Positions 1 through 64,000 of a DNA stretch of 64,000 nt are shown here, one piece after another. The position numbers and the translations under genes were made by a program. The stretch covers positions 186,001 through 250,000 of the forward strand of contig JAUIES010000003.1 in the NCBI GenBank assembly GCA_030429705.1, in the 5' to 3' direction. The notes under the pieces are model-generated. The model was not told the origin of the DNA and did not search any database. It saw only the letters and a program-made list of their open reading frames with translations. Every line of letters begins with the position of its first letter. Positions within the stretch are counted from its first letter, which is position 1. This stretch comes from Phycisphaerae bacterium (GTDB taxonomy: Bacteria; Planctomycetota; Phycisphaerae; Phycisphaerales; UBA1924).

Positions 1-629
1 CACATGGCACAGTCTGCAAAGACGAGCACAGCGAGCACGCTCAACGGGACGAGATCGCCGAGTTGAAACTGGGTGCCGCCGGACTCGAAGACCGCGAGCA
101 TGGCGATACAGGACAGCCCGGCTGCAGCAGACAAGTTTTTCACCAGGGGTAGATCCTTGAGCCGGATCGGTCGCCGGGTTGGCGACGGCGCACGACCGCT
201 GTACAGAAAGACCATGATCTGTCCAACGAGCGGTGCAGCCACAAGTCGCAAATCGATCGTGGCACCAGCGACGGCTGCGACGACGGAAAGAAGCAGTGTG
301 AATCTGCGGACCCACCGTCGGCGACCCCAAAGCCAGGCGTGCCGAGCGGGGTGCGTCGCTTCATCGCCAGGGTCGAGTGCACGATCAACGAGTTTGACCC
401 GGTCGATGAGATACACGCTCATCGCCAGGCAGACGAGCATGAGCGAGCCGATCAGGGTGGGGCGGACGCCATCGGAGAGGTCAGCAGCAAGATGGGCACA
501 TGCGAGAAGATACATCGCCGGCCAGACGGCAAGATAGCCCGCTGTATCAGCGATGTGCAGAACTGCATGCGTACGCGTAGGTCTCACCGCTGCCACTGTA
601 TGGTGATCAATGGAATTGAAATGGGGCAT
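1..629 (-). CDS. Polytopic membrane protein, possibly UbiA prenyltransferase-like (partial)
   Basis: The reading frame stays open on the minus strand from about 629 to the left edge, so the C-terminus is missing. The 209 visible residues alternate hydrophobic stretches with short polar loops, as expected for a multi-pass inner-membrane protein. A polar loop reading YLIDRVKLVDRALDPGDE lies between hydrophobic segments and recalls the Asp-rich loop of UbiA-type prenyltransferases, but the classic NDxxDxxxD motif is not seen, so this is only a possibility. The start is unsure: the ATG at 629 sits inside a 12-bp hairpin (623-650), and GTG codons at 596 and 587 are alternatives. No good ribosome binding site precedes any of them. 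It lies downstream of the MCP gene, in the same direction. Confidence 0.5.
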   Translation of the reverse strand, partial: MPHFNSIDHHTVAAVRPTRTHAVLHIADTAGYLAVWPAMYLLACAHLAADLSDGVRPTLIGSLMLVCLAMSVYLIDRVKLVDRALDPGDEATHPARHAWLWGRRRWVRRFTLLLSVVAAVAGATIDLRLVAAPLVGQIMVFLYSGRAPSPTRRPIRLKDLPLVKNLSAAAGLSCIAMLAVFESGGTQFQLGDLVPLSVLAVLVFADCAM

Positions 630-650
630 CGAGTGTGAACTCGATGCCCC
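623..650 (-). terminator. Perfect 12-bp hairpin after the haem-type MCP gene
   Basis: GGGGCATCGAGT and its exact reverse complement flank a 4-base loop (635-638). On the minus strand the hairpin starts 25 bases after the MCP stop codon and is followed by a weakly T-rich stretch (ATTTCAATTCC). It probably terminates or attenuates MCP transcription. It also contains the first possible ATG of the next gene. Confidence 0.6.
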
Positions 651-675
651 ACGATCCACCTTCATCGAGATTCAA

Positions 676-2460
676 CTACAGTTTGAACCGATCGACGAGC
701 CGTTGCATCGACTCACTGCCTCGGCTCAGGTCTGATGCGGCTTCGGCAGCCTGACCAGCACCCTGACTTGATTCCATCGCCACCGCGTTGACCTGATCGA
801 TCGACCGGGCGATCTCTTCGGCAGCTGAGGCCTGTTGCTCAGACGCTGCAGCAATCCCCTGCACTTGAGCGAGCAACTGCGCCGAACTGGCAACGATTTG
901 TTCCAGCGCTTCGCCAGCATTTTTCGCGAGTTCGACGCCGCCGTTCATACGCGTCGAGCCAGATTCGATTCGTTCGACAGCAATGCCCGTTTCGTTCTGA
1001 ATCTCGCGGATGCTCTTTGAGACCTCTTCGGTCGCCTGTGTGGTTCGCTCGGCGAGTTTGCGAACCTCATCGGCCACGACGGCAAACCCTCGACCGTGTT
1101 CGCCGGCACGGGCGGCCTCGATCGCCGCGTTCAGGGCAAGCAAGTTCGTCTGGTCGGCGATGTCGTTGATGACAGCGATGATGCCACCGATCTCTTCACT
1201 GCGCTTGCCAAGTTCGGTCACGGCTTTTGCAGACTCATCGACCTGGGCCGCGATCTGGCTGATCTCTTCCACAGTGTCCCGCACGAGCGAGCCGCCCTGG
1301 GTGGCTCGTTCACGAGAATCATCAGCAGCCTTGGACGCATCGATACTCTGTCGTGCGACCTCACCCACACTCTGCGTGAGCTCCTGAACAGCAGCACTTG
1401 CTTGCTGAGTCTGGTTCTGTTGTTCGCTCAGGCCGGCCGCCATTTCTTCGCTGGAGGCAGCAATCTCAGTCGAGGCTGCTGCGACCTGACGCGAGACACC
1501 GCTGATCTCGGTGATAATTTCGTGCATGCGATCAAGGAAGGTGTCAAACCACCCGCCGAGTCGTCCGATTTCATCGCCACGATTGAGATTCAATCGCTTG
1601 GTCAGGTCGCCGTCGCCAGTTGCGACATCCTTCATCATCTCGACGACATTGTTCATGGGTTTGGTCAGCACCACGCGAATGAGAAGGAAGATTGCGCCAA
1701 CGCCGATCAGAACCAGCGGTATGGTCACCATCATTCCTTGTTGAAAGAAGCCAGCGACTTGCGCGTTCATGGGTGCGAGCGGCATGGCGACCTCGTATGC
1801 ACCATGCATATCACCGATGGCCCAATTTTCCATACGCATGCCGAGAGGGTCGATTCCATCACCATCAGGATCGTCTTTCCGCGGGTCGCCATGACACAAC
1901 ATGCACGATGCATCAAGTTTGATCGCTCGCATGTAATGGAGTGTGCCGGTTTCTTCGTTGATCCGGCCGACGGTCTCGATGCCCGAACTGTTGAAACCGG
2001 TTTCGAGTTCCTTGAGCAGTTCAGCGCGGAACGAACCACTCGCGGGTTCATTCGATGGATTTCGAGCATTGAAAGCAGGAACCTTGAACTCGATGTTTTC
2101 CCGTTCTGCAGCATGTTGAGCAACGGTCCACCCCGTGACAACCGGAATGGAGGCGTAGAACCGGGTGTCTTCATACTCGCCGGTCCGCTCCATTTCATCT
2201 TTCAGTTCTTGAGAGAGTTCTTCGATGTTCAAGGCGCCGGACTGAAAAACCTCGCTCGCGTGATTTTTGGCTTCATCCGCGACGGCTGTAAAAGCAGCGG
2301 CTTTCTCCATCATCGCCAACTTCGCATCACGCTTGTAGGCGGACATAAAAATGACATAATTGACCGTCACAACTGCGATCAGTGCGATGGTCACGACCGC
2401 GATGATCTTGGTCGAAATTCCGAGAGACTTGCGTGGGGTAGCGGTTGCTTCTTCTGTCAT
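676..2460 (-). CDS. Methyl-accepting chemotaxis protein with haem-c binding sensor domain
   Basis: A 594-residue chemoreceptor. It has a short cytoplasmic tail, TM1 (about residues 17-39), a periplasmic domain of about 200 residues, TM2 (about 243-263), a HAMP domain (about 264-316) and a long helical signalling domain. That domain contains the conserved tip [20 protein letters not shown] followed by [21 protein letters not shown]. The periplasmic domain resembles the Tll0287-like/DUF3365 family and carries CMLCHGDP (C186, C189, H190), a CxxCH motif that covalently binds haem c. A redox, oxygen or NO sensing role is therefore likely (inference). The start at 2460 is chosen because GGAG lies about 9 bases upstream and the residues before MTEEAT look non-coding. 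No cheA or cheW is visible nearby. Confidence 0.9.
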
Positions 2461-2626
2461 CGTGGACTCCAGTGATAATCGACTCCGTGCCAAGAAATCT
2501 GGCCTGTGGCTCACTGGAATGAATCGGAACGCTATAGCACTGTCTTGAGGTCCATCCACCAACCCTGCAGCCAGACACGAAAAATGGGGATTGACACTCA
2601 GGCACAAAACCGGCACGCTTCGATGT

Positions 2627-3583
2627 TCAACGCTCCCACGACCATACCAAAGAATGGTTGAGCACATCAACCCGCGTGCGAGCAATCAGTTGGCGCGCAA
2701 GTTCATCCATCGCGGCACGCTCGCGTTGAATCGTGAGTTCGCCGCGTAACCGTTCTTCAGCTGCCTCTGGAGGCACAGACGCGGGCTGCTTGCTCTCCAC
2801 CATCAACACAGCAGAACCGATATCTAGAGGGATGATTGTGCTGATACTCCCCGGATTGAGGCGGCCGAGGACATTTCGAATCGCAACAGGAAACCGGGCA
2901 TCTGCAGCGTGAACAGGTGGTAACAAACCCCCCCTCGATGCAGTGGGGTCGATCGATCGCTGCTCGGCAATCCTGGCGAACGCAGACACCGTTGGGGCAG
3001 GCCCGAGAACACGCAACACTTCCGCGGCATCCCGTTCATTCTCGGTCAGAATCAGGCGTGCGATGGTCTTCGGGCCATATGCAATCTCGAGCGCCGAATC
3101 GACCTCACTTTGCTCGATGCTGGTCTCCCCGGTGACGAGGAGGCGCAACGCTGCATTCCTCCAGAACATCGCCTGTCGCCGAGTCGGTCCGAGGCCTCTC
3201 GAGCGGTACACCTCGTCCCCGATGATCCGCGTCGACTGTTGGTTGCCCGGCGTGTTCATGCGCTGTTCAAACAGCGTTCGTTCGTGTGCCAGATGCCCCG
3301 ACGAAATCGACAAGCCTTGCTTCTCAAGTTCCCGTCTGAGAGCGTGATCAAGAACCGCTTCACGCAGTGCCTGCTTCCCGGCCAGTTCGTACAGCGTCGA
3401 TTCAAGATCTTGCGATCCGATCGGCGTGTTCTCGATCAGGGCGACGGTCGTGCCGGTGCTGTTCAACTGCGACGGGGATGTCTGGACCACCACACCGGTT
3501 GACCTGGTGCCACAGCCCAAAGTCAAGGCGGCTGCGAAAGCGAGACTCATGCCCATGGCGAGGTTTTGGCGTGTCATGCTCAT
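2627..3583 (-). CDS. PpiC/SurA-type peptidyl-prolyl isomerase lipoprotein
   Basis: About 318 residues. The N-terminus [20 protein letters not shown] ends in LTLGCG, a lipoprotein signal with the acylated Cys at about residue 24. The middle and C-terminal parts look like a parvulin (PpiC) rotamase fold: an [11 protein letters not shown] segment as in SurA-like N-domains, then [37 protein letters not shown] and a terminal [11 protein letters not shown] strand. Predicted role: folding of exported or outer-membrane proteins in the periplasm. The start at 3583 (or 3577) is preferred to an upstream in-frame codon because the signal peptide begins there and the zinc-ribbon gene on the other strand begins at 3670. 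The product sits 5' of the MCP gene on the same strand with a 166-base gap. Confidence 0.75.
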
Positions 3584-3669
3584 GAAACGAGCAAAGCCCG
3601 CTCCTCTGCCCGGGTCAACCTCAACGCCCGAATGTGCGTATAGACGCCAGAAGAGGTAGGCTTGTGACC

Positions 3670-4797
3670 ATGACAGATACGGCAACGCCACAACCACCAC
3701 CGACGCCCATGCCCAAGGCCGTCTTATGCCCATATTGCGGCTCGATCACCCGGCACGCCCAACGATGCGAATCGTGCAATGGACATCTCGACGCACTCAG
3801 TCGCCAAGCGACCCAGAACGGCATGGGGCCATGGCAACTGCATGAAGCGTCCCGCCCGCATCACCCGGGTTGTTCGTACGAAGTATTGCTCAAACTGGTC
3901 AAGTCAGGGCGCGTTCAGGCGGACACGGTCATGCGCGGGCCGACCACGGGTCAGTTCTGGATGCTTGCCCGTCGCACGCCCGGTGTATCGCACTTGCTCG
4001 GATGGTGTCACAGTTGCCAGGCGCCCGCTCAGACAGACGAGTATGCCTGTCGATCGTGCGGTGCGGTGTTTCAGGGCGAACGCGATCGGCAGCACCTTGG
4101 GCTCGGACCGATTCGTCCGCTTCCCGGTGAGGGGTCAGACGAGATGGTCGCTGCGCGTGCGTCCTTTGCGCTACCCGAAGCGCCGGTTCCGATGCCTGGC
4201 GCTGGACTCACGCGCACACCGACTGCACCGGTGATGACACACAACGGCAACGCCGATGCTTCTCGCATTCGATCGTATGAACGCAGAATCGAGCAACTCC
4301 GAGCCAAACTGGGCATCGCGATCGGGGTCAGTATCGTGCTCGGCTGCGCATTCATTGCAGCGGTGCTTGTCATGACATTGAACACGCCCGCGTCAGAGCC
4401 TTTGACCAAGCCTTCACTCGGGATTGACGACCCGGTGTACACAGGTCCGGGGCTCGTGCCACTCGGCGACGATCCTGCAAGTGCGATCGATGAGGTTGAC
4501 GACGCAGCGCGCGTTGATGCGGAGACGGATACGGAAGGCGGCGTGATTCGTCAGACCGACGAGCAAGCCGTGGAAGAGATTCCGGATCGTCCGTTTGATA
4601 TCACGCTCCTCGCCTGGCCGGATGCCAAAGTGCATCTTGAATCGGTCATTGATGTTTCGTCTGCCGAATCTGTCGAAAACGGTATCGCGCTCTTGAACCA
4701 ATACGACCAGGCGGTCGGGCTGCCTGAGGACGGGCAGGAACTGCTCGAAGCCTGGACCTATCGACTGGAACAATTGCGATTGAATGGACTTCCCTGA
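3670..4797 (+). CDS. Double zinc-ribbon membrane protein with GYF_2-like segment
   Basis: A 375-residue protein of unknown function. A first zinc ribbon has CPYCG...CESC near the N-terminus and a second has CHSC...CRSC about 80 residues later. Between them [20 protein letters not shown] and [12 protein letters not shown] resemble the GYF_2-type domains common in planctomycete envelope proteins. One TM segment follows ([20 protein letters not shown], around residue 225-245), then an acidic outer domain. The start ATG at 3670 has AGAGG upstream and leads directly into the Pro-rich head. Its TGA overlaps the ATG of the next gene by one base (4797), so the two are probably translationally coupled. 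This suggests a role with the prepilin-like protein (inference). Confidence 0.7.
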
Positions 4798-5837
4798 TGC
4801 ATCGGCTGCGCGAAACACATCCAGTCGCAGACGGAAGATGGAGGCATGCGTTGTCACCTGTCAGAGCGCGTCAGAGGCTGGGGTTTACACTGATCGAACT
4901 GCTCGTGGTGATCGCGATCATCGCACTCTTGATCGGCATTCTCCTACCCGCACTGGCCAAGGCGAGACGGTCGGCACGAACCGCGGTGTGTCAGAGCAAC
5001 CTGAAGCAGATGGGTGTCGGTGCTGCCGGCTATGTCGGCAATTACGCCGGTGCGCTGCCCGCGCTCAATTGGCGGGCGGGAGTCGTCGAAGGAACTGACA
5101 ATGATCTGCGTTCAGCGAGTACCGATGCCGAAGCGGTTCGGCACCAGGCGGTCCACATCGCACGCCGCGCGTATCCGGGTGTCTTGATGAGCCCGACGAG
5201 CGGCGGCAACAACTGGTATCCACATCTTTGGTTTTCACATCTGGTCATGCTCGACGAACTCGGCGCGACCAACGGAGAATCGTCGGCTGCGGTCTGTCCA
5301 GAAGACGCAACGCAGATCGATCGACTCGAAACGCCGATCGAAGAGATGCATCTGTCCGTCCGCGTTCGACGGTTTGAGAGTACCTATGAGATGGCGACTG
5401 CGACTCATAGTGTGGACCAGAGCGGGGGGGCGATTGAACCGATTGCGCAGAGCGGCACAAGCCCCTGGGCGTTCGATCGGCCAGCACGATACCTCGTGGT
5501 TCGTCGTTTGACTTCGGTGGCCTTTCCTGCTGGCAAAGCGCACATGTTCGACACCTACGATCGGCACTCGCGCAAGGATCTCTTGCTGTTCCCCGATGAC
5601 GCATCATCGCAGCCGATGCTGTTTTTTGATTCGTCAGTACGCACGGCATCGGCTTCTGATGCAAATCCTGGTTTTCAGCCGCGCGATCCGGGCAACCCTG
5701 AGCCGACCATTCTGACGGATACCGTCAACGGTGAGCCAAGGCAGTATTTCGGACGGTTCAGGTGGACGCGAGGGGGGCTGCGCGGGATCGACTTCGGCGG
5801 CAGTGAAATCGACACCGGTCAGGGAACGAGACCTTAA
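4797..5837 (+). CDS. Type II secretion/type IV pilin-like prepilin protein
   Basis: A 346-residue protein. After a 23-residue basic leader comes the class III prepilin signature [20 protein letters not shown]: cleavage after Gly, Phe+1 and Glu+5, then a hydrophobic helix that packs into the pseudopilus. The sequence [20 protein letters not shown] after it is typical of the very large planctomycete prepilin-like families. The globular part has no recognisable catalytic motif. It would be processed by PilD-type peptidase and sit in the inner membrane or a pseudopilus. It starts on the last base of the upstream stop codon. It converges with the ArsR-type gene, with only 16 bases between the stop codons and no clear hairpin. 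Confidence 0.8.
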
Positions 5838-5853
5838 CTCGGATTGTCTTTGG

Positions 5854-6231
5854 TCACTGCGATTGGTCGCAGTCGCACGGATCGCACGGGCACCAATCGT
5901 CGATCGATTGCGCGAGGTCTCGCAGACGCGTTGCAAGGTCAGCGCACCGAGCGGCGTACCACATGGTTCGCCCTTCTTTCTGGGCGCTGAGGACACCAGC
6001 CCTTTCGAGTTGGGCAAGGTGCCGCGCCACAACCGAAAAATCGACCGAGCAACATTCGGCGACCTCACTGACTGAGCACGGGCGACCGCACTTGATCAAG
6101 CACGCCAAGAGGGCTGCCCGCGTCGGATCTGAAAGTGACTTGAACAGATCTGTATCAAGTGTTGAGTCGATCGCCGCCCGACGACGAAGGGCGGCTTTGG
6201 GTGTCTTCGGGTTTGAAGGTGATGCAGGCAT
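5854..6231 (-). CDS. ArsR/SmtB-family winged-helix repressor with Cys-rich tail
   Basis: A 125-residue regulator. FKSLSDPTRAALLACLIKCG is the classic ArsR start of the DNA-binding domain. CSVSEVAECCSVDFSVVARH is the recognition helix-turn-helix and includes a Cys-Cys pair. LAQLERAGVLSAQKEGRTMW forms the wing. The C-terminus ends in CPCDPCDCD, a dense Cys/Asp cluster that could bind a soft metal or arsenite. Known members release DNA on metal binding. No metal pump gene is adjacent, so its target is unknown. It lies 62 bases downstream of the sugar isomerase-like gene in the same direction. An ATGCAAGT direct repeat just upstream of its start (6236-6271) could be its own operator. No strong ribosome binding site is seen. 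Confidence 0.85.
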   Translation of the reverse strand: MPASPSNPKTPKAALRRRAAIDSTLDTDLFKSLSDPTRAALLACLIKCGRPCSVSEVAECCSVDFSVVARHLAQLERAGVLSAQKEGRTMWYAARCADLATRLRDLAQSIDDWCPCDPCDCDQSQ

Positions 6232-6235
6232 GTCT

Positions 6236-6271
6236 ATGCAAGTATTCGGCTCATCCCGTACAGATGCAAGT
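6236..6271. repeat. ATGCAAGT direct repeat upstream of the ArsR-type gene
   Basis: ATGCAAGT occurs at 6236-6243 and again at 6264-6271, 28 bases apart start to start, directly upstream of the arsR-type start codon. The spacing is near three helical turns, which would suit two repressor dimers. It is a candidate autoregulatory operator, based on position and repetition only. Confidence 0.3.
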
Positions 6272-6293
6272 GATCTATCGCCAGAATGGCCGT

Positions 6294-7247
6294 TCAGCCG
6301 TTTGCGAGATCACGGCCAACGCGTTCGAGGAGCGCCTTGGTCGCGCGAATGCCTGCGTATTCATCCAGTTTATTGCCTTCGTACTCGATACCGATATAGC
6401 CCGTGTATCCGGCATCATGCACGATTTTGAGCATCTTCTGGTAATCGGTGTTGGTCTCATCACCCTCGTCGTTGAAATTGTGCGACTTTGCACTCACGGC
6501 TTTTGCAAACGGCATCAACTCCTGGACACCTTTGTACCGGTCGTATTGCTTGCCGCTACCGAGGTGGAAGTTGCCAAAGTCGGGCAGCGTGCCACAGGTC
6601 GGCATGTTCACACGCTTCATCACGCCGGAGAGCCACGCGCCGTTCGAAGAAAGCCCGCCGTGGTTCTCAACAATCACATTGATATCAAACGGCTTGGCGA
6701 ACTCGGTGAGTCGGGCGAGCCCGTCTGCAGCTCGTTCGAGTTGCTCGTCGAAACTGCCCTGGCTCTGCGCGTTGACACGGATGGAATGACAGCCGAGCGT
6801 CTTGGCTGCTTCGACCCACTTCTTGTGGTTGTCGATCGCCTTGGCTCGCTGTTTCTCGTCGGCATGGCCGAGTGCACCTTCGCCATCGATCATGATGAGC
6901 AGTTGCTTCACATTGTTGTCGGCTGCTCGGAAATTCATTTCTTTCAAGTAGGCAGCATCCTGTGCCTTGTCCATGAAGAACTGATTGACATACTCGATCG
7001 CGTTGATGCCAAACTCGCGATTGGTGATCGCAGCGAAATCCAGATGATCAATGCTGCCTCCCTTGAAGCCTCGATGAAGCGACCACTGTGCGAGCGAAAT
7101 CTTGAACATCGGTTGTGATCCAAATGCCATGCTGGCAAGTGAAGGTGTGACCAGCGCAGCGCCCGCAAGTGCCGCGAGTGCAGCTCGCCGCGACATCGGC
7201 GTTGAGCATGCGTCCTGATGACGATCGGCGTTGTTCGATAGTGACAT
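6294..7247 (-). CDS. Secreted sugar-phosphate isomerase/epimerase-like TIM-barrel protein
   Basis: A 317-residue member of the xylose isomerase-like/AP endonuclease 2 superfamily. The N-terminus has a twin-arginine type signal ([20 protein letters not shown]), so it is probably exported folded by Tat. The barrel shows [13 protein letters not shown], an [17 protein letters not shown] stretch, [40 protein letters not shown] and YIGIEYEG. Their Glu, His and Asp residues match the metal-binding positions of this superfamily. Planctomycetes encode many such proteins, mostly of unknown substrate. The start at 7247 is preferred because GAGAGG lies 7 bases upstream. It follows the pyrophosphatase gene by 26 bases and is probably co-transcribed with it. 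Confidence 0.85.
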
Positions 7248-7273
7248 GGTTTCACCTCTCTCAGAGTTTACAT

Positions 7274-7840
7274 TCAACCGCTCAGGCCTTTGATACCGCC
7301 CATTCGACGCAACTCAGAATACCGAGTGAGTGAGTTTTCGATAATTGCGTGGGCAGCCTCTGCGGGCATGATCTGGTCGACCTCAACATCCTTGCCTTCG
7401 AGCATCTTGTAGTCTTCAAAGAACCGTTTGAGCATCTTGAAAGTGTGCTTGGGGAAATCGGAGGCCTTGTGGTAATCGGCATACTCCGGGTCATTCACCA
7501 GTACAGCCACGATCTTGTGGTCGGGCTGACCATCGTCGATCATGGTCATCACCCCGACTGGCCGTGCATCACACATGCACATGCCCGGGATCTTCTCCGT
7601 GCAGAACACGAGGATGTCAAGTGGGTCATCGTCTTCCGCCATGGTCTGCGGGATAAACCCATAGTTTGCGGGGTAATACACCGCACTATGCAAAACCCGG
7701 TCGAGTTTGAGCATGCCGGTATGCTTGTCGAGTTCATACTTGTTGCTCGATCCCTTCGGGATCTCGACGATCGCTTTGATGGTATCGGGCAAAGGCTGAC
7801 CTGCGACACCAGGAGATACATCATGCCAAGGGTGAATCAT
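7274..7840 (-). CDS. ppa: Inorganic pyrophosphatase (family I)
   Basis: A 188-residue cytoplasmic enzyme hydrolysing pyrophosphate to two phosphates, which pulls biosynthetic reactions forward. Family I landmarks are clear: [19 protein letters not shown] (phosphate-binding Lys, Glu and Tyr), [13 protein letters not shown], and the Mg-binding signature [10 protein letters not shown]. Also present are [18 protein letters not shown] and [11 protein letters not shown]. Length is normal for a bacterial hexameric enzyme. The start at 7840 (MIHPWHDV) matches the usual N-terminus; the in-frame upstream extension looks non-coding. No strong ribosome binding site is visible. Confidence 0.95.
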
Positions 7841-7986
7841 GGTCGGTGAGGATAGGGCTCGAAAGATCCCCAACCTGCCTCCGAAGCCGTCAAAATACCA
7901 CAACCTGACGCAATCCCGAAAATTGCGATCAACTGAACACGATCACATGAAAATCCGTTTGGGGTCGTTCTGATGCGAAGACTTGA

Positions 7987-8292
7987 TCAACCGACAGTCG
8001 AGGTCATCAGTGTGCGTCGCAACTGCGAGAGTGCATACACAGCCGTTTCCGCTTCCGATTGGCCGCATACTGCTCCTGTCTCGCCGCTGCTCTGATCGCA
8101 CCATTCAGCTCGATAGCAGTCAAAAAGTTGGATGTGCCTGACTGAAAAATCGAAACCGGCAGAGGCGAACTCGTTACCGACGCGTGCGGCGCTTGGAAAT
8201 GCTCGGCCGTCGGTGTGGTGCTCGCACCCAAGTGTGTCAAGTGCGGACCATCCGGTCGCGTAGAGCTCGTCTATCGAAAATTCCAATCCCAT
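7987..8292 (-). CDS. Small hypothetical protein
   Basis: A 101-residue soluble protein that I do not recognise. It starts MGLEFSIDELYATGWSALDT and has no signal peptide or membrane segment. It contains four Cys and several acidic residues. The start at 8292 has AGGGG about 12 bases upstream. Regular amino-acid use and a proper start favour a real gene. It stands alone between the pyrophosphatase and CPBP genes, all on the minus strand. Confidence 0.55.
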   Translation of the reverse strand: MGLEFSIDELYATGWSALDTLGCEHHTDGRAFPSAARVGNEFASAGFDFSVRHIQLFDCYRAEWCDQSSGETGAVCGQSEAETAVYALSQLRRTLMTSTVG

Positions 8293-8484
8293 GTTCGTGC
8301 CCCTGTGATCACCGAAACCCCAGTCGACAACCGGCACCCAGTGCACCGGTTTCCAACTCTCTCTCCGCTGAGCACACACACACCGCGCCTGCGTTTACAA
8401 GCATCGCTCAGCCTCAGCGTACACGAAATGGCACCGACACACCAGTGTCGATTTTCGATCGCCGACAATCAAGTAAGTATACCC

Positions 8485-9270
8485 CTATTCAGGGGATAAA
8501 ACCACAAGGGCGATCATATCGTAGATGGCGTGTGTCGCGACCACAATGCCGAATCCACGGGTCATGAACAACGCACCGAAGTACACACCGGCTGCCGAAT
8601 AAAACATCAACCAGCCAAAATGCACATTGGAGGTCCCGGTGTGATACAGCCCGAATGCCAACGCCGCGATGATGACCGCCACGATTGACCCGATCCGCTG
8701 CGAAGTGCGAATGAGGTCCACCATGACGAAATGGACCGCCGCGATCGCCACCATACGGAACAAGAGTTCTTCGAAGAGGCCGGCGCCGACAGAGATGGTC
8801 AGCCGCGCCCCTTTCGACCAGGTCTCGGGATCAATCCCTTCGGTTTTGACAAAACTGGTCGGATCAATCAGCGACACCAGGACGAGCAGCGGGAAGGTCC
8901 AGAGAGCAGACTCGATCGCCATGAAACCCAGCACTTTCCACCGGATCTGCCACGCATCGCGCATCATGAGGTGCCAAACGAAGAGGACCACGATCATGGT
9001 GATCCCGGGCAGGTGGACACCTGTCGGTCCGAACATCTCGAACGCGCGGGCCATGAGGTTTTGTGCTGCGACCGTCCGAACGATTTCTCCGGAGTCTGCC
9101 GACAGATACAACGCCGATCCGATTTCGTACGCGACGATGAACGGCAAGAGGAACCAGAGAATCTGAAGCGGGCGTTTGGAATCAAAAAAATAGCCGCCCT
9201 GAACAGGCGGCTTTCGACGATGTTTGCGTGATTTTGGAAGCGATCTGGACGAGGTAGGACTTGATCGCAT
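8485..9270 (-). CDS. CPBP-family intramembrane glutamic protease
   Basis: A 261-residue multi-pass membrane protein. After a basic N-terminal tail, six or more hydrophobic segments follow. The CPBP (CaaX protease/bacteriocin-processing, 'Abi') motifs are visible: FEELLFRMVAI (catalytic Glu-Glu and Arg), LAFGLYHTGT (His motif) and VATHAIYDM near the C-terminus. Members cleave substrates within the membrane or act in bacteriocin self-immunity; the substrate here is unknown. An ATG at 9270 is preferred to the TTG just before it. It lies 18 bases downstream of rpsT in the same direction and may share its transcript. Confidence 0.85.
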   Translation of the reverse strand: MRSSPTSSRSLPKSRKHRRKPPVQGGYFFDSKRPLQILWFLLPFIVAYEIGSALYLSADSGEIVRTVAAQNLMARAFEMFGPTGVHLPGITMIVVLFVWHLMMRDAWQIRWKVLGFMAIESALWTFPLLVLVSLIDPTSFVKTEGIDPETWSKGARLTISVGAGLFEELLFRMVAIAAVHFVMVDLIRTSQRIGSIVAVIIAALAFGLYHTGTSNVHFGWLMFYSAAGVYFGALFMTRGFGIVVATHAIYDMIALVVLSPE

Positions 9271-9288
9271 CAATCCAACCCGTCGGAA

Positions 9289-9552
9289 TCAGGCTTTGGT
9301 CTTGAGATGAGCGTTCATGCGGCTCTTGCGGCGGGCGGCCTGATTCTTGTGAATCACACCCTTCTGGGCGGTTTTATCAATCAGTTTCGAAGCCGTCTTG
9401 AAGGCTTCTGACGCTTCGTCTTTGGTGCCTTTTGCCACAGCAACCTGGAATTCCTTGATTGCATCACGCATGAGGCGCAAGCGCCAACGATTGCGGGAGC
9501 GTGCGGAGGCGTTTTGACGAATTCGTTTTTGTGCGGACTTCGAGTGAGCCAT
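9289..9552 (-). CDS. rpsT: 30S ribosomal protein S20
   Basis: An 87-residue, very basic protein. It begins MAHSKSAQKRIRQNASARSR, the standard S20 head, followed by VAVAKGTKDEASEAFKTASK, LIDKTAQKGVIHKNQAARRK and SRMNAHLKT. It binds the 5' domain of 16S rRNA early in small-subunit assembly. AGAGGA lies 7 bases upstream of the ATG. It is transcribed away from the tRNA-Arg gene, with 139 bases between them. Confidence 0.97.
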   Translation of the reverse strand: MAHSKSAQKRIRQNASARSRNRWRLRLMRDAIKEFQVAVAKGTKDEASEAFKTASKLIDKTAQKGVIHKNQAARRKSRMNAHLKTKA

Positions 9553-9647
9553 CGTTTTCCTCTGTCTGGGCCGCCATCCTGAGGCGGGTTCTGGAACAAG
9601 GATGATTGCGCTGTGATGCTCTGAGTCAAGTGTCAGCGCGACTGGAC

Positions 9648-9676
9648 TTGCCGAACGCGGGTAAGGGGCTTAGTGT
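9648..9676 (+). promoter_or_regulatory. Possible promoter for tRNA-Arg
   Basis: TTGCCG (9648-9653), a 17-base spacer and TAGTGT (9671-9676) lie just upstream of the tRNA. Both boxes are only partial matches to the sigma-70 consensus; spacing and position are the main support. Confidence 0.35.
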
Positions 9677-9691
9677 ACTGGCTGAAAACCT

Positions 9692-9765
9692 GCGGGCGTA
9701 GCTCAACTGGATAGAGCACCTGACTACGGATCAGGAGGTTAAGGGTTCGAATCCTTTCGCCCGTG
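9692..9765 (+). tRNA. tRNA-Arg (anticodon ACG)
   Basis: A 74-base cloverleaf. The acceptor GCGGGCG pairs with CGCCCGT (first pair G-U). The D-arm is GCTC/GAGC, the anticodon stem CCTGA/TCAGG with loop CTACGGA, and the T-arm AAGGG-TTCGAAT-CCTTT. The anticodon ACG would be edited to ICG by TadA to read CGU, CGC and CGA. CCA is not encoded; TGT follows the discriminator G region. No intron or attachment site is visible. Confidence 0.95.
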
Positions 9766-9794
9766 TTATCGCAGGCCGATCAAATGCCAAAAAG

Positions 9795-9829
9795 AAAGCC
9801 CGCCGAACGCATGGTTCGGCGGGCTTTTT
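9795..9829. terminator. Bidirectional terminator between tRNA-Arg and MCP gene
   Basis: AGCCCGCCGAAC (9797-9808) pairs perfectly with GTTCGGCGGGCT (9814-9825) around a 5-base loop. TTTTT follows on the + strand, and a CTTTCTTTTT tract follows on the minus strand. It serves both the tRNA and the convergent MCP gene. Confidence 0.9.
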
Positions 9830-9848
9830 GCGTGGAATTGTCAGCTCA

Positions 9849-12089
9849 TCATTCCTTCAGTTTGAATCGATTGACGAGGTCCTGGAGCTCGGTTGCTCGA
9901 GCCGACATGCTCGAAGCCGCCGCGGCCGCTTGCTGAACACCTTGTGCTGTCTCTGAAGTGACGGCATCAATGGATTCAACGCTGTGTGCGATTTCTGCAC
10001 TTGCGGTGTCTTGCTGACTTGCCGCAGCAGCGATCGATCGAATCATGTCGGCCACCTGCTGTGAACTTTGGACGATCTTGCCGAGTGACTCACCGGCCGA
10101 CGCTGCAAGGCCCACGCCTTCGTCCACCTTCGTGCAGCCGAGTTCCATGCACTCGACTGCGTGTCCAGTTTCGTTCTGAATCGCGCGAATGGACTGGGCA
10201 ACCTCTTCGGTCGCCTTGGTTGTGCGTTCGGCGAGTTTGCGCACTTCATCGGCGACGACGGCGAAGCCGCGACCGTGTTCACCCGCGCGAGCGGCTTCAA
10301 TCGCAGCGTTCAGTGCGAGCAGGTTGGTCTGGTCGGCGATATCGTTGATCACCGCGATGACGGCTCCGATTTCTTCGCCCCGTTGACCGAGTTGCTTCAC
10401 CGCTGAGGCCGACTCGTTGACCTGGGCACTGATCGCGTTCATGCCTTCGACAGCCCCCCCGACGACGGTGCCGCCCTCTCGTGCCTGTTCGCCGGCTTCT
10501 TCTGCGATGGAGGCGGCCTGGGCGGCCTTGCTCGCAACCTCGGCAACTGATGCGGACATTTCTTCAATCGCAGCCGAAACACGCTGGGTCTGCGACTGCT
10601 GACTGCTCATGCCATGTGAGACCTCTTCGCTGCTCGCGGCCATCTGGATGGCAGCCGACGCAACTTCGTTCGAGGTCGCGGTCACCTGCGAAAGGAGTGA
10701 TGCCAGATCATCGGTCATCAGGTTGACCGAGTCGGCGAGGTCACCCAACTCATCCTGCCGATTGAGTTGCAGTCGCTCACGAAGATCGCCACCGGCGATG
10801 GCTTTCGTGGCTTCCACAATCTTGTGAACAGGACGAGTGATCGATGTTGCAAAGAGCAAACCGAGGATCGAGAGGACCGATCCAACAATCAGACCGGCGA
10901 TCATGATCTGAGACCGCAACGCATCGATCGGCGCGAGCACCTCGGCCATACTGACCTCCGCGCACAAACCCCAATCGAGGCCCTTCAGTTCAAGCGGCGT
11001 GTATGCGATCATGGCTGCTTCACCCGCCATGCCTTCGAACTGTCCGACGCCTGATTGACCCTGCTCGATGGCATGAATCGCGTCGTTCCGGACGGTGACA
11101 CTGAGAATGGTTGACTCATCGGCAAATCGGCTGTCCGTTCGCATCAAGCCGTCTGAACCGACAAGGTACATCTGCCCGGTTTCGCCGAGCCCCGGATCAC
11201 TTGACACGACCTCATTGATGGTGTCGATGGGCATTTGGAAAACGACGACCCCCACCTTCACGCCATCAAGAACAATCGGTGCTCCCGTAAAACTGGCCGG
11301 CGCGCCATAACTGGGTGTATAGGGCTCGAAGTCTTCAATGACCGTATCGGTCGAGTTCGATTTTTGGAGTGCTGCCCGGTAGACCGTTCCAAAGTTCGAA
11401 TCCTTGTACGGGCCGTTCAAAAAATTCGTGGCGTAATCTGTTTCCTTGAAGACCGAGTACACAAGGTTTCCTTCAAGATCAAAAAGGAAGATGTCGTAGT
11501 ATCCGAATGACTCGAGAAACTGGCGAACAACCGGGTGGTACTTCTCATGAAATTCGTTGTAACTCGCCTCGACGCCCGAGCGATCCAGATCGACCTTCGA
11601 TCCGGTCGGATTCGGATTGTCAGAGATATACATGTATTGTGCGATGCGAGCCGCGGGAGACTGCGGCATGTAGGCATCGGCGCCCTTCCAATCGATGCCG
11701 CTCGCTTCGAGACGCGGTCGATACTCATTGTTGAAAAACGCTTTCAATGACTGCTCGACCTTCGAACCAGGTCCGGTCTCAAGTCCAACCTCTTGAGGCA
11801 GATTATGAAACTGCTCGGTGAATGCGACGGTTGCTTCACCGATCATTCGGTTGTTAGCAAAGTTCGCGATTTGTCGATCGATCGTGTCAAAGTAGCGTTC
11901 GACGCCATTCTTTCGCGCGTCACGAAGCCCGGTGAGCGTCATGTCCTCAGCCTCGAGCATCGCCAGTTTGGACTGACGAACAGCCAAGAACCCGACTGCG
12001 ACGGATGCCGCAACACTGATGCCCAATGCGAGCAGCGTGAGTCGATGTGATAGTTTCAGCTTCTTCAACGGACCAAATGCAAAATTCAT
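9849..12089 (-). CDS. Methyl-accepting chemotaxis protein with dCache-like sensor
   Basis: A 746-residue chemoreceptor. It has TM1 near residues 17-40, then a periplasmic region of about 350 residues. That region contains [50 protein letters not shown] and [14 protein letters not shown], as in double-Cache ligand-binding domains. TM2 (about [20 protein letters not shown]), a HAMP domain and a signalling domain with [20 protein letters not shown] follow. Cache domains usually bind amino acids or organic acids; the ligand cannot be read here. The start at 12089 (MNFAFG) has GGAGAG upstream. The signalling domain resembles that of the 676-2460 receptor, but the sensor is unrelated. Confidence 0.9.
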
Positions 12090-12149
12090 GGGATCTCTCC
12101 AACAACTCAAAACGAGGTGCTAAATCAGGTCAACTGCCTGGTGAATGGT

Positions 12150-13028
12150 TCAATATGCAAACGAAAATCCGGTGGAGAAAATGACTTCGGCATCCGATCC
12201 GCCGTTAATCGTCTCAAGGTTGTCTCCAAGGAACAGGCCGTGCACGCCAACCGTGAACGACCACACGCCAACATCGCTGGGTACGGGCAGATCGATCGAC
12301 GCTTCGGCCCCGATATCGAAGTATCCGAAGGTGTCGTCATTGCCCGTCGCGTCCTCGTAGTAATCATCGAGACTCAAGCCAACGGTCACAGGGAATGAGA
12401 ATGTCACACTCTCAAGAGGCCCGGATTCTGGTGAGAATCCCGGTGCGATACCCAGTTCGAGGTACACACCGGTCATGCCTCCATCGGCAGCGTCCGAGCC
12501 GGTCTCAATGGCGATCGTCGCGCTGGGCGAAAGTGCCCATTTGCCGAGGTGCTCGCTGTCATCAAACGCGAAGGTCAGATCGAACTCGTTGACAGTTGAG
12601 AACGCGCCATTCGGGCTTGCATACGCGATGTAGTACACGCCAAATGACCAGTTGCCGCGATCGAGTGCCAGGCCTGCATACCAATCTGATTCGTACCACT
12701 CCTTGACAAAGTGGTCACCCGTCGATGCGCCGGTGGCTTCATCGTGGAAACTATTCCAACTGCCTGCGACGACGGAAAGTGCAATCTCTTCGTTCGTGAG
12801 AAGATCGAATGACCCTTCGATCCAGGGCTGCACGATCAGGCCGCTGTCCTCTTGCAAGATTCCTCGGAAGAAATACTGCGTTGTGAAGTCCACCCCGCCG
12901 CTGAAGTGCAAACGACCCGAGTTCGGTTCCGACTGGTCGACGATGATCTCGTCCTGAGCGGCCAATGCGGGCAAAACACACAAGCCGAAAGAAAGTAATG
13001 CAAAATGACTGATTGAGGTTCTATTCAT
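12150..13028 (-). CDS. Outer-membrane beta-barrel protein (TorF-type/porin-like)
   Basis: A 292-residue exported protein. The signal peptide MNRTSISHFALLSFGLCVLP ends near ALAAQ. The mature part has alternating amphipathic strands rich in aromatic residues (VDFTTQYFFRGILQEDSGLI, SFGVYYIAYASPNG, LYLELGIAPGFSP-like segments) and ends in FSTGFSFAY, a C-terminal aromatic as needed for Bam-assisted insertion. TTQYFFRGI resembles the 'TorF/Gcw_chp' putative porin families. Function is unknown; a porin or barrel scaffold is likely. It lies upstream of, and in the same direction as, the dCache MCP, with 60 bases between them. Confidence 0.75.
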   Translation of the reverse strand: MNRTSISHFALLSFGLCVLPALAAQDEIIVDQSEPNSGRLHFSGGVDFTTQYFFRGILQEDSGLIVQPWIEGSFDLLTNEEIALSVVAGSWNSFHDEATGASTGDHFVKEWYESDWYAGLALDRGNWSFGVYYIAYASPNGAFSTVNEFDLTFAFDDSEHLGKWALSPSATIAIETGSDAADGGMTGVYLELGIAPGFSPESGPLESVTFSFPVTVGLSLDDYYEDATGNDDTFGYFDIGAEASIDLPVPSDVGVWSFTVGVHGLFLGDNLETINGGSDAEVIFSTGFSFAY

Positions 13029-13263
13029 GACCCAAGACTCCGATTACGCTGAGACAAGTCGCTCGGGAAACGCAAGTCAATCGCATTACCGGCCGAGTCT
13101 CAAACAGTTGGCTCGGCATGAATACACGATCGCTAAAGAACTTTTGGAAAGCGAATCAGGGATAAGTTTCGCTGATCGCTCCAGTCGTTTTGACATACGG
13201 CCTCAGATCCATGGCAATTCGTCGGAGTGGGGCAACGCGTATGGGTTGTCGATGTCAGCCTGA
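13027..13263 (+). CDS. Short ORF with an SmpB-like N-terminal fragment (doubtful gene)
   Basis: A 78-codon frame opening with ATG at 13027, with GAGG about 12 bases upstream. Residues 28-34 read ARHEYTI, the same heptapeptide as in SmpB encoded 270 bases later, and the DNA under it (13110-13130) is identical over 21 bases and in the same frame. The remainder resembles SmpB only faintly. It may be a decayed partial duplication of smpB or a small real gene. Its ATG overlaps the ATG of the divergent barrel gene. Confidence 0.25.
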   Translation: MTQDSDYAETSRSGNASQSHYRPSLKQLARHEYTIAKELLESESGISFADRSSRFDIRPQIHGNSSEWGNAYGLSMSA

Positions 13264-13405
13264 CCTCTCATAAGGAATGTCGCCTGCTCGACTGACAGGG
13301 CGTAAAGTGTCCTTGAGAGGCGACAATGGCCAAAAAGAAAAAAATCAACCCTGCCCACGCAGAACCAACGATCGAGAATCGTCGGGCTCGGCATGAATAC
13401 ACGAT
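13110..13405 (+). repeat. 21-bp direct repeat, copies at 13110-13130 and 13385-13405
   Basis: GGCTCGGCATGAATACACGA plus one further T occurs exactly in both places, 275 bases apart. The second copy lies in smpB and the first in the short ORF upstream. Both copies encode ARHEYTI in frame. Confidence 0.8.
13264..13320 (+). promoter_or_regulatory. Structured smpB leader hiding the ribosome binding site
   Basis: CCTCTCA (13264-13270) pairs with TGAGAGG (13314-13320), and AGGA (13273-13276) pairs with TCCT (13310-13313). This makes 11 pairs with a two-base bulge. An inner hairpin, CGCCTG (13281-13286) with CAGGGCG (13296-13302), can form inside. The outer stem contains GAGAGG, the ribosome binding site 5 bases before the smpB ATG. 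Confidence 0.45.
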
Positions 13406-13814
13406 TGTTGACACACTTGAAGTGGGGGTTGTTTTAGCAGGCTCGGAGGTCAAGTCAGTACGCGCGGGGCAAGTCTCGCTGAACGAAGGATTCGTCCTTG
13501 CTTCGACGGAGCCTCGCCATGCGATGACGCTGCACCAGACCAGTATTGGTGAATATGGTCCCGCCGGAGGCAGGCAGCACAAGCTTGATCGTGTTCGGTT
13601 CTTGCTCGCGCACAAACGAGAAATTGTGAAGTTGGCCAAGGAGTTGGATCAGAAGGGTGTCACGATCGTGCCTTTGAAGTTGTATTTCAAAGACGGTCGG
13701 GCCAAGATCTTGCTCGGCGTGGGTGTTGGTCGAGCGGCCCATGATAAACGACGAGCGATCGCCGATCGTGAACACAAACGCGAACTTCGGCGGTTGATGT
13801 CGAAGCGGTATTAG
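13326..13814 (+). CDS. smpB: SsrA-binding protein SmpB
   Basis: A 162-residue RNA-binding partner of tmRNA in trans-translation, which rescues stalled ribosomes. Family landmarks are present: NRRARHEYTIVDTLEVGVVL, AGSEVKSVRAGQVSLNEGFV, HKREIVKLAKELDQKGVTIV, PLKLYFKDGRAKILLGVGVG and the basic tail KRRAIADREHKRELRRLMSK, which inserts into the empty mRNA channel. Length is usual. GAGAGG precedes the ATG and may be hidden in a leader stem. No ssrA gene was recognised in the window. Confidence 0.97.
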   Translation: MAKKKKINPAHAEPTIENRRARHEYTIVDTLEVGVVLAGSEVKSVRAGQVSLNEGFVLASTEPRHAMTLHQTSIGEYGPAGGRQHKLDRVRFLLAHKREIVKLAKELDQKGVTIVPLKLYFKDGRAKILLGVGVGRAAHDKRRAIADREHKRELRRLMSKRY

Positions 13815-14340
13815 GTCAATAACCCTATGCCATTCAATTCGATTCCTGTTGTCACAGATTGTCGAATGCAGATGTCATGTTGAGCGTGTGACAGGGCAGA
13901 TACCCGCCGAATGGCGATTATCTTGCCCAATTTGGGGGGGGTTTGCGCTCGTTTTGTGGATATCCTGGCAATTCCTTGTGACAACACCATCAAAAACAAG
14001 AAAGGCAACGCGGATTGGTCGATTGAACAAGCGGACGGAGTTCGGGCCAAGGAAGGCCAATCGCAAGGAACCGCGTGAACTTCGGGTTGTGTTGTGCCGG
14101 AGGTCATGGATCGACTCTCTCTCTTTCTCTCTCCTCGGTGCCGTTCGGTTCGAAATGAGCCGACCGGCCCTTCCAATCCGCCTTTCGTTCTGACGAGGCA
14201 TTGGACCTCTCTCTGCATCTGAATCTTCCTACGCTTGGAATGACACGGTCCTGTCAGCCGTTGTGCTGATCGAGCGGTGTCGGTCGTGAACGGGTCGGTC
14301 GAATCCGCCCCATACCCGACGACGCAGAGGAGATACAGGC
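13815..14340. other. 526-base stretch between smpB and the T6SS locus, no gene seen
   Basis: No convincing coding frame was found. A minus-strand frame covering most of it has an irregular, Ser/Arg/Thr-rich composition and no homology I recognise. The stretch contains a run of eight G (13934-13941) and a pyrimidine tract of CT repeats near 14110-14135. It must hold the promoter for the lipoprotein operon starting at 14341, but no clear sigma-70 or sigma-54 boxes could be assigned. Confidence 0.5.
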
Positions 14341-14955
14341 ATGACTCGTCAATTTGGAACAATTCTGGTCGGGATGCTGCTGGTGGCTCAGGGGTGTCAG
14401 ACGCAGCCGCCCTATGGCAACCGCGCTGGGCGTGTGGAAGTCAGCGATGCGACCCCGCCCGAGGCTGCCGATTCGAGGCCGATGGTCAGTGACTTCATCT
14501 CGTTCAGCGATCAACTCGCTCAGCGCTTGATGCAGGATCTTGAATACACCGACCAACTCGCGCCGGCGTATTCAGATCGAACCACGATCCTGTACGGCGA
14601 CATCAAAAACGAAACCGGCATGGTTAGCACAAACGACTTTGAGGTCGTCCGCGAGCGCATGAAGAACCGACTCAAGCAAAGCCGCACATTCAATCAGAAG
14701 TTTCGTTTTTTGACCAGTCGACAACGCCTTGAAGAACTGCAGCGAACCGAACTCGGCGATGATCTCTTCAAGACCGACAGCGCGGGTCGGGTTCAGAATC
14801 CGCGGATCCATCCCGAAGACACGCTGCTCCTCAATGGCACGATATATCGCATTGGTCGGGGGGGCACGAGTTACTACCTCATGACCTTTGAACTCGTGCG
14901 GTTCAGCGATGGCGAAATCGTGTGGGTCAACGACTACGAGATCAAACGGTGGTAA
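14341..14955 (+). CDS. LpoB-like lipoprotein (peptidoglycan synthase activator family)
   Basis: A 204-residue lipoprotein. The signal peptide MTRQFGTILVGMLLVAQGC has its likely lipidated Cys at residue 19, followed by a Pro-rich linker. The LpoB-type domain reads TTILYGDIKNETGMVSTNDF, FEVVRERMKNRLKQSRTFNQ and LLNGTIYRIGRGGTSYYLMT, ending FELVRFSDGEIVWVNDYEIK. In enterobacteria, LpoB sits in the outer membrane and stimulates the synthase PBP1b. It is the first gene of a lipoprotein operon with AGAGGAG before the ATG, and it leads directly into the T6SS locus. Which synthase it would serve here is unknown. Confidence 0.75.
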   Translation: MTRQFGTILVGMLLVAQGCQTQPPYGNRAGRVEVSDATPPEAADSRPMVSDFISFSDQLAQRLMQDLEYTDQLAPAYSDRTTILYGDIKNETGMVSTNDFEVVRERMKNRLKQSRTFNQKFRFLTSRQRLEELQRTELGDDLFKTDSAGRVQNPRIHPEDTLLLNGTIYRIGRGGTSYYLMTFELVRFSDGEIVWVNDYEIKRW

Positions 14956-14957
14956 AC

Positions 14958-15515
14958 ATGCGCCTTGGTTGGTTGCTGGGGATAATGGTCTCGGCATTGC
15001 TCGCAGGGTGCGTTACGAATCAACCTCGATCAACTCGGCTGACGAATGTCGACTTCGAAGACCTGGCTGCGACCATCGCGCGACAGTTGCGCGCAAGTGA
15101 TGTGATCAACGAGCGATCGCCGGCGGATGAAATCTGGACGATTGCGATGGCTCGTGTTGAAAATCTCTCGGGCGATTTCATTCCTGAGAGTGAGCAATGG
15201 TGGCTCATGGAGCGCGTTCGTTCGTCCCTGCCCATTCGGACGCTCAGCGAAGAGCATGCGTTGCGACTGGTGATTCCCGTCGAGCGGTTGACTCGACTGC
15301 GCGGAAGGTCACCCGAACTCGAGCAGGCGGGGTTTGATCGCACACCGACGCATCGGATGGATGCCACCATCCGTTCGATTGCACGCGTTGGGGATTCCGG
15401 GCGAACGGACTTTTACAGCACCGAGTTTTCTTTGATCGATCTGTCAGACGGCGAGGTCAAATGGTCAGGAGCCGGTGAGATCAAGCGGGTTGCCTTCGGA
15501 CGAAGTTGGGATTGA
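14958..15515 (+). CDS. Second LpoB-like lipoprotein
   Basis: A 185-residue lipoprotein that starts two bases after the previous stop codon. The signal MRLGWLLGIMVSALLAGC has a classic LLAGC lipobox. The domain follows the LpoB pattern: FEDLAATIARQLRASDVINE, WTIAMARVENLSGDFIPESE, MDATIRSIARVGDSGRTDFY and FSLIDLSDGEVKWSGAGEIK. It is a diverged paralogue of the gene upstream. The start at 14958 is chosen because the signal peptide begins there; an earlier in-frame codon lies inside the upstream gene. Confidence 0.75.
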   Translation: MRLGWLLGIMVSALLAGCVTNQPRSTRLTNVDFEDLAATIARQLRASDVINERSPADEIWTIAMARVENLSGDFIPESEQWWLMERVRSSLPIRTLSEEHALRLVIPVERLTRLRGRSPELEQAGFDRTPTHRMDATIRSIARVGDSGRTDFYSTEFSLIDLSDGEVKWSGAGEIKRVAFGRSWD

Positions 15516-15540
15516 TCCAATCTTCGAGTCAGCAGTTGCT

Positions 15541-17160
15541 ATGAAGATTCAACGAACATATTGCTTGCTCTTCACCTTCATGGCTGCGGTCTCGCTGTCT
15601 GCATGCAAGTCACGCTCGTTTGAATCGATCATGCACCCGACTGATGCAGGGCAACTCGGGCGAGCGCGAAGTGTTGTTCTCGCTGAACAGGTCCGCCCGA
15701 TCGATCAGCCGTTGCGAGAGGCGACGCTTGCGATATTGACACTTGTGGATGGCTTGCCCGAGCACGCTGAGATTCCGATGCAGCGGGTGTATGAAACGCT
15801 GCGGACGCGCGGGTTGAACGCCAACAAGCAGGCGGCTGCAGCCGTGATCAATGAAGACAAAAAGACTTGGAAAGGTGAGCCCTACGAACAGGCATTGCTG
15901 TATCTGTATGTCGCCATGCAACAGGGGATGTCAGGTGAGTGGGGCAACGCGCGTGCTGCAAGTGTGGCGGCGCTCGAGTTGCTCGACGAATACGACCGGT
16001 ACCAGGAGGTCTCCAGAAATTTACCACCCACGACGCACGGTCATGTGGTGTCACAATCAGACCTTGCGCTCGCGCACTTGATCGCGAGCATTGCGAATCG
16101 GGCCATCGGTCGACACGACGAGGCAGATGATCATCTCGAACGGGTCGAACAGATTCGGCCGCACCTGCAGCCGGTAACGGACCAATTGCAGCAGGGCGCA
16201 TTCGATACGGTGCTCATCGTCGAAATGGGCGCCGGGCCTGTCGTGAGGCGGGCGGGCGAGGACGGCGCAATCGAGGATCTTGTGACCCGATGGCCGAGTG
16301 ACGATCGCCTGTTGGTTGTCAGCGACAACGACGGCGTGGTGCGTTCGGTGCCGCGTGCGTTGGATGTGAACGCCTTTGCGAACCTGTATCAATGGCACGG
16401 TCTGGCGGGTCTGCGACGCGGCAAATCCAATGTCGGATCGATGATGACAGTCGGGGGGGCTGCCCTGTTGACGGCGGACGACGATGAGGCACGCTGGGTC
16501 GGGCTCGGACTCCTGCTCGGCGGGCTACTTGCCAAAGCGGGCGCCCACGCTGATGACCGGTCACTGACGGTTTTGCCCCAGCGTTACTTCGTGGTGCCGT
16601 TGCAGTCGAGTGCGTTGTCAGGACCGTTGGAACTTCGGCTCGGCACTGGCGGCAGGGGCGCTTCGTTCGTCGTGCCCGCCCTCGCGTCGACTGCGGAAAC
16701 GCCACGGCTGATCGTGGTCCGCGTCCCGACGCAAGAGCCGGTCACAAGTGGGCTTACGGGTGAAGTTCTCTACAGCAACGACGCTTCGCAGCAACGATCG
16801 CCTGGAGATGACCTCCCATATATCCTCGGCGGGACCTGCGTGATGGCGCCAACGCATGAGGCATTGCGCAAGTATCAGTCAGCCGGCAATTTGCTCGATC
16901 TGACGACAGCGGACTTGCGCGAGTTGTATCGGCAGGAGGGCATCGTGCTGCCCGAAGACGAGCGGCCGGGTGTCCCGCCGGGTGCGCATGTGCTCGAGGG
17001 CGGGCGGTCGCTGGCGGCCCCTGTTGCTGGCTCGCTGGGATTCGTCCGACTGTTTTGCTCGCGACATCCGCCGTACCGCCCGCGGTCGGAGGTTGTCGCT
17101 CGTCTGGCACATGAGATCGGTTCCTTGCGAACCCGAACCACGATGGAGATTGAACAATGA
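15541..17160 (+). CDS. COG3014-type tetratricopeptide-like lipoprotein
   Basis: A 539-residue lipoprotein. The signal MKIQRTYCLLFTFMAAVSLSAC is followed by a helical repeat region (YEQALLYLYVAMQQGMSGEW, ARAASVAALELLDEYDRYQE, IANRAIGRHDEADDHLERVE). A beta-rich C-terminal half starts at about residue 215 with FDTVLIVEMGAGPVVRRAGE and contains a Gly/Leu-rich stretch VGLGLLLGGLLAKAGAHADD. Layout and neighbours match the COG3014 family, which in proteobacteria lies beside LpoB and YcfL genes. Molecular function is unknown. Its stop overlaps the next start (ATGA at 17157-17160), indicating coupled translation. Confidence 0.65.
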   Translation: MKIQRTYCLLFTFMAAVSLSACKSRSFESIMHPTDAGQLGRARSVVLAEQVRPIDQPLREATLAILTLVDGLPEHAEIPMQRVYETLRTRGLNANKQAAAAVINEDKKTWKGEPYEQALLYLYVAMQQGMSGEWGNARAASVAALELLDEYDRYQEVSRNLPPTTHGHVVSQSDLALAHLIASIANRAIGRHDEADDHLERVEQIRPHLQPVTDQLQQGAFDTVLIVEMGAGPVVRRAGEDGAIEDLVTRWPSDDRLLVVSDNDGVVRSVPRALDVNAFANLYQWHGLAGLRRGKSNVGSMMTVGGAALLTADDDEARWVGLGLLLGGLLAKAGAHADDRSLTVLPQRYFVVPLQSSALSGPLELRLGTGGRGASFVVPALASTAETPRLIVVRVPTQEPVTSGLTGEVLYSNDASQQRSPGDDLPYILGGTCVMAPTHEALRKYQSAGNLLDLTTADLRELYRQEGIVLPEDERPGVPPGAHVLEGGRSLAAPVAGSLGFVRLFCSRHPPYRPRSEVVARLAHEIGSLRTRTTMEIEQ

Positions 17161-17591
17161 ACAAGGGAAACCAGGTCCGAACTGGTCTGATTGCTGGCTG
17201 TGTCGTCGTTGCGATGGGTCTTTCAGGTTGTGCGCAGCGCCGGTATGACCCGCCGCCCTCAGTGGTCCATGATCAGGTGGAATATCCACAAGTTGTGGTA
17301 TCGCCTGATCTAGCGGGTTGGTTGGCTGCCGACCGACCGGTGGTCGGGTTCGGCGAGACCGGTGACGGGCCACTCCGTGTGACGGTTCCTGTGGGCACTC
17401 TTGTTGCCAGGGGCGAGACGATTCGTGTGCAATACAAGTTCACCTTTCTGGATCAGACCGGTCGTCCCTTATCTCCTGATGGGGATTGGCATTATGTACG
17501 CATGCCTGCGAACACCAAACGGTTCTTCGAGGGCAATGCGCTTGACCAACGGGCGACAGATTGGCAACTCGAGATTCGGACGGCGCGCTAG
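17157..17591 (+). CDS. YcfL-like (DUF1425) lipoprotein
   Basis: A 144-residue lipoprotein. The signal MNKGNQVRTGLIAGCVVVAM ends in GLSGC. The mature beta-sandwich carries LRVTVPVGTLVARGETIRVQ, YKFTFLDQTGRPLSPDGDWH and FEGNALDQRATDWQLEIRTA, matching the YcfL/DUF1425 pattern. YcfL genes sit beside lpoB in enterobacteria and with COG3014 in vibrios. The role is not established. It is coupled to the previous gene by an ATGA overlap and ends the compact lipoprotein run. Confidence 0.65.
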   Translation: MNKGNQVRTGLIAGCVVVAMGLSGCAQRRYDPPPSVVHDQVEYPQVVVSPDLAGWLAADRPVVGFGETGDGPLRVTVPVGTLVARGETIRVQYKFTFLDQTGRPLSPDGDWHYVRMPANTKRFFEGNALDQRATDWQLEIRTAR

Positions 17592-17687
17592 GTCTTTTTG
17601 ACAGCGGCGTGAAAGGTCGTAGACTCGATCGCTTTGACAAGCATGGGACGCGACACCACACGGGTGTTCGCCCTCAAGGTTGGGGTG

Positions 17688-19691
17688 ATGATGGACGCGA
17701 GTCTGACAATTCCGCAGGGATACGCCGCTGTCGATCTCGAGCCTGGCGGAAGCATTTCGCCGCTGCGGTTGTGTGTACTGTGTAAAACCGAGCCGGATGA
17801 GGTCGGCGGTCACTTTGTGACGCTGCGCGATGCTCTCGATGCCAAGGTCGTGCTTGGTTGTGTGACTGATGCTGCGGGCATCGTCCAGCGGTGGGTACAG
17901 ATCTGGTTTCAGGATGTTGATCGTGTTGGTGCTTCGCTCGACGCGTATCGCGCGAGTCTTTCTAATGCGGGGCTAGAAGATCGGTGGAAAAAAGCCATTG
18001 ATGCCATCGAGGAATTGGCTCCACAAGATCTTGTCAGAACGGGGTTTGAGACCGAAGCCGCGCCGGCGTTGTTTCTTGATCCTGTGCGCGGCAAGGTGAA
18101 ACCGATCATGCACGAAGCATCGGGGATGCCTTTTGAGGTGTGCCGCGAGGATGAGTTGCTCAGGCTGCGCAAGTTGCCCGCGTTTCATACTTCATTGCAC
18201 CGGTACTTATGGGTGGATGCACTTGGCGAGGAATCGCCCTTTGTGGCGGTCACAACCGATGCTCCGCGTGTTGACGGTGTGTTGGAGATCGACGAGGTTC
18301 TCACCGGCGTAAATAAAGGGCTCGTACCACTGAATCCGGGTGGCGGGTTGATGTTGGTGCGTCGGCACAGCCCGATAGGCCTTGCGGATTTTGCCGATGT
18401 GCTGTCGGGAGGACCATGGCGCGGGGTGCAGCACGGCTCGGGTGTTATCCACATTGATACAGAATCGGTCGAATCTGAAGCACGCGGCGGCGAAACGATC
18501 GACCCCGACCGGTTCTTTCTGGGCCGACACGGCAAATGGGGGCGATTGGTCGAAACGCTTCATTTGAAACTACGAGTGATTTCTGATGCGCTCGGCGGCA
18601 TCGCCGAAATGAGTGCGCGCACTGGTCGGCCGCTCCTGAATGTGAGTGACGAAAGTTTTCAGATCGAGGTGTGGGACCGGGCGTGCGGGCTCCCTCGACT
18701 GTGGACCGCACGAACGACATTGATCGATCCTGGTGGAGCGGTCCGTTTACCGATTGAAGGCAGTCGTGTGAGTTACTTTGTCTCGCGCGATGGACTCGGC
18801 CGAGGGATCTATCGACCCCAGTTGGCGGTTGATCCTGCAAAGGGACTTTGTTCCGTTCGATTGCGCAAGGTGACGGTTGACGAAGATCTCACAGCCACGA
18901 TTGAAGGTACTTTCGAGACCAATGAACGCGTGATTGCGGACGGGAGCGACTTGCTGTGTCTCCAGTTTCGGCTTGGGTCAGAACGCGTGGTGTTGCATGC
19001 GAAACTGGAGTCAGAGGCTGCGATGGCATCGGGCGAGTTGCGGCTCCGATCGGTGCCGGTGCGCGTGACTGCCGCACAGGCGGACGCTTTGCGCGGCGCT
19101 GAAGGTGTACCGATGCGCGATGTGGCGTTTGACACTTTGCCATTGCTCTCGACGCCGTGCGATCTTTATGCGATCGGGGTGCTTGCTGTCCGGACTTTGC
19201 TGGTCTCGGGCGAGAAGCGATTGCCGGAGGTGCTGGATGAGGCGCTGAGTCTTGCTCGGCAGGCGGCGTCGTTGCACGATGAACTGAGCAGCGATGGTGA
19301 ACCACCAAGTCTGGCCGACCGGATTCGGTTGATATTTGATGCCGATCCGCGCTGGATGAACACACTCGGTCCTCAATGGCTGGTGCACGATGAACTCACC
19401 GCGGCGGAGGCATTTGACTTGGTCCCACCGGAACTGTGGTGGCGTGTATTGGCGGCGATTGTGCGCATGTTCCCTGGTGTCGGCCCGGACAGCACTTGCA
19501 AAGATCTGGGTGATGCACGCGGGGGGGCATCGCATCGTACATTCGGTCCTGCGATTGATGATATGAACGACCTGTTGATGCGTACGCGCAGCCTCATGCT
19601 GATCGATTGGCGCTATAACCGTGAGGTGCATTCGGTTATTCGCGGACTTCGTACGAAAATGATTGATCAAGGCGTGGGTGCGGGGCGCTAG
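17688..19691 (+). CDS. Uncharacterised T6SS-linked protein with kinase C-lobe-like segment
   Basis: A cytoplasmic protein of about 667 residues that I do not recognise. It has no signal peptide or membrane segment. The N-terminal third contains LCVLCKTEPDEVGGHFVTLR and a recurrent 'Leu-rich/VD' beta pattern. Near residue 490 it reads LPLLSTPCDLYAIGVLAVRT, which resembles the APE...DvySlGvll stretch of protein kinase C-lobes, but no ATP-binding loop or HRD motif is visible. The start is unsure: ATG pairs at 17688/17691 follow GGTTGGGG, while a TTG at 17634 and an ATG at 17643 are alternatives. It is co-directional between the YcfL-like and TssJ-like genes, so a T6SS role is inferred from context only. 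Confidence 0.6.
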   Translation: MMDASLTIPQGYAAVDLEPGGSISPLRLCVLCKTEPDEVGGHFVTLRDALDAKVVLGCVTDAAGIVQRWVQIWFQDVDRVGASLDAYRASLSNAGLEDRWKKAIDAIEELAPQDLVRTGFETEAAPALFLDPVRGKVKPIMHEASGMPFEVCREDELLRLRKLPAFHTSLHRYLWVDALGEESPFVAVTTDAPRVDGVLEIDEVLTGVNKGLVPLNPGGGLMLVRRHSPIGLADFADVLSGGPWRGVQHGSGVIHIDTESVESEARGGETIDPDRFFLGRHGKWGRLVETLHLKLRVISDALGGIAEMSARTGRPLLNVSDESFQIEVWDRACGLPRLWTARTTLIDPGGAVRLPIEGSRVSYFVSRDGLGRGIYRPQLAVDPAKGLCSVRLRKVTVDEDLTATIEGTFETNERVIADGSDLLCLQFRLGSERVVLHAKLESEAAMASGELRLRSVPVRVTAAQADALRGAEGVPMRDVAFDTLPLLSTPCDLYAIGVLAVRTLLVSGEKRLPEVLDEALSLARQAASLHDELSSDGEPPSLADRIRLIFDADPRWMNTLGPQWLVHDELTAAEAFDLVPPELWWRVLAAIVRMFPGVGPDSTCKDLGDARGGASHRTFGPAIDDMNDLLMRTRSLMLIDWRYNREVHSVIRGLRTKMIDQGVGAGR

Positions 19692-19733
19692 AATGAAACC
19701 GAATTGGACCACTACAGCAATAAAGGAGAATCC

Positions 19734-20252
19734 ATGAAGATTTTGAGCCAACTTGCGATGGGTGTGCTCGGTGCAATTGTGGCACTCGGATCCGTCGGTT
19801 GTGAAACGAAACCGACGATGGGCGAGTTCAATGTGACCGTTTCGTTGGCTGACGGATTCAACCCCGTGGGAAGTGTCGAAGTCGATGTCGTGGGCGTGCA
19901 GGACGGACGCGATCTCGTTTCAATCGAGGGCATCTCCGTGAGCGACTACTTCGGGGCGATGAACCCGTATCGGCGTGATCTGGACCGAAAGATCGGGCTG
20001 GTGTTCCGGGCGGACACAGACCGCGAACACCGGATTGATCTCACACGCCGCGGACCGCATTATGCGAACTGGAAGAACGCGAATGTGATGCACCTGGTTG
20101 TTCTGGCCGATCTGTCGAGTTCGGGCGGTCCCGACCTGCGCCGCTTGACGCTTCCACTCGACAAGCATCGCTGGAAGCGCAAGAACCTGGAGATTCTGAT
20201 TGATGCAACAAAGGTATCCTCGGCGTATGCTCCAGAACCGGTGAAGAACTGA
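19734..20252 (+). CDS. Lipoprotein, candidate TssJ equivalent
   Basis: A 172-residue lipoprotein. The signal MKILSQLAMGVLGAIVALGS ends in VGC, and AAAGGAG precedes the ATG. The mature part is a small beta-rich domain: FNVTVSLADGFNPVGSVEVD, VVGVQDGRDLVSIEGISVSD, LDRKIGLVFRADTDREHRID and MHLVVLADLSS. Size, outer-membrane lipoprotein nature and the strand-loop layout fit TssJ, the lipoprotein that contacts TssM in T6SS. Sequence identity to classic TssJ cannot be shown by eye, so the assignment is an inference from context. It is the last gene before a clear terminator at 20291. Confidence 0.5.
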   Translation: MKILSQLAMGVLGAIVALGSVGCETKPTMGEFNVTVSLADGFNPVGSVEVDVVGVQDGRDLVSIEGISVSDYFGAMNPYRRDLDRKIGLVFRADTDREHRIDLTRRGPHYANWKNANVMHLVVLADLSSSGGPDLRRLTLPLDKHRWKRKNLEILIDATKVSSAYAPEPVKN

Positions 20253-20290
20253 CCCGGCGCACGCGTTGAGATGAGATGAACAATCTACAG

Positions 20291-20323
20291 GCCGTCTTGC
20301 CTTGGCGAGGCGGCTTGTTTTTT
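20291..20323 (+). terminator. Rho-independent terminator after the lipoprotein operon
   Basis: GCCGTCTTGCC (20291-20301) pairs with GGCGAGGCGGC (20304-20314), with G-U pairs in the middle, followed by TTGTTTTTT. It ends the transcript that starts near 14341. Confidence 0.85.
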
Positions 20324-20442
20324 ACCGGGTGGGCCGATCTCCCCGGCGTGCTCAGTTCTTCGTACAATAGTGGCAGTTGTCGTTTCGGACCTGGTTTTCG
20401 CGTTTCGTCGGTCAACGCACCGACACTTGAACGAGTACTGGA

Positions 20443-23400
20443 TTGCGTGTGAACTATGGCGGTTTTGAGGTCGTTGGTTCGTTGCTTCAAGGGCCTCAGG
20501 GTGCCTCGGGGAAGGCACGCCGAATCGGCGAAAAGAACGCCGATTATTTTGTCGAACTGCAGTACCTCGACCCGATTGCAGCACCCGGGCAAGAACGCGT
20601 CGTCGTTGAGCAGTTTCTTGAACGGGCGCAGTTGCAACAGTCCGTCCGCAGTGACTACTGGGAGACGGTTCACGAGATTGGCGAAGTTGAAGACGGAGCG
20701 TTTCGAGTTTCAGATTTGTATCAGCGGAGCGCCCAGGCGCTGATCGATGGCCGCGTTCGACTCGCGAGCGCCGATCTCCAGAACATCGTTTCGAGTTGCC
20801 TGCTCGGGTTGAAGGACTTTCAAGAGCAATCGAGCGGCCGAGCGCACGGCCAATTGCGAGCAGAAGATGTGTTGATCGACGACCATCTTGGTCCGGGCCG
20901 ATGGCGTGTCGTTCTCAGCCGACCCTCGACAGCCACGCAGTCAGGCGAGAGTCTTGAGAAGGCGAGGCGTGCTGATGCTCAGGCGATCGGTGGCATCGTC
21001 CTCGGACTTGTCGAACACCGCCAACCACGCCCATTGCCTTCACGCGTCCAGGTGAACGAAGCCTGGAAACGCGTCGGACAATCGCAGGCCGGTTCATGGG
21101 TGACAGCGGTCAATCGATTGCTCGATCCTGACCTCGATCCATCAAGCGACTGGTTGAACGAGGCGATTGCAGAGTTTCGATCACTCAAGACGAAATCGGG
21201 CAAAAGGAGCCGATGGCCTCTGGTTGCTGCGGTTGTTGGTATTGCAATGATCGGTGGGGGTGTGTTTACAGCCGGGACACTTGGTGGGTGGTGGAACAAA
21301 ACGGAACCTGATACAGAACCATTGACCCTTGCAGCCTGGCAATCGTGGATCCGAAATTGCGATTGGGTGGTCCGCCTCAGGCGCGAGCTCGATCGCGCAT
21401 ATCCAGAGGCGACTCGTGACGAGAACGCTTCAAAGACTCGGTCGTTGCTAAATGAGCTGATTGCGGCGTTGCCCACCAGCGCGGACTATCGAAATCTGCC
21501 AAAGGGCGCGGAGAATGCCTGGACCCCACATCTTCTGATTCCGAATCCGACGAATACTGTCGGCGGACTCTTCGAGTCGAATGAAGATGGCCGAGTCGTT
21601 GACGAGAACGGACGATTCGTGCCGGATGCGGTGCACTTTGAGCACTTTTATGAAATCAAGAACATTCATCGCCGTGTGCAAGTTGTTCAAGAGGTTGTCG
21701 AGTCTATCGAGAAGATTTGTCAGGAATCAGGCAATCGAGGCGATGTTGAATCGTTCGTGAAGACGCTCGGTGCGTGGGGGGCACAGCCCGAACAGTTGAA
21801 GAGTCTTGAAGCCGTTCCACAGCAGTTGGTGATTGACGAAATCACAGGGACTGATTCGATTATCAACTTTGTAGCCGCGGTCGAGTTGAGCGCTCAAGCG
21901 AGAACACTTGAAACGGACCTTTCATTGCTCGTTGAACGCTGTGCAGCATTGAAGTCTCATGCGGACGAGAGCGCGGCAAACGATCCGGTGCTTGGTCGGC
22001 TCGACTCGATCGTGCAAGCAGAGATCGTGCGTTCAGTTGCGGATGGGCAGGATGCCGCGACGACGATCGTTGCGATCAAAGACGCTGCGGGCGGAGCGAA
22101 CGAAGTGCTCGATCGAATCGAGAGATTGATGAACGATCACTACACGCAGATTGTCCAACGACCATTTGTGCAAGCGTTGAACGATCGAGGGTTGTCTTCA
22201 AAAAACGAGTTTTCTGTTCTTGAAGATTGGCTTGAAGTTGCCGGGCAGTTGCGTTTCCGAAGGCTGACAGGGGCGAGGGATCTGTTCCGTAGCTTGCGTT
22301 CCCCAGATGGAATCACAGCGTTTCTTAGTACAGCCAATGAGAGTATTGAACAAGTGCAGGCGCTGCCTCAGGCAGCGACCGATGATCGAGTCCAATCGGC
22401 GATTCAGCGTCTTCAGTCGACGATGGCTGAGATTCGAACCGAGATCGATTCGGCCCTTGAACTGGAGGCGACGGTTGCGAACGAGTCTGAATTGAATGCT
22501 CGATTTAGTTCAATAGATTCTCGATTGCAAAGCGATGTGAAAGACATCGCCGCGACCGTCGTCAGTGAGAACAGCCGAACGCTCGCCCAGGCGATTGACC
22601 TGTTTGTCTCGACAACTTCTCCATTTCGAGATAACTCGCTGTTTGATCAAGAGATCAGGAAACTGCGCGATCGGCTTGAGATCGAAGCCCGTGAAGGGCA
22701 GTCATTGCAAACCGATGCCGAGCAGAGCGCACTGGCATTCAGGCTCGTTCAAGAGCATGATGCAGTCAGAGATCGATTCATTGCCATTCGAGATCACACC
22801 AGCGTTCAGTTCAACATTGAGCGCACAGAGTCAATCGACATTGATCCGTTGCGTGTAGCGTTCGAAGCATTGCGACATTCGCGACGATTGGCGTTGATCG
22901 GGTCGTCTGATGAGATATCAGCAACGCCTGACGATGTGTTGACGGCTGTTGCCAGTGAGATTGAAGCCGCGATCGGACAGGCTCGCGCGTTGGAAAACCG
23001 TCTCAACCAGTGGGTGGATGTGGCGCAGTTGAGCGAAGTTGCGTCCGTTTTGAACCCGACCTTGAGCGACAATACCGAGGTGGCTCAGGCTTATGGCGAA
23101 GCGATCGCTGCGCTACGCGGCCGAGTCACCAACGCGACAGATGTGCAGGGAAACCAAACCGACCTGCTTGCAACGGCGAGCGATCCTCGATCACCAGCGG
23201 AGTTGAGGCGTGCGGCTTTCCAACGAGTTATGTCGAGCGGGTCCGATTGGCCGGCGACACCTGACGATCTGACTGCGTTTATTGACTGTGGCACGAGTTT
23301 GATCGCGAGTTTGCAGCGAGCAACCGACCATGCGTGGGATGTACAGGTGGTGCAAGATGCGATTGGGGAGCGATGGCGCGTCGCGATGTCGAATGCGGCC

Positions 23401-24756
23401 ACAGAGACAGATTTCGTCGCGATTCGCGGGCTTCGCGATAGCGCGGGTCTCGATGGCAGCGCGGAGACCGCGTTGTCGAGCGAGATCCGTCGTAACCTGG
23501 CGGTGGTTGACTTGAAGGCTGCGCTCGCGGCGTTGCCCCGATTGAATGACAGTCAGGCCGATGATGCCGAGGTGCGTCGAACCGTTGACGGATGGTTGCA
23601 ACAGCATGAGCCTGTGATCAACAATGCGGCTTGGCTCGGGGAACTGCGATCCGCGTTCAACGATACGAGTCAGAGCAGTGGGGAGTTTGATCCGGGTGCT
23701 TATGGGCCGGGGACGACGAACACAGGTTGGGTCGGTTCGGTTGATGCTGAACTCAACACCATTTCGTATCGCAAAGGTGGCTGGACGCTCGAGTTTCGCC
23801 GCGTCACGACGGGCGATACTGAGGATGTCTGGTTTCTTGGGACTGAAGAAGTTCCTCTCGGACTTTTGCTCGAGACGGTCCCGCATGATCAACTGCAGGT
23901 CGATCATGCGGAGGGTCGAAAAACGAACGGCCCGCGCGGTTGGGATGTCGACGATGCTGGCAATGTACTTTCGTCGACGAGTTGGTTCGAGTATCAGACG
24001 AGCCCCCTGGATCGCTCGAGTTCGATCGGAGATTTCAATCAGTTCGGTCTGTATAGCCCGGACTTGAGCCAGGCGGGGGCTTCTGCCATTCTCAATCAGT
24101 CAGACGGTGCGTTGAAAGACGATTTCCCGGCTCAGAACTTCATGCTCGAGACCATCGAGTATTTTTGCGCTCAAACAGGGTGTGTCCTGCCTTCAGAAGA
24201 GGTGTGGTTGGCCGCGGTGACGGAGCAGTTTGCGCAGGCGGGGCTCGGGTCGCCGCAAGTGAACGGAGCATCGGTTTCCGCACTCGCATTGCAAGTACGC
24301 GACGCGCAGTGGTTGAATCAATATCAGTACACGGAACAACTTCGAGCCGACGGAAATCTTCAGCCTGGTCACGACTTCTGGTGGAAGTTCTGTGTGTTTC
24401 CGTGGCAGCGCGGTGCGGATGCTTCGTCGGTGTGGACCGGAGTTGATGATCAACATCTGCTGTTCGTTCCAGTTTCGCATGGCAACGCCAATGGATGGAA
24501 GCACCTGATTGGCAATGTCGGCGAGGTTGTGACCGTCGCAGGTGGTCACGCGGCGATCGGCGGTTCCGCCATGTCGCCAGCGAGTGTCCCGGTGACGACT
24601 CCGATCGCGTTAAGGCGGAGCCATCTGCCCGCTGCGGATATCGGTTTCCGGTTGGCGATGAAGGTCCCTGCAAGCGATCTGAACCCGAGTCTGCGCAAGC
24701 GTGTTGAGGGTCTGTTGGCGAATGACAAAACACCCGCTCAGTTTCCGAGCAGGTGA
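20443..24756 (+). CDS. Giant membrane protein: pseudokinase head, coiled periplasmic region, SUMF1-like end
   Basis: About 1,437 residues. Residues 1-250 resemble a protein kinase: ADYFVELQYLDP, an HGQLRAEDVLID loop (135-146) in place of HRDLKPxN, and DAQAIGGIVLGLV (178-190). The catalytic Asp is absent, so it is a likely pseudokinase. One TM helix (about 258-280) is followed by about 900 residues of mostly helical sequence. The C-terminal 230 residues look like an FGE/SUMF1 (C-type lectin-like) domain: LPSEEVWLAAVTEQFAQAGL, LIGNVGEVVTVAGG, IGGSAMSP and AADIGFRLAMKVP. The active-site Cys pair of true FGE enzymes is missing. It is paralogous in layout to the 33,027-37,502 protein. It could fill the place of PpkA. 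The start is TTG at 20443 or GTG at 20449. A short hairpin spans the stop codon (24731-24755). Confidence 0.75.
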   Translation: MRVNYGGFEVVGSLLQGPQGASGKARRIGEKNADYFVELQYLDPIAAPGQERVVVEQFLERAQLQQSVRSDYWETVHEIGEVEDGAFRVSDLYQRSAQALIDGRVRLASADLQNIVSSCLLGLKDFQEQSSGRAHGQLRAEDVLIDDHLGPGRWRVVLSRPSTATQSGESLEKARRADAQAIGGIVLGLVEHRQPRPLPSRVQVNEAWKRVGQSQAGSWVTAVNRLLDPDLDPSSDWLNEAIAEFRSLKTKSGKRSRWPLVAAVVGIAMIGGGVFTAGTLGGWWNKTEPDTEPLTLAAWQSWIRNCDWVVRLRRELDRAYPEATRDENASKTRSLLNELIAALPTSADYRNLPKGAENAWTPHLLIPNPTNTVGGLFESNEDGRVVDENGRFVPDAVHFEHFYEIKNIHRRVQVVQEVVESIEKICQESGNRGDVESFVKTLGAWGAQPEQLKSLEAVPQQLVIDEITGTDSIINFVAAVELSAQARTLETDLSLLVERCAALKSHADESAANDPVLGRLDSIVQAEIVRSVADGQDAATTIVAIKDAAGGANEVLDRIERLMNDHYTQIVQRPFVQALNDRGLSSKNEFSVLEDWLEVAGQLRFRRLTGARDLFRSLRSPDGITAFLSTANESIEQVQALPQAATDDRVQSAIQRLQSTMAEIRTEIDSALELEATVANESELNARFSSIDSRLQSDVKDIAATVVSENSRTLAQAIDLFVSTTSPFRDNSLFDQEIRKLRDRLEIEAREGQSLQTDAEQSALAFRLVQEHDAVRDRFIAIRDHTSVQFNIERTESIDIDPLRVAFEALRHSRRLALIGSSDEISATPDDVLTAVASEIEAAIGQARALENRLNQWVDVAQLSEVASVLNPTLSDNTEVAQAYGEAIAALRGRVTNATDVQGNQTDLLATASDPRSPAELRRAAFQRVMSSGSDWPATPDDLTAFIDCGTSLIASLQRATDHAWDVQVVQDAIGERWRVAMSNAATETDFVAIRGLRDSAGLDGSAETALSSEIRRNLAVVDLKAALAALPRLNDSQADDAEVRRTVDGWLQQHEPVINNAAWLGELRSAFNDTSQSSGEFDPGAYGPGTTNTGWVGSVDAELNTISYRKGGWTLEFRRVTTGDTEDVWFLGTEEVPLGLLLETVPHDQLQVDHAEGRKTNGPRGWDVDDAGNVLSSTSWFEYQTSPLDRSSSIGDFNQFGLYSPDLSQAGASAILNQSDGALKDDFPAQNFMLETIEYFCAQTGCVLPSEEVWLAAVTEQFAQAGLGSPQVNGASVSALALQVRDAQWLNQYQYTEQLRADGNLQPGHDFWWKFCVFPWQRGADASSVWTGVDDQHLLFVPVSHGNANGWKHLIGNVGEVVTVAGGHAAIGGSAMSPASVPVTTPIALRRSHLPAADIGFRLAMKVPASDLNPSLRKRVEGLLANDKTPAQFPSR

Positions 24757-24791
24757 GGGTGAACGGGTTCGATTGTCGATGTGCGTAAAAG

Positions 24792-25124
24792 TTAATCGAC
24801 GGGAACGGTGGCGACGGCATCCAACTGTTCGAGGCGTATGGCTTCGACATAGGCCACGGTGTCATAGAAGGATGCGCCGCCCAATGCGTCGGAGGCTGCG
24901 AGCATCGATCGACCTTGAGGCCAAACGACTTGCGTGTCATCCGCGAATGCCATTCGTCCGATTTCGTCGGCCTGGATGATCTTGCCCAGATTGCGGTCTG
25001 TAGATGGATACCACCAATCGCGTGCTTCAACGCCTGGGAGCAGCACCTGTGTGCGGGTCTGGTGAGCGCATCCCCCCAGAAGAAGTGTTCCGAGTGTTGC
25101 GGTCGCAATGATCGTGGTTCGCAT
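24792..25124 (-). CDS. Small lipoprotein, function unknown
   Basis: A 110-residue protein with the signal MRTTIIATATLGTLLLGGC (lipobox LLGGC) and a strong AGGAG 8 bases before the ATG. The mature part contains LLPGVEARDWWYPSTDRNLG and VVWPQGRSMLAASDALGGAS. I do not recognise it. It is the only minus-strand gene in the 50 kb T6SS region, converging on the pseudokinase gene and divergent from the gene at 25339. Confidence 0.65.
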   Translation of the reverse strand: MRTTIIATATLGTLLLGGCAHQTRTQVLLPGVEARDWWYPSTDRNLGKIIQADEIGRMAFADDTQVVWPQGRSMLAASDALGGASFYDTVAYVEAIRLEQLDAVATVPVD

Positions 25125-25338
25125 AAGACTTCTCCTGTGAGTTGCGTGAGAAATCGACGCTCCAAGGATCTGAGGCCATGAAGAGCGGGGTCGATCGGCG
25201 AGATTGAGCCCCACGAACCGGTGTATTCGTGAGGAGCGGCGCAGCCCGCAGGGTCAACGCGCGCCCGGACGCGCGAATCCGGTATCATGGGACCTGCCGG
25301 TTGGCGGACGATCGGTTGTAAAGGAAAGGCGGGTGTGC

Positions 25339-26268
25339 GTGGGCGACGAGAGTTGGCTTTCGCTGGCGGAGCGGACAGCAAACAGAATCAGGCTTCTCCA
25401 AGCGGACTTGGCGGATGAAGATCCGGATGTTCGGCGTGCGCATGTGACTGAAGAGGTCCGGGAAGCGCTGGCGAAGCTGGTGCCGCACGATCAGGAGCGA
25501 TTTCTCGAGGCTCTCGAAGCCCGGTTTCCTGCATGGGAGGCTGAGGGGATGGTGGCACAAGCTCCGGCTTCAAATGCGCCGCCCCGTTCAGTTGCGCCCA
25601 CAGACATGGCCGAGTTTCAGGACCCTGGTTTCCTCATTCGGCAGTTGCAGAAACTCGCACCAGCGATGACAGGCGAGCAGCGCGTGCGCGCGGCGGAAGA
25701 GTTGGCGAGGTCAGGGATTACGACTGGTGGCGCGGGCGGGGTCTCGCCCGAAGCCATGGATCGTGTGCGTGCCACGCTGGAACTTTCGCCCGAGATGTCG
25801 GTGGATATGGAGCGGCTGGTTCATGTGATGGCGACCGTTCTGGAGAAGGTCGTGAGTCTGGATGACATCGCGTGGAAGAACTGGATGAAGATGTCGGAGA
25901 ATCGGCGATCGCGCGGTCGGTCAGGTCTTGCTGGTGTTCTTGGCAAGTATGTCTCTGGCAATGACGAAGTCGGCAGCTCGCAGGTCACGGATGAGTTGGA
26001 GTCGTTCCGCCGGTTGACGGCGTCGTTGATGCTTGCTCTGAGTCAGAGTGGACAGGCAGCGTATACGCAGATGCGTCGTTTGCATCCTGACGAAATCGAA
26101 GGCATCATTCGCAATGAGAAGGCAAACCTGCTTGTCAGTCAGGATGTACGCTGTTGGCGGCGGTATCGTGAACTTGCGGGCGCGATGGACGCTGCGCAGG
26201 TCGAAGTTGAACTTCTGCGTAGTCTCGCAGGATGGGTGAACGAATGGATGTCGCGTCAGTCTCGTTGA
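25339..26268 (+). CDS. T6SS-associated protein resembling the C-terminal part of Fha/TagH
   Basis: A helical cytoplasmic protein of about 309 residues. The C-terminal half (MERLVHVMATVLEKVVSLDD, FRRLTASLMLALSQSGQAAY, QMRRLHPDEIEGIIRNEKAN) follows the general layout of the region after the FHA domain in T6SS Fha proteins. No FHA domain precedes it. The similarity is weak and by eye. The start GTG at 25339 is chosen because AAGGAAAGG lies 9 bases upstream; codons further upstream encode Arg-rich, unlikely sequence. It heads the tssK-tssL-tssM run, 41 bases before tssK. Confidence 0.55.
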   Translation: MGDESWLSLAERTANRIRLLQADLADEDPDVRRAHVTEEVREALAKLVPHDQERFLEALEARFPAWEAEGMVAQAPASNAPPRSVAPTDMAEFQDPGFLIRQLQKLAPAMTGEQRVRAAEELARSGITTGGAGGVSPEAMDRVRATLELSPEMSVDMERLVHVMATVLEKVVSLDDIAWKNWMKMSENRRSRGRSGLAGVLGKYVSGNDEVGSSQVTDELESFRRLTASLMLALSQSGQAAYTQMRRLHPDEIEGIIRNEKANLLVSQDVRCWRRYRELAGAMDAAQVEVELLRSLAGWVNEWMSRQSR

Positions 26269-26309
26269 GTTGTTGACGCTTCAGTCTTTTTTTGGAGGCA
26301 TTGCCACGA

Positions 26310-27677
26310 ATGACTGTTCAGGTGCACTGGCATGAAGGGTTGTTTCTTCAGCCGCATCATCTTCAGGCGATGCAGCGTCAGTTGATGACGCGCATGACGA
26401 CGGAGCGCCGTTTGTCGTGGGCGTATCCGTATGGTGTGATTGAAGCCAAACTGTCAACTGATGAACTCGAGAACATGCGACTGCGGTTTGACCGGTTGCA
26501 TGTGATCATGCCCAGCGGGCTGGAGATCATCGTCCCTGACAATGCCGACTTGCCTGCGCTCGACATCGAAGAGATGTTCAACGCGAGTACGGCGCCGTTC
26601 ACGGTCAGTTTGGCGGTGCCTTTGTGGTACGCCAAGCGAGCGAACGCGTTTGAAATCGGCGGGGAAGCCGACTGGCGTGTCAAACGGCTGTTCCGCGTCA
26701 CTGAAGTTGACCACGCTGACGAGAACACAGGCGAGAACGCACAGACCATCATCATGCGGCGTATCAACGCGCGGCTGTTGTTTCCTGAAGACGATCGCAG
26801 CGACATGGAGACGGTGCCGTTGCTGCGGATCATGCACGCAGCGGGTGAAGAGTCTGGTGTGCCTCGGCTGGATGCGACATTTGTACCGCCTTGCATGCTG
26901 TTGAGCGGTTCATCGGTATTGCGAGAGACCTTGCGCGATATCGCAAATCAGGTCGAAGCAGCACGAAAAGAAGCGGTCCAATTGCTCACGCGCGGCGGGT
27001 TCAATGCAGAAGCGATTCGTGGTGCTTTGGTGCCTCAGATGATGAGGCTGCAGACACTGAATCAGTACGCGGGTCGGCTGAGCGCTCTGGTGCATGCTCC
27101 AGGGGGCGTGTCGCCATTCGACATGTATCTTGAGTTGCGCGGGCTGCTTGGTGAGTTGGCAAGTCTGGTGCCGGATGTAGATCCGTTCGAGGCTCCCAAG
27201 TATGACCATGACAATCCTGCGGTTGCGTTCCTGACGATTTGCGATCGCATACGGACGCTGCTGCGAGGCGAGGGCGCGACGACCTGGATTCGAGTTCCAT
27301 TCTCGATGGAGAAAGGGATCTATGTCGCGGCGCTTGAAGACAAGCATATCGATGGGCCGAACGAGTATTTCCTAGGTATCAAGACGCGGCGCGATCCGCG
27401 CGAACTTGCGAAGTTGGTCGAAGATCAGGATGAGTTCAAGTTGATCGCGACAAGTATGGCTCGTACGCGTGTGCGCGGCGTGAAGTTGCAGGAAGAGCGA
27501 CATCCCCCGATGCAGTTGCCTGCACAGGTGGGGCTGCACTACTACCGGCTGGGCCGAAGCGAAAGCCAACGGATGTGGGAAAAGATCAAGGGTGAACGGT
27601 CAATCGCGGTGAATTTCCAGGGCGTTGATTCTTCCGGTTTCGATGAAGTGGTTCTGTACATGACCGTGCCTGGATGA
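26310..27677 (+). CDS. tssK: T6SS baseplate protein TssK
   Basis: 455 residues. It opens MTVQVHWHEGLFLQPHHLQA, the hallmark of TssK (VasE/ImpJ). It continues with LSWAYPYGVIEAKLSTDELE, the MPSGLEIIVPD strand and VAALEDKHIDGPNEYFLGIK, and ends in a C-terminal beta domain. TssK is a trimer that links the baseplate (TssFGE) to the TssL-TssM membrane complex. GGAGG lies 11 bases before the ATG at 26310; TTG codons just upstream are less likely because the family starts here. It is followed by tssL after 13 bases. Confidence 0.95.
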   Translation: MTVQVHWHEGLFLQPHHLQAMQRQLMTRMTTERRLSWAYPYGVIEAKLSTDELENMRLRFDRLHVIMPSGLEIIVPDNADLPALDIEEMFNASTAPFTVSLAVPLWYAKRANAFEIGGEADWRVKRLFRVTEVDHADENTGENAQTIIMRRINARLLFPEDDRSDMETVPLLRIMHAAGEESGVPRLDATFVPPCMLLSGSSVLRETLRDIANQVEAARKEAVQLLTRGGFNAEAIRGALVPQMMRLQTLNQYAGRLSALVHAPGGVSPFDMYLELRGLLGELASLVPDVDPFEAPKYDHDNPAVAFLTICDRIRTLLRGEGATTWIRVPFSMEKGIYVAALEDKHIDGPNEYFLGIKTRRDPRELAKLVEDQDEFKLIATSMARTRVRGVKLQEERHPPMQLPAQVGLHYYRLGRSESQRMWEKIKGERSIAVNFQGVDSSGFDEVVLYMTVPG

Positions 27678-27690
27678 GTGAGGAATGACG

Positions 27691-28413
27691 ATGCGCAACA
27701 TGATGCGGCTGCACGAACTTTGTGATCCGCTTTTTCAATATGTTTGTCGGTTGAATCGATCCGCTCGCAAGGGTGTGGGGCTTGAACCGAATCTGGTTCG
27801 AACGGATATTCAGGCGACATTCAGTGAAATGCGATCGAAAGCGTCGAGCGAAGCCGGGCTCGTGGACCAGTTCGCGAAGGTCGAGCTTGCTTTGATTTAC
27901 TTCGTCGATTTTATGATCAAAGAAAGCAGTCTTGCATTTGCTGGTGAGTGGAAGGAACTCGCTCATGATCAGGGCAAGATGGCGGGCGACGAAGAGTTTT
28001 TTGATCTGTTGGACGACACGCTGCGCGACCCGAGCGAAGCGGCTTCAGAGCGATTGACGGTCTATTACACCTGCCTTGGACTTGGGTTCACGGGGTTTTA
28101 TACCGGTCAGCCGGAGTATCTGCGCAAGAAGATGATGGAGATCCAGGCGCGTGTGCGCGGGGTGATGGATCAGGATGTGGCAGCACGCATCTGTCCGGAA
28201 GCGTACGACCATGTTGATACGCGCCCGTTGAACCTTCCGCCACTGCGCAACTTGAAGGGCATGGTGATCGTGCTCATTGCGGTGGTGGTCGGGGTCTTGT
28301 TGGCGAACTGGTGGATGTACAAGGAAGCCGCCCGTGAGCTGGACGGTTCTTTGAAGACCATTCTCGATGTCCGCGACAAGTATGTTGAAGATGCCAAGGT
28401 CGAGTCTGAATGA
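27691..28413 (+). CDS. tssL: T6SS membrane protein TssL (DotU family)
   Basis: 240 residues. The cytoplasmic hook domain shows MRLHELCDPLFQYVCRLNRS, VELALIYFVDFMIKE, FFDLLDDTLRDPSEAASERL and YYTCLGLGFTGFYTGQPEYL, which is the DotU signature region. One C-terminal TM helix (MVIVLIAVVVGVLLANWWMY, about 193-212) and a short periplasmic tail end it. There is no OmpA/peptidoglycan-binding extension, so cell-wall anchoring must come from another protein. The start at 27691 is preferred to 27685 because GAGG is 7 bases upstream. Confidence 0.95.
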   Translation: MRNMMRLHELCDPLFQYVCRLNRSARKGVGLEPNLVRTDIQATFSEMRSKASSEAGLVDQFAKVELALIYFVDFMIKESSLAFAGEWKELAHDQGKMAGDEEFFDLLDDTLRDPSEAASERLTVYYTCLGLGFTGFYTGQPEYLRKKMMEIQARVRGVMDQDVAARICPEAYDHVDTRPLNLPPLRNLKGMVIVLIAVVVGVLLANWWMYKEAARELDGSLKTILDVRDKYVEDAKVESE

Positions 28414-28444
28414 TGATCAGCCATAGCGCTGATGGAGCGATGTG

Positions 28445-31400
28445 ATGGGCAGTTTATCGATGTTTCTGAATCTTCCGATGCCGGTCAAGGCGGCGATCTT
28501 CGTCGTCACTGGTGGCGGAATTATGGGTCTGATGTACATCTTGATGATGTCGGGCATCATTCAGGGTTCTCTCGGATACCTGTTGCTCATTGCCATGGCG
28601 ATCGCGGCAGCGGTGTTTGGTATCTACAAGTTTTTCTCCAAACGGATGGAGAAGCGCAAGGCCAAGCCGTTTGAGCAGAAAATGGCGGACAGCGCTTCGG
28701 CGACCCCGACCGGTGTGAGCGATCCGAACAGCCGGGCAAAACTTGATGATCTGCGCAAGCGATTTGAAGAGGGGATTCAAGTCTTTAAAGAGCACGGCAA
28801 GGATCTGTATACCATGCCTTGGTATGTCATTGTCGGTGAGCCCGGCTCAGGCAAGACGGAAGCCATGCGACACAGCAATGTCGGCTTCCCCCCCGGGCTT
28901 CAGGATCAGTTGCAGGGCGTTGGCGGGACGGTCAACATGCACTGGTGGTTCACCAACCAGTCCGTCATGATCGACACCGCCGGACGCTTGATGTTTGACG
29001 ACATCGAGCCGGGCAATGTGAATGAGTGGGGCGAGTTTCTCAAGATGCTGCGAACGGCAAGGCCGAATTGCCCACTCAACGGCATGCTGCTCGTCATTCC
29101 GGCTGACAGTCTGATCAAAGACTCGGCGAACGACCTTGAACGCAAGGGCGGCAAAATCGCCCAGCAACTCGACAATATTCAGCGAGCACTTGGTGTCCGA
29201 TTCCCAGTGTATATCGTGATCAGCAAAGCGGACCGTATCAACGGCTTCCGCGAGTTCTTCGAGGAGTTAACCGACCCGGTCATGCAGATGCAGATGATGG
29301 GTTGGACGAATCCGAACGATCTGGATACGCCGTTTGATCCTTCGATGGTCGAGCAGCATCTCAAGAGTGTGCGTGAGCGATTGGTTCGACGGCGATTCTC
29401 ACTTCTGGCTGACCCGGTTAACTCGGATGATCCGATGGGCCAACGGATCGATCAGGTTGATGCGCTCTATGCATTCCCGGACAGTTTGGTGAAGTTGTCG
29501 CCGCGCCTTCGCCGGTATCTCGAGATGGTGTTCGTGGCGGGTGAATGGTCGCAGAAGCCATTGTTCCTGCGCGGGATTTACTTCACGAGTTCGATGCGTG
29601 AAGGCGATGCGCTTGATGCGGATCTGGCGGATGTGCTCGGCGTGCAGGTCGATGCGCTGCGCGAGGGGAAACTCTGGGAGCGCGATCGCAGTTACTTCCT
29701 CAAGGATGTCTTCATGGAGAAGGTTTTCCGCGAGAAGGGGCTGGTGACGCGTGAGTCAAATGTTGGCAAGAGTCGTCGGCGTCAGTCGGTGATCTTGCTG
29801 ACCGCGGGCACCTTGTTGGCGGTTGGCGCAGGTCTGTGGACCTATTTCGCATCGGCGAGGCTTGAGCAGAGCATCGATGGGACCAGTCGAGACATGGCTG
29901 CGATTGCGGAGATGATCAGTCCGGATCTTGTCAACGATAATGACCGTCAGACCAGGCCATCGGTTGCTCTGGTTCAACCGTTCTCGGGGTTTTATCTTGG
30001 TGTACCCACCGCGGGCGAATCGGGCGGGCTCACAAGGATCAAGTTACAGCGTGATGCGAAATTTCGCGCAGACAGCGGCATCAAGAAGGACCCGATCTTC
30101 TGGTTTGCCTCGGCAGCAACCGGAGACCTCAGTGAACGGCTGAAGGAAGCTCAGTCATTCTTGTTCGATCAGTATGCGCTTCGTGCATTTGTCAATGAAG
30201 CTCGCGCTCGGATTGGCAAACCTCATCGACTCAACTCCGATGCACAACGCATGTCGGATGCCGAGCTTCTCGGTGTTGATCGAGGTGCCGAGTGGTGGTC
30301 TGACCACGCTGTGGATGCGCTGACCTCACTGCTTGAGATTGAAAGCGTCGGTACTGATGAAAAATTGGTGCTGAGTGAGGTAGATTATCGTCGGTGGCTC
30401 GAAAGTTTCTCGAATTACCCTTCTCAGTTGCCGGGAGAGTATCGTCGCTTTTTGCAGAGCGAGGATGAAGATAAAACGCTTGGTTGGGAAAATCTCACGG
30501 AAGAGGACAAGACCTTCCTGGTGGGGGTTCTGTTTGAAAGATTTGGTGCCGAAGGCGATGGCTTGGCCGAAGCCCTCGGCGGTGGAACCGAACAGTCGCA
30601 AGAAGTCATTCGACGAGGTGTCGAGTCATTTCAATTGTCGTGGACTGGTGGAGACGGCGGGCAGGCGACGCTCCTGAGTCTTTTGAATTCGTTTTCGGAA
30701 GCGGCGCGAGCGTATCAGACTGCCGAGTCGGCCGTCATTCGCTTTACAGGTTTTGAAAACGCGCAAACCAGCACTGCGTTTGAGTCTGCTCGGGATGAAT
30801 GGTCTGGACTGGTCACGGCTTTGCATGATGAGCGTGTTGAGCTCGAGGCGGTTTTGAATACAACCGTTGCGAAACGATCTTCAGCGGGAGCCGCTCAAGA
30901 AAGCACACTCCTTGAGAATCTCATGCAGTGGACCAGTACGAATCTGAAAACTGAAGCGAAGCAGCGGGCGACCCAGGTTGCAAACGACCGTTTTGGTCAA
31001 CTGGCTCAGGCGATCCCTGAGACGCTCACAGTTGAAGATGAGGGCTCGGCGAAGTTCCTGGCAGAAATGCGTCAGTCGCTAGAGACCGCGCGTCTCGCGT
31101 ACCTCGCCTCGGTTGATGAGGAGATCGACAATGCAATGAGCGCGTTGATTGGCGACGGGAACGGTTCGTCAGGGCTCATCGCTACGCTGATCAAGTCGGG
31201 CGATTCGAATAATGTGTTGTATGTCGAACGACTGACCGCTATCGATGCGGTCCGTGATTACATCACCAAGCCGGTGACGAGTGCGCCGGATGTCGCGGCG
31301 TTTGCATCCGCCATCGACACGCTGTCAAGTCACATCAAAGAAGAGCAAAACAAGCTTCCCGCGTCCGGCGAAGATTCGCGTGCGGGATTGACCGGGTCAG

Positions 31401-32998
31401 TCACACGCAATGGGCTGTCAGCGTATCAAGCCTATATCGCCACGCACTGGGTGAAATCGAAGTTGAACGAGTTGCCAGACACGGACTTCGCTCAGGTTGT
31501 CAAGGAAAGGGCCGAAGATCCGAACACGCCTCGTCGAGGGGCTGACTTTAATTTGTCAGTTTTCCCTTGGCTTGGCGATCGGAATAGTCGACTTGAGCCC
31601 TCGTTCGATGATGTCGTGGCAGCCGATGTCCTCACCATCGTCGGCAATCTGGGGCGCATCATCGAAAGCGACACACGACTTCTTGATGTTGATGAGTTGA
31701 GTTCGAATTGGCAAACCGTTTCTGCGTTGGTCGATGTTTACAGAGCCGCATATATCGGCTATTGGATGACGGAAGTACCTAAAAAGTACAAACCGACGCC
31801 GACTGACGGATCATCACAAGCTTGGGCCAACGCGATCAAGACGATCTCTATGAATCAGGACCAGGTGTTTGAAGGCATCTATTCGATTACCAACCGATCT
31901 ATCGAAGCGCTGCAAGCCGTTGAGATGTCGCCCACAGCGGGCAGTGCGGTTCAAAAGTATCTCGCGACGCTCGAATTGGATGCACTTGGTTTCAAAGTCG
32001 GGAGTCTTGAGAAAGGCGTTGGTCGCGTCGCTGCCTCGGAGATGATCTACCGATGGACCAGGCTGACTGACAACTTCCAGGCAGCGTGGCGAGATTTACG
32101 CGAGGACCTGGATGCACCCGGTGAGAATATTCGAAGCACCTACTTTGCTGCTTGTGTCGAGGCACCAACAACACCGGCTCGCGTCTATTGGGCGGGTGTT
32201 GCCGAGATCATGCTCAAAGCCGTTCAAATCAGTGTTGATGCGGACGGTACGGCGAAGCGTGACGCAGTCTGGGCGCTGGGCAAGAAGTTCCCGATCTCGA
32301 GGGATGGGTCAAATGTCGGCGAGATGACAGCTGACGAATTTGAGTCGTTTCAAGATCTTGTTGCATGGTTTGACAGCGCGGTGACCGCAGAACGGGCTGC
32401 GGTGGGCAGCCCTGTGACAGGGTTGCCGCCGAGTGTCGCCAGAATGCTCGACGCGGTTCGCAGGGGGCAAACGCTGCAAGATCGAGACAAGGAAGTGCTC
32501 AGCGGAGCCAAAGATGTGGTTCGTTGGATTCAAGGGCTCAATGAGGGGGGGAGTCAGGGATTGACGATCCACCTCGTTCAACTTGATGATGAAGTTCAGT
32601 TTCGCGAGAATCATCAGTATGTGCGCATTCTGCGCGGCAACCAACCTGTCGAAGTTGGCGATGGCGAAAAGCCGGGGCAGCGACAGGGCACCTACCGAAC
32701 CGTACGAAGTGAAACGACTGAAGCGCTGTTGACACTGCCCGTGCCATCTGAAGGCGCTCCTATCGATTTCCTGTTCTGGGCGAACTCGCAAGAGTTTCGG
32801 CCGGATGGTCAACCAAAGGCAAGAGGCTCGTTGTCGATGCCGTGGCATGGCTTGCGTGCGATTTCGGATGGGCGACTGGTTGATGGGAATTGGGTTGTTC
32901 CGCTGCGCATGGAATCTGGTGCGGGGCCGTTCAGTGTTCGCGTCGGTGGGCTGACCGCACCGCCTGACTCGTGGCCGACGCTTGCGGATTGGGACTGA
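28445..32998 (+). CDS. tssM: T6SS inner-membrane protein TssM (IcmF family)
   Basis: 1,517 residues. Two N-terminal TM helices are followed by a cytoplasmic NTPase domain with Walker A GEPGSGKT (about residue 130) and DTAGRLM as the Walker B region. It continues LVIPADSLIKDSANDLERKG and YIVISKADRI (NKxD-like). A third TM (ILLTAGTLLAVGAGLWTYFA, about 437-457) precedes a large periplasmic domain of about 1,050 residues. TssM spans the envelope and binds TssJ and TssL. Length is slightly above the usual 1,100-1,300, mostly in the periplasmic part. GGAG lies 7 bases before the ATG at 28445. It is followed by the tagF-like gene after 28 bases. Confidence 0.95.
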   Translation: MGSLSMFLNLPMPVKAAIFVVTGGGIMGLMYILMMSGIIQGSLGYLLLIAMAIAAAVFGIYKFFSKRMEKRKAKPFEQKMADSASATPTGVSDPNSRAKLDDLRKRFEEGIQVFKEHGKDLYTMPWYVIVGEPGSGKTEAMRHSNVGFPPGLQDQLQGVGGTVNMHWWFTNQSVMIDTAGRLMFDDIEPGNVNEWGEFLKMLRTARPNCPLNGMLLVIPADSLIKDSANDLERKGGKIAQQLDNIQRALGVRFPVYIVISKADRINGFREFFEELTDPVMQMQMMGWTNPNDLDTPFDPSMVEQHLKSVRERLVRRRFSLLADPVNSDDPMGQRIDQVDALYAFPDSLVKLSPRLRRYLEMVFVAGEWSQKPLFLRGIYFTSSMREGDALDADLADVLGVQVDALREGKLWERDRSYFLKDVFMEKVFREKGLVTRESNVGKSRRRQSVILLTAGTLLAVGAGLWTYFASARLEQSIDGTSRDMAAIAEMISPDLVNDNDRQTRPSVALVQPFSGFYLGVPTAGESGGLTRIKLQRDAKFRADSGIKKDPIFWFASAATGDLSERLKEAQSFLFDQYALRAFVNEARARIGKPHRLNSDAQRMSDAELLGVDRGAEWWSDHAVDALTSLLEIESVGTDEKLVLSEVDYRRWLESFSNYPSQLPGEYRRFLQSEDEDKTLGWENLTEEDKTFLVGVLFERFGAEGDGLAEALGGGTEQSQEVIRRGVESFQLSWTGGDGGQATLLSLLNSFSEAARAYQTAESAVIRFTGFENAQTSTAFESARDEWSGLVTALHDERVELEAVLNTTVAKRSSAGAAQESTLLENLMQWTSTNLKTEAKQRATQVANDRFGQLAQAIPETLTVEDEGSAKFLAEMRQSLETARLAYLASVDEEIDNAMSALIGDGNGSSGLIATLIKSGDSNNVLYVERLTAIDAVRDYITKPVTSAPDVAAFASAIDTLSSHIKEEQNKLPASGEDSRAGLTGSVTRNGLSAYQAYIATHWVKSKLNELPDTDFAQVVKERAEDPNTPRRGADFNLSVFPWLGDRNSRLEPSFDDVVAADVLTIVGNLGRIIESDTRLLDVDELSSNWQTVSALVDVYRAAYIGYWMTEVPKKYKPTPTDGSSQAWANAIKTISMNQDQVFEGIYSITNRSIEALQAVEMSPTAGSAVQKYLATLELDALGFKVGSLEKGVGRVAASEMIYRWTRLTDNFQAAWRDLREDLDAPGENIRSTYFAACVEAPTTPARVYWAGVAEIMLKAVQISVDADGTAKRDAVWALGKKFPISRDGSNVGEMTADEFESFQDLVAWFDSAVTAERAAVGSPVTGLPPSVARMLDAVRRGQTLQDRDKEVLSGAKDVVRWIQGLNEGGSQGLTIHLVQLDDEVQFRENHQYVRILRGNQPVEVGDGEKPGQRQGTYRTVRSETTEALLTLPVPSEGAPIDFLFWANSQEFRPDGQPKARGSLSMPWHGLRAISDGRLVDGNWVVPLRMESGAGPFSVRVGGLTAPPDSWPTLADWD

Positions 32999-33026
32999 AC
33001 ACAGGCATCGACCGGGGACTGAACAG

Positions 33027-36000
33027 ATGAGTGATGAACAGGGCCGCATCTGGGTAGGAGCATTCGGGAAACACCCCGGATGGGATGACCACATTGCGGA
33101 CCAGGGTCTTGAGACCGAGTTGCTCACACGGGTCAAGCGTTTGCTGTATCTCGAGGGCATCGGCGGCAATATCGATTCTGGTGCCTGGGCTGAGCTCGAT
33201 CCGGATGAGCATCTTGATGGATTTGACCATGTTTTTCTGTGGCGTTGGGCGGGGGGGCTGGTCGCTGGTCGGCTCTGGAGTTCGAGCGACGGGAAAGGGC
33301 GAACGCGATATCCGATGATCGTGTGTGCTCATTGTCGAGGTCTTGCAGGTGAATGGGTCGCTGGACCCTGTCTGGATGCTCTTGACGACCTGGCGACCAA
33401 TTGTCGGGCCGCAACTGACGCCGCGGGTGTGATGACGGCTGTTGACGATGCTCGGCGAAACCTGCGTTCGGCGGCCGCGACCGCTCCACTGGCATCGACC
33501 GAGCCACTTTCCACGCCCGCTGCACTTGCTCAGATTGCTGATTGTGAACAAATGAATGCTGAAGCGCTCAGTCGGGTTGTGTATCAACTCGAGCGTGAGT
33601 TCAGTTCGTTCCTTCTGACCGATTTGGACAGCGGCACACGCTCGCGGACGATTGATGTGCGACCTCGCCATATGCGTGTTCCGGCGTGCAGAGATCGTTC
33701 TGGGGAAGCGTGTGATCTTTGGCTCCGTTTTCTGCTCGAACGAACAGACCCTGTGGCTCCGCTCGTCGCGATTGTGCGACGGGGTGAGGGCACTTGTGAT
33801 TTGATTGCGGGTGAGCCGACGCGTGGGCAGTTTGCCTGTTTGCAGTCTTCTCTCAAACGGGTGCCTTTGACAACCGAGATCCCGTACACCATCGATGAAG
33901 CATTTGCTGATCGCGTCTCGAAGCGAGTCGAGGCGGCTCGCACGGGTGATCTTCGCGATATTGATCCTGGGCACCTCGTCGAAGCGCCGACGCGAACGCT
34001 TCGTACACCCGTTGCTCCGGATCGATCGCAGATCAAGTTGATCGGCATGGTCGCTGCCGCAGTGATTGTCGTGTTCCTCCTGATCTTCGCAGTGATCAAG
34101 ATCGCGGGCAATAGTGGAGGTGGTGGCAGTGGAACACCAGACCGCGATCGCGCAACAAGCCGTTCTGATTCAGCCGTTGATGATGATGTATCGCCAGCGG
34201 TCTTGACTTCAGATGAGATCACGAAACGGGTGGAAGCGTTTCAGGATTGGAGTCGATCGTTTGGCAGTTGGTTCGGCCCGCTCGCGACTGTGAAGGGTTC
34301 AGACAGGGAGATTCTCGCTTCGGATGCCTACCTCAATGAGCATGTCCTCGCGCCGATCGAGCGTGCACGAGAAGCGGGGATTGTGTTCGACCCTCTTGGC
34401 GTGGTGAACAATCCGCCGCCGACTGTGTTTTCATTGGTATCCGATCCACCAGCAGAGGTCTCAACAACAGCGGTTTGGGATCGCACGCAACGAGCACAAT
34501 CAGTCATTGGCGAAGTCCGTGCTGGGCTCCTTGCCTGGCCGATTCGCGAGCGGGTGATGGCGCTAGCCGATCGGCTCGATGCGGCGGGTGTTGTTGCACC
34601 GGTCGCGGATCTCCGTGCGGCCGCCGAGGCAGCAAGTCCAAATGGCGGGGGGGCAATCATGCCGGCGATCGAAGCGCTGGTGCTCGCCGAAAACAATGCA
34701 GCGGTGCTTGATGCGGCCGATCGAATCGAATCGATCGTCGATGCAATCGAAGTCATGCGGACCTCTGATGATGCGGTTTTGCGGGAGGAAGCCGAGACGC
34801 TACACGCACTGCTTGAGGGTGTTCGCTCATCCGCAGATGTCACGCAGTTTGCCGAACGAGCGATTACGCTAAACGATGCCACGCAACTTGCGACTTCGAT
34901 CAGCAGTTTTGCGCGGACCGCGTTCGCCGATGTCGACACGACCGTGTTCGAGTCTCAGAGTGCTGCCCACACCGGTTCTGAGCGAGGAATCAAACGACTG
35001 CGACAGTGGCTCGCCGACGCGAAACGGCCGGAGATGCAAAAACTCGATCCCGCACTTGATCCAAGGCTGCACGCCGAAATCGAGACTCGTCTGGCCGAAC
35101 TCGATCACGCGTTGGGTCTGTTCGATGAACAGGGTCGGACAGCATATGCAGCGGAGATCGAATCGCTTGAGGCGAGACGAGCTGCTCTCGGCGAATCAGC
35201 TGCGACGATTCATGACCTCGCGTGGAACTCGAGCAACAGGGGCGGGATCGAGAGCGGCATGACCACGCTCGCCCGAGACATTGCTCGACTGGACCGAGAC
35301 ACGAACGATCTCCGAGCGGTGATCAGTGTCGACATTGCTGAGAAACTGGCAGACCTGCGTTCGCGCGACTTGGTTTCGACATCGGGCCTTGATGCGATCG
35401 ATGAGTTGTGGCGCATCGGCCGAAAAGCACTGCTCGAGCGGTACAGTCGCGATGACAATCATCTCGCCCTGTTTCGCGATGCACGAACGCTGCGGGAACG
35501 ATTGCAGCACCTCGAAGATACGACGCTGACGCTGCAGCGTGAGTTCGATCTGCCCGTGACCTGGGACCGCGGTGCCGTTCAAGCGCGCCAGGACAATGCT
35601 CGCAATAAAGCCGTGTCCACGCATGCTCGCGCGGTTTCGGCAGGTGCGATTGATGACGAGGGTTTCGAAGAGATCGTGTCATTGGTACGGTCATATACAG
35701 AGGACTCGCTCATCGATTTGGCAGCGTTGATTGACTCAATTGCGACTGTGCAATCACTGGTGGATGGTTTGCACGCATTCGATGAGGAGCCGCACAAGGG
35801 CGAATCGATGAGGGCGTTGCTCGCTTCGATGGGCGAAGAGCATGAGGCTGCTCGGCTGATTGCACCGGTGTTGTATCAAAGTATCGATGCCCTTCAGGCG
35901 GTCATGGATGCATCGCAAGAGCGCGATGAACTGGTATCCATCCTCAACGATTCACGAACAACTGACGCGTCCGCATTTGCTTCATGGCGAGCACTTAGCG

Positions 36001-37502
36001 GTGTGACACCCGTTTGGCCGGGGAGTCTGTCGGAGTTAGAGAGCGACCTGATTCTGGCCAGTCGCATTCGTACGGCGAGTTCTGGTGTGTCAGATGCTGT
36101 GCGCCGCTCGGCGATTGAGGCGGCGGTCGCGGAAACGCTGCGGCAACGGTGGGTGACAGCAGCGAATGCCAGTGCAGATCGCGCCGAACTGTTGGCAATC
36201 AAGCGCCTGCGCGAGAACTGCGGTGGTCATCTGGCCGCTCTGGCAGATACAACACGGTTCAATTTGGGTGTGGATTCGATCGAGCAAGCGATCGATTCTG
36301 GTGAAGACGACGATGTGAATCGTGCACGGTTGCGGTCGGCACTCGCATCATTTGAATCGCTCGAGTTGAATGAGCAAGCGGACGCGTGGTTGACAGAGGT
36401 TGCTCAACTGGCAGATGAGGAAGCCGATCAGGTGCCGCCGCTTGATCCGTCTTCGGTTGGCCCGGCGCGTGCAGGTTGGCGTGTTGTCGAAGGCAGTACT
36501 GAAGAGCGACTCGTCTACGAGCGTACGACGGGTGACCAGCATCGGTTGGCGTTTCGATTGGTAACCCTTGCCGATGGTCGAGCGTCGTATGTGTGCGAGA
36601 CTGAGTTGTCGGTCGGCGTTGTCGCGGGGCTTGTCGATGATGATCTGCGCTTTGCGCAGGAGTTGATCACCACGCTCGATGGAATCGGACTGCAAAGTGA
36701 TGAGCGTCGTGGTATGTCCACCTGGGTGTGGATGGGTTCGGAAGACGCACCAGCGTTGAGCGCTGCTGAGTCGTGGGTGTCGGTGACCTGGATCGCACCC
36801 GACGAATATGCGGTTGACGGCGGCAACGCAGACTACCCGAGTTTGTCGCACCCTCTGCAGCGCATTGCGTTGTCTGATGCCATGTTCATTGCGGCACGAT
36901 TGGGCTGTCGACTTCCAACGGTCGATGAATGGCGTGCTGCGCATGCATCCGTCCCATCTGCCCAGGGCTGGAATGTGCGCGACCAGCGTTTTGCGCGTCA
37001 AGTTGAACATGTGCGGTCAATCGGTGCCGATTGGAGCGACTCGAAACTGGCAGCACTGATGCCGGATTTCAATGGGCAGTCTCCACTCGCTGGCGATCCG
37101 GTTTATCCGAATGACGACGGCCAGGTCTGGCTATCTGAGGTTGACGCCGGCCCAGATGCTGCGTTTCGACACATCGTCGGCAATGTGCATGAGTATGTGA
37201 TCATCGATTTCGCTGGACAGGTTGAGGCCATGGGGTCATCGGCGCGTGCACCGTCAGATGAAGACATCAAGCGATGGTTTCCGATTGCGCGCAAACTGAA
37301 GGCCGGTGTCATCGGCGGATCGTTGTTTAGTCGATCTGATGCTCCGGCGACGGAGGTCACGCCGGTGGATGATCTCATCGGTGGAGCGACGGATGTAGGT
37401 GTTCGACTTGCGTTTAGTTCGGAATCAGGACGGGTCCAGCGGAGCGTTGCATCGCGGATTCGAGCGTTGATTGATCGAGCACCGTTTTTGACGGCTGAAT
37501 AG
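33027..37502 (+). CDS. Giant membrane protein: TagF-like head, coiled region, SUMF1-like end
   Basis: 1,491 residues. Residues 8-105 match the TagF (ImpM) pattern: WVGAFGKHPGWDDHIADQGL, FDHVFLWRWAGGLV and a GRTRYPMIV stretch. TagF acts as a post-translational brake of T6SS. A TM helix (about 337-360) precedes a Gly/Ser-rich linker, then about 800 mostly helical residues. The C-terminal region begins LDPSSVGPARAGWRVVEGST and ends with HIVGNVHEYVIIDFAGQVEA, VIGGSLFSRSD and ATDVGVRLAFSSE, a SUMF1/FGE-like fold without the catalytic Cys pair. The C-terminal half is laid out like the 20,443-24,756 protein, pointing to a shared ancestor. GGGGA precedes the ATG at 33027. Fusion of TagF to a periplasmic sensor-like region is unusual. 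Confidence 0.8.
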   Translation: MSDEQGRIWVGAFGKHPGWDDHIADQGLETELLTRVKRLLYLEGIGGNIDSGAWAELDPDEHLDGFDHVFLWRWAGGLVAGRLWSSSDGKGRTRYPMIVCAHCRGLAGEWVAGPCLDALDDLATNCRAATDAAGVMTAVDDARRNLRSAAATAPLASTEPLSTPAALAQIADCEQMNAEALSRVVYQLEREFSSFLLTDLDSGTRSRTIDVRPRHMRVPACRDRSGEACDLWLRFLLERTDPVAPLVAIVRRGEGTCDLIAGEPTRGQFACLQSSLKRVPLTTEIPYTIDEAFADRVSKRVEAARTGDLRDIDPGHLVEAPTRTLRTPVAPDRSQIKLIGMVAAAVIVVFLLIFAVIKIAGNSGGGGSGTPDRDRATSRSDSAVDDDVSPAVLTSDEITKRVEAFQDWSRSFGSWFGPLATVKGSDREILASDAYLNEHVLAPIERAREAGIVFDPLGVVNNPPPTVFSLVSDPPAEVSTTAVWDRTQRAQSVIGEVRAGLLAWPIRERVMALADRLDAAGVVAPVADLRAAAEAASPNGGGAIMPAIEALVLAENNAAVLDAADRIESIVDAIEVMRTSDDAVLREEAETLHALLEGVRSSADVTQFAERAITLNDATQLATSISSFARTAFADVDTTVFESQSAAHTGSERGIKRLRQWLADAKRPEMQKLDPALDPRLHAEIETRLAELDHALGLFDEQGRTAYAAEIESLEARRAALGESAATIHDLAWNSSNRGGIESGMTTLARDIARLDRDTNDLRAVISVDIAEKLADLRSRDLVSTSGLDAIDELWRIGRKALLERYSRDDNHLALFRDARTLRERLQHLEDTTLTLQREFDLPVTWDRGAVQARQDNARNKAVSTHARAVSAGAIDDEGFEEIVSLVRSYTEDSLIDLAALIDSIATVQSLVDGLHAFDEEPHKGESMRALLASMGEEHEAARLIAPVLYQSIDALQAVMDASQERDELVSILNDSRTTDASAFASWRALSGVTPVWPGSLSELESDLILASRIRTASSGVSDAVRRSAIEAAVAETLRQRWVTAANASADRAELLAIKRLRENCGGHLAALADTTRFNLGVDSIEQAIDSGEDDDVNRARLRSALASFESLELNEQADAWLTEVAQLADEEADQVPPLDPSSVGPARAGWRVVEGSTEERLVYERTTGDQHRLAFRLVTLADGRASYVCETELSVGVVAGLVDDDLRFAQELITTLDGIGLQSDERRGMSTWVWMGSEDAPALSAAESWVSVTWIAPDEYAVDGGNADYPSLSHPLQRIALSDAMFIAARLGCRLPTVDEWRAAHASVPSAQGWNVRDQRFARQVEHVRSIGADWSDSKLAALMPDFNGQSPLAGDPVYPNDDGQVWLSEVDAGPDAAFRHIVGNVHEYVIIDFAGQVEAMGSSARAPSDEDIKRWFPIARKLKAGVIGGSLFSRSDAPATEVTPVDDLIGGATDVGVRLAFSSESGRVQRSVASRIRALIDRAPFLTAE

Positions 37503-37605
37503 AGAATTTGATACAGTATTGAGAAGTCCGATAGAGTACGCTGCTCTGGAACATTGGATGATGTTTGGTTTTTGACTTTCTCCTGCGAGAAGGATTGAGA
37601 AAATA

Positions 37606-39684
37606 ATGGACGAAAGACTGGGTCGACGCAACGGATGGTGGGATACCGAGCGTGTTTGCAATCACATGCGAACCTCGATGATCTTGAGCCTGGTGGGGTT
37701 GGCGTGCGCTGTTCAATCAGCACACGCCCAGGATGCTGGTGGCGATCCTGGAATTGAGCCACCTCCCGAGTTGCTTGACGCTGAGATTCCGCTCGAACAA
37801 CCCGTGATCGATGAATCGGGTGGTGATGACGGGTTTCCAGAATTGGTTGTTCCGCCGGAGGTTCCGGATGCGCAGATTGATGGCCCGGCGTATCCGGTCA
37901 GCACCATCGTGCTTGAGTATGTGCAGGAACACCCACAGCAACCGACGATTGATGTGCTCCTGCAGATCCCGGTTCATCTGGCTCAGACTCCAAGCGGTTG
38001 GGTTGGCTTGCGAGACGGGATGCCCGCGACGAGCCTGAAGATTGCTGATTTCAGCGATGGGCAAACGCGCACGCTGCACGCATCGGCGATTCGTGCCATC
38101 GGGCGCGCCATCGTTGAGTATTTTGCATCGCAGGAAATCGCCGGTGTGCTCGTCGAGCCGGATGCTACGCAGATTCAGGCGACCGGTCTGGATCGGCGAA
38201 AAGAAGGCGAGACGGGCCTCACCTTGAACATATTCACGGTGAAAGCAACCGAGTTGCATTCGATTGCTTCAGGTGATCGCATTCCGGTCGAGAATCGTGT
38301 CGATGCCAGTCAGCACCGTTGGATTCTGGATCGGTCACCGGTTCAGCCTTACAACGAGGACGCGGGCGAGGGTGAACGATATGACCTTGTTCGGCGAGAT
38401 TTACTTGATTCATATGCATTGCGATTGAATCGACATCCGGGCAGACGCGTCGATGTTGCGGTTGCCCGCGGAGCAAAGCAAGGAGATGTGGAGATCCACT
38501 ACCTTGTGAACGAGAGCAAGCCGTGGACGGTGTATGCACAGGTTTCCAACACCGGCACGCAAAACACCAACGAGTGGCGTGAACGGTTTGGATTTGTGCA
38601 CAACCAGTTGTCCGGGAATGACGACATTCTCTCGATCGAATATGTCACCGCCGGATTTGACGCTTCACATGCGTTGATCGGTTCGTACGAAGCACCGATG
38701 GGTGACATGGAAAATCTGCGTTGGCGCGTGCAGGGGAGTTACAACGAATTCGATGCGTCAGAAGTTGGTGTGCTCAATGAAAACTTCAGCGGCTCAGGCT
38801 GGACCATCGGCGGCGATCTCGTTTGGAATGTTTTCCAGAGACGAAATCTGTTCGTTGATGTGGTGGGGGGTGTTCGGTACGAACACATCGAGATATCGAA
38901 TGTGACACTGGGTGCGAACTCAACCGGCGAAGACGACTTGTTCTTGCCGCACATCGGTATTGAAGTCGAGCAACTGACAGAGATGTCAAGCTTCTTCGGC
39001 TCGCTGAACCTTGAGTGGACCATGTCGGATGTTTCGGGCGCGCACATCGCGTCGCTGGAACGACTGGGTCGACTGTCTCCTGATCGTGACTGGACGACGC
39101 TGCAGTTCGATACCAGTTTGAGTGTTTATCTTGAGCCGTTGTTCAACTACGCAGCATGGTCTGATCCATCGACGCCTGACAGTTCGACATTGGCACATGA
39201 GGTGTTCGTGTCTCTGCGAGGCCAGTACGCGTTCGGGCATCGGTTGATTCCGAATGCGGAGCAGGTCTTGGGCGGGCTGTACACCGTTCGCGGGTATGAC
39301 GAATCGGTCGCTGCGGGCGATACCACCTGGGTTGGGACGCTGGAGTATCGATTCCATGTGCCTCGTGCGCTCTCGATTGAAGAGAACCCGACCGGGACAC
39401 TTTTTGGTCGCGCGTTCAAGTCGAGACCTCAGCAGGTGTACGGCCAACCGGACTGGGATCTGGTGCTCAAGGGTTTTGTTGATGTCGGTCAGACCTATAA
39501 CAGCGATCGTCGTGTATTTGAATCGAATGAAACTTTGACGGGTGCGGGTGTAGGTGTTGACCTTCAAATCCTCACGAATCTGAGTTTCCGGGCGGATTGG
39601 GGCTTTGTTCTCAATGATGTTGGTAGCGGTGTTGCGGAATCGGGGGACAGCCGAGTGCATCTCGTGCTGACAATCCTCTTCTGA
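37606..39684 (+). CDS. Two-partner secretion outer-membrane transporter (TpsB, ShlB/FhaC family)
   Basis: 692 residues. A long signal region has its hydrophobic core at MRTSMILSLVGLACAVQSAHA (about residues 21-41). An acidic Pro-rich linker is followed by two POTRA-like domains (about 97-300) and a beta-barrel of 16 or so strands. The conserved L6-loop motif appears as VRGYDES near residue 565-570, and the protein ends in VHLVLTILF with a terminal Phe. TpsB proteins export their TpsA partner, encoded immediately downstream. The ATG at 37606 has AAGGATTGAG upstream; M21 (37666) is an alternative start with a more usual signal length. The preceding 100 bases are AT-rich and may hold a promoter. 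Confidence 0.9.
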   Translation: MDERLGRRNGWWDTERVCNHMRTSMILSLVGLACAVQSAHAQDAGGDPGIEPPPELLDAEIPLEQPVIDESGGDDGFPELVVPPEVPDAQIDGPAYPVSTIVLEYVQEHPQQPTIDVLLQIPVHLAQTPSGWVGLRDGMPATSLKIADFSDGQTRTLHASAIRAIGRAIVEYFASQEIAGVLVEPDATQIQATGLDRRKEGETGLTLNIFTVKATELHSIASGDRIPVENRVDASQHRWILDRSPVQPYNEDAGEGERYDLVRRDLLDSYALRLNRHPGRRVDVAVARGAKQGDVEIHYLVNESKPWTVYAQVSNTGTQNTNEWRERFGFVHNQLSGNDDILSIEYVTAGFDASHALIGSYEAPMGDMENLRWRVQGSYNEFDASEVGVLNENFSGSGWTIGGDLVWNVFQRRNLFVDVVGGVRYEHIEISNVTLGANSTGEDDLFLPHIGIEVEQLTEMSSFFGSLNLEWTMSDVSGAHIASLERLGRLSPDRDWTTLQFDTSLSVYLEPLFNYAAWSDPSTPDSSTLAHEVFVSLRGQYAFGHRLIPNAEQVLGGLYTVRGYDESVAAGDTTWVGTLEYRFHVPRALSIEENPTGTLFGRAFKSRPQQVYGQPDWDLVLKGFVDVGQTYNSDRRVFESNETLTGAGVGVDLQILTNLSFRADWGFVLNDVGSGVAESGDSRVHLVLTILF

Positions 39685-39813
39685 TTTTGCGATTGCGCGT
39701 GTATCTTAGTCTGTGACAGGATGTTGTCGTCACAGGCAGGTCCGATAGAAGAACCACCGGGTCGAACTCGAACGCGTGTTCGAGGCGGCCCATATGTAGA
39801 TCAGGAGCAGGCG

Positions 39814-42800
39814 ATGTCAACTCGTAGACACCGAAGCACAACTTCTCGTTTCACCGGTACGCGCCTCGGGCGTTTGATGCTTGCTGGACCGTTGGTCGGT
39901 CTGATGAGCGTGCCCGCACTCGCCGGACCGGAAGGTGAGCAGGTCGTGCACGGTTCGGCATCGTTCCACCGCAACGGTCATAACACGATCATTCGGACGA
40001 GTAACCGCGCGATCATCAACTATTCAGGGTTTGATCTGACGAGCCAGGAATCAGTTCGATTCATTCAGGCCGGTGCGAATGCTCGCGTGCTCAATCGCAT
40101 TCAAAGCGGCACGCCGACTTTTATTGATGGGTCAGTCACCGCCAATGGCAGTGTCTACTTCGTCAATAACGCGGGGATCGTGTTCGGCAACAACGCCGTC
40201 TTCAATGTGGGGGGGCTGTTTGCGGCTGCGGGCAATATCTCGAATCGCGACTTCATCGCTGGTCGCGACCGATTCACAGATGTGACCGGCGAGGTGATCA
40301 ACAACGGCCATATCGAATCGAGCGGCAGCATCGGGCTGGTCGGTCATCGTGTCGCAAATTACGGGTCCATCGTCGCGCCGGAGGGCATGGTGACGATGGC
40401 GGCTGGTGATGATGTTTATATCGGTGAACGAGGCGGGCATGTCTTTGCACGCATTTCGTCCTCTGCCGACAACGCGGCGACCGGCGGGGTCGAACAAGGT
40501 GGTTCGATCGAATCGCGCGGCGCCATGTTGAGCGTGGGCGATCACTTCGCGCTTGCTGTGCTCGATTCCTCCAGCATCCGCACGCAAAGGCTGACCGTGC
40601 GCGGTGGTGAAGAAGGCAGCGTCGTGACCGTCGGTGGTGAGATTGATGCGACAACAGAAGGCGGACGCGGCGGCCGGGTGGATGTGTTTGGTGAGACCGT
40701 GCGCATCGACGGTGCGCAGATCGACGCATCTGGCGATACTGGCGGTGGTGTCATTCGTATCGGTGGCGATTATCAGGGGCAGGGCAAGAGCCCGACTTCC
40801 GATCTCACACTTGTCACGCGTGATGCTCTGATTCGGGCTGATGCCTTGCTTTCGGGCAATGGCGGCAAGGTCATCGTGTGGGGGAATGATTTTACAGGCT
40901 TTGCAGGCTTCATCTCTGCCCGTGGCGGTGCTTTGAATGGCAACGGCGGGTTTGTGGAAGTATCGGGCAAGGAAGTACTCGCGTACCGCGGGCTGTCAGA
41001 CCTTCGCGCGACCAATGGCCGCGCCGGCAAACTGCTGCTCGACCCGCGATTCATTGACATTGTTGACGGGGCTCCCGGCGACTGGCCGATCAATCTTGAC
41101 GACAACCGACTCGAGTTCTTTGAAGACACCGACACGGTGACGATCACCGACGCCGAACTGTCAGCGCAGTTGGATCTTCTGGCAGGTGGGGGCGAGATTC
41201 TTCTGCAGGCGGCTCGCGATATTCGCGTGCAGGACACGGTTGAGGTCGTGTCAACCGGTGACGGGTTGTTGATCCTCGAGGCAGGCCGGCGTGTACGATT
41301 CATCGGCAATGCCTCGATCGACATGGGCACGGGTTCATTGCGGGTCATCGGGAACAGTGATGGGTATACGCCGAGTGAGTTTGATCGCGGCGGCGGCAAC
41401 GGCGACATCAACATGTCCGCAGGCTCGTCCATCATCACCAACGGCGGGACAATTGAGTTCCTGCTGCAGAACTTCGAAAACTCCGCAAATATCTCAGTTT
41501 CGACGATCAACGCAGGCGATGGTTTGGTTCGATTGATCCACACCGGTGTGCAAGGCACGAGTAACCACCACATCTCGCAGGTTGCGGGGGGGAGTGGCAT
41601 CACCGCGGGCACGATCGAAATCGCATCGACCACAGGTGGGCGTGCTGGTGTCAACAACGCGAGTCGTTTGATTCTGGATACGGCGTCCCTTTCGGTGACC
41701 ACGGCTTCGGGTGATACATTCCTCAATCTCACCGGATTGACTGATATCACGAGCATCGCGACGAGCAATGCCAATATTGACATTGTGGCGACTGACGCGG
41801 TTAGTGCGAGTGGCGATCTCAATGCTGGCACCGGTCAGGTTCGAATCGAAGCGACTGAGATCGCAACCAGCGGCGGTGAGATCGTCGGTTCGGGTGTCAG
41901 TCTCGAAGCAACGACAGGCGGTATTGGTGCTGTTGATGCAGCGCTGAGCGTCACGACTGACTTGCTCTCGGCCTCGGCGCAGGACGGCATCTTCCTCAAC
42001 ACGCAGGATCAAGGCGGCGCTGGTTTGACCGTCGGATCATTCAATGGTGTTGATGGCTTGACGAGCGTCACCGGTACGATCGAACTGGACCACGACGGTG
42101 ACCTGACAATCGACCGCGACATCTCGGCTACCGGGCACGGGCTGTCCGAAGATGTGATTCTTGTAACAGCGGGAACGGCAACGGTCACCGGGACCGGCGG
42201 TGTCGCTGCCGGTGCGACGGGCGGGATCGTGTTCAACACCGATTCACTCGTGATCGATGGCGACATGGGGATGTCCGGTCGGGCTGCGACATTCAATGTT
42301 GGTGCGGGTGGCGTCAGCGTTGATGGCGTGTTCGGCGGTGCGTTTGAAGCAGTGACGATCGAAACGCTCGGGACTCTTGCAATCAACGCAGGCGGGCGAT
42401 TGGCGACAACGGGCGATTTGGCCGTGACAGCAGCCGCTTTCGACATCGTGTCGGGTGACGGACTAAACGGCGATACCTCACTCCTGGTTGCCAGTCAGAC
42501 CAACCTCGACGCGAACGCCGCGTTCTTGGCCGAGCTCGAAACCGGCGGCGTGCTGACCCTTTCCGCGCTCGATGGAAACACGACAATCGGTGGGCAGGTG
42601 GCCCTTTTCACGACCGCGACGGAAGTTATTGTAAATGCGAGTCAACAGATCGTCTTTGAAGGCGTTGAACCTACCGCATATGCGTTCTCAGCGCTGACAG
42701 CAACGGGCGGCTCGGGTATCGAGTTCGCTGGCGAGGTTTCCGGACTCGATGTGGTCGGGGCAGGTTTGCTCGACGGCGGCGAAGGCGATCTGGTTGTGCT

Positions 42801-45800
42801 TCGGTCAGGTGTGTTTGCACTGTCGGGTGCGACGCTCGATCTGCGCGGCAACCTGCTCGCACAGCAAGCGGGGGGCGGCTTGACGATCGACGGCATCGTC
42901 GATGTCTCCACCGGCGATGGACGATACGACATTCTGACCGACACCGGCGGCTTGGTGGTCGATGGCACAATCAACTCCGGCGGACGCAATATCCAACTCG
43001 TCACCGCTGGAGGGGCGATGGCGATCAATGGCCTCGTCGATAGTAATGGCCTGACCGATGGAAACATCGTCCTCAACATCGGTGCCGGGACGCTCGCGTT
43101 TGCTCCAGCTGGCACACGACTTGATGCTGGTGATGGTGCCGTCGCGCTGATCGCGGACAGTTGGTCCTTTGACGGCGCATTCCTCGACAGCATTAATGCA
43201 GCCGGTGTGACGATCCTTTCACAGGTTGGTGACACGGTGATCACTGGTCCGGGTGCGATCGCGCCGACGATTGATCTGGTGCAGATTCGTTCCGACCTCG
43301 GCTTTGTTCGCCTCGAAGGTGCGGGGACCTACCTCTTCAACAGCGTTGTGCTTGACGGTGGCGCTGGTGTGGAGTTCGGGGCTGATGTTGTCGGTCTGAC
43401 CGCGACCGGTCAGGTGACGCTTGACGCACAGGAAAACGCGATTGATGTGCAGAATCTTGGGCTGTTCACGCTGACTTCTGGCGCGGGTGGCACGATTCTG
43501 AACAGTGACATCGGGGCTGCGGGCGATTTGCAGTTCATTGGTGCGATCGATGCGACAAACAGTCAGGGTCTGCCCTCACCCAGTGGCGATAGCCGACTCA
43601 ATCTGACCGTCGCGGGCACACTCATGCTCGATGACGGCCTGGATGCTGGTACGCGCGGCGTGACGATCGACGCAACGAACGCAACCTTGGGTGGGATTCT
43701 TGCGACGGTCGATCTCTTGATTCTCAGCGATGAAGTCTCGATCGGTAATGACAACGGCGGGTTCTGGCTTTCCAACGCGTTCCTCGATTTGACGACTGCA
43801 GACTCAGTACGCGTCGGCGAGTTGGGTAATGAAGCGACGCAGGTATGGCTCGATGGCATCGCGACGACATTCAATCAGATCTTGACCGTGAACACCAACC
43901 TGGTTGATGCGATCAACAACGATTCCGCGATTGATAACATTGCGCTGACGGCGCTCGATCGCATTCTGATCGACGGCGTACGCCTCGAAATCACCGGTGA
44001 TGATCGCGACCTGCACCTCGAAGCGATCAACGGTGTTCTCACAACGGATGGTGCCACGCTCGCGGCAAGCGGTTTGAACGGCAGAGTTGACTTGCATAGC
44101 GATGTCTCGGGCACCGGCATGTTGACCTTTGATGCGCCGCTACAGATCAATGGCGGTGGCATTCGACTCATCTCCCGCGATGCTGGCGATACTGGGACGA
44201 TTCGATTCGTCGGTGATGTCGATGCGGCTGCCGACGAGGGGATTTCAATCGACGCGGCTGATGGCGTGATCAGTTTCGCCAGTGGTCAGGTCGGACAGAA
44301 CAGTGCGTTCTCATCGATCGAGATGACTGCAGGCGGCGGCGTCATGGCAGACGGTCCGATCGATATTCGGTCGAGCGGTTCGGTGACTTTCAATAACGAC
44401 CTGACAGCGGGCGGGACGATCGGGATTGAACTCGATGCCGATGGAACCGCCGATGGAACCGATGTTGGAACATTCGTTGGCCTGAACAGTGATGTTGCTG
44501 AAGGAACCGCCGGCATCAGCATCACCAATGGTGCGGGCGACGCTGGCAATGTCGGCATCACGCTCAACGGCCTTGCTCGGACTGACGGCGGGACGAACGA
44601 AGGTATCGACCTGAACGCAGGGACTGGAACGATCGACATTCTCGGTGGTATCGAAAGCAATGGCGGCAATGTCATGACCTTTGCGTCACTGACCACGCAG
44701 GGCAGCAACATTTCCTCCGGCGGTGGCAGTGTCGTCATCGGCAGCGGGCTACTGGTTTCGGGTGATCGAAGTATCTTTACAGAGGGCGGCGATGTGGCCG
44801 TCATCGGATTGACCGCGATTGACGGCAGCCTCGACATCGACACAACGATTGGTCTTGGTGCCGGGACGGTGACCTTCGAAGATGCGATCATCGGCGCGAC
44901 TCCGGGTGCGGGTGACTTGCTGATCGATGCTGGTGGGGGGATCGTGAACCTGAATGGTTCGGTCGGCCGAACCGGTGAAGATCGTCACTTGAATCTGCTC
45001 GCCGTCAACGCGGCGGATGAAGTGCATTTCCGTGGTTCGAACTACGAAGCCACGACACTGTCATTCACCTTTGTCGATGGTGGGTTCTTCATTGATCGAG
45101 TCGGCGGCGGAACGGTTGAGTTTACCTCACGCGGCAGCGACATCACATTCGACAGTGCTCCGATTCAACTTCGTGCTGGCAATGATGTAAGTTTCACTGC
45201 ACTTGATGGCGGTTTGATCACGCTGACAGATATCCTCGCAGAAGTCGGTGACGATGACGCGGTGGTGACGGTTCGCTCACGCGAGACAGTGACCTTTGCC
45301 AATCTTGGCGATGCGGGACAGTTGCTCGGCGTTGTGGATGTCATCGTCGGTGACGATGTGCAAGCGGGGCTTGCAGTCTTTACCGGGTCATCGTTCAGCG
45401 ATGTGTACGAAATTGCTGCAGACGAAGTCAACTTCCTTGGTGGTCTCGACTCTGTCACCGGGCGAGATATGACGCTCACGCAGCGTGAACTCGATCGCGG
45501 GATCAACCTTGGTGGCGACGGCACCGATGCAACCCGCCTGAACCTGACGAAAGATGAAGTCGATGCGTTCGCTGACGGCTTTGACATCATCCGCATTGGT
45601 GATGCCAACACCGGCGATGTGATGGTCATTGACAATCCCGGCGATGTTTCGCTGGTGATTCGCGACCTGTTCGAGTTGCGCGCCAAGAACGCTGTCTCGG
45701 TCCTGAGCGGTATCGAAGGGACCGGAAATGGATCGTTGAGCATGTTCAGCGGCTCGGCGACATTGCTCGCTGCTGATGTCGCGCTCGATAGCGGCAACCT

Positions 45801-48800
45801 GTTTGCTGGCGATCTTGCTGGCGGTCCGGGACGGGTCGTTATACAGGAAACTGTCAATCTCTCGACGAACGGTGGCTCGGTCAACATGGCTGGGTCGATT
45901 GACGGTGCAGGTGTCACTGACGATGCGTTGTTCATTGACGCGGGTCCAGGCGGCACCATCGTCCTCGGGGCGATCGGGCAGGGTGATGCACTGTCGACAC
46001 TTGATGTCTTCGGTGGCACCATCAACATCGGCGATATCGGAGATACTTCCAAGGCTGGCGTGACGGGCGGTACGCTTGTTGAGGCAGACGACGAGTTGCA
46101 TTTCGATGGTTCGATCTACAACACGAACGAGGCTCGCTTCATCGCGCGTCGCGGCATGACGGCTGTCAGCGATATCGAGTTCCGCTCCAATGACAGCGAC
46201 CTGACATTTGGATCGACCGCACAGCGCGGGCGCGGCAGCATTTCGTTTGCTGATCGTACAGTCTGGACCGCCAACGCCGGCAGCGGCACCCTCGGCCTTG
46301 ATGGTCACTACGAAGGTGATCGCGTTGACATGATGCTCACCGGCTCGTCGATCATGCTCAACGGCAACGCGAGTTTTGCCAACCCCGGCGGGTCGGTTGT
46401 GTTCGACGGCCCGCTGGTCGGCAGGCGCAATGTCATGATTGATGTTGCCAACGGCGAAGTCCGATTCCTCGGCAATGTCGGAAGCAACACAGACTCATCG
46501 ATTCGTCTCCGCGACATGGATATCGCGGCTCGTCAGATCGACTTCCTCGGCAGCCGCGTCGACGCCGACTCGGCACACTTCGCAGCGACACGCTACAGCA
46601 TCGATCCGCAGGGCACGCCTCCGATTCAGACCTTCAAGATGGCCAATGGCGATCTTGTCTTTGACGGCGGTTTGATCCTGTTCCCGACCGGCCAGTTGAA
46701 CCTCAACGCAGAACGCGGCTCACTCACTGTTGCCGAGGTTCGTGGCGGCTTGGATGCGATCCAACTGGTGACCATGGGCCGCGATGGCGTGACGCTCTTC
46801 GGTGTCGGGTCGGGCAACAACTCTGGGGTGGATCAGTTGCTCGTGCAGGGCGACGAGATCGAAATCCTGGGTGACATGTTCGTTCGAGGCCGCACATTGC
46901 TGCGTCCGTTTAACGACGGTGTCGCGATTGATGTCGGTTCTGACCTCATTGCGGACAACGGGATCCTCGAGATTTCCGAAACGATGCTGAGCCGATTCAT
47001 GTCGACCCGTGTGGGCAGTTCGCTCAGCATCGGTGGCATCTCGACGCTCGACGATCTCGAAAGCCCGGTGAACCCTGACCTGTTCTCGAATAGTCAGATC
47101 ACGATTCGTGATATCACCATCGGGCGGCAGGCGACATTCTTTGGTGCTGACATTGAGTTGGTCGATGGTGCGACACTTTCCATGACGGATGGCGCACCGG
47201 TTCGACTCAGTTCGGTTGGTACATCACGGCTGAATGGTTCGATCCTGTCGGATGGTGGCGTGGTTGTCATCAACGGCCAGGAGTCCATTCTGAACGGTCT
47301 CATCGCGACGAGTGGTGGCGACATCATCATTCGTAGTGAAAACGCGTTCGTTGACGGCGGCGTTGATCTGAACACGCTCGGCGGACCGACTGACGGTGAC
47401 TTCATCGTCGACGGTGGCATCGACGGCTTGGTCGATGGCACGGGCGACTTCGTCCTCAATGTCGGTCGCGGCGATATCACCATTGCGCCAGATCGTGGAT
47501 TCGGACAGACGCGCAGGCTTCGTTCGGTTGACCTGACTGCGAATCGCCTCCATCTCACCAATGTGTTCACGACTGGTGATCAGAACTTTGTCGGGACAGA
47601 GCTGCTACAGCTCAGCGGCGGCGACATCGACTCCATCGGTGGCACCATCCGATTCAACAATCTGATCACGGTTGCTGGCGATCAGTTCGTCGGCATCGGT
47701 AGCGAAGGCACGATCTTCATTGATGATGCCATCATGGGTGCATCAGGTAAGAGCGGTCGATTCTTGACACTAGCAGCAGCACCGGGCGGCACCGTTGAGT
47801 TCCGTGGCGATGCAAGCGGTGTTGACGGGTTGATCGTTGATGCCGACGCGCTGGTGTTCGGTGACACGGTGTTCAACCGGCGCAGTTTCAGTGGCGGCGA
47901 GGTTCGCTTCCTCGGCACGGTTGATTCCGGTAGCGGCAAGGTCGAACTCGAAATCCACGCAGACTCAATCGCCGAGTTGGCGACTGATGTTGGTGCGAAC
48001 GGCCCGTTCCAGACCCTCCGCGTTTCGGCGGGTGATCAGATCGTGCTCGGTCAATCCGGTGAACCGATGCGAATCGACACCTGCAGCCAACAACTGTTCG
48101 AAGGCGACACGCGGATCGCGGGTGATGTCTTCCTGCAATCGCACGGCACTGAGAGCGGTGTGATTCGAGAAGATTCGATCTTGTTCCTCGGCGATGTCAA
48201 TGGCACAACTGCTGGCGCCGATATGTTGACGGCAATCGTCGATCGTTCGTTCGGTGAGCGAATCGACATATCAACACCGCCATCCAATGTGCCCATCATT
48301 GGGTTCAACGGTGACATTGGTTCGACCACACGCCTCGGCGGACTCAATCTGAACTTTGCTGCCAGCGAGATCGACGGCCGTGTGAACGACGCAGGTGATG
48401 CATTCGCATCCGTCGTCGCGACGATCGTGTTCGGTGATGTGGATGCATTCAAAGCGACCGGCTCGACAACATATGAGTCGGTCGTGCGCGTTGACGAGCT
48501 CAACATGGGCCGCGGCGAAGCGATGACGGTCATTGGAAGCCTTGATCTTGCAGCGGCGCGTGGTCGCTTGTCCGATGTTTCGACGCTCAACGACATGCGT
48601 TTGGCATTCTCGGAGTCATTCACGGTTGCAAACCGTGTTCAGGGCGACACCTTCGACCCGACAACGCGGCAGTTTACTGACGATGAAGGAACTGACTTTG
48701 TCGCGGGCGGCGCGATCGCGATTTCACTTGCACCAGGAGCGACATTCTCAATCGATGATGAAGGGATTGAAGACCCAGGCAAGATCTCACTTGCAGCGAT

Positions 48801-49764
48801 CGGTGCAAATGTGAACTTCCAGGTACCGACGGCTTTTGCCGGTCGTGTGCAGTTGCGTTCGTTGCCATCCAATGCTGATGCTTTGTACATCTTTGATACA
48901 ACTGCTGGTGCTCAGGCAGGTGCTGCGGTGCTCAGCGATCGATTCGTGGTGCTCGATGTTCGGTCGGCTGGTCCGTCGAACACGAATGTTGCCGAATCAA
49001 TCGCGGGCGCGGTGCAGAACGCAGATTCGGGGCAGGTCGAGGCGGGTACGGTCGTCGAAGCCACGATTCGCGACATTCTGCGTGACCTCGGTCTCGACCC
49101 GCGCTTGTACGCAACAGATTATGTCGACAATGCCGATGCACGCTCTGCGGTTGCAGAAACCATGCTTGGCTCACTCGATGGTGCTGGCCTCTATGTCGAT
49201 GTGCAGGACCTCGACAATCGCAACGGTATTGAGACCACAATCGAGCGACTCGATCGCAACATCACGACACGCGTGGTGACACAATACCTGTTGCTGTGGT
49301 ATGGCCCGCGCGATGCAAACGGTCAGTTGCTTCCGCCTTCCGGTGAAACCACGGATGACCTGGTGCCTTACGACCGGTCATCGGGTGATCAGATCGATGT
49401 GATCCTTGGTGTGTTTGATCAAGTCACCGAAGATTGCCGCGCCTGGCTTGAAACGGCAGATCCTGAAACCGCCGAGTTGCGTGAAGTGCCTGCGGATGTG
49501 TGGATGAACTTCCTTATTGAACGATCCGAGCAGTATCCGGCGGCATCACAGTATGTCATTGAGCTTGAACGACTGATTAAGGGCCTGCGCGATATGGGCT
49601 TGTCGAACGATGAACTCCGCCGGGTGTGGTCTCGTCTCGAGTTGGTCATCCCGCGCAGTATCGACCGCGAAGGTGTCCGTCGTTTATTGTCAGGTGAACA
49701 GGTCTTGCAGATAGCGACTGACGCTGAGAGCAACGGGCTTGAGCCTGTCATTGAACTCGAGTGA
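39814..49764 (+). CDS. Giant two-partner secretion exoprotein (TpsA, filamentous haemagglutinin-like)
   Basis: 3,316 residues, probably over 330 kDa. A signal peptide (core LMLAGPLVGLMSVPALAG) is followed by a TPS domain: SASFHRNGHNTIIRTSNRAI, FDLTSQESVRFIQ, and NNAGIVFGNNAVFNVGGLFA at 118-137, the equivalent of NPNGIxFG...vGGL. About 2,850 residues of Gly/Asp/Thr/Val-rich repeats with a beta-helix look follow. The last 280 or so residues turn helical and polar (VVEATIRDILRDLGLDPRLY, IETTIERLDRNITTRVVTQY, IELERLIKGLRDMGLSNDEL). Only two Cys were noticed. No CdiA-type toxin, VENN motif or RTX repeats are seen. AGGAG lies 8 bases before the ATG at 39814. It is probably a surface or secreted adhesin exported by the adjacent TpsB. 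Confidence 0.9.
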   Translation: MSTRRHRSTTSRFTGTRLGRLMLAGPLVGLMSVPALAGPEGEQVVHGSASFHRNGHNTIIRTSNRAIINYSGFDLTSQESVRFIQAGANARVLNRIQSGTPTFIDGSVTANGSVYFVNNAGIVFGNNAVFNVGGLFAAAGNISNRDFIAGRDRFTDVTGEVINNGHIESSGSIGLVGHRVANYGSIVAPEGMVTMAAGDDVYIGERGGHVFARISSSADNAATGGVEQGGSIESRGAMLSVGDHFALAVLDSSSIRTQRLTVRGGEEGSVVTVGGEIDATTEGGRGGRVDVFGETVRIDGAQIDASGDTGGGVIRIGGDYQGQGKSPTSDLTLVTRDALIRADALLSGNGGKVIVWGNDFTGFAGFISARGGALNGNGGFVEVSGKEVLAYRGLSDLRATNGRAGKLLLDPRFIDIVDGAPGDWPINLDDNRLEFFEDTDTVTITDAELSAQLDLLAGGGEILLQAARDIRVQDTVEVVSTGDGLLILEAGRRVRFIGNASIDMGTGSLRVIGNSDGYTPSEFDRGGGNGDINMSAGSSIITNGGTIEFLLQNFENSANISVSTINAGDGLVRLIHTGVQGTSNHHISQVAGGSGITAGTIEIASTTGGRAGVNNASRLILDTASLSVTTASGDTFLNLTGLTDITSIATSNANIDIVATDAVSASGDLNAGTGQVRIEATEIATSGGEIVGSGVSLEATTGGIGAVDAALSVTTDLLSASAQDGIFLNTQDQGGAGLTVGSFNGVDGLTSVTGTIELDHDGDLTIDRDISATGHGLSEDVILVTAGTATVTGTGGVAAGATGGIVFNTDSLVIDGDMGMSGRAATFNVGAGGVSVDGVFGGAFEAVTIETLGTLAINAGGRLATTGDLAVTAAAFDIVSGDGLNGDTSLLVASQTNLDANAAFLAELETGGVLTLSALDGNTTIGGQVALFTTATEVIVNASQQIVFEGVEPTAYAFSALTATGGSGIEFAGEVSGLDVVGAGLLDGGEGDLVVLRSGVFALSGATLDLRGNLLAQQAGGGLTIDGIVDVSTGDGRYDILTDTGGLVVDGTINSGGRNIQLVTAGGAMAINGLVDSNGLTDGNIVLNIGAGTLAFAPAGTRLDAGDGAVALIADSWSFDGAFLDSINAAGVTILSQVGDTVITGPGAIAPTIDLVQIRSDLGFVRLEGAGTYLFNSVVLDGGAGVEFGADVVGLTATGQVTLDAQENAIDVQNLGLFTLTSGAGGTILNSDIGAAGDLQFIGAIDATNSQGLPSPSGDSRLNLTVAGTLMLDDGLDAGTRGVTIDATNATLGGILATVDLLILSDEVSIGNDNGGFWLSNAFLDLTTADSVRVGELGNEATQVWLDGIATTFNQILTVNTNLVDAINNDSAIDNIALTALDRILIDGVRLEITGDDRDLHLEAINGVLTTDGATLAASGLNGRVDLHSDVSGTGMLTFDAPLQINGGGIRLISRDAGDTGTIRFVGDVDAAADEGISIDAADGVISFASGQVGQNSAFSSIEMTAGGGVMADGPIDIRSSGSVTFNNDLTAGGTIGIELDADGTADGTDVGTFVGLNSDVAEGTAGISITNGAGDAGNVGITLNGLARTDGGTNEGIDLNAGTGTIDILGGIESNGGNVMTFASLTTQGSNISSGGGSVVIGSGLLVSGDRSIFTEGGDVAVIGLTAIDGSLDIDTTIGLGAGTVTFEDAIIGATPGAGDLLIDAGGGIVNLNGSVGRTGEDRHLNLLAVNAADEVHFRGSNYEATTLSFTFVDGGFFIDRVGGGTVEFTSRGSDITFDSAPIQLRAGNDVSFTALDGGLITLTDILAEVGDDDAVVTVRSRETVTFANLGDAGQLLGVVDVIVGDDVQAGLAVFTGSSFSDVYEIAADEVNFLGGLDSVTGRDMTLTQRELDRGINLGGDGTDATRLNLTKDEVDAFADGFDIIRIGDANTGDVMVIDNPGDVSLVIRDLFELRAKNAVSVLSGIEGTGNGSLSMFSGSATLLAADVALDSGNLFAGDLAGGPGRVVIQETVNLSTNGGSVNMAGSIDGAGVTDDALFIDAGPGGTIVLGAIGQGDALSTLDVFGGTINIGDIGDTSKAGVTGGTLVEADDELHFDGSIYNTNEARFIARRGMTAVSDIEFRSNDSDLTFGSTAQRGRGSISFADRTVWTANAGSGTLGLDGHYEGDRVDMMLTGSSIMLNGNASFANPGGSVVFDGPLVGRRNVMIDVANGEVRFLGNVGSNTDSSIRLRDMDIAARQIDFLGSRVDADSAHFAATRYSIDPQGTPPIQTFKMANGDLVFDGGLILFPTGQLNLNAERGSLTVAEVRGGLDAIQLVTMGRDGVTLFGVGSGNNSGVDQLLVQGDEIEILGDMFVRGRTLLRPFNDGVAIDVGSDLIADNGILEISETMLSRFMSTRVGSSLSIGGISTLDDLESPVNPDLFSNSQITIRDITIGRQATFFGADIELVDGATLSMTDGAPVRLSSVGTSRLNGSILSDGGVVVINGQESILNGLIATSGGDIIIRSENAFVDGGVDLNTLGGPTDGDFIVDGGIDGLVDGTGDFVLNVGRGDITIAPDRGFGQTRRLRSVDLTANRLHLTNVFTTGDQNFVGTELLQLSGGDIDSIGGTIRFNNLITVAGDQFVGIGSEGTIFIDDAIMGASGKSGRFLTLAAAPGGTVEFRGDASGVDGLIVDADALVFGDTVFNRRSFSGGEVRFLGTVDSGSGKVELEIHADSIAELATDVGANGPFQTLRVSAGDQIVLGQSGEPMRIDTCSQQLFEGDTRIAGDVFLQSHGTESGVIREDSILFLGDVNGTTAGADMLTAIVDRSFGERIDISTPPSNVPIIGFNGDIGSTTRLGGLNLNFAASEIDGRVNDAGDAFASVVATIVFGDVDAFKATGSTTYESVVRVDELNMGRGEAMTVIGSLDLAAARGRLSDVSTLNDMRLAFSESFTVANRVQGDTFDPTTRQFTDDEGTDFVAGGAIAISLAPGATFSIDDEGIEDPGKISLAAIGANVNFQVPTAFAGRVQLRSLPSNADALYIFDTTAGAQAGAAVLSDRFVVLDVRSAGPSNTNVAESIAGAVQNADSGQVEAGTVVEATIRDILRDLGLDPRLYATDYVDNADARSAVAETMLGSLDGAGLYVDVQDLDNRNGIETTIERLDRNITTRVVTQYLLLWYGPRDANGQLLPPSGETTDDLVPYDRSSGDQIDVILGVFDQVTEDCRAWLETADPETAELREVPADVWMNFLIERSEQYPAASQYVIELERLIKGLRDMGLSNDELRRVWSRLELVIPRSIDREGVRRLLSGEQVLQIATDAESNGLEPVIELE

Positions 49765-49783
49765 TTTGATGGTCTCGGTTTCC

Positions 49784-49818
49784 GTGCTCGGCTGATTCAC
49801 TTCGGATCAGCCGAGCAC
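49784..49818 (+). terminator. Perfect 13-bp hairpin between tpsA and tssA
   Basis: GTGCTCGGCTGAT (49784-49796) pairs with ATCAGCCGAGCAC (49806-49818) around a 9-base loop. There is no T-run after it, so it may be a partial terminator, an mRNA-stabilising hairpin or an attenuator that lowers tssA expression after the giant gene. Confidence 0.5.
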
Positions 49819-49853
49819 ACGCCTCGATGCTGATCTATGGAGTACGATCGCAC

Positions 49854-50909
49854 ATGGGCTTGGATATACATGGGCTGTTGAGTGAGGTCTCGCCGGAGGA
49901 TCCGTGTGGTCCTGACCTGAGTTATGACCCTGCATATTTTGAAATGATGCAGGAGGCTGCCGGTACGCCCGATCAACAGATCGGGGATGCGGTTCATGAG
50001 GGGCAGGAGCCGAACTGGCGTGAGGTGAAATCGAAAGCGATTGATCTGTTCGCGCGCACGAAGGATCTCAATGTCACCATGACGCTGCTCGCTGCTCTGG
50101 TGTGCAACGACGGTGTTTCAGGTATGGCGGACGGCCTCGAGTTGGTCGAGGGGCTCTTGACCCAGTATTGGGACGGGTTTCACCCCAAACTCGATCCGGA
50201 TGACGACAACGATCCGCTCGAGCGGATGAATATCATCGCCTCATTGGCAGCAACCCCTGGGACGGTCGGCGATCCGCTCAAGTTTCAATCTCGATTGCGC
50301 GAGGCGCCGCTGTGTGAATCGAAGCAGATCGGTCGATTTAGTCTGCGCGATATCATGATTGCCAAGGGTGATCTCTCTCCGCCCGCGGGGATGGACAGCC
50401 CACCTGATCTCGCGCTCATCGAGGGTGCGTTTAGCGAGACCGAGATTGAGACACTCCAGCAGTTCGGTCAGGACGCCAAGCGCGCCAAAGAGACCGCGGA
50501 GCGGCTCGATGCGTGGATCACCGAGACCGTCGGTCCTACGAATGCGCCCAACCTCGCTTCGTTGCATGAGTTACTGGCGCTGATTCACAAGACGCTGCAG
50601 GAGCACCTCGCCCGGCGTGGGTATGGCGATGCCCCGGATGAAGCCGAAGGATCTTCCGGCGGCGGTTCTGCCGGTCCTGGCGACCCGATTCGAGGGAGTG
50701 TTCAGTCGAACAGCGATGTCATCATGCTTCTTGGCAAGATCTGTGAGTTTTATCAACGGGAAGAGCCTTCAAGCCCGGTTCCCTTGCTCCTTCGTCGAGC
50801 AGAGCGACTTGTGGGGAAAGACTTCATTGAAGTCGTGAGGGATCTGAGCCCGGATGCGCTTTCTCAGTTGAAGATGGTGGCCGGTGTGGACACCTTTGAA
50901 GATCACTAG
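49854..50909 (+). CDS. tssA: T6SS cap/baseplate protein TssA (ImpA family)
   Basis: 351 residues. The ImpA_N domain is clear: VSPEDPCGPDLSYDPAYFEM, EPNWREVKSKAIDLFARTKD, MTLLAALVCNDGVSGMADGL and LTQYWDGFHPKLDPDDDND. After a Gly/Ser linker, the C-terminal part REEPSSPVPLLLRRAERLVG followed by DFIEVVRDLSPDALSQL is the short-type TssA end. TssA primes sheath and tube polymerisation. The start at 49854 (MGLDIHGLLSEV) fits the family better than 49827. It is separated from tpsA by 89 bases with a hairpin, and it precedes tssB. Confidence 0.93.
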   Translation: MGLDIHGLLSEVSPEDPCGPDLSYDPAYFEMMQEAAGTPDQQIGDAVHEGQEPNWREVKSKAIDLFARTKDLNVTMTLLAALVCNDGVSGMADGLELVEGLLTQYWDGFHPKLDPDDDNDPLERMNIIASLAATPGTVGDPLKFQSRLREAPLCESKQIGRFSLRDIMIAKGDLSPPAGMDSPPDLALIEGAFSETEIETLQQFGQDAKRAKETAERLDAWITETVGPTNAPNLASLHELLALIHKTLQEHLARRGYGDAPDEAEGSSGGGSAGPGDPIRGSVQSNSDVIMLLGKICEFYQREEPSSPVPLLLRRAERLVGKDFIEVVRDLSPDALSQLKMVAGVDTFEDH

Positions 50910-50914
50910 CCTCG

Positions 50915-50943
50915 TTGGCGAAGATTCCGCGTTCTGGTATGAT
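50915..50943 (+). promoter_or_regulatory. Promoter for tssBC with extended -10
   Basis: TTGGCG (50915-50920), a 17-base spacer and TATGAT (50938-50943), with TGG before the -10 giving the extended TGnTATGAT form. Transcription would start near 50950 and give a leader of about 110 bases before tssB. It lies just after tssA ends, so sheath genes can be made at higher levels than upstream genes. Confidence 0.6.
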
Positions 50944-51059
50944 GTGGCAAGCCTCAGGGCGGCCCGGTTATGGTCTGGGCGTGACTCGCCCGCTCGACAC
51001 AGGGCACGAGGGCGAAGTGCCGGGAAAGTGGGTTTTCGGCAGGGACGAAGGAGTAATCG

Positions 51060-51584
51060 ATGGCCAAAGCAAGCAGTCAAAAATTTATCGCGCGAAACCG
51101 TGCACCGCGTGTGCAGATCGAATATGACCTGGAGTTGTACGGAGCGGAAAAGAAGATTAATCTTCCATTCGTGATGGGTGTGATGGCCGATCTTTCAGGC
51201 AAACCCGAAGAGGCGCTGGGGCCTGTCGCCGAACGCAAGTTCCTCGAGATCGATGTCGACAACTTTGACGAACGCTTGAAGAGTTCGAAGCCTCGCGTGG
51301 CGTTCCAGGTGCCCAACACACTGACGGGTGAGGGCAACTTGAGTGTTGACCTGACCTTTGAGAGTATGGAAGACTTCTCGCCCGCGGCGGTCGCCAAGAA
51401 AGTGGACTCACTGAGCAAGTTGCTCGATGCACGCACACAACTCGCCAGTCTGTTGTCGTACATGGATGGCAAGAGTGACGCAGAAGAACTGATCAACAAA
51501 GCACTCAAAGATCCGGCGTTGTTGCAGGCGTTGTCATCCAAAGCGGCTGACAGTGGCAGCGAAGCAAGTGAGGGGGGTCAATAA
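51060..51584 (+). CDS. tssB: T6SS contractile sheath small subunit TssB
   Basis: 174 residues. MAKASSQKFIARNRAPRVQI begins the chain. It continues EYDLELYGAEKKINLPFVMG, VMADLSGKPEEALGPVAERK, FLEIDVDNFDERLKSSKPRV and LTFESMEDFSPAAVAKKVDS, all typical of TssB/VipA. It interlocks with TssC to form the sheath. GGAGTAATCG precedes the ATG. Its TAA shares one base with the tssC ATG (51584), ensuring matched synthesis of the two subunits. Confidence 0.97.
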   Translation: MAKASSQKFIARNRAPRVQIEYDLELYGAEKKINLPFVMGVMADLSGKPEEALGPVAERKFLEIDVDNFDERLKSSKPRVAFQVPNTLTGEGNLSVDLTFESMEDFSPAAVAKKVDSLSKLLDARTQLASLLSYMDGKSDAEELINKALKDPALLQALSSKAADSGSEASEGGQ

Positions 51585-53080
51585 TGTCAGACAATCCTGA
51601 GATGCAAGCCCAATCCGGCCCGGCTGAAACCATGCAGGAGGGCGAGTTTGCTGCTCTTCTTGAAGGCAGTTTCAAGCCCAAGTCCGATCGTCAGAAAGAT
51701 GCGATCCAGGAAGGTGTTCACGCGCTCGCTTCACAAGCGCTCGCCGAGACAGCCCTGGTCAGCGATGACGCGGTCAAGACGATCGAGTCAATGATTGCCG
51801 AACTCGATCGCAAGTTGAGTGAGCAGGTCAATCTGATCTTGCACCACAGCGATTTTCAGAATCTGGAAGGATCGTGGCGCGGGCTTCATCACCTGGTCAA
51901 CAACACCGAGACGGACGAGATGCTCAAGATTCGCGTCTTGAATATCTCCAAGAAAGACCTCGGCAAGACCATCAAGAAGTTCAAGGGGACCGCCTGGGAC
52001 CAGAGTCCGCTCTTCAAGAAAATGTACGAAGAAGAGTTCGGTACACCCGGCGGCGAGCCTTACGGCTGCCTTGTCGGCGACTACCACTTCGACCACACGC
52101 CGCCCGATGTCGAGATTCTGGGTGGCATGGCGCAAATTGCGGCTGCCTGTCACGCGCCGTTCATTGCAGGTTCTGACCCGCGCGTCATGAACATGGATTC
52201 GTGGCAGGAACTGTCCAACCCGCGCGATCTGACCAAGATCTTCCAGTCGGCTGAATATGCCCCGTGGCGCAGCCTGCGCGACAGTGAAGACGCGAAGTAC
52301 ATCGGTCTCGCGATGCCTCGCTTCTTGTCAAGACTTCCGTACGGCTCGAAGACGGACCCGGTCGAAGAATTTGACTTTGAAGAAGACACCGAGGGTGCAG
52401 ATCACAGCAACTACACCTGGTCTAACTCGGCCTACGCCATGGCGGTCAACATCAACAAGGCGTTCAAGTTGTACGGCTGGTGCAGTCGTATCCGAGGCGT
52501 CGAATCAGGCGGCATGGTTGATGGGTTGCCTTGCCACACATTCCCGACCGATGACGGGGGCGTGGATATGAAGTGCCCGACCGAGATCGCTATCACCGAT
52601 CGGCGTGAAGCGGAACTGGCCAAGAACGGCTTCATGCCGCTCAGCCACTGGAAGAACACCGATTACGCGGTCTTCGTTGGTGCACAGAGTCTGCACAAGC
52701 CTGCGGAATATGACGATCCGGACGCGACCGCCAATGCAAATCTCGGTGCTCGCCTGCCATATCTGTTTGCGACTTGTCGATTCGGTCATTTCCTCAAGTG
52801 CATCGTGCGTGACAAGATCGGTTCGTTCAAAGAGCGTGGCGATATGGAAACCTGGTTGAACAACTGGATCATGCAGTATGTTGAGCCGGATCCGTCAAAT
52901 GCCACTGAAGAAGCCAAAGCCCGTCGTCCCCTCGCGGCTGCCGAGGTCACGGTTTCCGAAGTGGAAGGCAATCCGGGATACTACTCATCCAATTTCTACC
53001 TGCGGCCGCACTACCAGCTCGAAGGGCTGACCGTGTCGTTGCGTCTCGTCTCGAAGTTGCCATCTGAGAAGGGTGGCTAA
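51584..53080 (+). CDS. tssC: T6SS contractile sheath large subunit TssC
   Basis: 498 residues. Family landmarks: LSEQVNLILHHSDFQNLEGS, WRGLHHLVNNTETDEMLKIR, LVGDYHFDHTPPDVEILGGM, AQIAAACHAPFIAGSDPRVM, AYAMAVNINKAFKLYGWCSR and the C-terminal EVEGNPGYYSSNFYLRPHYQ. It packs with TssB, and the ClpV-binding element lies on the sheath. Length is usual. It is translationally coupled to tssB and followed by a strong terminator at 53101. Confidence 0.97.
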   Translation: MSDNPEMQAQSGPAETMQEGEFAALLEGSFKPKSDRQKDAIQEGVHALASQALAETALVSDDAVKTIESMIAELDRKLSEQVNLILHHSDFQNLEGSWRGLHHLVNNTETDEMLKIRVLNISKKDLGKTIKKFKGTAWDQSPLFKKMYEEEFGTPGGEPYGCLVGDYHFDHTPPDVEILGGMAQIAAACHAPFIAGSDPRVMNMDSWQELSNPRDLTKIFQSAEYAPWRSLRDSEDAKYIGLAMPRFLSRLPYGSKTDPVEEFDFEEDTEGADHSNYTWSNSAYAMAVNINKAFKLYGWCSRIRGVESGGMVDGLPCHTFPTDDGGVDMKCPTEIAITDRREAELAKNGFMPLSHWKNTDYAVFVGAQSLHKPAEYDDPDATANANLGARLPYLFATCRFGHFLKCIVRDKIGSFKERGDMETWLNNWIMQYVEPDPSNATEEAKARRPLAAAEVTVSEVEGNPGYYSSNFYLRPHYQLEGLTVSLRLVSKLPSEKGG

Positions 53081-53100
53081 GTTTCTTCTTGCTTCCAAGT

Positions 53101-53140
53101 CCCCGGTCGGTCACGGTTTGCGTGACTGACCGGGGTTTTT
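53101..53140 (+). terminator. Rho-independent terminator after tssC
   Basis: CCCCGGTCGGTCACG (53101-53115) pairs with CGTGACTGACCGGGG (53121-53135), one G-U pair, around a 5-base loop, followed by TTTTT. It separates tssBC from hcp. Confidence 0.92.
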
Positions 53141-53268
53141 CTTTCGAGACTGCGTGAGTATTGAGAGGCTTCTTTCGCTTGCTAACTGGGTCGGAAACAT
53201 CCGATCGCAAGCCAAGACCTGTTTACGAAACGAACAACTTTCACAACACTCTTATCAGGAGACGCATC

Positions 53269-53769
53269 ATGTCATTTGACGGATTTATTCAGATTCAAGG
53301 CATCAAGGGCGACAGCAGCGATTCAGCTCATAAGGAGTGGATCGAAATCCAGGCGTTCAATCATTCCGTTTCGCAGTCGACCGGTGGTGCGGCAAGTGCT
53401 CAGGGCACGCACGCTGGCGGGCGATCAGATCACGGTGATTTCAGCATCGTCAAGCGTCTGGACACCGCATCGAGCCCGTTGTTCCTGCACTGCTGCACAG
53501 CCAAGCCGATCCCCGAGATCAAGATCCAACTCTGCCGCGCCATGGGCGAAAAAACGACCTTCATGGAGTACACCATGAAAGATGTGATCGTGTCCAAGGT
53601 CGCACCCTCCGGTTCGACCGACGGCGAAGACCTGATCCCGCTCGAGGAAGTCGCCTTCCGTTACGGCGAAATCCACCTGTCATACACCCCGACCGATCCG
53701 CGCAGCGGCGGCAAGACGGGTGCTGCAGTGCAGGCCGCGTGGAGTACGCTCGAGAATCAGCCCATGTGA
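53269..53769 (+). CDS. hcp: T6SS inner tube protein Hcp (TssD)
   Basis: 166 residues. FDGFIQIQGIKGDSSDSAHK is the Hcp opening. Next come WIEIQAFNHSVSQSTGGAAS, HGDFSIVKRLDTASSPLFLH, TFMEYTMKDVIVSKVAPSGS and IPLEEVAFRYGEIHLSYTPT. Hexamers stack into the tube that is expelled with VgrG. AGGAG lies 8 bases before the ATG at 53269; an in-frame upstream codon is unlikely. It is a single-gene transcript, flanked by terminators at 53101 and 53800, as often seen for this abundant component. Confidence 0.97.
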   Translation: MSFDGFIQIQGIKGDSSDSAHKEWIEIQAFNHSVSQSTGGAASAQGTHAGGRSDHGDFSIVKRLDTASSPLFLHCCTAKPIPEIKIQLCRAMGEKTTFMEYTMKDVIVSKVAPSGSTDGEDLIPLEEVAFRYGEIHLSYTPTDPRSGGKTGAAVQAAWSTLENQPM

Positions 53770-53799
53770 TTCCGACCGATCTGAAGATTCGATACACTA

Positions 53800-53832
53800 C
53801 CGGCAGCGGGCGAGATTCCCGCTGCCGGTTTT
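53800..53832 (+). terminator. Terminator after hcp
   Basis: CCGGCAGCGGG (53800-53810) pairs with CCCGCTGCCGG (53818-53828) around a 7-base loop, followed by TTTT. The next gene starts 43 bases later, so readthrough may supply the downstream genes. Confidence 0.75.
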
Positions 53833-53874
53833 CGCTTGGATTGGTACTGGCTGTCGCGGCACGGGAAGGAACAG

Positions 53875-54762
53875 ATGGGCATGCAAGCACACGCAGCGGA
53901 AGAGCTTATTCAGGCTGGCGATATTGATGGCGCGCTTGATGCACTCAAAGCCGCGATACGAAGCGATCCTTCAGACGCGAGCAAGCGCGTGTTTCTGTTT
54001 CAGTTGATGTGCGTCGTGGGTGAATGGGACAAGGCGGGCAAGCAACTGGATGTGGCTGCCGATCTCGATCCGGAGACCGGGATGATGGCGCAGGTCGGGC
54101 GTGCGGTGCTTGGGTGCGAGGGGTTTCGCGCCGCTGTGTTTCGCGGTGAGCACACGCCACTGGTGCTCGGTGAGCCTGCCGAATGGATCGGCCAGATGGT
54201 GCAGGCGGCCGGACTTTCCGCAGGTGGACACTTCGAACAAGCCGCGGCGATGCGTGCGGACGCCTTCGATGCCGCGCCCGCGGTCGGCGGGCGTTTGCAG
54301 GTTGCTGAGGGTGAAGGCGTCCAGACGCACGAGTTTGCGTGGGTCGCCGATGCCGACGAACGATTGGGTCCGATCGTCGATGCGGTGATCGACGGGAAGT
54401 ACTACTGGATACCCATGTCGCACATACGCCAGATTCGTCTCGAGCAACCGAGTGATCTGCGCGATGTTGTCTGGGCGCCGGCGGAGTTTACCTGGATCAA
54501 CGGGGGGGATGCGGTCGGGCTTATTCCAACGCGGTATCCTGGTAGTGAATCATCAGACGACAATGCCATCAGGCTTGCCCGCAAGACAGACTTCCTGGAG
54601 GTTGCCCCAGAGACATTTCACGCGATCGGCCAGCGTATGTGGGCAACGGATGAGGGCGAATACGCGATGCTTTCAACGCGGTTGATCGAGATCGACCATC
54701 CGCCATTGCCAGAATCAGAAAGCGTTGCAAGCGGTGAAACTGAGGACGAGGGTCATGGCTGA
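53875..54762 (+). CDS. tagJ: T6SS accessory protein TagJ (ImpE family)
   Basis: 295 residues. The N-terminal helical repeat part reads AAEELIQAGDIDGALDALKA and FLFQLMCVVGEWDKAGKQLD. The ImpE core reads FAWVADADERLGPIVDAVID, GKYYWIPMSHIRQIRLEQPS and DLRDVVWAPAEFTW, then LIPTRYPGSE. In Pseudomonas TagJ binds TssB and is thought to assist sheath handling with ClpV. GGGAAGG precedes the ATG at 53875. It overlaps tssE by 8 bases. Confidence 0.93.
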   Translation: MGMQAHAAEELIQAGDIDGALDALKAAIRSDPSDASKRVFLFQLMCVVGEWDKAGKQLDVAADLDPETGMMAQVGRAVLGCEGFRAAVFRGEHTPLVLGEPAEWIGQMVQAAGLSAGGHFEQAAAMRADAFDAAPAVGGRLQVAEGEGVQTHEFAWVADADERLGPIVDAVIDGKYYWIPMSHIRQIRLEQPSDLRDVVWAPAEFTWINGGDAVGLIPTRYPGSESSDDNAIRLARKTDFLEVAPETFHAIGQRMWATDEGEYAMLSTRLIEIDHPPLPESESVASGETEDEGHG

Positions 54763-55261
54763 ACTGACACCCTCAGAACGCTTGCAACCGTGCCTGTTGG
54801 ATCGACTGACGGATGATGATCCTGATAAATCGCAGGAAAGTCGCAATCAGCGTGTGTTTTCATTGCGGCAGATTCGCCAAGCGGTCTTGCGTGATCTGTC
54901 GTGGCTTTTGAACACGCCCGCACGGGCCGACGCGGAAGAAATTGCAGCGTTTCCGGAGGTCGAATCTTCCGTTCTCAATTACGGAATCTCGGACCTCTCC
55001 GGCATGACCGCATCGGGCGTCAGTGTCGGACAACTGGAGATCATGGTCGCACGCGCCATTGAACGGTTTGAGCCGCGCATTCTGCCCAACACGGTCAAGG
55101 TGCGAGCGATTTCAAACCCCGGCGAGATGGGGCGCAACACGCTGATGTTTGAGATCAATGGCGATCTCTGGTCCGAACCGGTACCCGATCCATTATATCT
55201 CAAAACCGAAGTCGATCTCGAAACAGGTCAATATAGCGTGCGGGAGCAAATCGGTGGATAA
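54755..55261 (+). CDS. tssE: T6SS baseplate wedge protein TssE (gp25-like)
   Basis: 168 residues. ELTPSERLQPCLLDRLTDDD is followed by SRNQRVFSLRQIRQAVLRDL, WLLNTPARADAEEIAAFPEV, NYGISDLSGMTASG and RAIERFEPRILPNTVKVRAI. The ERFEPRI stretch is the conserved gp25 core that nucleates sheath assembly. The start at 54755 lies inside the end of tagJ with GAGG upstream; earlier in-frame codons read through tagJ. Its end overlaps tssF by 8 bases. Confidence 0.94.
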   Translation: MAELTPSERLQPCLLDRLTDDDPDKSQESRNQRVFSLRQIRQAVLRDLSWLLNTPARADAEEIAAFPEVESSVLNYGISDLSGMTASGVSVGQLEIMVARAIERFEPRILPNTVKVRAISNPGEMGRNTLMFEINGDLWSEPVPDPLYLKTEVDLETGQYSVREQIGG

Positions 55262-57128
55262 GCGGATGCTCCGGTATTACGAGCGGGAACTGCGTCATGT
55301 CCGCGAATCGGCGGGTGAGTTTGCGCGCGAGTTCCCGAAGATCGCCGGACGGCTCGGGCTCGACGGGCTTGATTGTTCGGACCCATATGTCGAACGGTTG
55401 CTTGAGGGGTTTGCGTATCTCGCAGCCCGCGTCCAACTCAAACTCGATGCCGAGTTTCCGCGTTTTACCCAGCACCTGCTCGAGAGTGTTTTTCCGCACT
55501 ACTTGTGCCCCACACCATCAATGCTCATCGCGCAGTTTGAGCCTGACCTCGAAGACAGCGGGCTTTCAAGTGGATTCAAGATCCCCCGACAAACCGCATT
55601 GCGCAGTTCGATCGGGAAAGATGATCAAACGGCGTGTGAATATCGAACGGCACATGACATCACGCTGTGGCCCATTGAACTGGTCGAAGCGCAGTATCAC
55701 GATCGTGATCTGCCGAGCCTCGGTTTGCCGACTGATGCTGGCGTGCGTGCCGCGATTCGCATTCGACTGCGTGCAACCGCGGGTCTCAATCTCGCCGAGA
55801 TCGAACTCGACGAGTTGACGCTCTACCTGCGGGGCATGGGTGATATTCCAAGTCGGATCTACGAACAGATTTTTGCTCATAGCGTGGGCATGATCGTTCG
55901 ACCAACAACCAAGCCGGCGAGGTGGCATAGTTCGATCGATGTTTCGCATCTTCGGCAGGTCGGGTTTCAGGCTGACGAAGCACTCATGCCACCGGGACCA
56001 CGCAGTTTCGATGGCTATCGCAACCTGCACGAGTACTTCGCCTTCCCCGAGCGATTCATGTTTGTCGAGATTTCTGGGCTGCGCGAGTCATTCTCGCGTT
56101 CAGAGCAGACGCAGATCGAGTTGCTCATTCTGCTGGATCAGCCGGATGTCGAACTTGAGAGCGCGGTCACGAAAGAGAACTTCTTGCTGCACGCGACGCC
56201 CGCGATCAACCTTTTTGAAAAGCGAGCAGACCGTATTCATATTTCTGACAAGTTTCCGGAGTTCCACCTGGTGCCCGACCGCACGAGGCCGCTCGATTTT
56301 GAGATATTCGATGTCGGTGCCGTGACGGGATTTGGCACGACCGCCGATGATGAGACACCGTTTCGGCCGTTCTATGCAGCAAGCGATTACGACGACCGAC
56401 CAGATAGTTTGGGCGCCTATTACTCGACCAATCGTGTGCCGAGGACTCTTTCGGCCCGTGAGAAACGACACGGTCGGCGTTCGTCATACACGGGCAGCGA
56501 AGTCTACCTGGCGCTGGTCGACGCCCGGAATGCGCCGTATCAGTCAGACCTGCGTCAGGTTGGTGCGTCGGTTCGGTGTTCAAATCGCGACCTGCCGCTT
56601 CGTATGCCGATTGGTGCTGGGAAGACCGATTTCACGACCGAGGCGGGTGCAGCGGTCGAGTCCATCCGATGTGTGGGCGGGCCGACGCCACCACGCCCGT
56701 CACATGCTGAGGGTGAAACGGCGTGGCGGTTAATCAGTCATCTATCTTTGAATTATTTGTCGATTGCTGATGAAGATCAGACGCGGAGTGCAGCCGCGCT
56801 GCGCGAGTTGCTCGGGCTATATGGCACACTTGCCGATTCGGCAACGCGGAAGCAGATCGAGGGCGTCCGGACGGTGGGGGCGATTCCGATCTCTCGCCGT
56901 GTGCCAACGCCGGGTCCGATCGCATTTGCTCGCGGGCTCGAGGTGGGGGTGACTTTTGAGGACGCGGCCTTTCAAGGGACCGGGCCGTTTCTGCTCGGTG
57001 CCGTTCTTGAACGGTTCTTTGCCAAGTATGTGTCGTTAAATTCATTCACGGAAACCGTGATTCAGACTGCTGAAAGAGGGGAGATCAAGCGATGGCCGAC
57101 CAGAATCGGTCAGAGACATACGCTCTGA
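55254..57128 (+). CDS. tssF: T6SS baseplate protein TssF
   Basis: 624 residues. KRMLRYYERELRHVRESAGE, FAREFPKIAGRLGLDGLDCS, DPYVERLLEGFAYLAARVQL and FTQHLLESVFPHYLCPTPSM form the strongly conserved TssF head. Later LNLAEIELDELTLYLRG and the ...RGLEVGVTFEDAAFQGTGPF C-terminus fit too. TssF binds TssG and TssK. The start GTG at 55254 has GGGAG 7 bases upstream and overlaps tssE; an ATG at 55266 is an alternative. It overlaps tssG by 37 bases. Confidence 0.95.
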   Translation: MDKRMLRYYERELRHVRESAGEFAREFPKIAGRLGLDGLDCSDPYVERLLEGFAYLAARVQLKLDAEFPRFTQHLLESVFPHYLCPTPSMLIAQFEPDLEDSGLSSGFKIPRQTALRSSIGKDDQTACEYRTAHDITLWPIELVEAQYHDRDLPSLGLPTDAGVRAAIRIRLRATAGLNLAEIELDELTLYLRGMGDIPSRIYEQIFAHSVGMIVRPTTKPARWHSSIDVSHLRQVGFQADEALMPPGPRSFDGYRNLHEYFAFPERFMFVEISGLRESFSRSEQTQIELLILLDQPDVELESAVTKENFLLHATPAINLFEKRADRIHISDKFPEFHLVPDRTRPLDFEIFDVGAVTGFGTTADDETPFRPFYAASDYDDRPDSLGAYYSTNRVPRTLSAREKRHGRRSSYTGSEVYLALVDARNAPYQSDLRQVGASVRCSNRDLPLRMPIGAGKTDFTTEAGAAVESIRCVGGPTPPRPSHAEGETAWRLISHLSLNYLSIADEDQTRSAAALRELLGLYGTLADSATRKQIEGVRTVGAIPISRRVPTPGPIAFARGLEVGVTFEDAAFQGTGPFLLGAVLERFFAKYVSLNSFTETVIQTAERGEIKRWPTRIGQRHTL

Positions 57129-58120
57129 TCCTCCGGCTGACGGAGAAGCCATACGCGTTCGACTTTTTCCAGGCTGCTCGTCGTCTCGACGCGGCACGCC
57201 CGACTGGTGATCGTATCGGCGCGACCGCCCGGCTGCATGACGATCCGGTTCGGTTTGCTCAGCGCGCTTCCATGGCGTTTGCGCCGTCGACGATCGCGTC
57301 GTTTACGCAGGGCAAGGGTGACGCAGCCCATCGCATGGAGGTCAACTTCTTCGGGTTGCTCGGTCCGAATGGACCTATGCCGCTGCACATCACCGAGTAT
57401 GTCCACGATCGCGAACACAACCTGCACGACCGCACGCTGTCACGGTTCATGGATGTTTTCCATCATCGGATGATCGCATTGTTCTACCGCGCGTGGGCGG
57501 TGAATCAGGCAACAGCGAGTTTCGATCGAACCAAGTTCGATCCTCTCAGCGATCGGATTGGTGACTATGTCGGTGCACTGGGTGGCTATGGCTCGCCGGC
57601 ACTGCGCGGGCGTGATCGCGTCCACGACCTTGCCAAGTTGCACTATGTCGGACGGCTTGCGCTGCAAACTAAAAATGCTGAAGGACTTGAAGCAATCGTG
57701 TCCGATTTCTTTCGCGTCCCGGCACGCGTGATCGAGTTTGTCGGGCACTGGATGGATCTACCCGCTGACAGTGTGTGCAAACTCGGTGAGTCACCTCAAA
57801 CCGGTCTTTTGGGCACTACCGTCGTGGTTGGTTCAAGGATCTGGGAGGTGCAGCAGAAAATCCGTGTCCGAATCGGTCCGGTCCCGCTCAAGGTTTACGA
57901 ACGGTTCTTGCCGACCGGGTCCAGTTTTGGCAAACTGGTGGACTGGGTGCGCAATTATGCCGGGCACGAGTACCGTTGGGATGCGCAACTCGTGCTCAAG
58001 AAAGAAGAGACGCCACCGACCATGCTCGGGTCACAAGGGCGATTGGGATGGACAACATGGCTAAATACGAGTTTGCCCGAATCGGACCCGGATAATCTGG
58101 TGCTACGACCTGCGAGTTGA
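57092..58120 (+). CDS. tssG: T6SS baseplate protein TssG
   Basis: 342 residues. PYAFDFFQAARRLDAARP is followed by EVNFFGLLGPNGPMPLHITE, YVHDREHNLHDRTLSRFMDV, FHHRMIALFYRAWAVNQATA and FGKLVDWVRNYAGHEYRWDA, all typical of TssG. It joins TssF in the baseplate wedge. AGGGGAG lies before the ATG, inside the end of tssF. Length is standard. Confidence 0.96.
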   Translation: MADQNRSETYALILRLTEKPYAFDFFQAARRLDAARPTGDRIGATARLHDDPVRFAQRASMAFAPSTIASFTQGKGDAAHRMEVNFFGLLGPNGPMPLHITEYVHDREHNLHDRTLSRFMDVFHHRMIALFYRAWAVNQATASFDRTKFDPLSDRIGDYVGALGGYGSPALRGRDRVHDLAKLHYVGRLALQTKNAEGLEAIVSDFFRVPARVIEFVGHWMDLPADSVCKLGESPQTGLLGTTVVVGSRIWEVQQKIRVRIGPVPLKVYERFLPTGSSFGKLVDWVRNYAGHEYRWDAQLVLKKEETPPTMLGSQGRLGWTTWLNTSLPESDPDNLVLRPAS

Positions 58121-58174
58121 AAAGAAGGGCGCGACATCGGGCACGCCTTTCAAGACAGATGAAAAGGAAGAATC

Positions 58175-60901
58175 ATGGCTGAAATTAGTCTGAAAGCACT
58201 GTTCGGCAAAATGAACAGTCTGTGCTACAAGTGCTCAGAAAGCGCCACCGTCTTCTGCAAGATGCGGGGGAATCCGCATGTCGAAGTGACGCACTTCATC
58301 CATCAGGTGCTGCAACTGCAGGATTCTGACATACACCGGATTATTCGTCACTACGAACTGAATCCATCGAAGTTGGCTGCGGACCTGACCAATGCCCTCG
58401 ATCGCCTGCCCCGAGGTGCCTCGTCGCTTTCCGGTTTTTCGAGTGATCTCGAGGAAGCTGTCGAACGGGCGTGGGTGTTTGGCAGCCTGCTGTTCAATGA
58501 GTCAGCTGTTCGATCAGGGCACATCATCATCGGCATGTTGAAGACGCGAAGTCTGTCGCGAGCACTCGCCGCGGTTAGCGAGGAGTTTGGCAAGATCCGC
58601 GTTGAAGATCTTGCGGACAACTATGAAGCGATTGTTGGCGAATCGCCGGAAGCCCGGCTTGCTGCATCGGATGGCAGCCGTGTTGGTGGGGGGGCGGTGC
58701 CCGGTGAGGCATCAGGAGCCATGTCGCCCGCACAAATGGGCAAAGAGGAAGCACTCGAACGCTTCTGTCGCGACCTCACCGAAGAAGCGCGCTCTGGCAA
58801 GATCGACCCGATTGTCGGGCGCGACGAAGAAACCCGGCAAGTCGTCGACATACTCATGCGCCGTCGCCAGAACAACCCTGTTCTCGTCGGTGAAGCGGGT
58901 GTCGGGAAGACCGCCGTCGCGGAGGGGTTTGCGCACAAGATCATCGAGGGCGATGTGCCCCCGCCATTGCAGGGTGTTCGGTTGCTCGAACTTGATGTGT
59001 CTGCATTGCAGGCCGGCGCGAGCATGAAGGGCGAGTTCGAAGAGCGTCTGAAACAGGTGATCGAAGAGGTACAAGCATCCACGCAGCCAACGATTCTGTT
59101 TATTGACGAAGTGCATCGTCTCATCGGTGCTGGTGGATCAGCCGGAACGGGCGATGCAGCTCAGTTGCTCAAACCTGCCTTGGCGCGCGGTCTCCTGCGT
59201 ACGGTGGCTGCTACAACCTGGGCGGAATACAAGAAGCACATTGAAAAAGACCCCGCTTTGACCAGGCGATTCCAGACTGTGATGGTCGATGAACCAGATG
59301 AAGCCCGCGCCATCCTTATGATGCGCAAGGTGGCGGGCATGTTCGAGAAGCACCACAAGGTGCAGATCCTCGATGAAGCCATTGAAGCCGCCGTCAAACT
59401 CAGTCATCGATACATTCCGGCAAGGCAACTGCCGGATAAGGCTGTGAGTTTGCTCGATACGGCGTGTGCACGCGTGGCGATCGCGCAACACGCGGTCCCC
59501 GCTGAGGTCGACGATGCGCGCAAGCGCATCGAAGCCTACAAAACCGAACTTGAGATCTTGGACCGTGAAGAAACGGTCGGCATGGATCACACGGCGCGAA
59601 TCGAGTCGGTCAAGACCGACATGGCCGCGATCACCGAGCGGCTCGGTGAACTGGAAGAAAACTGGAAACAGGAAAAAGAACTTGTCGAGCGGCTGCTCGA
59701 TCTGCGATCAAAGTTGCGAGGCCCGAGCGGCGCCGAGCCGGTCGAGGGAACAGGAACGGATGCCGAGTCTGAAGCCGCAGCCGAAGTCGAGCAATCACTC
59801 TCTGAAGAGGAACGGGCTTCACTGCGATCGCAACTGGAATCTGTCAAGGTTGAACTCGCCGAGTTGCAGGGCGACGCACCCCTGATTCTTGCCGACTGTG
59901 ACGCAAACGCTGTCGCAGCCGTGGTGGGCGATTGGACCGGCATCCCCGTTGGTCGCATGGTCAAGAACGAGATTCAATCCGTACTTGAACTGGGCGACAC
60001 GCTGAACAAGCGCGTCATCGGTCAGGGGCACGGGCTTGAAGCCATCGCGAAGCGCATTCAGACAAGCCGAGCAAGTCTCGATAACCCGACCAAGCCGATT
60101 GGTGTGTTCATGCTTGCCGGCCCGAGTGGCGTTGGGAAGACTGAGACAGCGCTCGCGCTCGCTGAGGCGCTCTATGGCGGCGAACAGAATGTCATTACGA
60201 TCAACATGTCAGAGTTTCAAGAAGCCCACACCGTCAGCACGCTCAAGGGAGCGCCTCCCGGCTATGTCGGGTATGGCGAAGGCGGGATCCTGACCGAGGC
60301 TGTCCGACGCAAGCCGTATTCGATCGTGTTGCTCGATGAAGTGGAGAAAGCCCACACCGATGTACACGAGATCTTCTTTCAGGTCTTTGACAAAGGACAG
60401 ATGGAAGATGGCGAAGGGCGACTGATCGATTTCAAGAACACGATCATCCTGCTCACAACCAATGTCGGGTCTGACTTGATCATGAACATGTGCAGCGACC
60501 CTGACCTCATGCCCGATGTCGAAGGGCTCACCAGGGCGCTCCGCGAGCCGATGCTCAAGGTCTTCCCGGCGGCCTTACTCGGCCGCATCACGGTCATTCC
60601 GTACTACCCGCTGTCTGACTCGATGATCCGTGAGATCTCGAAGTTGCAACTCGGCCGCATCGAACGCCGCGTGCAGGCAAACCACAACGCGATCTTCGAG
60701 GTGTCAGACGAGGTTCTGGATCTGATCGTGAGTCGATGTACCGAACTCGAATCGGGCGGCCGAATGATCGACGCGATTCTGACCCAGACCATGCTGCCCG
60801 AGATTTCGACCGCGTTCCTGCACCGGATGATGGAAGGCAGCCAGATCGAGCGCGTACGGGTCGGTGTCAGCGAAAACGAGTTCAGTTATGAGATAGAGTG
60901 A
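58175..60901 (+). CDS. clpV: T6SS sheath-recycling ATPase TssH (ClpV)
   Basis: 908 residues, a Clp/Hsp100 double AAA+ disaggregase that strips contracted TssBC. An N-domain (about 1-165) is followed by AAA-1 with GEAGVGKTAVAE (Walker A) and ILFIDEVHRLIGAGG (Walker B). A coiled-coil middle domain follows, then AAA-2 with GPSGVGKTETALALAEALYG and SIVLLDEVEKAH. The head is slightly unusual: CYKC and FCKM near residues 17-30, not usual in ClpV N-domains. The YGEGGILTEAVRRKPYSIVL stretch is typical of ClpV. AAGGAAG precedes the ATG. Confidence 0.96.
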   Translation: MAEISLKALFGKMNSLCYKCSESATVFCKMRGNPHVEVTHFIHQVLQLQDSDIHRIIRHYELNPSKLAADLTNALDRLPRGASSLSGFSSDLEEAVERAWVFGSLLFNESAVRSGHIIIGMLKTRSLSRALAAVSEEFGKIRVEDLADNYEAIVGESPEARLAASDGSRVGGGAVPGEASGAMSPAQMGKEEALERFCRDLTEEARSGKIDPIVGRDEETRQVVDILMRRRQNNPVLVGEAGVGKTAVAEGFAHKIIEGDVPPPLQGVRLLELDVSALQAGASMKGEFEERLKQVIEEVQASTQPTILFIDEVHRLIGAGGSAGTGDAAQLLKPALARGLLRTVAATTWAEYKKHIEKDPALTRRFQTVMVDEPDEARAILMMRKVAGMFEKHHKVQILDEAIEAAVKLSHRYIPARQLPDKAVSLLDTACARVAIAQHAVPAEVDDARKRIEAYKTELEILDREETVGMDHTARIESVKTDMAAITERLGELEENWKQEKELVERLLDLRSKLRGPSGAEPVEGTGTDAESEAAAEVEQSLSEEERASLRSQLESVKVELAELQGDAPLILADCDANAVAAVVGDWTGIPVGRMVKNEIQSVLELGDTLNKRVIGQGHGLEAIAKRIQTSRASLDNPTKPIGVFMLAGPSGVGKTETALALAEALYGGEQNVITINMSEFQEAHTVSTLKGAPPGYVGYGEGGILTEAVRRKPYSIVLLDEVEKAHTDVHEIFFQVFDKGQMEDGEGRLIDFKNTIILLTTNVGSDLIMNMCSDPDLMPDVEGLTRALREPMLKVFPAALLGRITVIPYYPLSDSMIREISKLQLGRIERRVQANHNAIFEVSDEVLDLIVSRCTELESGGRMIDAILTQTMLPEISTAFLHRMMEGSQIERVRVGVSENEFSYEIE

Positions 60902-60932
60902 GTGATCGGCGGGATTGTCGCTTGAGAACGGG

Positions 60933-60955
60933 GGCCGGTCCGAAGTGGACCGGCC
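60933..60955 (+). promoter_or_regulatory. Hairpin directly before the CHAP hydrolase gene
   Basis: GGCCGGTCC (60933-60941) pairs exactly with GGACCGGCC (60947-60955) around GAAGT. No T-run follows. It ends one base before a possible ATG (60956) and 2 bases before GGAG, the ribosome binding site for the preferred start at 60968. It may limit readthrough from clpV or modulate translation of the hydrolase. Confidence 0.5.
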
Positions 60956-60967
60956 ATGGAGCCGACC

Positions 60968-61786
60968 ATGTCGTTGCGAAGAACACCCGGAGTCATCTGC
61001 CAGTGTCAAGCGGGCACGCCGGTTGATACTGGCACGCTGTCGTTGACGAGTGGTGGCTTGCCCGGACCATCGCGTGAATCGACCGCTGCCCGAACGGCTG
61101 CAAGCAATATCTATGAATCCGTTTTGAACCAAACGCCGGTTTCCATGTCTTGGGATTCCATTCGAATGGCGGCGCAAGTCGCTCGATCGAATGCCCAGGC
61201 CGCGATCTCTTCATCGATTTCATTGACGCTGTCTGAAGCGGTGTACGGCTTCGCTGTCCGGCAAGTTGCAGAGCAATATCTTGATGTCAGAGAGCACGGG
61301 AGCAATCGAGGACCGGAAGTCGAAGCCTTTCAGGATACGGTGAACGCACCGGGGCACGGTGCGTGGTGTGCGGCCTTTGTTTCACATTGTCATTTTGAAG
61401 CCGCCAATTTCTTGTGCGCGAGTACGACCTGCCCGCGTACTTTTCGTGCGGTCATGATGATCTTTGAAGGGCGTGATGCTGCGAATTTGACATTTTCAAA
61501 GCAATCCGTATTGGACGGTTCTCGCCTTCCAATCGCGGGCGATGTTTTTGTCATGGTGACGCAGGGTTCGGTTCGAGCGTTGAATCCTGGTCAACCAACA
61601 GCCCGGCGCCGAGGGCACACTGGCATGGTGGTCAGTTACAACGCTGCAACCAGTACGCTGACAACGATCGAAGGCAACACCGATCCTGGTGGTTCGCGAG
61701 ACGGTGACGGCGTGTACATGCGCAGCGATCGCATGGGAAGCAATCAACTATGGGGTTTCATGCGACCACGCGTTGTCTGGAACTAG
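60968..61786 (+). CDS. CHAP-type peptidoglycan amidase/endopeptidase, candidate T6SS effector
   Basis: 272 residues. The C-terminal 165 or so residues resemble a CHAP (NlpC/P60-like) papain-fold hydrolase: EHGSNRGPEVEAFQDTVNAP, then GHGAWCAAFVSHCHFEAANF with the catalytic Cys, RRGHTGMVVSYNAA with the catalytic His, and TTIEGNTDPGGSRDG supplying the third polar residue. Such enzymes cut peptide or amide bonds in peptidoglycan. No signal peptide is present, so export would go through Hcp/VgrG. It lies between clpV and vgrG, 10 bases before vgrG, and no separate immunity gene is seen. It could instead clear cell wall for the machine. Confidence 0.8.
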   Translation: MSLRRTPGVICQCQAGTPVDTGTLSLTSGGLPGPSRESTAARTAASNIYESVLNQTPVSMSWDSIRMAAQVARSNAQAAISSSISLTLSEAVYGFAVRQVAEQYLDVREHGSNRGPEVEAFQDTVNAPGHGAWCAAFVSHCHFEAANFLCASTTCPRTFRAVMMIFEGRDAANLTFSKQSVLDGSRLPIAGDVFVMVTQGSVRALNPGQPTARRRGHTGMVVSYNAATSTLTTIEGNTDPGGSRDGDGVYMRSDRMGSNQLWGFMRPRVVWN

Positions 61787-61796
61787 GAGACGATCA

Positions 61797-63920
61797 ATGG
61801 CTGACGCCATGCGCACACAATCAGAACGCAGCATCGCCATCAACACGCCGCTCGGCGAAGAGGTGATTGCGATCCAGGCCATACGAGGCCGAGAAGAACT
61901 CGGTCGCATGTTTCAGTATGAACTTGAGTTGCTCAGCGAAGACGATGAACTTAACTTTGACGATCTGCTCGGGCAAAATGTGACCGTTCGAGTGGGGACC
62001 GATGGGGCTGATGTTCGGTACATCAATGGTTTTGTGAATCGACTCTCACAGCACGAATATCGAGCAGGATTGGCGGTCTATCGGGCGACGATCGTGCCAT
62101 GGCTCTGGTTCCTGACGCGTCAGTCCGATTGTCGAATTTTCCAGGAACAGACGATTCCCGAGATCATCAAAGCAGTGCTCAAAGACCTTGGATTTTCCGA
62201 CATAGAAGACCGTCTCAGTGCGACCTATGTGCAGCGTGAATACTGCGTGCAATACCGTGAATCGACATTTAATTTCGTCAGTCGATTGATGGAACAAGAA
62301 GGCATTTACTATTTTTTCAAGCACGAAAACGGGCTGCACACCATGGTGTTGTGCGACAGTCCTGACGCTCACGAGTTGCTTGAAAACGGCGACGAGATTC
62401 CATACTTCCCACCCGATCGCGCCATGCGCGATGAACAACATATCCGTGGTTGGGCAGTTCAGAAGCAAATCGAGTCACTCGAGTACGAACTCGCTGATTT
62501 TGATTTTGTCAATCCTGCTGCTCCCGTTGTGTCAAAGTCCAAGAAAGCGCGAGATTATGCGAGTGGGCCTTGGGAGGCGATGTACGACTACCCGGGCGAG
62601 TATGTGACTTCGGCAGAAGCGGAACATTTTGCGACCATTCGACTGCAAGAGTTACAATCGCGCTATGAGCAAATTACCGGTCAGAGTGATCACCTCGGCC
62701 TGATCATCGGTGGTCGATTTATGCTGACTTTGCCCGCAAAGGGGCTGCGACCAGATCAGGCTCGCGAGTACATCGTGACATCAACGAATCTGCAGGCGTC
62801 GCAGGACCTGTTCGGATCAACAGACGAGCCTGGTTCAGAAGACTTGTACTCCATCGGGTTCTCAGTTTTGGCGGCCACAGAAACATATCGCCCGGCGCGC
62901 ACAACCCCCAAACCGCTCATCCAAGGCCCGCAAACAGCAATCGTCGCAGGCAAGAGTGGCGAAGAGATCTGGACCGACGAGCATGGCCGGGTGAAACTGC
63001 AGTTCCACTGGGACCGCTACAGCAAGGGCGACGAAAAAAGCTCATGCTGGGTGCGAGTGAGTCAGAACTGGGCTGGCAAGCGGTGGGGGGTATTTTTCCT
63101 GCCGCGCATCGGTCAGGAGGTCATCGTCGAGTTTCTTGAGGGCGACCCTGATCGACCGATTATCACCGGGCGGGTGTACAACGGACAGAATGTGCCGCCG
63201 TACAAGCCGACCGAGATGGGCACCGTCAGTACGATCAAGAGCAACTCTTCGAAGGGTGGGGGCGGCTTCAACGAGATACGATTCGAAGACAAGAAGGATG
63301 ACGAGCAAGTGTTCATCCATGCTCAAAAAAATATGGACATCCGCGTGCTCAACGATCGGTTCGAGACAGTCGTCAACGATCGGCACCTTGTGGTTGAGAA
63401 CGACAAGCACGAGCTTATCAAAAACGACCGCGATGAAAAGGTCGAAAACTCACACCGCGAAGAGATCGTGGTCGATCGCAATCTGAAAGTCGGCGGAAAG
63501 GAAGCCAAACTGGTTGTCGGCGAGTTGTCGCTGACCGTTGAGTCCGATGTCAGCGAGGTGTACCAGGCCAACCAATCCGTCGAAGTGACGGACAAGGCAA
63601 CCCTGACCGCTGACATCATTGTGCTCGAAGGCGCGACCAATGTCACGCTCAAGGTGGGCGATTCGTTCATCGCGATCGAGTCAAGCGGCATCAAGATCGG
63701 CACACAAGGCGAGATCGTCCTCGAAGCCATGGGTGATCTGACCGGGACTTCGAGCACCGGCAATGTCACGCTGGAAGCGTCCACAGCCGAGTTTTCAGCA
63801 TCGGGTGCACTGGCTGCGAAACTGAGTTCTGACCTGCAAACAGAGGTCAGTGGCACCACAACTGCGGTCAAAGGCGATGCCATGACCGAGGTCAAGGGCG
63901 GCGTCGTGATGATCAACTGA
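61797..63920 (+). CDS. vgrG: T6SS spike protein VgrG (TssI)
   Basis: 707 residues. The gp27-like head shows RGREELGRMFQYELELLSED, then ISRLMEQEGIYYFFKHENG-like sequence (residues about 160-185). The gp5 OB-fold reads EIWTDEHGRVKLQFHWDRYS, CWVRVSQNWAGKRWGVFFLP and RIGQEVIVEFLEGDPDRPII. A beta-helix needle with VVNDRHLVVENDKHELIKND-type repeats ends in EVKGGVVMIN. No toxin domain is fused at the C-terminus. AGGAG precedes the ATG at 61797; an in-frame upstream extension lies inside the CHAP gene. It forms the tip of the Hcp tube and would carry effectors. Confidence 0.96.
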   Translation: MADAMRTQSERSIAINTPLGEEVIAIQAIRGREELGRMFQYELELLSEDDELNFDDLLGQNVTVRVGTDGADVRYINGFVNRLSQHEYRAGLAVYRATIVPWLWFLTRQSDCRIFQEQTIPEIIKAVLKDLGFSDIEDRLSATYVQREYCVQYRESTFNFVSRLMEQEGIYYFFKHENGLHTMVLCDSPDAHELLENGDEIPYFPPDRAMRDEQHIRGWAVQKQIESLEYELADFDFVNPAAPVVSKSKKARDYASGPWEAMYDYPGEYVTSAEAEHFATIRLQELQSRYEQITGQSDHLGLIIGGRFMLTLPAKGLRPDQAREYIVTSTNLQASQDLFGSTDEPGSEDLYSIGFSVLAATETYRPARTTPKPLIQGPQTAIVAGKSGEEIWTDEHGRVKLQFHWDRYSKGDEKSSCWVRVSQNWAGKRWGVFFLPRIGQEVIVEFLEGDPDRPIITGRVYNGQNVPPYKPTEMGTVSTIKSNSSKGGGGFNEIRFEDKKDDEQVFIHAQKNMDIRVLNDRFETVVNDRHLVVENDKHELIKNDRDEKVENSHREEIVVDRNLKVGGKEAKLVVGELSLTVESDVSEVYQANQSVEVTDKATLTADIIVLEGATNVTLKVGDSFIAIESSGIKIGTQGEIVLEAMGDLTGTSSTGNVTLEASTAEFSASGALAAKLSSDLQTEVSGTTTAVKGDAMTEVKGGVVMIN

Positions 63921-63959
63921 TGATCATCAGGTGGGGGTGATTCGAGTTGGAGATACGCA

Positions 63960-64000
63960 ATGAATCCTGAAAGCGCAAAAGCACCGAGTGCTGTTGAACC
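63960..64000 (+). CDS. Start of a gene downstream of vgrG (partial)
   Basis: An ATG at 63960 preceded by TTGGAG at 7-12 bases opens a frame reading MNPESAKAPSAVE to the right edge. Only 13 residues are visible, so the product is unknown. Its position after vgrG would fit a PAAR, adaptor or effector gene (inference). Confidence 0.5.
   Translation, partial: MNPESAKAPSAVE

Follow-up and report, generated by a model that had tools for sequence, protein, structure and literature searches.

Textbooks present LpoB as the activator of a peptidoglycan synthase, a function that also appears in the name of its Pfam entry. Several proteins of the CsgG/PelC/GNA1162/FlgT fold build outer-membrane rings. 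The UB2H domain sits in class A PBPs, and Typas et al. place LpoB and its UB2H dock in the enterobacteria at a stringent 100-bit cut-off (PMC3060616). In this study, we analysed a 64,000-nucleotide stretch of DNA from a Phycisphaerae bacterium (the window), in which a lipoprotein cassette lies at the head of a T6SS locus.

The cassette (14341-17591) consists of four consecutive, closely spaced genes on the + strand, co-directional with the T6SS genes. The first encodes LpoB1 (14341..14955, +; likely start 14341), an LpoB-fold lipoprotein with its lipobox Cys at position 19, assigned by a PF13036 match over the cut-off, its model fold and the invariant Cys. Its paralogue LpoB2 (14958..15515, +) was assigned by a profile match to LpoB1 and the invariant Cys; the likely start is the ATG at 14958, not the GTG at 14922. 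The third gene (15541..17160, +; likely ATG 15541) encodes a 539-aa protein with a TPR-like helical N-terminal half, assigned as a lipoprotein by its invariant lipobox Cys and its model, which we take to be of the COG3014 type, a name that comes from an earlier note on this DNA. The fourth gene (17157..17591, +) encodes a YcfL (DUF1425) lipoprotein, recognised by PF07233 over the cut-off and the invariant Cys, and its ATG at 17157 overlaps the stop of the COG3014-type gene. The lipobox Cys was invariant in the alignments of all four proteins, including 23 rows for LpoB1. Alignment A1 was built without the partial locus L060 (G025); A2-A4 held 23, 23 and 26 rows, the remaining sequences being missing, merged or ill-delimited; A5 and A6 covered the window plus 63 and 50 of 80 loci, respectively. 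The earlier note had described four consecutive lipoprotein genes with two LpoB paralogues, and the gene calls, Pfam matches and lipobox alignments confirmed it.

In the Pfam search, LpoB1 matched PF13036 with 25.9 bits over residues 60-201 (cut-off, 22.3), and YcfL matched PF07233 with 32.8 bits (cut-off, 28.3). LpoB2 scored 18.9 bits against PF13036, under the cut-off of 22.3. Thus, the family assignments held for LpoB1 and YcfL, and LpoB2 is of the LpoB type only through its homology to LpoB1. A profile-profile alignment joined the two paralogues with 99.7% probability (E 2e-26), and PF13036 was matched at E<=0.01 by 14 of 23 LpoB2 orthologues. The AlphaFold model of LpoB1 (pLDDT 83.0) aligned with the C-terminal domain of E. 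coli LpoB (4q6z) at VIA Z 11.3 and rmsd 4.2, with 120 aligned. The next-best family was PelC (Z 6.6), in a list that also includes CsgG, GNA1162, HpaA, FlgT (3w1e, Z 6.3) and the LPHT ring (8z5n, Z 6.1) and that is no proof against folds outside it. Against the NCBIfam equivalog TIGR02722 (LpoB), LpoB1 scored 22.6 bits and the other LpoB 21.6 bits, far from the cut-off of 110.55. The long Pro-rich linker of the E. coli LpoB type was found in neither paralogue. From the structure alignment ranges, the distance from Cys to the aligned domain is about 32 residues in LpoB1 versus 57 in E. coli LpoB. Between the Cys and a conserved Asn, E. coli LpoB has 89 residues with 17 Pro, LpoB1 has 70 with 6 (counted by eye) and LpoB2 has 50 with 2.

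The COG3014-type protein gave no match in the Pfam search, and no open-licence literature on COG3014 was found. Its model was of high confidence (pLDDT 92.7, pTM 0.92), and residues ~21-222 aligned with TPR proteins (best Z 12.9); the C-terminal half received no fold assignment. In a search with the YcfL family profile, relatives of known structure were matched: 3o0l (E 2.1e-9) and 4gio (E 2.4e-8). YcfL was also considered as a TssJ and rejected: TssJ/VasD chains appeared only at E 0.5-0.56 in the structure-profile search, and the alignment of YcfL with lipo6, a lipoprotein of the T6SS locus, was confined to an 11-column lipobox stretch.

The earlier note pointed to LpoB as the activator of a peptidoglycan synthase, with PBP1-type enzymes as candidate partners. 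PF00912, the class A PBP family, had no match in the source genome, which is 96% complete; 10 of 14 controls gave a match. The family was absent from 59 of the 61 genomes searched, source genome included, and from 28 of 30 COG3014-bearing genomes within that set. In the phylum sample it was absent from 59 of 71 COG3014-bearing genomes; these 30- and 71-genome sets overlap, and the absence is judged partly from incomplete genomes. Class A PBPs do exist in the phylum, with PF00912 matches in 34 of 246 genomes, 12 of them with COG3014. On this absence of PF00912 matches in the source genome, the 61-genome set and the phylum sample, we rejected LpoB as a class A PBP activator, a reading that is untenable here. 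Activation of a PBP1B-type class A synthase keeps the PF13036 match of LpoB1 in its favour, but it is scarcely credible unless a class A gene is hidden in the missing 4%, and the TIGR02722 score of LpoB1 and the placing of LpoB and its dock in enterobacteria (PMC3060616) also speak against it.

The source genome has two PF00905 genes and two PF01098 genes. The LpoB proteins might act on such SEDS/class B PBP pairs, or on another wall enzyme; the fold of LpoB1, for which LpoB is the nearest in the list, and the adjoining of ycfL and lpoB in E. coli would also fit. However, a general wall factor would be expected to be spread more evenly than COG3014, which is patchy (30 of 61 genomes), and LpoB1 has a shorter linker, less rich in proline, than E. 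coli LpoB. We know of no LpoB action on SEDS proteins, and we consider this reading rather unlikely.

We then compared the cassette across relatives, taking the best 80 of 109 loci found. Of these, 42 have 6 kb or more flanking COG3014 on each side; 40 of the 42 carry all four genes, which stay together beyond chance. An LpoB gene also stood in a row with COG3014 in 18 of 19 further phylum loci, although some matches were weak (E up to 3e-4). A fifth partner, fam5, occurred in 26 of the best 80 of 109 loci, and gene families other than those of the cassette and fam5 each recurred in at most five of them. In our reading, the cassette is probably a widespread envelope module that stands on its own. 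ShlB/TPS (two-partner secretion) was rejected as a general partner: ShlB matched in 33 of 61 genomes and was a direct neighbour in 2 of the best 80 of 109 loci.

The module could instead help to export or anchor surface polymers, as part of a complex like those of CsgG, PelC and HfaB that would handle an adhesin or exopolysaccharide. The presence of PelC, CsgG, GNA1162 and HpaA in the LpoB1 fold list points this way, as does a TPS exoprotein directly before the cassette in L107 and L118. A similar gene set in Sphingomonas, described below, lies close to a nucleotide-sugar dehydrogenase and a diguanylate cyclase. Nevertheless, the TPS neighbour was limited to those two of the best 80 of 109 loci and no other gene family recurred in more than five, and we regard this role as unlikely.

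The adjoining T6SS is genuine. In the profile search, TssK, TssL, TssM and TssA were matched, as were TssB, TssC, Hcp, ImpE, TssE, TssF, TssG, the H-type AAA protein and VgrG. TssL consists of DotU only (242 aa), and both its lack of a peptidoglycan-binding extension and the common direction of cassette and T6SS genes were borne out as first noted. P685 (17634..19691, +) lies outside the cassette; judged from relatives' loci, the conserved T6SS locus begins with it. In G013, G010, G014 and G020, it precedes the T6SS genes, and the stretches read upstream of it contain no cassette. As a degenerate fam5, P685 was rejected (hhalign, 0.1%). The locus has its own lipoprotein, lipo6 (19734..20252, +), whose lipobox Cys is invariant in 7 T6SS loci. 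It is a possible TssJ equivalent; a comparison with solved TssJ gave no significant match.

The gap between the cassette and the T6SS locus is 42 nt, so read-through into the T6SS is possible. It holds a promoter-like TTGACA-16-TAGACT (17598..17625, +), with 10/12 agreement to the sigma-70 consensus; the scan found one site versus 1.3 in shuffles. The gaps of L090 and L091 carry the same two hexamers, making three genomes with the window. Ahead of P685 in four loci without the cassette, no element was above shuffles (best 9/12, P 0.12, in L074). Matches of 10/12 also occur ahead of LpoB1 in L090 and ahead of ShlB in the window, and the motif is therefore not specific to P685. The terminator scan found 4 versus 4.4 expected.

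The order smpB-cassette-P685-T6SS was kept in the window, L090 and L091. L092 has smpB and the cassette, and its contig ends inside COG3014. These four loci, L092 being truncated, form one clade (support 100/100), to which the head position before the T6SS is confined, and in the tree the clade is nested among stand-alone cassettes. The arrangement was retained although the COG3014 protein of the window is only ~55% identical to those of L090 and L091; this persistence hints at selection. VgrG lies ~7 kb upstream of the cassette in L111 (G002 contig) and L132, a second, independent proximity.

Among the 61 genomes, COG3014 was found in 30, the T6SS sheath protein VipB in 17 and both in 9; VipB was absent from 21 of the 30 COG3014-bearing genomes. 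In the nine with both, the two genes were within 40 kb on one contig in three and more than 40 kb apart in four (G010, G011, G014 and G033); two assemblies (G027 and G060) were too fragmented to judge. Two of the four genomes whose T6SS starts without the cassette carry it elsewhere. At the family level, co-occurrence equalled chance (8 seen versus 7.8 expected; Fisher p=1). At the phylum level, it was seen in 29 of 246 genomes versus 16.7 expected (p=1e-4, rising to 0.08 once family f30 was removed), in a COG3014 search limited to 5 scored candidates per genome, with some weak hits among the 71 (E up to 5e-4). COG3014 and VipB shared a contig in G000, G193 (27 kb), G106 (~105 kb) and G250 (~258 kb) of this set; linkage may be missed because many of the 246 assemblies are fragmented. 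No T6SS genes were found in the 19 further phylum loci. Two T6SS linkages among 7 lineages had a rough chance of 0.008-0.026 in a simple model of a 50-kb locus in 3.5 Mb, with G027 counted as unlinked, G060 left out and distances picked post hoc.

These data bear on the idea that the module was recruited in this lineage as a T6SS accessory, an outer-membrane collar or wall organiser round TssJLM which by analogy might resemble the FlgT-type flagellar ring. The conserved order in three loci, the independent VgrG proximity, the phylum-level co-occurrence and the LpoB1 matches to FlgT and the LPHT ring are consistent with it. However, the cassette is not a conserved part of relatives' T6SS loci, being absent ahead of them in G013, G010, G014 and G020, and it is distant from VipB in four genomes that have both. 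The chance-level family co-occurrence, the T6SS locus's own lipo6 and the promoter-like element between cassette and T6SS also count against such recruitment, which we consider improbable. The suggestion in the earlier note that the cassette serves the T6SS membrane complex or the wall around it thus found no support, the cassette lying largely away from T6SS loci in relatives. Within the one clade with the head arrangement, it may have a T6SS role. FlgI matched in 61 of 61 genomes, so co-occurrence gives no test of a flagellar H-ring role, and that candidate was dropped.

Taken together, these results suggest that the cassette is probably an outer-membrane lipoprotein scaffold module, independent of PBP1B activation, that became the neighbour of a T6SS a single time in this lineage. 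The two LpoB-type, the TPR-like and the YcfL lipoproteins would probably assemble together at the outer membrane, on its periplasmic side. In this complex, the LpoB-fold domains may serve for docking or oligomerisation, with the TPR-like COG3014-type protein as a possible scaffold. The client would be something other than a class A PBP, since the host seems to lack such enzymes. In one Phycisphaerales-type clade, the module now stands immediately before the T6SS locus; this locus has kept its head gene, perhaps also a promoter of its own, and would be transcribed separately from the cassette, so that the neighbourhood would be a lineage-specific juxtaposition and not the function of the module.

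A broader history is plausible, which we offer tentatively: LpoB, COG3014 and YcfL, often with fam5, could form an ancient outer-membrane module with a native role unrelated to class A PBPs. Under this ancestral reading, the enterobacteria would have kept ycfL-lpoB, lost COG3014 and gained the Pro-rich reach and the UB2H dock, turning LpoB into the PBP1B switch. Bacteria with only SEDS/class B enzymes would retain the original machine, and one clade would have wired it to the T6SS. The LpoB-family annotation misleads here: the family forms part of a conserved multi-lipoprotein module, and most genomes that carry this module gave no class A PBP match. The module hints at a role in the envelope that is uncharacterised and that E. 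coli YcfL may still share. A T6SS function is not readable from the gene neighbourhood alone, as the cassette lies elsewhere in most relatives.

Comparison with known systems places the cassette as follows. The CsgG/PelC/GNA1162/FlgT group has its core fold in common with the LpoB1 model, but LpoB is closer to the model (Z 11.3) than this group is (Z 6.1-6.6). NlpI-type TPR lipoproteins resemble the COG3014-type protein in its TPR-like N-terminal half and lipobox; NlpI was the top row in Foldseek, but only at E 0.012, and helical repeats match many proteins. Outside the phylum, the Sphingomonas plasmid pSZ.B2R2_2 carries an LpoB gene (65.1 bits to PF13036) followed by a COG3014-like stretch, as in the cassette, with YcfL-like (22.3 bits) and fam5-like (24.6 bits) genes in the row. 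The product next to LpoB matched the COG3014-type protein of the window in BLASTP (E 3e-10, 149 columns), whereas the Sphingomonas copies have no clear lipobox, unlike the cassette proteins. In Marinobacter pHP-187, LpoB (89.6 bits to PF13036) precedes a COG3014-like stretch with a weak match (53 residues, E 9e-3). Both rows have a single LpoB versus two in the cassette, no T6SS genes are annotated in the stretches shown, and the plasmid search with COG3014 gave these two weak matches and nothing more. The LpoB/COG3014/YcfL neighbourhood that the earlier note described as known from gamma-proteobacteria was thus found outside the phylum, but its gamma-proteobacterial COG3014 member, on the Marinobacter plasmid, is a weak match. 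E. coli ycfL-lpoB (b1104-b1105) likewise has the YcfL and LpoB families in adjoining genes, and our profiles matched only these two within a 12-kb MG1655 stretch. The E. coli pair differs in having no COG3014-type gene, a single LpoB and a longer Pro-rich linker, and its LpoB has a class A PBP partner, whereas the source genome here gave no match for such a partner.

Four consecutive lipoprotein genes, all on the + strand, occupy positions 14341-17591 of the window, in a genome of 3.49 Mb (8 contigs, 96% complete). In Pfam searches, LpoB1 (14341-14955) matched PF13036 at 25.9 bits against a cut-off of 22.3, and YcfL (17157-17591) matched PF07233 at 32.8 bits against 28.3. LpoB2, a paralogue of LpoB1 running from an ATG at 14958 to 15515, reached a sub-threshold 18.9 bits for PF13036, and the COG3014-type gene (ATG at 15541, to 17160) matched no Pfam family. 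The YcfL ATG overlaps the COG3014 stop, and the lipobox cysteine was invariant in the alignments of all four proteins. The lipoprotein cassette with two LpoB paralogues described in an earlier note was thus confirmed, with domain assignments that held for LpoB1 and YcfL and fell below the cut-off for LpoB2.

The best structural alignment of the LpoB1 model (mean pLDDT 83.0) was with the C-terminal domain of E. coli LpoB (Z 11.3, rmsd 4.2, 120 aligned), followed at a distance by PelC (Z 6.6), GNA1162 (6.3), FlgT (6.3) and CsgG (6.2). The COG3014 model (pLDDT 92.7) was TPR-like in its N half, and its top structural row had a Z of 12.9 over residues 21-221, such values being common among helical repeats; no fold was assigned to the C half. 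The YcfL profile matched the solved lipoprotein-type structures 3o0l and 4gio, which we infer to be DUF1425 proteins.

The cassette had been proposed to act with the T6SS, in wall growth or anchoring around its membrane complex. We scored COG3014 and the sheath marker VipB in the own genome (G000) and 60 relatives. Among these 61 genomes, COG3014 was found in 30, VipB in 17 and both in 9, leaving 21 with COG3014 and no VipB. In family f1 (n=37), both genes occurred in 8 genomes against 7.8 expected (Fisher p=1). Of the 9 genomes with both, distance could be judged in all but G027 and G060: the two genes lay on one contig, at most 40 kb apart, in G000, G032 and G002, whereas in G010, G011, G014 and G033 they must be at least 40 kb apart given the lengths of the contigs. 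These results indicate that the cassette lies mostly away from T6SS loci in relatives and argue against a T6SS-bound unit.

No cassette preceded the T6SS locus in G013, G010, G014 and G020, where the order was P685 (the gene at window 17634), the lipoprotein gene lipo6, an FGE-like gene (uncalled in G020), u354 and tssK. The cassette is located elsewhere in G010 and G014, and G013 and G020 gave no COG3014 match. Since these four loci begin at P685 with no cassette ahead, the T6SS locus proper begins at window 17634. The gap between YcfL and P685 contains TTGACA-16-TAGACT, with identical hexamers, in the window and the related loci L090 and L091, and the search upstream of P685 in the four loci with no preceding cassette did not recover it. 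The promoter scan gave 1 promoter-like site vs 1.3 from shuffles. The promoter-like element suggests that the T6SS may be transcribed separately from the cassette.

In a phylum-wide sample of 246 genomes, 71 carried COG3014, 58 carried VipB and 29 carried both, against 16.7 expected (p=1e-4); without family f30, in which all 13 genomes carrying either gene carry both, p was 0.08. The two genes were at most 40 kb apart on one contig only in G000 and G193 of this set, in which many assemblies are fragmented; in G193 they lie ~27 kb apart on opposite strands. Among 19 inspected phylum loci, none had T6SS genes, 7 had a detected YcfL, and 18 had an LpoB gene in the same row as COG3014; the sole locus without LpoB begins 141 bases from a contig end.

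Among the best 80 of 109 related loci from the genome collection, T6SS head genes were found downstream of the cassette in L090 and L091. In L092, smpB lies upstream and the contig stops inside COG3014. The window and these three loci formed a single clade (support 100/100) nested among stand-alone cassettes. The record of L091 (RHKP01000012.1) is titled a Cyanobacteria MAG, yet in the COG3014 tree this locus pairs with one from Phycisphaerales (support 100/99), so it is probably a mislabelled bin. VgrG ~7 kb upstream of the cassette in L111 (the G002 contig) and L132 is a second, independent T6SS proximity. The chance of two linkages in seven lineages under a simple model, 0.008 (10 kb) to 0.026 (40 kb), supports a cassette-T6SS link weakly, because the distances were picked after the data had been seen. 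We consider co-option of the cassette by the T6SS in the window lineage rather unlikely, and juxtaposition in one lineage the most likely reading of the neighbourhood.

Downstream of the cassette, the T6SS locus includes two-partner secretion (TPS) genes (37606-49764) between the tssM side and tssA: one for a transporter of the ShlB/FhaC type and one for an exoprotein of 3347 aa. The pairing of T6SS and TPS genes is a conserved trait, because ShlB and exoprotein matches directly precede tssA in eight relatives (G032, G010, G014, G011, G003, G013, G002 and G020). A TPS exoprotein also lies directly upstream of the cassette in L107 (1-7401) and L118 (3-9154), with ShlB too in L118. Two very large proteins, one or both kept in relatives, flank u354-tssK-L-M: that at 20443-24756 matched no Pfam family above cut-off, and that at 32982-37502 resembles FGE-sulfatase close to the C terminus, at 21.5 bits and thus below the cut-off of 23.3. 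Lipo6 (19734-20252), conserved in seven T6SS loci, is a natural TssJ candidate whose similarity to solved TssJ was not significant. A CHAP-domain protein just upstream of VgrG (60956-61786; 26.4 bits, cut-off 26) is a candidate wall-degrading T6SS effector. In L132, VgrG and the cassette are separated by a PG_binding_1 protein (5137-5766, 43.5 bits). The own genome has another VipB-like sheath gene, divergent from the first, at G000:C4:460610-461464 (158.6 bits), and comparable second copies occur in G032, G021, G033, G036 and G005.

LpoB activation of PBP1B in E. coli is described as running via the UB2H domain (PMC3060616). The class A PBP marker PF00912 had zero matches in the own genome (96% complete), with 10 of 14 control genomes positive, and LpoB1 reached just 22.6 bits of the LpoB equivalog cut-off of 110.55. 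The suggestion that LpoB activates a class A peptidoglycan synthase here was therefore not borne out. PF00905 and the SEDS family PF01098 each matched two genes, and given the missing PF00912 we infer that the transpeptidases are class B. PF00912 was missing from 28 of the 30 COG3014-bearing genomes among the 61 and from 59 of the 71 in the phylum set, where it matched 34 of 246 genomes and was not associated with COG3014 (12 with both vs 9.8 expected, p=0.42). A review places Planctomycetes in a peptidoglycan-intermediate group, whose distinguishing feature it gives as a lack of class A PBPs (PMC5814848). FlgI (flagellar P-ring family) was present in 61/61 genomes of the close-relative set and PF00912 in 2/61.

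A further family, fam5, adjoins the cassette in 26 of the best 80 of 109 loci and is absent from the window; its members are mostly 550-800 aa, single ones with weak FlgO/LpoB/DUF3280 traces. Consecutive LpoB, COG3014-like, YcfL-like and fam5-like genes occur on Sphingomonas hankookensis plasmid pSZ.B2R2_2, and none of these four proteins has a clear lipobox. On a Marinobacter plasmid, LpoB lies upstream of a weak COG3014-like match. We favour a mechanism in which the cassette lipoproteins form an outer-membrane scaffold; the analysis shows their homology, lipobox, predicted fold and distribution, and the complex, its location and its client are putative. The LpoB-fold domains would serve docking or oligomerisation, the TPR-like COG3014 protein would be the bridge, and YcfL and fam5 could be adaptors fitting the scaffold to its client.

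Compared with E. coli LpoB, LpoB1 has a shorter (~32 vs 57 residues) and proline-poorer linker before the aligned domain. The ycfL and lpoB genes are also adjacent in E. coli. The boldest reading is that LpoB/COG3014/YcfL would be an old envelope module and PBP1B activation a late use of it.

Follow-up and report, generated by a model that had tools for sequence, protein, structure and literature searches.

A T6SS locus in an uncultured planctomycete carries two membrane proteins that, with a probability of about 0.55, are paired single-pass receptors of a PpkA-Fha-TagF switch that works independently of phosphorylation. One has a kinase-fold head and the other a TagF head, and each head is joined through one predicted TM helix and a helical stalk to an FGE/SUMF1-like end. 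We read the system as a membrane-spanning switch on TssL and TssM, possibly tied to two-partner secretion.

The features of the window, that is, of the whole 64-kb stretch of DNA analysed, are given in Table 1. Both open reading frames are as an earlier sequence-only reading had given them, that of the kinase-type receptor (P0001) starting with TTG and that of the TagF-type receptor (P0002) with ATG. The linkage to tss genes claimed there is likewise evident, with TssK, TssL and TssM encoded between the two receptor genes. The contractile T6SS core set (TssA-C, E-H, K-M, Hcp and VgrG) is complete within the window. TssJ was not identified there; the small gene listed as a candidate lies directly ahead of the kinase-type receptor in many loci that bear tail genes, and has no Pfam match. 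FHA and PP2C domains were absent from every locus protein scanned.

Table 1. Features of the T6SS locus in the 64-kb window
Feature	Position	Strand	Evidence
Conserved 685-aa gene, function unassigned, within the conserved gene order	17634..19691	+	
Small lipoprotein-like gene; TssJ candidate by position and size only	19704..20252	+	
Kinase-type receptor, 1437 aa: pseudokinase head, TM helix, helical stalk, FGE-like end	20443..24756	+	
Kinase-like head, residues 1-236	20443..21150	+	
TM helix of kinase-type receptor, residues 257-281	21211..21285	+	hydropathy
All-helical stalk of kinase-type receptor, presumed periplasmic	21286..23349	+	profile search, AlphaFold
FGE/SUMF1-like end of kinase-type receptor, without catalytic cysteines, residues 970-1437	23350..24753	+	
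orf354, Fha C-domain-like protein without FHA domain	25204..26268	+	
TssK	26292..27677	+	8.9e-66
TssL (DotU)	27685..28413	+	2.2e-22
TssM (IcmF), P-loop GEPGSGKT	28442..32998	+	
TagF-type receptor, 1491 aa: TagF head, TM helix, helical stalk, FGE-like end	33027..37502	+	
TagF head, residues 1-304	33027..33938	+	
TM helix of TagF-type receptor, residues 333-366	34023..34124	+	hydropathy
Stalk of TagF-type receptor, homologous to kinase-type stalks	34125..36125	+	profile from TagF-type stalk
FGE-like end of TagF-type receptor, residues 1034-1491	36126..37499	+	
TpsB (ShlB/FhaC) outer-membrane transporter	37606..39684	+	2.7e-11
TpsA exoprotein, 3347 aa, TPS domain	39721..49764	+	4.4e-20
Tail/baseplate genes TssA, TssB, TssC, Hcp, TagJ/ImpE, TssE, TssF, TssG, ClpV	49827..60901	+	
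VgrG	61689..63920	+	

The sequence-only reading had proposed a shared layout of head, single TM helix, helical stretch and common FGE/SUMF1-like end, and our results uphold this and take the homology further, through the stalk. Hydropathy gives one strong TM segment per receptor. BLASTP aligns P0001 with P0002 over about the last 450 residues (E = 4e-13), a profile built from either tail recovers both (E below 1e-98), and kinase-type proteins are among the matches of a profile made from the TagF-type stalk. Given these tail and stalk matches, paralogy extends from the TM helix all the way to the C-terminus. The tail profile matches human SUMF1/FGE (2.4e-11), and Pfam FGE-sulfatase is matched by 30 of 32 tails; the window's kinase-type tail, taken alone, is among the tails lacking that match. 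For an AlphaFold model of P0001 residues 250-1437, the check by structure prediction that had been proposed, the 22 best PDB matches are exclusively FGE or FGE-like proteins, although E is just 2e-3. The catalytic cysteine pair of FGE is absent at the corresponding position of the aligned tails. The common stretch that had been noticed ahead of the FGE end (FDPGAYGPG..GW / LDPSSVGP..GW) proved to be a conserved GP...GW element of the whole family. A contig search with P0001 alone gave no matches, since such proteins evolve too rapidly to be found with a single query sequence, and a PDB search with P0002 alone gave noise only.

The first head has a protein kinase fold, as its profile matches StkP (6.5e-11). 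In the window copy the beta-3 Lys is replaced by Glu, HRD by HGQ and the DFG Asp by Arg, which bears out its earlier description as a pseudokinase. Of 38 kinase-head homologs, 36 lack the HRD Asp, which kinase head G021 and the outgroup G360 retain. The head thus appears catalytically dead by sequence; activity may persist in pseudokinases.

The second head had been called a TagF domain, and its predicted fold agrees. The AlphaFold model (pLDDT 90) has only TagF crystal structures as well-matching PDB entries, the seven best matches all being TagF (9t0n, E 2.3e-8). By sequence the assignment is weak: Pfam TagF_N is matched by 10 of 22 heads (best E 0.005), and the window head scores 12.2 bits, below the curated cut-off of 27. 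This score, which measures recognition and is not a biological feature, marks a divergent TagF branch, and we take the modelled fold as decisive. Among the Fha-binding patches, GK (residues 14, 15) and S-D-R (86, 88, 92) are present with correct spacing and are invariant or nearly so among TagF heads; Fha binding in Agrobacterium and repression in Pseudomonas depend critically on these two (PMC5995506). The DF patch keeps its D and has H for F, and the DW patch is not evident in the TagF head. Not every fused protein is built identically: TM prediction finds no helix in TagF receptor L162 and only a borderline one in L154.

Between the receptor genes, orf354 resembles the Fha C-terminal domain, a weak assignment: PF20232 (T6SS_FHA_C) is matched by 6 of 18 homologs, at best with 4e-4 and in the window copy with 0.02. 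It has no FHA domain, the phosphothreonine-binding module. With its dead kinase head and an Fha-like protein lacking FHA, the PpkA/Fha/TagF pathway looks rebuilt without kinase chemistry or an FHA reader. The sequence-only reading had missed the likeness of this gene to an Fha C-domain without FHA, as well as the analogy to TagR, the periplasmic activator.

A survey of Planctomycetota and Verrucomicrobiota found a fixed gene order: kinase receptor, Fha-like gene, (TssK), TssL, TssM, TagF with or without receptor, TpsB/TpsA. The TagF gene adjoins tssM in the window and in the survey loci. TagF is fused to a receptor in roughly half of the loci; in the others it is a free-standing gene at the same place, and of the pair it is the kinase receptor that occurs more generally. 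In the TagF-head tree, a quick tree with some long branches, the fused state changes 16 times, at least five of them forced by supported branches. TagF has gained or lost the receptor fusion repeatedly, and such recurrent fusion and fission is a sign of joint working. The expectation that the two genes would occur together and with tss genes was largely confirmed. Genomes with a TagF receptor nearly always have a second FGE receptor, the exception found being one relic (G012), and the neighbourhood with TssL and TssM is conserved; the contractile tail, however, is not obligatory, as the module persists without sheath or baseplate.

It is very improbable that the fusions are accidental domain shuffling without special meaning. 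FGE-fold domains are frequent in the surveyed genomes (many weak matches), and kinases with FGE ends are known among planctomycetes. Against this, one specific stalk-and-end family is found at a constant gene position, fusion of TagF to it has recurred, and purifying selection covers head, stalk and end (dN/dS 0.12-0.27 across the whole fused protein, 0.09-0.41 for stalk plus end). Verrucomicrobiota also have a compact TagF-TM-FGE protein (L143) with a divergent FGE domain.

The sequence-only reading saw the pair as a possible heterodimer. In its obligate form, joined by stalks and FGE ends with the heads facing as opposing outputs, we consider it quite unlikely. Besides the near-constant second receptor, in G020 the two genes stand by themselves outside the tss locus, in divergent orientation, and in some genomes the tails of both receptors group together in the tail tree, where kinase and TagF types are intermixed (TagF-type monophyly, AU p 0.051). 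The tails by themselves favour neither a single duplication nor several. However, roughly half of the loci combine the kinase receptor with a free TagF, and stalk plus end spans 479 to 1248 aa in TagF-type receptors versus 1018-1366 in kinase-type ones, with no correlation within pairs (n = 19, Pearson 0.03); such unequal lengths argue against a rigid parallel heterodimer.

TssL, TssM, TagF, the Fha-like gene and TpsB/TpsA, together with a kinase receptor that lies beside them or elsewhere, are retained in at least 15 genomes in which neither VipB nor TssF was found genome-wide. TssK is absent genome-wide where it was searched for, and otherwise absent from the locus. TssM of the tail-less loci retains its P-loop, and in the one tail-less pair tested (L152/L161) it is under purifying selection (dN/dS 0.14). 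Simple T6SS decay is disfavoured as the origin of these loci, given whole genes, kept P-loops, purifying selection and occurrence in two phyla. The receptors might instead mainly serve two-partner secretion, an alternative that we hold to be somewhat unlikely: TssL/TssM, the TagF, pseudokinase and Fha-like control and the twin FGE receptors would form the centre of a distinct envelope machine sensing, gating or driving TpsB/TpsA, and the contractile tail an optional attachment. TpsB follows TagF in all 12 tail-less survey loci with enough flank. It adjoins fused TagF in 29 of 30 loci versus 20 of 35 for unfused (Fisher p 3e-4) and is associated with the kinase receptor (37:7 vs 3:7, p 0.0015), but both values are too optimistic, the loci being related. 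Moreover, three loci (L133, L137, L195) have a receptor without adjacent TpsB, and a mechanism joining TssL/TssM to TpsB is not known.

For the preferred switch, TagR, an FGE-fold protein, offers a parallel. The FGE-like ends, placed in the periplasm by TM prediction, would bind a ligand or envelope partner, in the manner of TagR, which resides in the periplasm and acts on PpkA there (PMC6082577), and binding or its loss would alter the state of both cytoplasmic heads. The TagF head may hold the Fha-like protein or TssM and so block maturation of the TssL/TssM membrane complex; Serratia TagF blocks assembly of the membrane complex (PMC6082577), and repression by the TagF domain is independent of phosphorylation (PMC5995506). 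The pseudokinase head, as a scaffold, would compete for or release the same Fha-like protein without phosphorylation. The output would be assembly of the TssL/TssM complex, joined by sheath and spike where present and perhaps also by the adjacent two-partner system.

The PpkA-Fha-PppA-TagF control with TagQRST of Pseudomonas, Serratia and Agrobacterium shares a kinase-fold membrane protein with a presumed periplasmic part, a TagF gene beside tssM, tentatively an Fha-related protein, and a putative counterpart of the periplasmic activator TagR. Here, in contrast, the kinase head is dead by sequence, FHA domain and PP2C gene are missing from the cluster, TagF is membrane-anchored (predicted TM), and an activator-like FGE end is fused to both kinase and TagF. 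TagF is also the N-terminal domain of the Agrobacterium TagF-PppA fusion, whose partner is a cytoplasmic PP2C phosphatase (PMC5995506); here TagF is followed instead by a TM helix, then by several hundred residues of stalk and finally by the FGE-like end. The FGE fold without its catalytic cysteine pair is shared with TagR, PorK/GldK and kinase-FGE proteins, whereas here such ends are attached to T6SS regulators, as a pair. T6SS control kept without a tail recalls TagQRST-PpkA with SrfABC in Deltaproteobacteria mostly without T6SS machinery (PMC3608642); here the company is TssL, TssM, TagF and two-partner secretion.

Single molecules in these bacteria join the periplasmic sensor, the kinase and the opposing repressor that Pseudomonas and Serratia genetics place in series. 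They suggest T6SS control without phosphorylation, which makes the action of TagF on the membrane complex testable. The tail-less loci would allow what TssL and TssM do to be told apart from the work of the tail, and they suggest a connection between two secretion systems that has gone unrecognised.

The window lies on contig C5 of a genome of 3.5 Mb and holds a single long T6SS cluster with all genes on the same strand, and both giant proteins picked out by the sequence-only reading are present in it as real open reading frames. The kinase-type receptor (P0001) consists of a kinase-like head, a TM helix (residues 257–281), a long run of helices and, at the C-terminus, an FGE-like end; the TagF-type receptor (P0002) has a TagF head and a TM helix at residues 333–366, with the remainder ordered as in P0001. 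Their last 450 residues align (E 4e-13), and profile searches found the stalks and ends of both receptor types to be homologous, which upholds the proposed paralogy; the heads are the sole difference between the types. Upstream of the cluster are three genes, one of them LpoB-like, whose order is kept in a relative (G032).

Pfam recognizes the P0002 head as TagF only weakly. Its model (pLDDT 90), however, matches crystal structures of Acinetobacter and Pseudomonas TagF and no others well, and by this fold the head is TagF. The GK and S-D-R patches that Agrobacterium TagF requires for Fha binding (PMC5995506) are invariant or almost so in the heads studied here, with the same spacing. A profile from 16 kinase-like heads matches StkP (6.5e-11). 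The HRD motif is almost always HGx among 38 distinct homologs (the catalytic Asp is missing in 36), and P0001 has lost, besides HRD, the beta-3 Lys (to Glu) and the DFG Asp (to Arg). The StkP match and these replacements argue for the pseudokinase previously suggested.

The shared FGE/SUMF1-like end was likewise confirmed: a profile of 32 ends matches human FGE (2.4e-11), 30 of them taken singly match Pfam FGE-sulfatase, and the model of P0001 residues 250–1437 has an all-helical stalk and then a fold for which every one of the best PDB matches is FGE or an FGE-like protein. Because the catalytic cysteine pair of FGE is absent from the receptor ends, we infer that they are binding domains, not enzymes.

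Carriers among 60 relatives have a common order: kinase receptor, orf354, TssK, TssL, TssM, TagF, TpsB, TpsA and tail genes. The orf354 gene, between the kinase receptor and TssK, is kept in loci of this kind; 6 of 18 family members match the T6SS Fha C-terminal domain (best 4e-4, window copy 0.02). No FHA domain was found in the orf354 family, and the cluster proteins that were scanned do not include a PP2C gene product. With an Fha-like protein lacking FHA, a dead kinase and no PP2C gene, components of the threonine-phosphorylation pathway appear to survive as scaffolds, their chemistry gone; our explanation centres on this, and its least secure part is the Fha step.

A search of genome contigs for the TagF head gave 144 loci, and the best 80 of these, which were examined, are mostly from Phycisphaerales and some from Verrucomicrobiota; in a phylum-wide sample the head occurs in 6 of 392 genomes. 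Among 107 TagF rows, 46 are receptor-fused, 46 free, eight have other long C-termini and seven are truncated at the edge of a contig. On the TagF tree, fusion is gained or lost at least 16 times, at least five of them on well supported branches. Co-occurrence of the two receptor types holds: fused-TagF genomes carry another receptor, adjoining or elsewhere, the exception being a relic (G012). The two receptor genes of G020 are divergently paired at a site apart from the tss locus, and at L223, where the genome's TagF is free, the kinase receptor has as its neighbour a family member that lacks a head. Verrucomicrobiota have fusions of other composition that follow the same logic.

Features of the window and of comparison loci (L, survey loci; G, relatives' genomes)
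Feature	Position or locus	Remark
LpoB-like, 561-aa and DUF1425/YcfL-like genes	14341-17591	Upstream of cluster
Kinase-type receptor P0001	20443-24756	1437 aa
orf354, Fha C-domain-like	25204-26268	
TagF-type receptor P0002	33027-37502	1491 aa
TpsB and TpsA (3347 aa)	37606-49764	Complete pair, between tagF and tssA inside T6SS cluster
CHAP-domain protein	60956-61786	Between clpV and vgrG
Headless receptor	L223:7459-11310	Short N-terminus, TM helix, stalk, FGE end
TagF-TM and compact FGE	L143:9935-12130	Verrucomicrobiota
TagF-TM-TPR repeats	L183:9494-12202; L201:9206-11659	Verrucomicrobiota
Kinase-like head and TonB C-terminal domain	L205:399-3143	Verrucomicrobiota; TonB in place of FGE end
Tail-less modules	L149, L151, L152, L173, L178, L180, L190, L198, L199, L200, L203; G006, G024, G029, G035	

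The position of the two-partner secretion pair is kept in most Phycisphaerales loci examined. The CHAP-domain protein is a candidate effector cutting peptidoglycan, or a spike helper. A second, distant VipB-like sheath gene lies elsewhere in this genome, outside the window (G000:C4:460610-461464), and several relatives likewise carry one.

Five genomes (G006, G019, G024, G029 and the single-contig G035) have TssM, TagF and TpsB/TpsA, and genome-wide VipB, TssK and TssF were not found in them; VipB and TssF were not found in eleven further survey genomes, Opitutaceae among them. Since L196 is on a short contig and L161, of actinobacterial name and very similar to L152, is perhaps mis-binned, we count at least 15 tail-less genomes; as the comparison genomes are mostly metagenome assemblies, gene absence is uncertain in single cases. 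Tail-less modules, which have neither sheath nor baseplate genes, contain the kinase receptor (in some elsewhere in the genome), Fha-like protein, TssL, TssM, TagF, TpsB and TpsA. GEPGSGKT, or a motif close to it, is retained in their TssM, the exception being the G019 fragment, which is without that region; TssM was under constraint in the single pair tested. In each of the 12 tail-less survey loci with a judgeable flank, TagF is followed by TpsB. TpsB is also associated with fused TagF and with kinase receptors, the loci being non-independent samples. On an alternative and less likely reading, the two-partner system would be the object that the module senses or drives.

In Serratia, TagF stops membrane-complex formation and phosphorylated Fha overcomes TagF, while TagR and RtkS target the periplasmic part of PpkA (PMC6082577; PMC10482370). 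Here the kinase-like protein and TagF each carry a sensor-like end of their own, an arrangement that we have not found in the open-access literature, which falls short of proving novelty. The simplest reading is that binding in the envelope would occur at the FGE ends and would shift the Fha-like protein between two states: off when it is with the TagF head, on when it is with the pseudokinase head or TssL/TssM.
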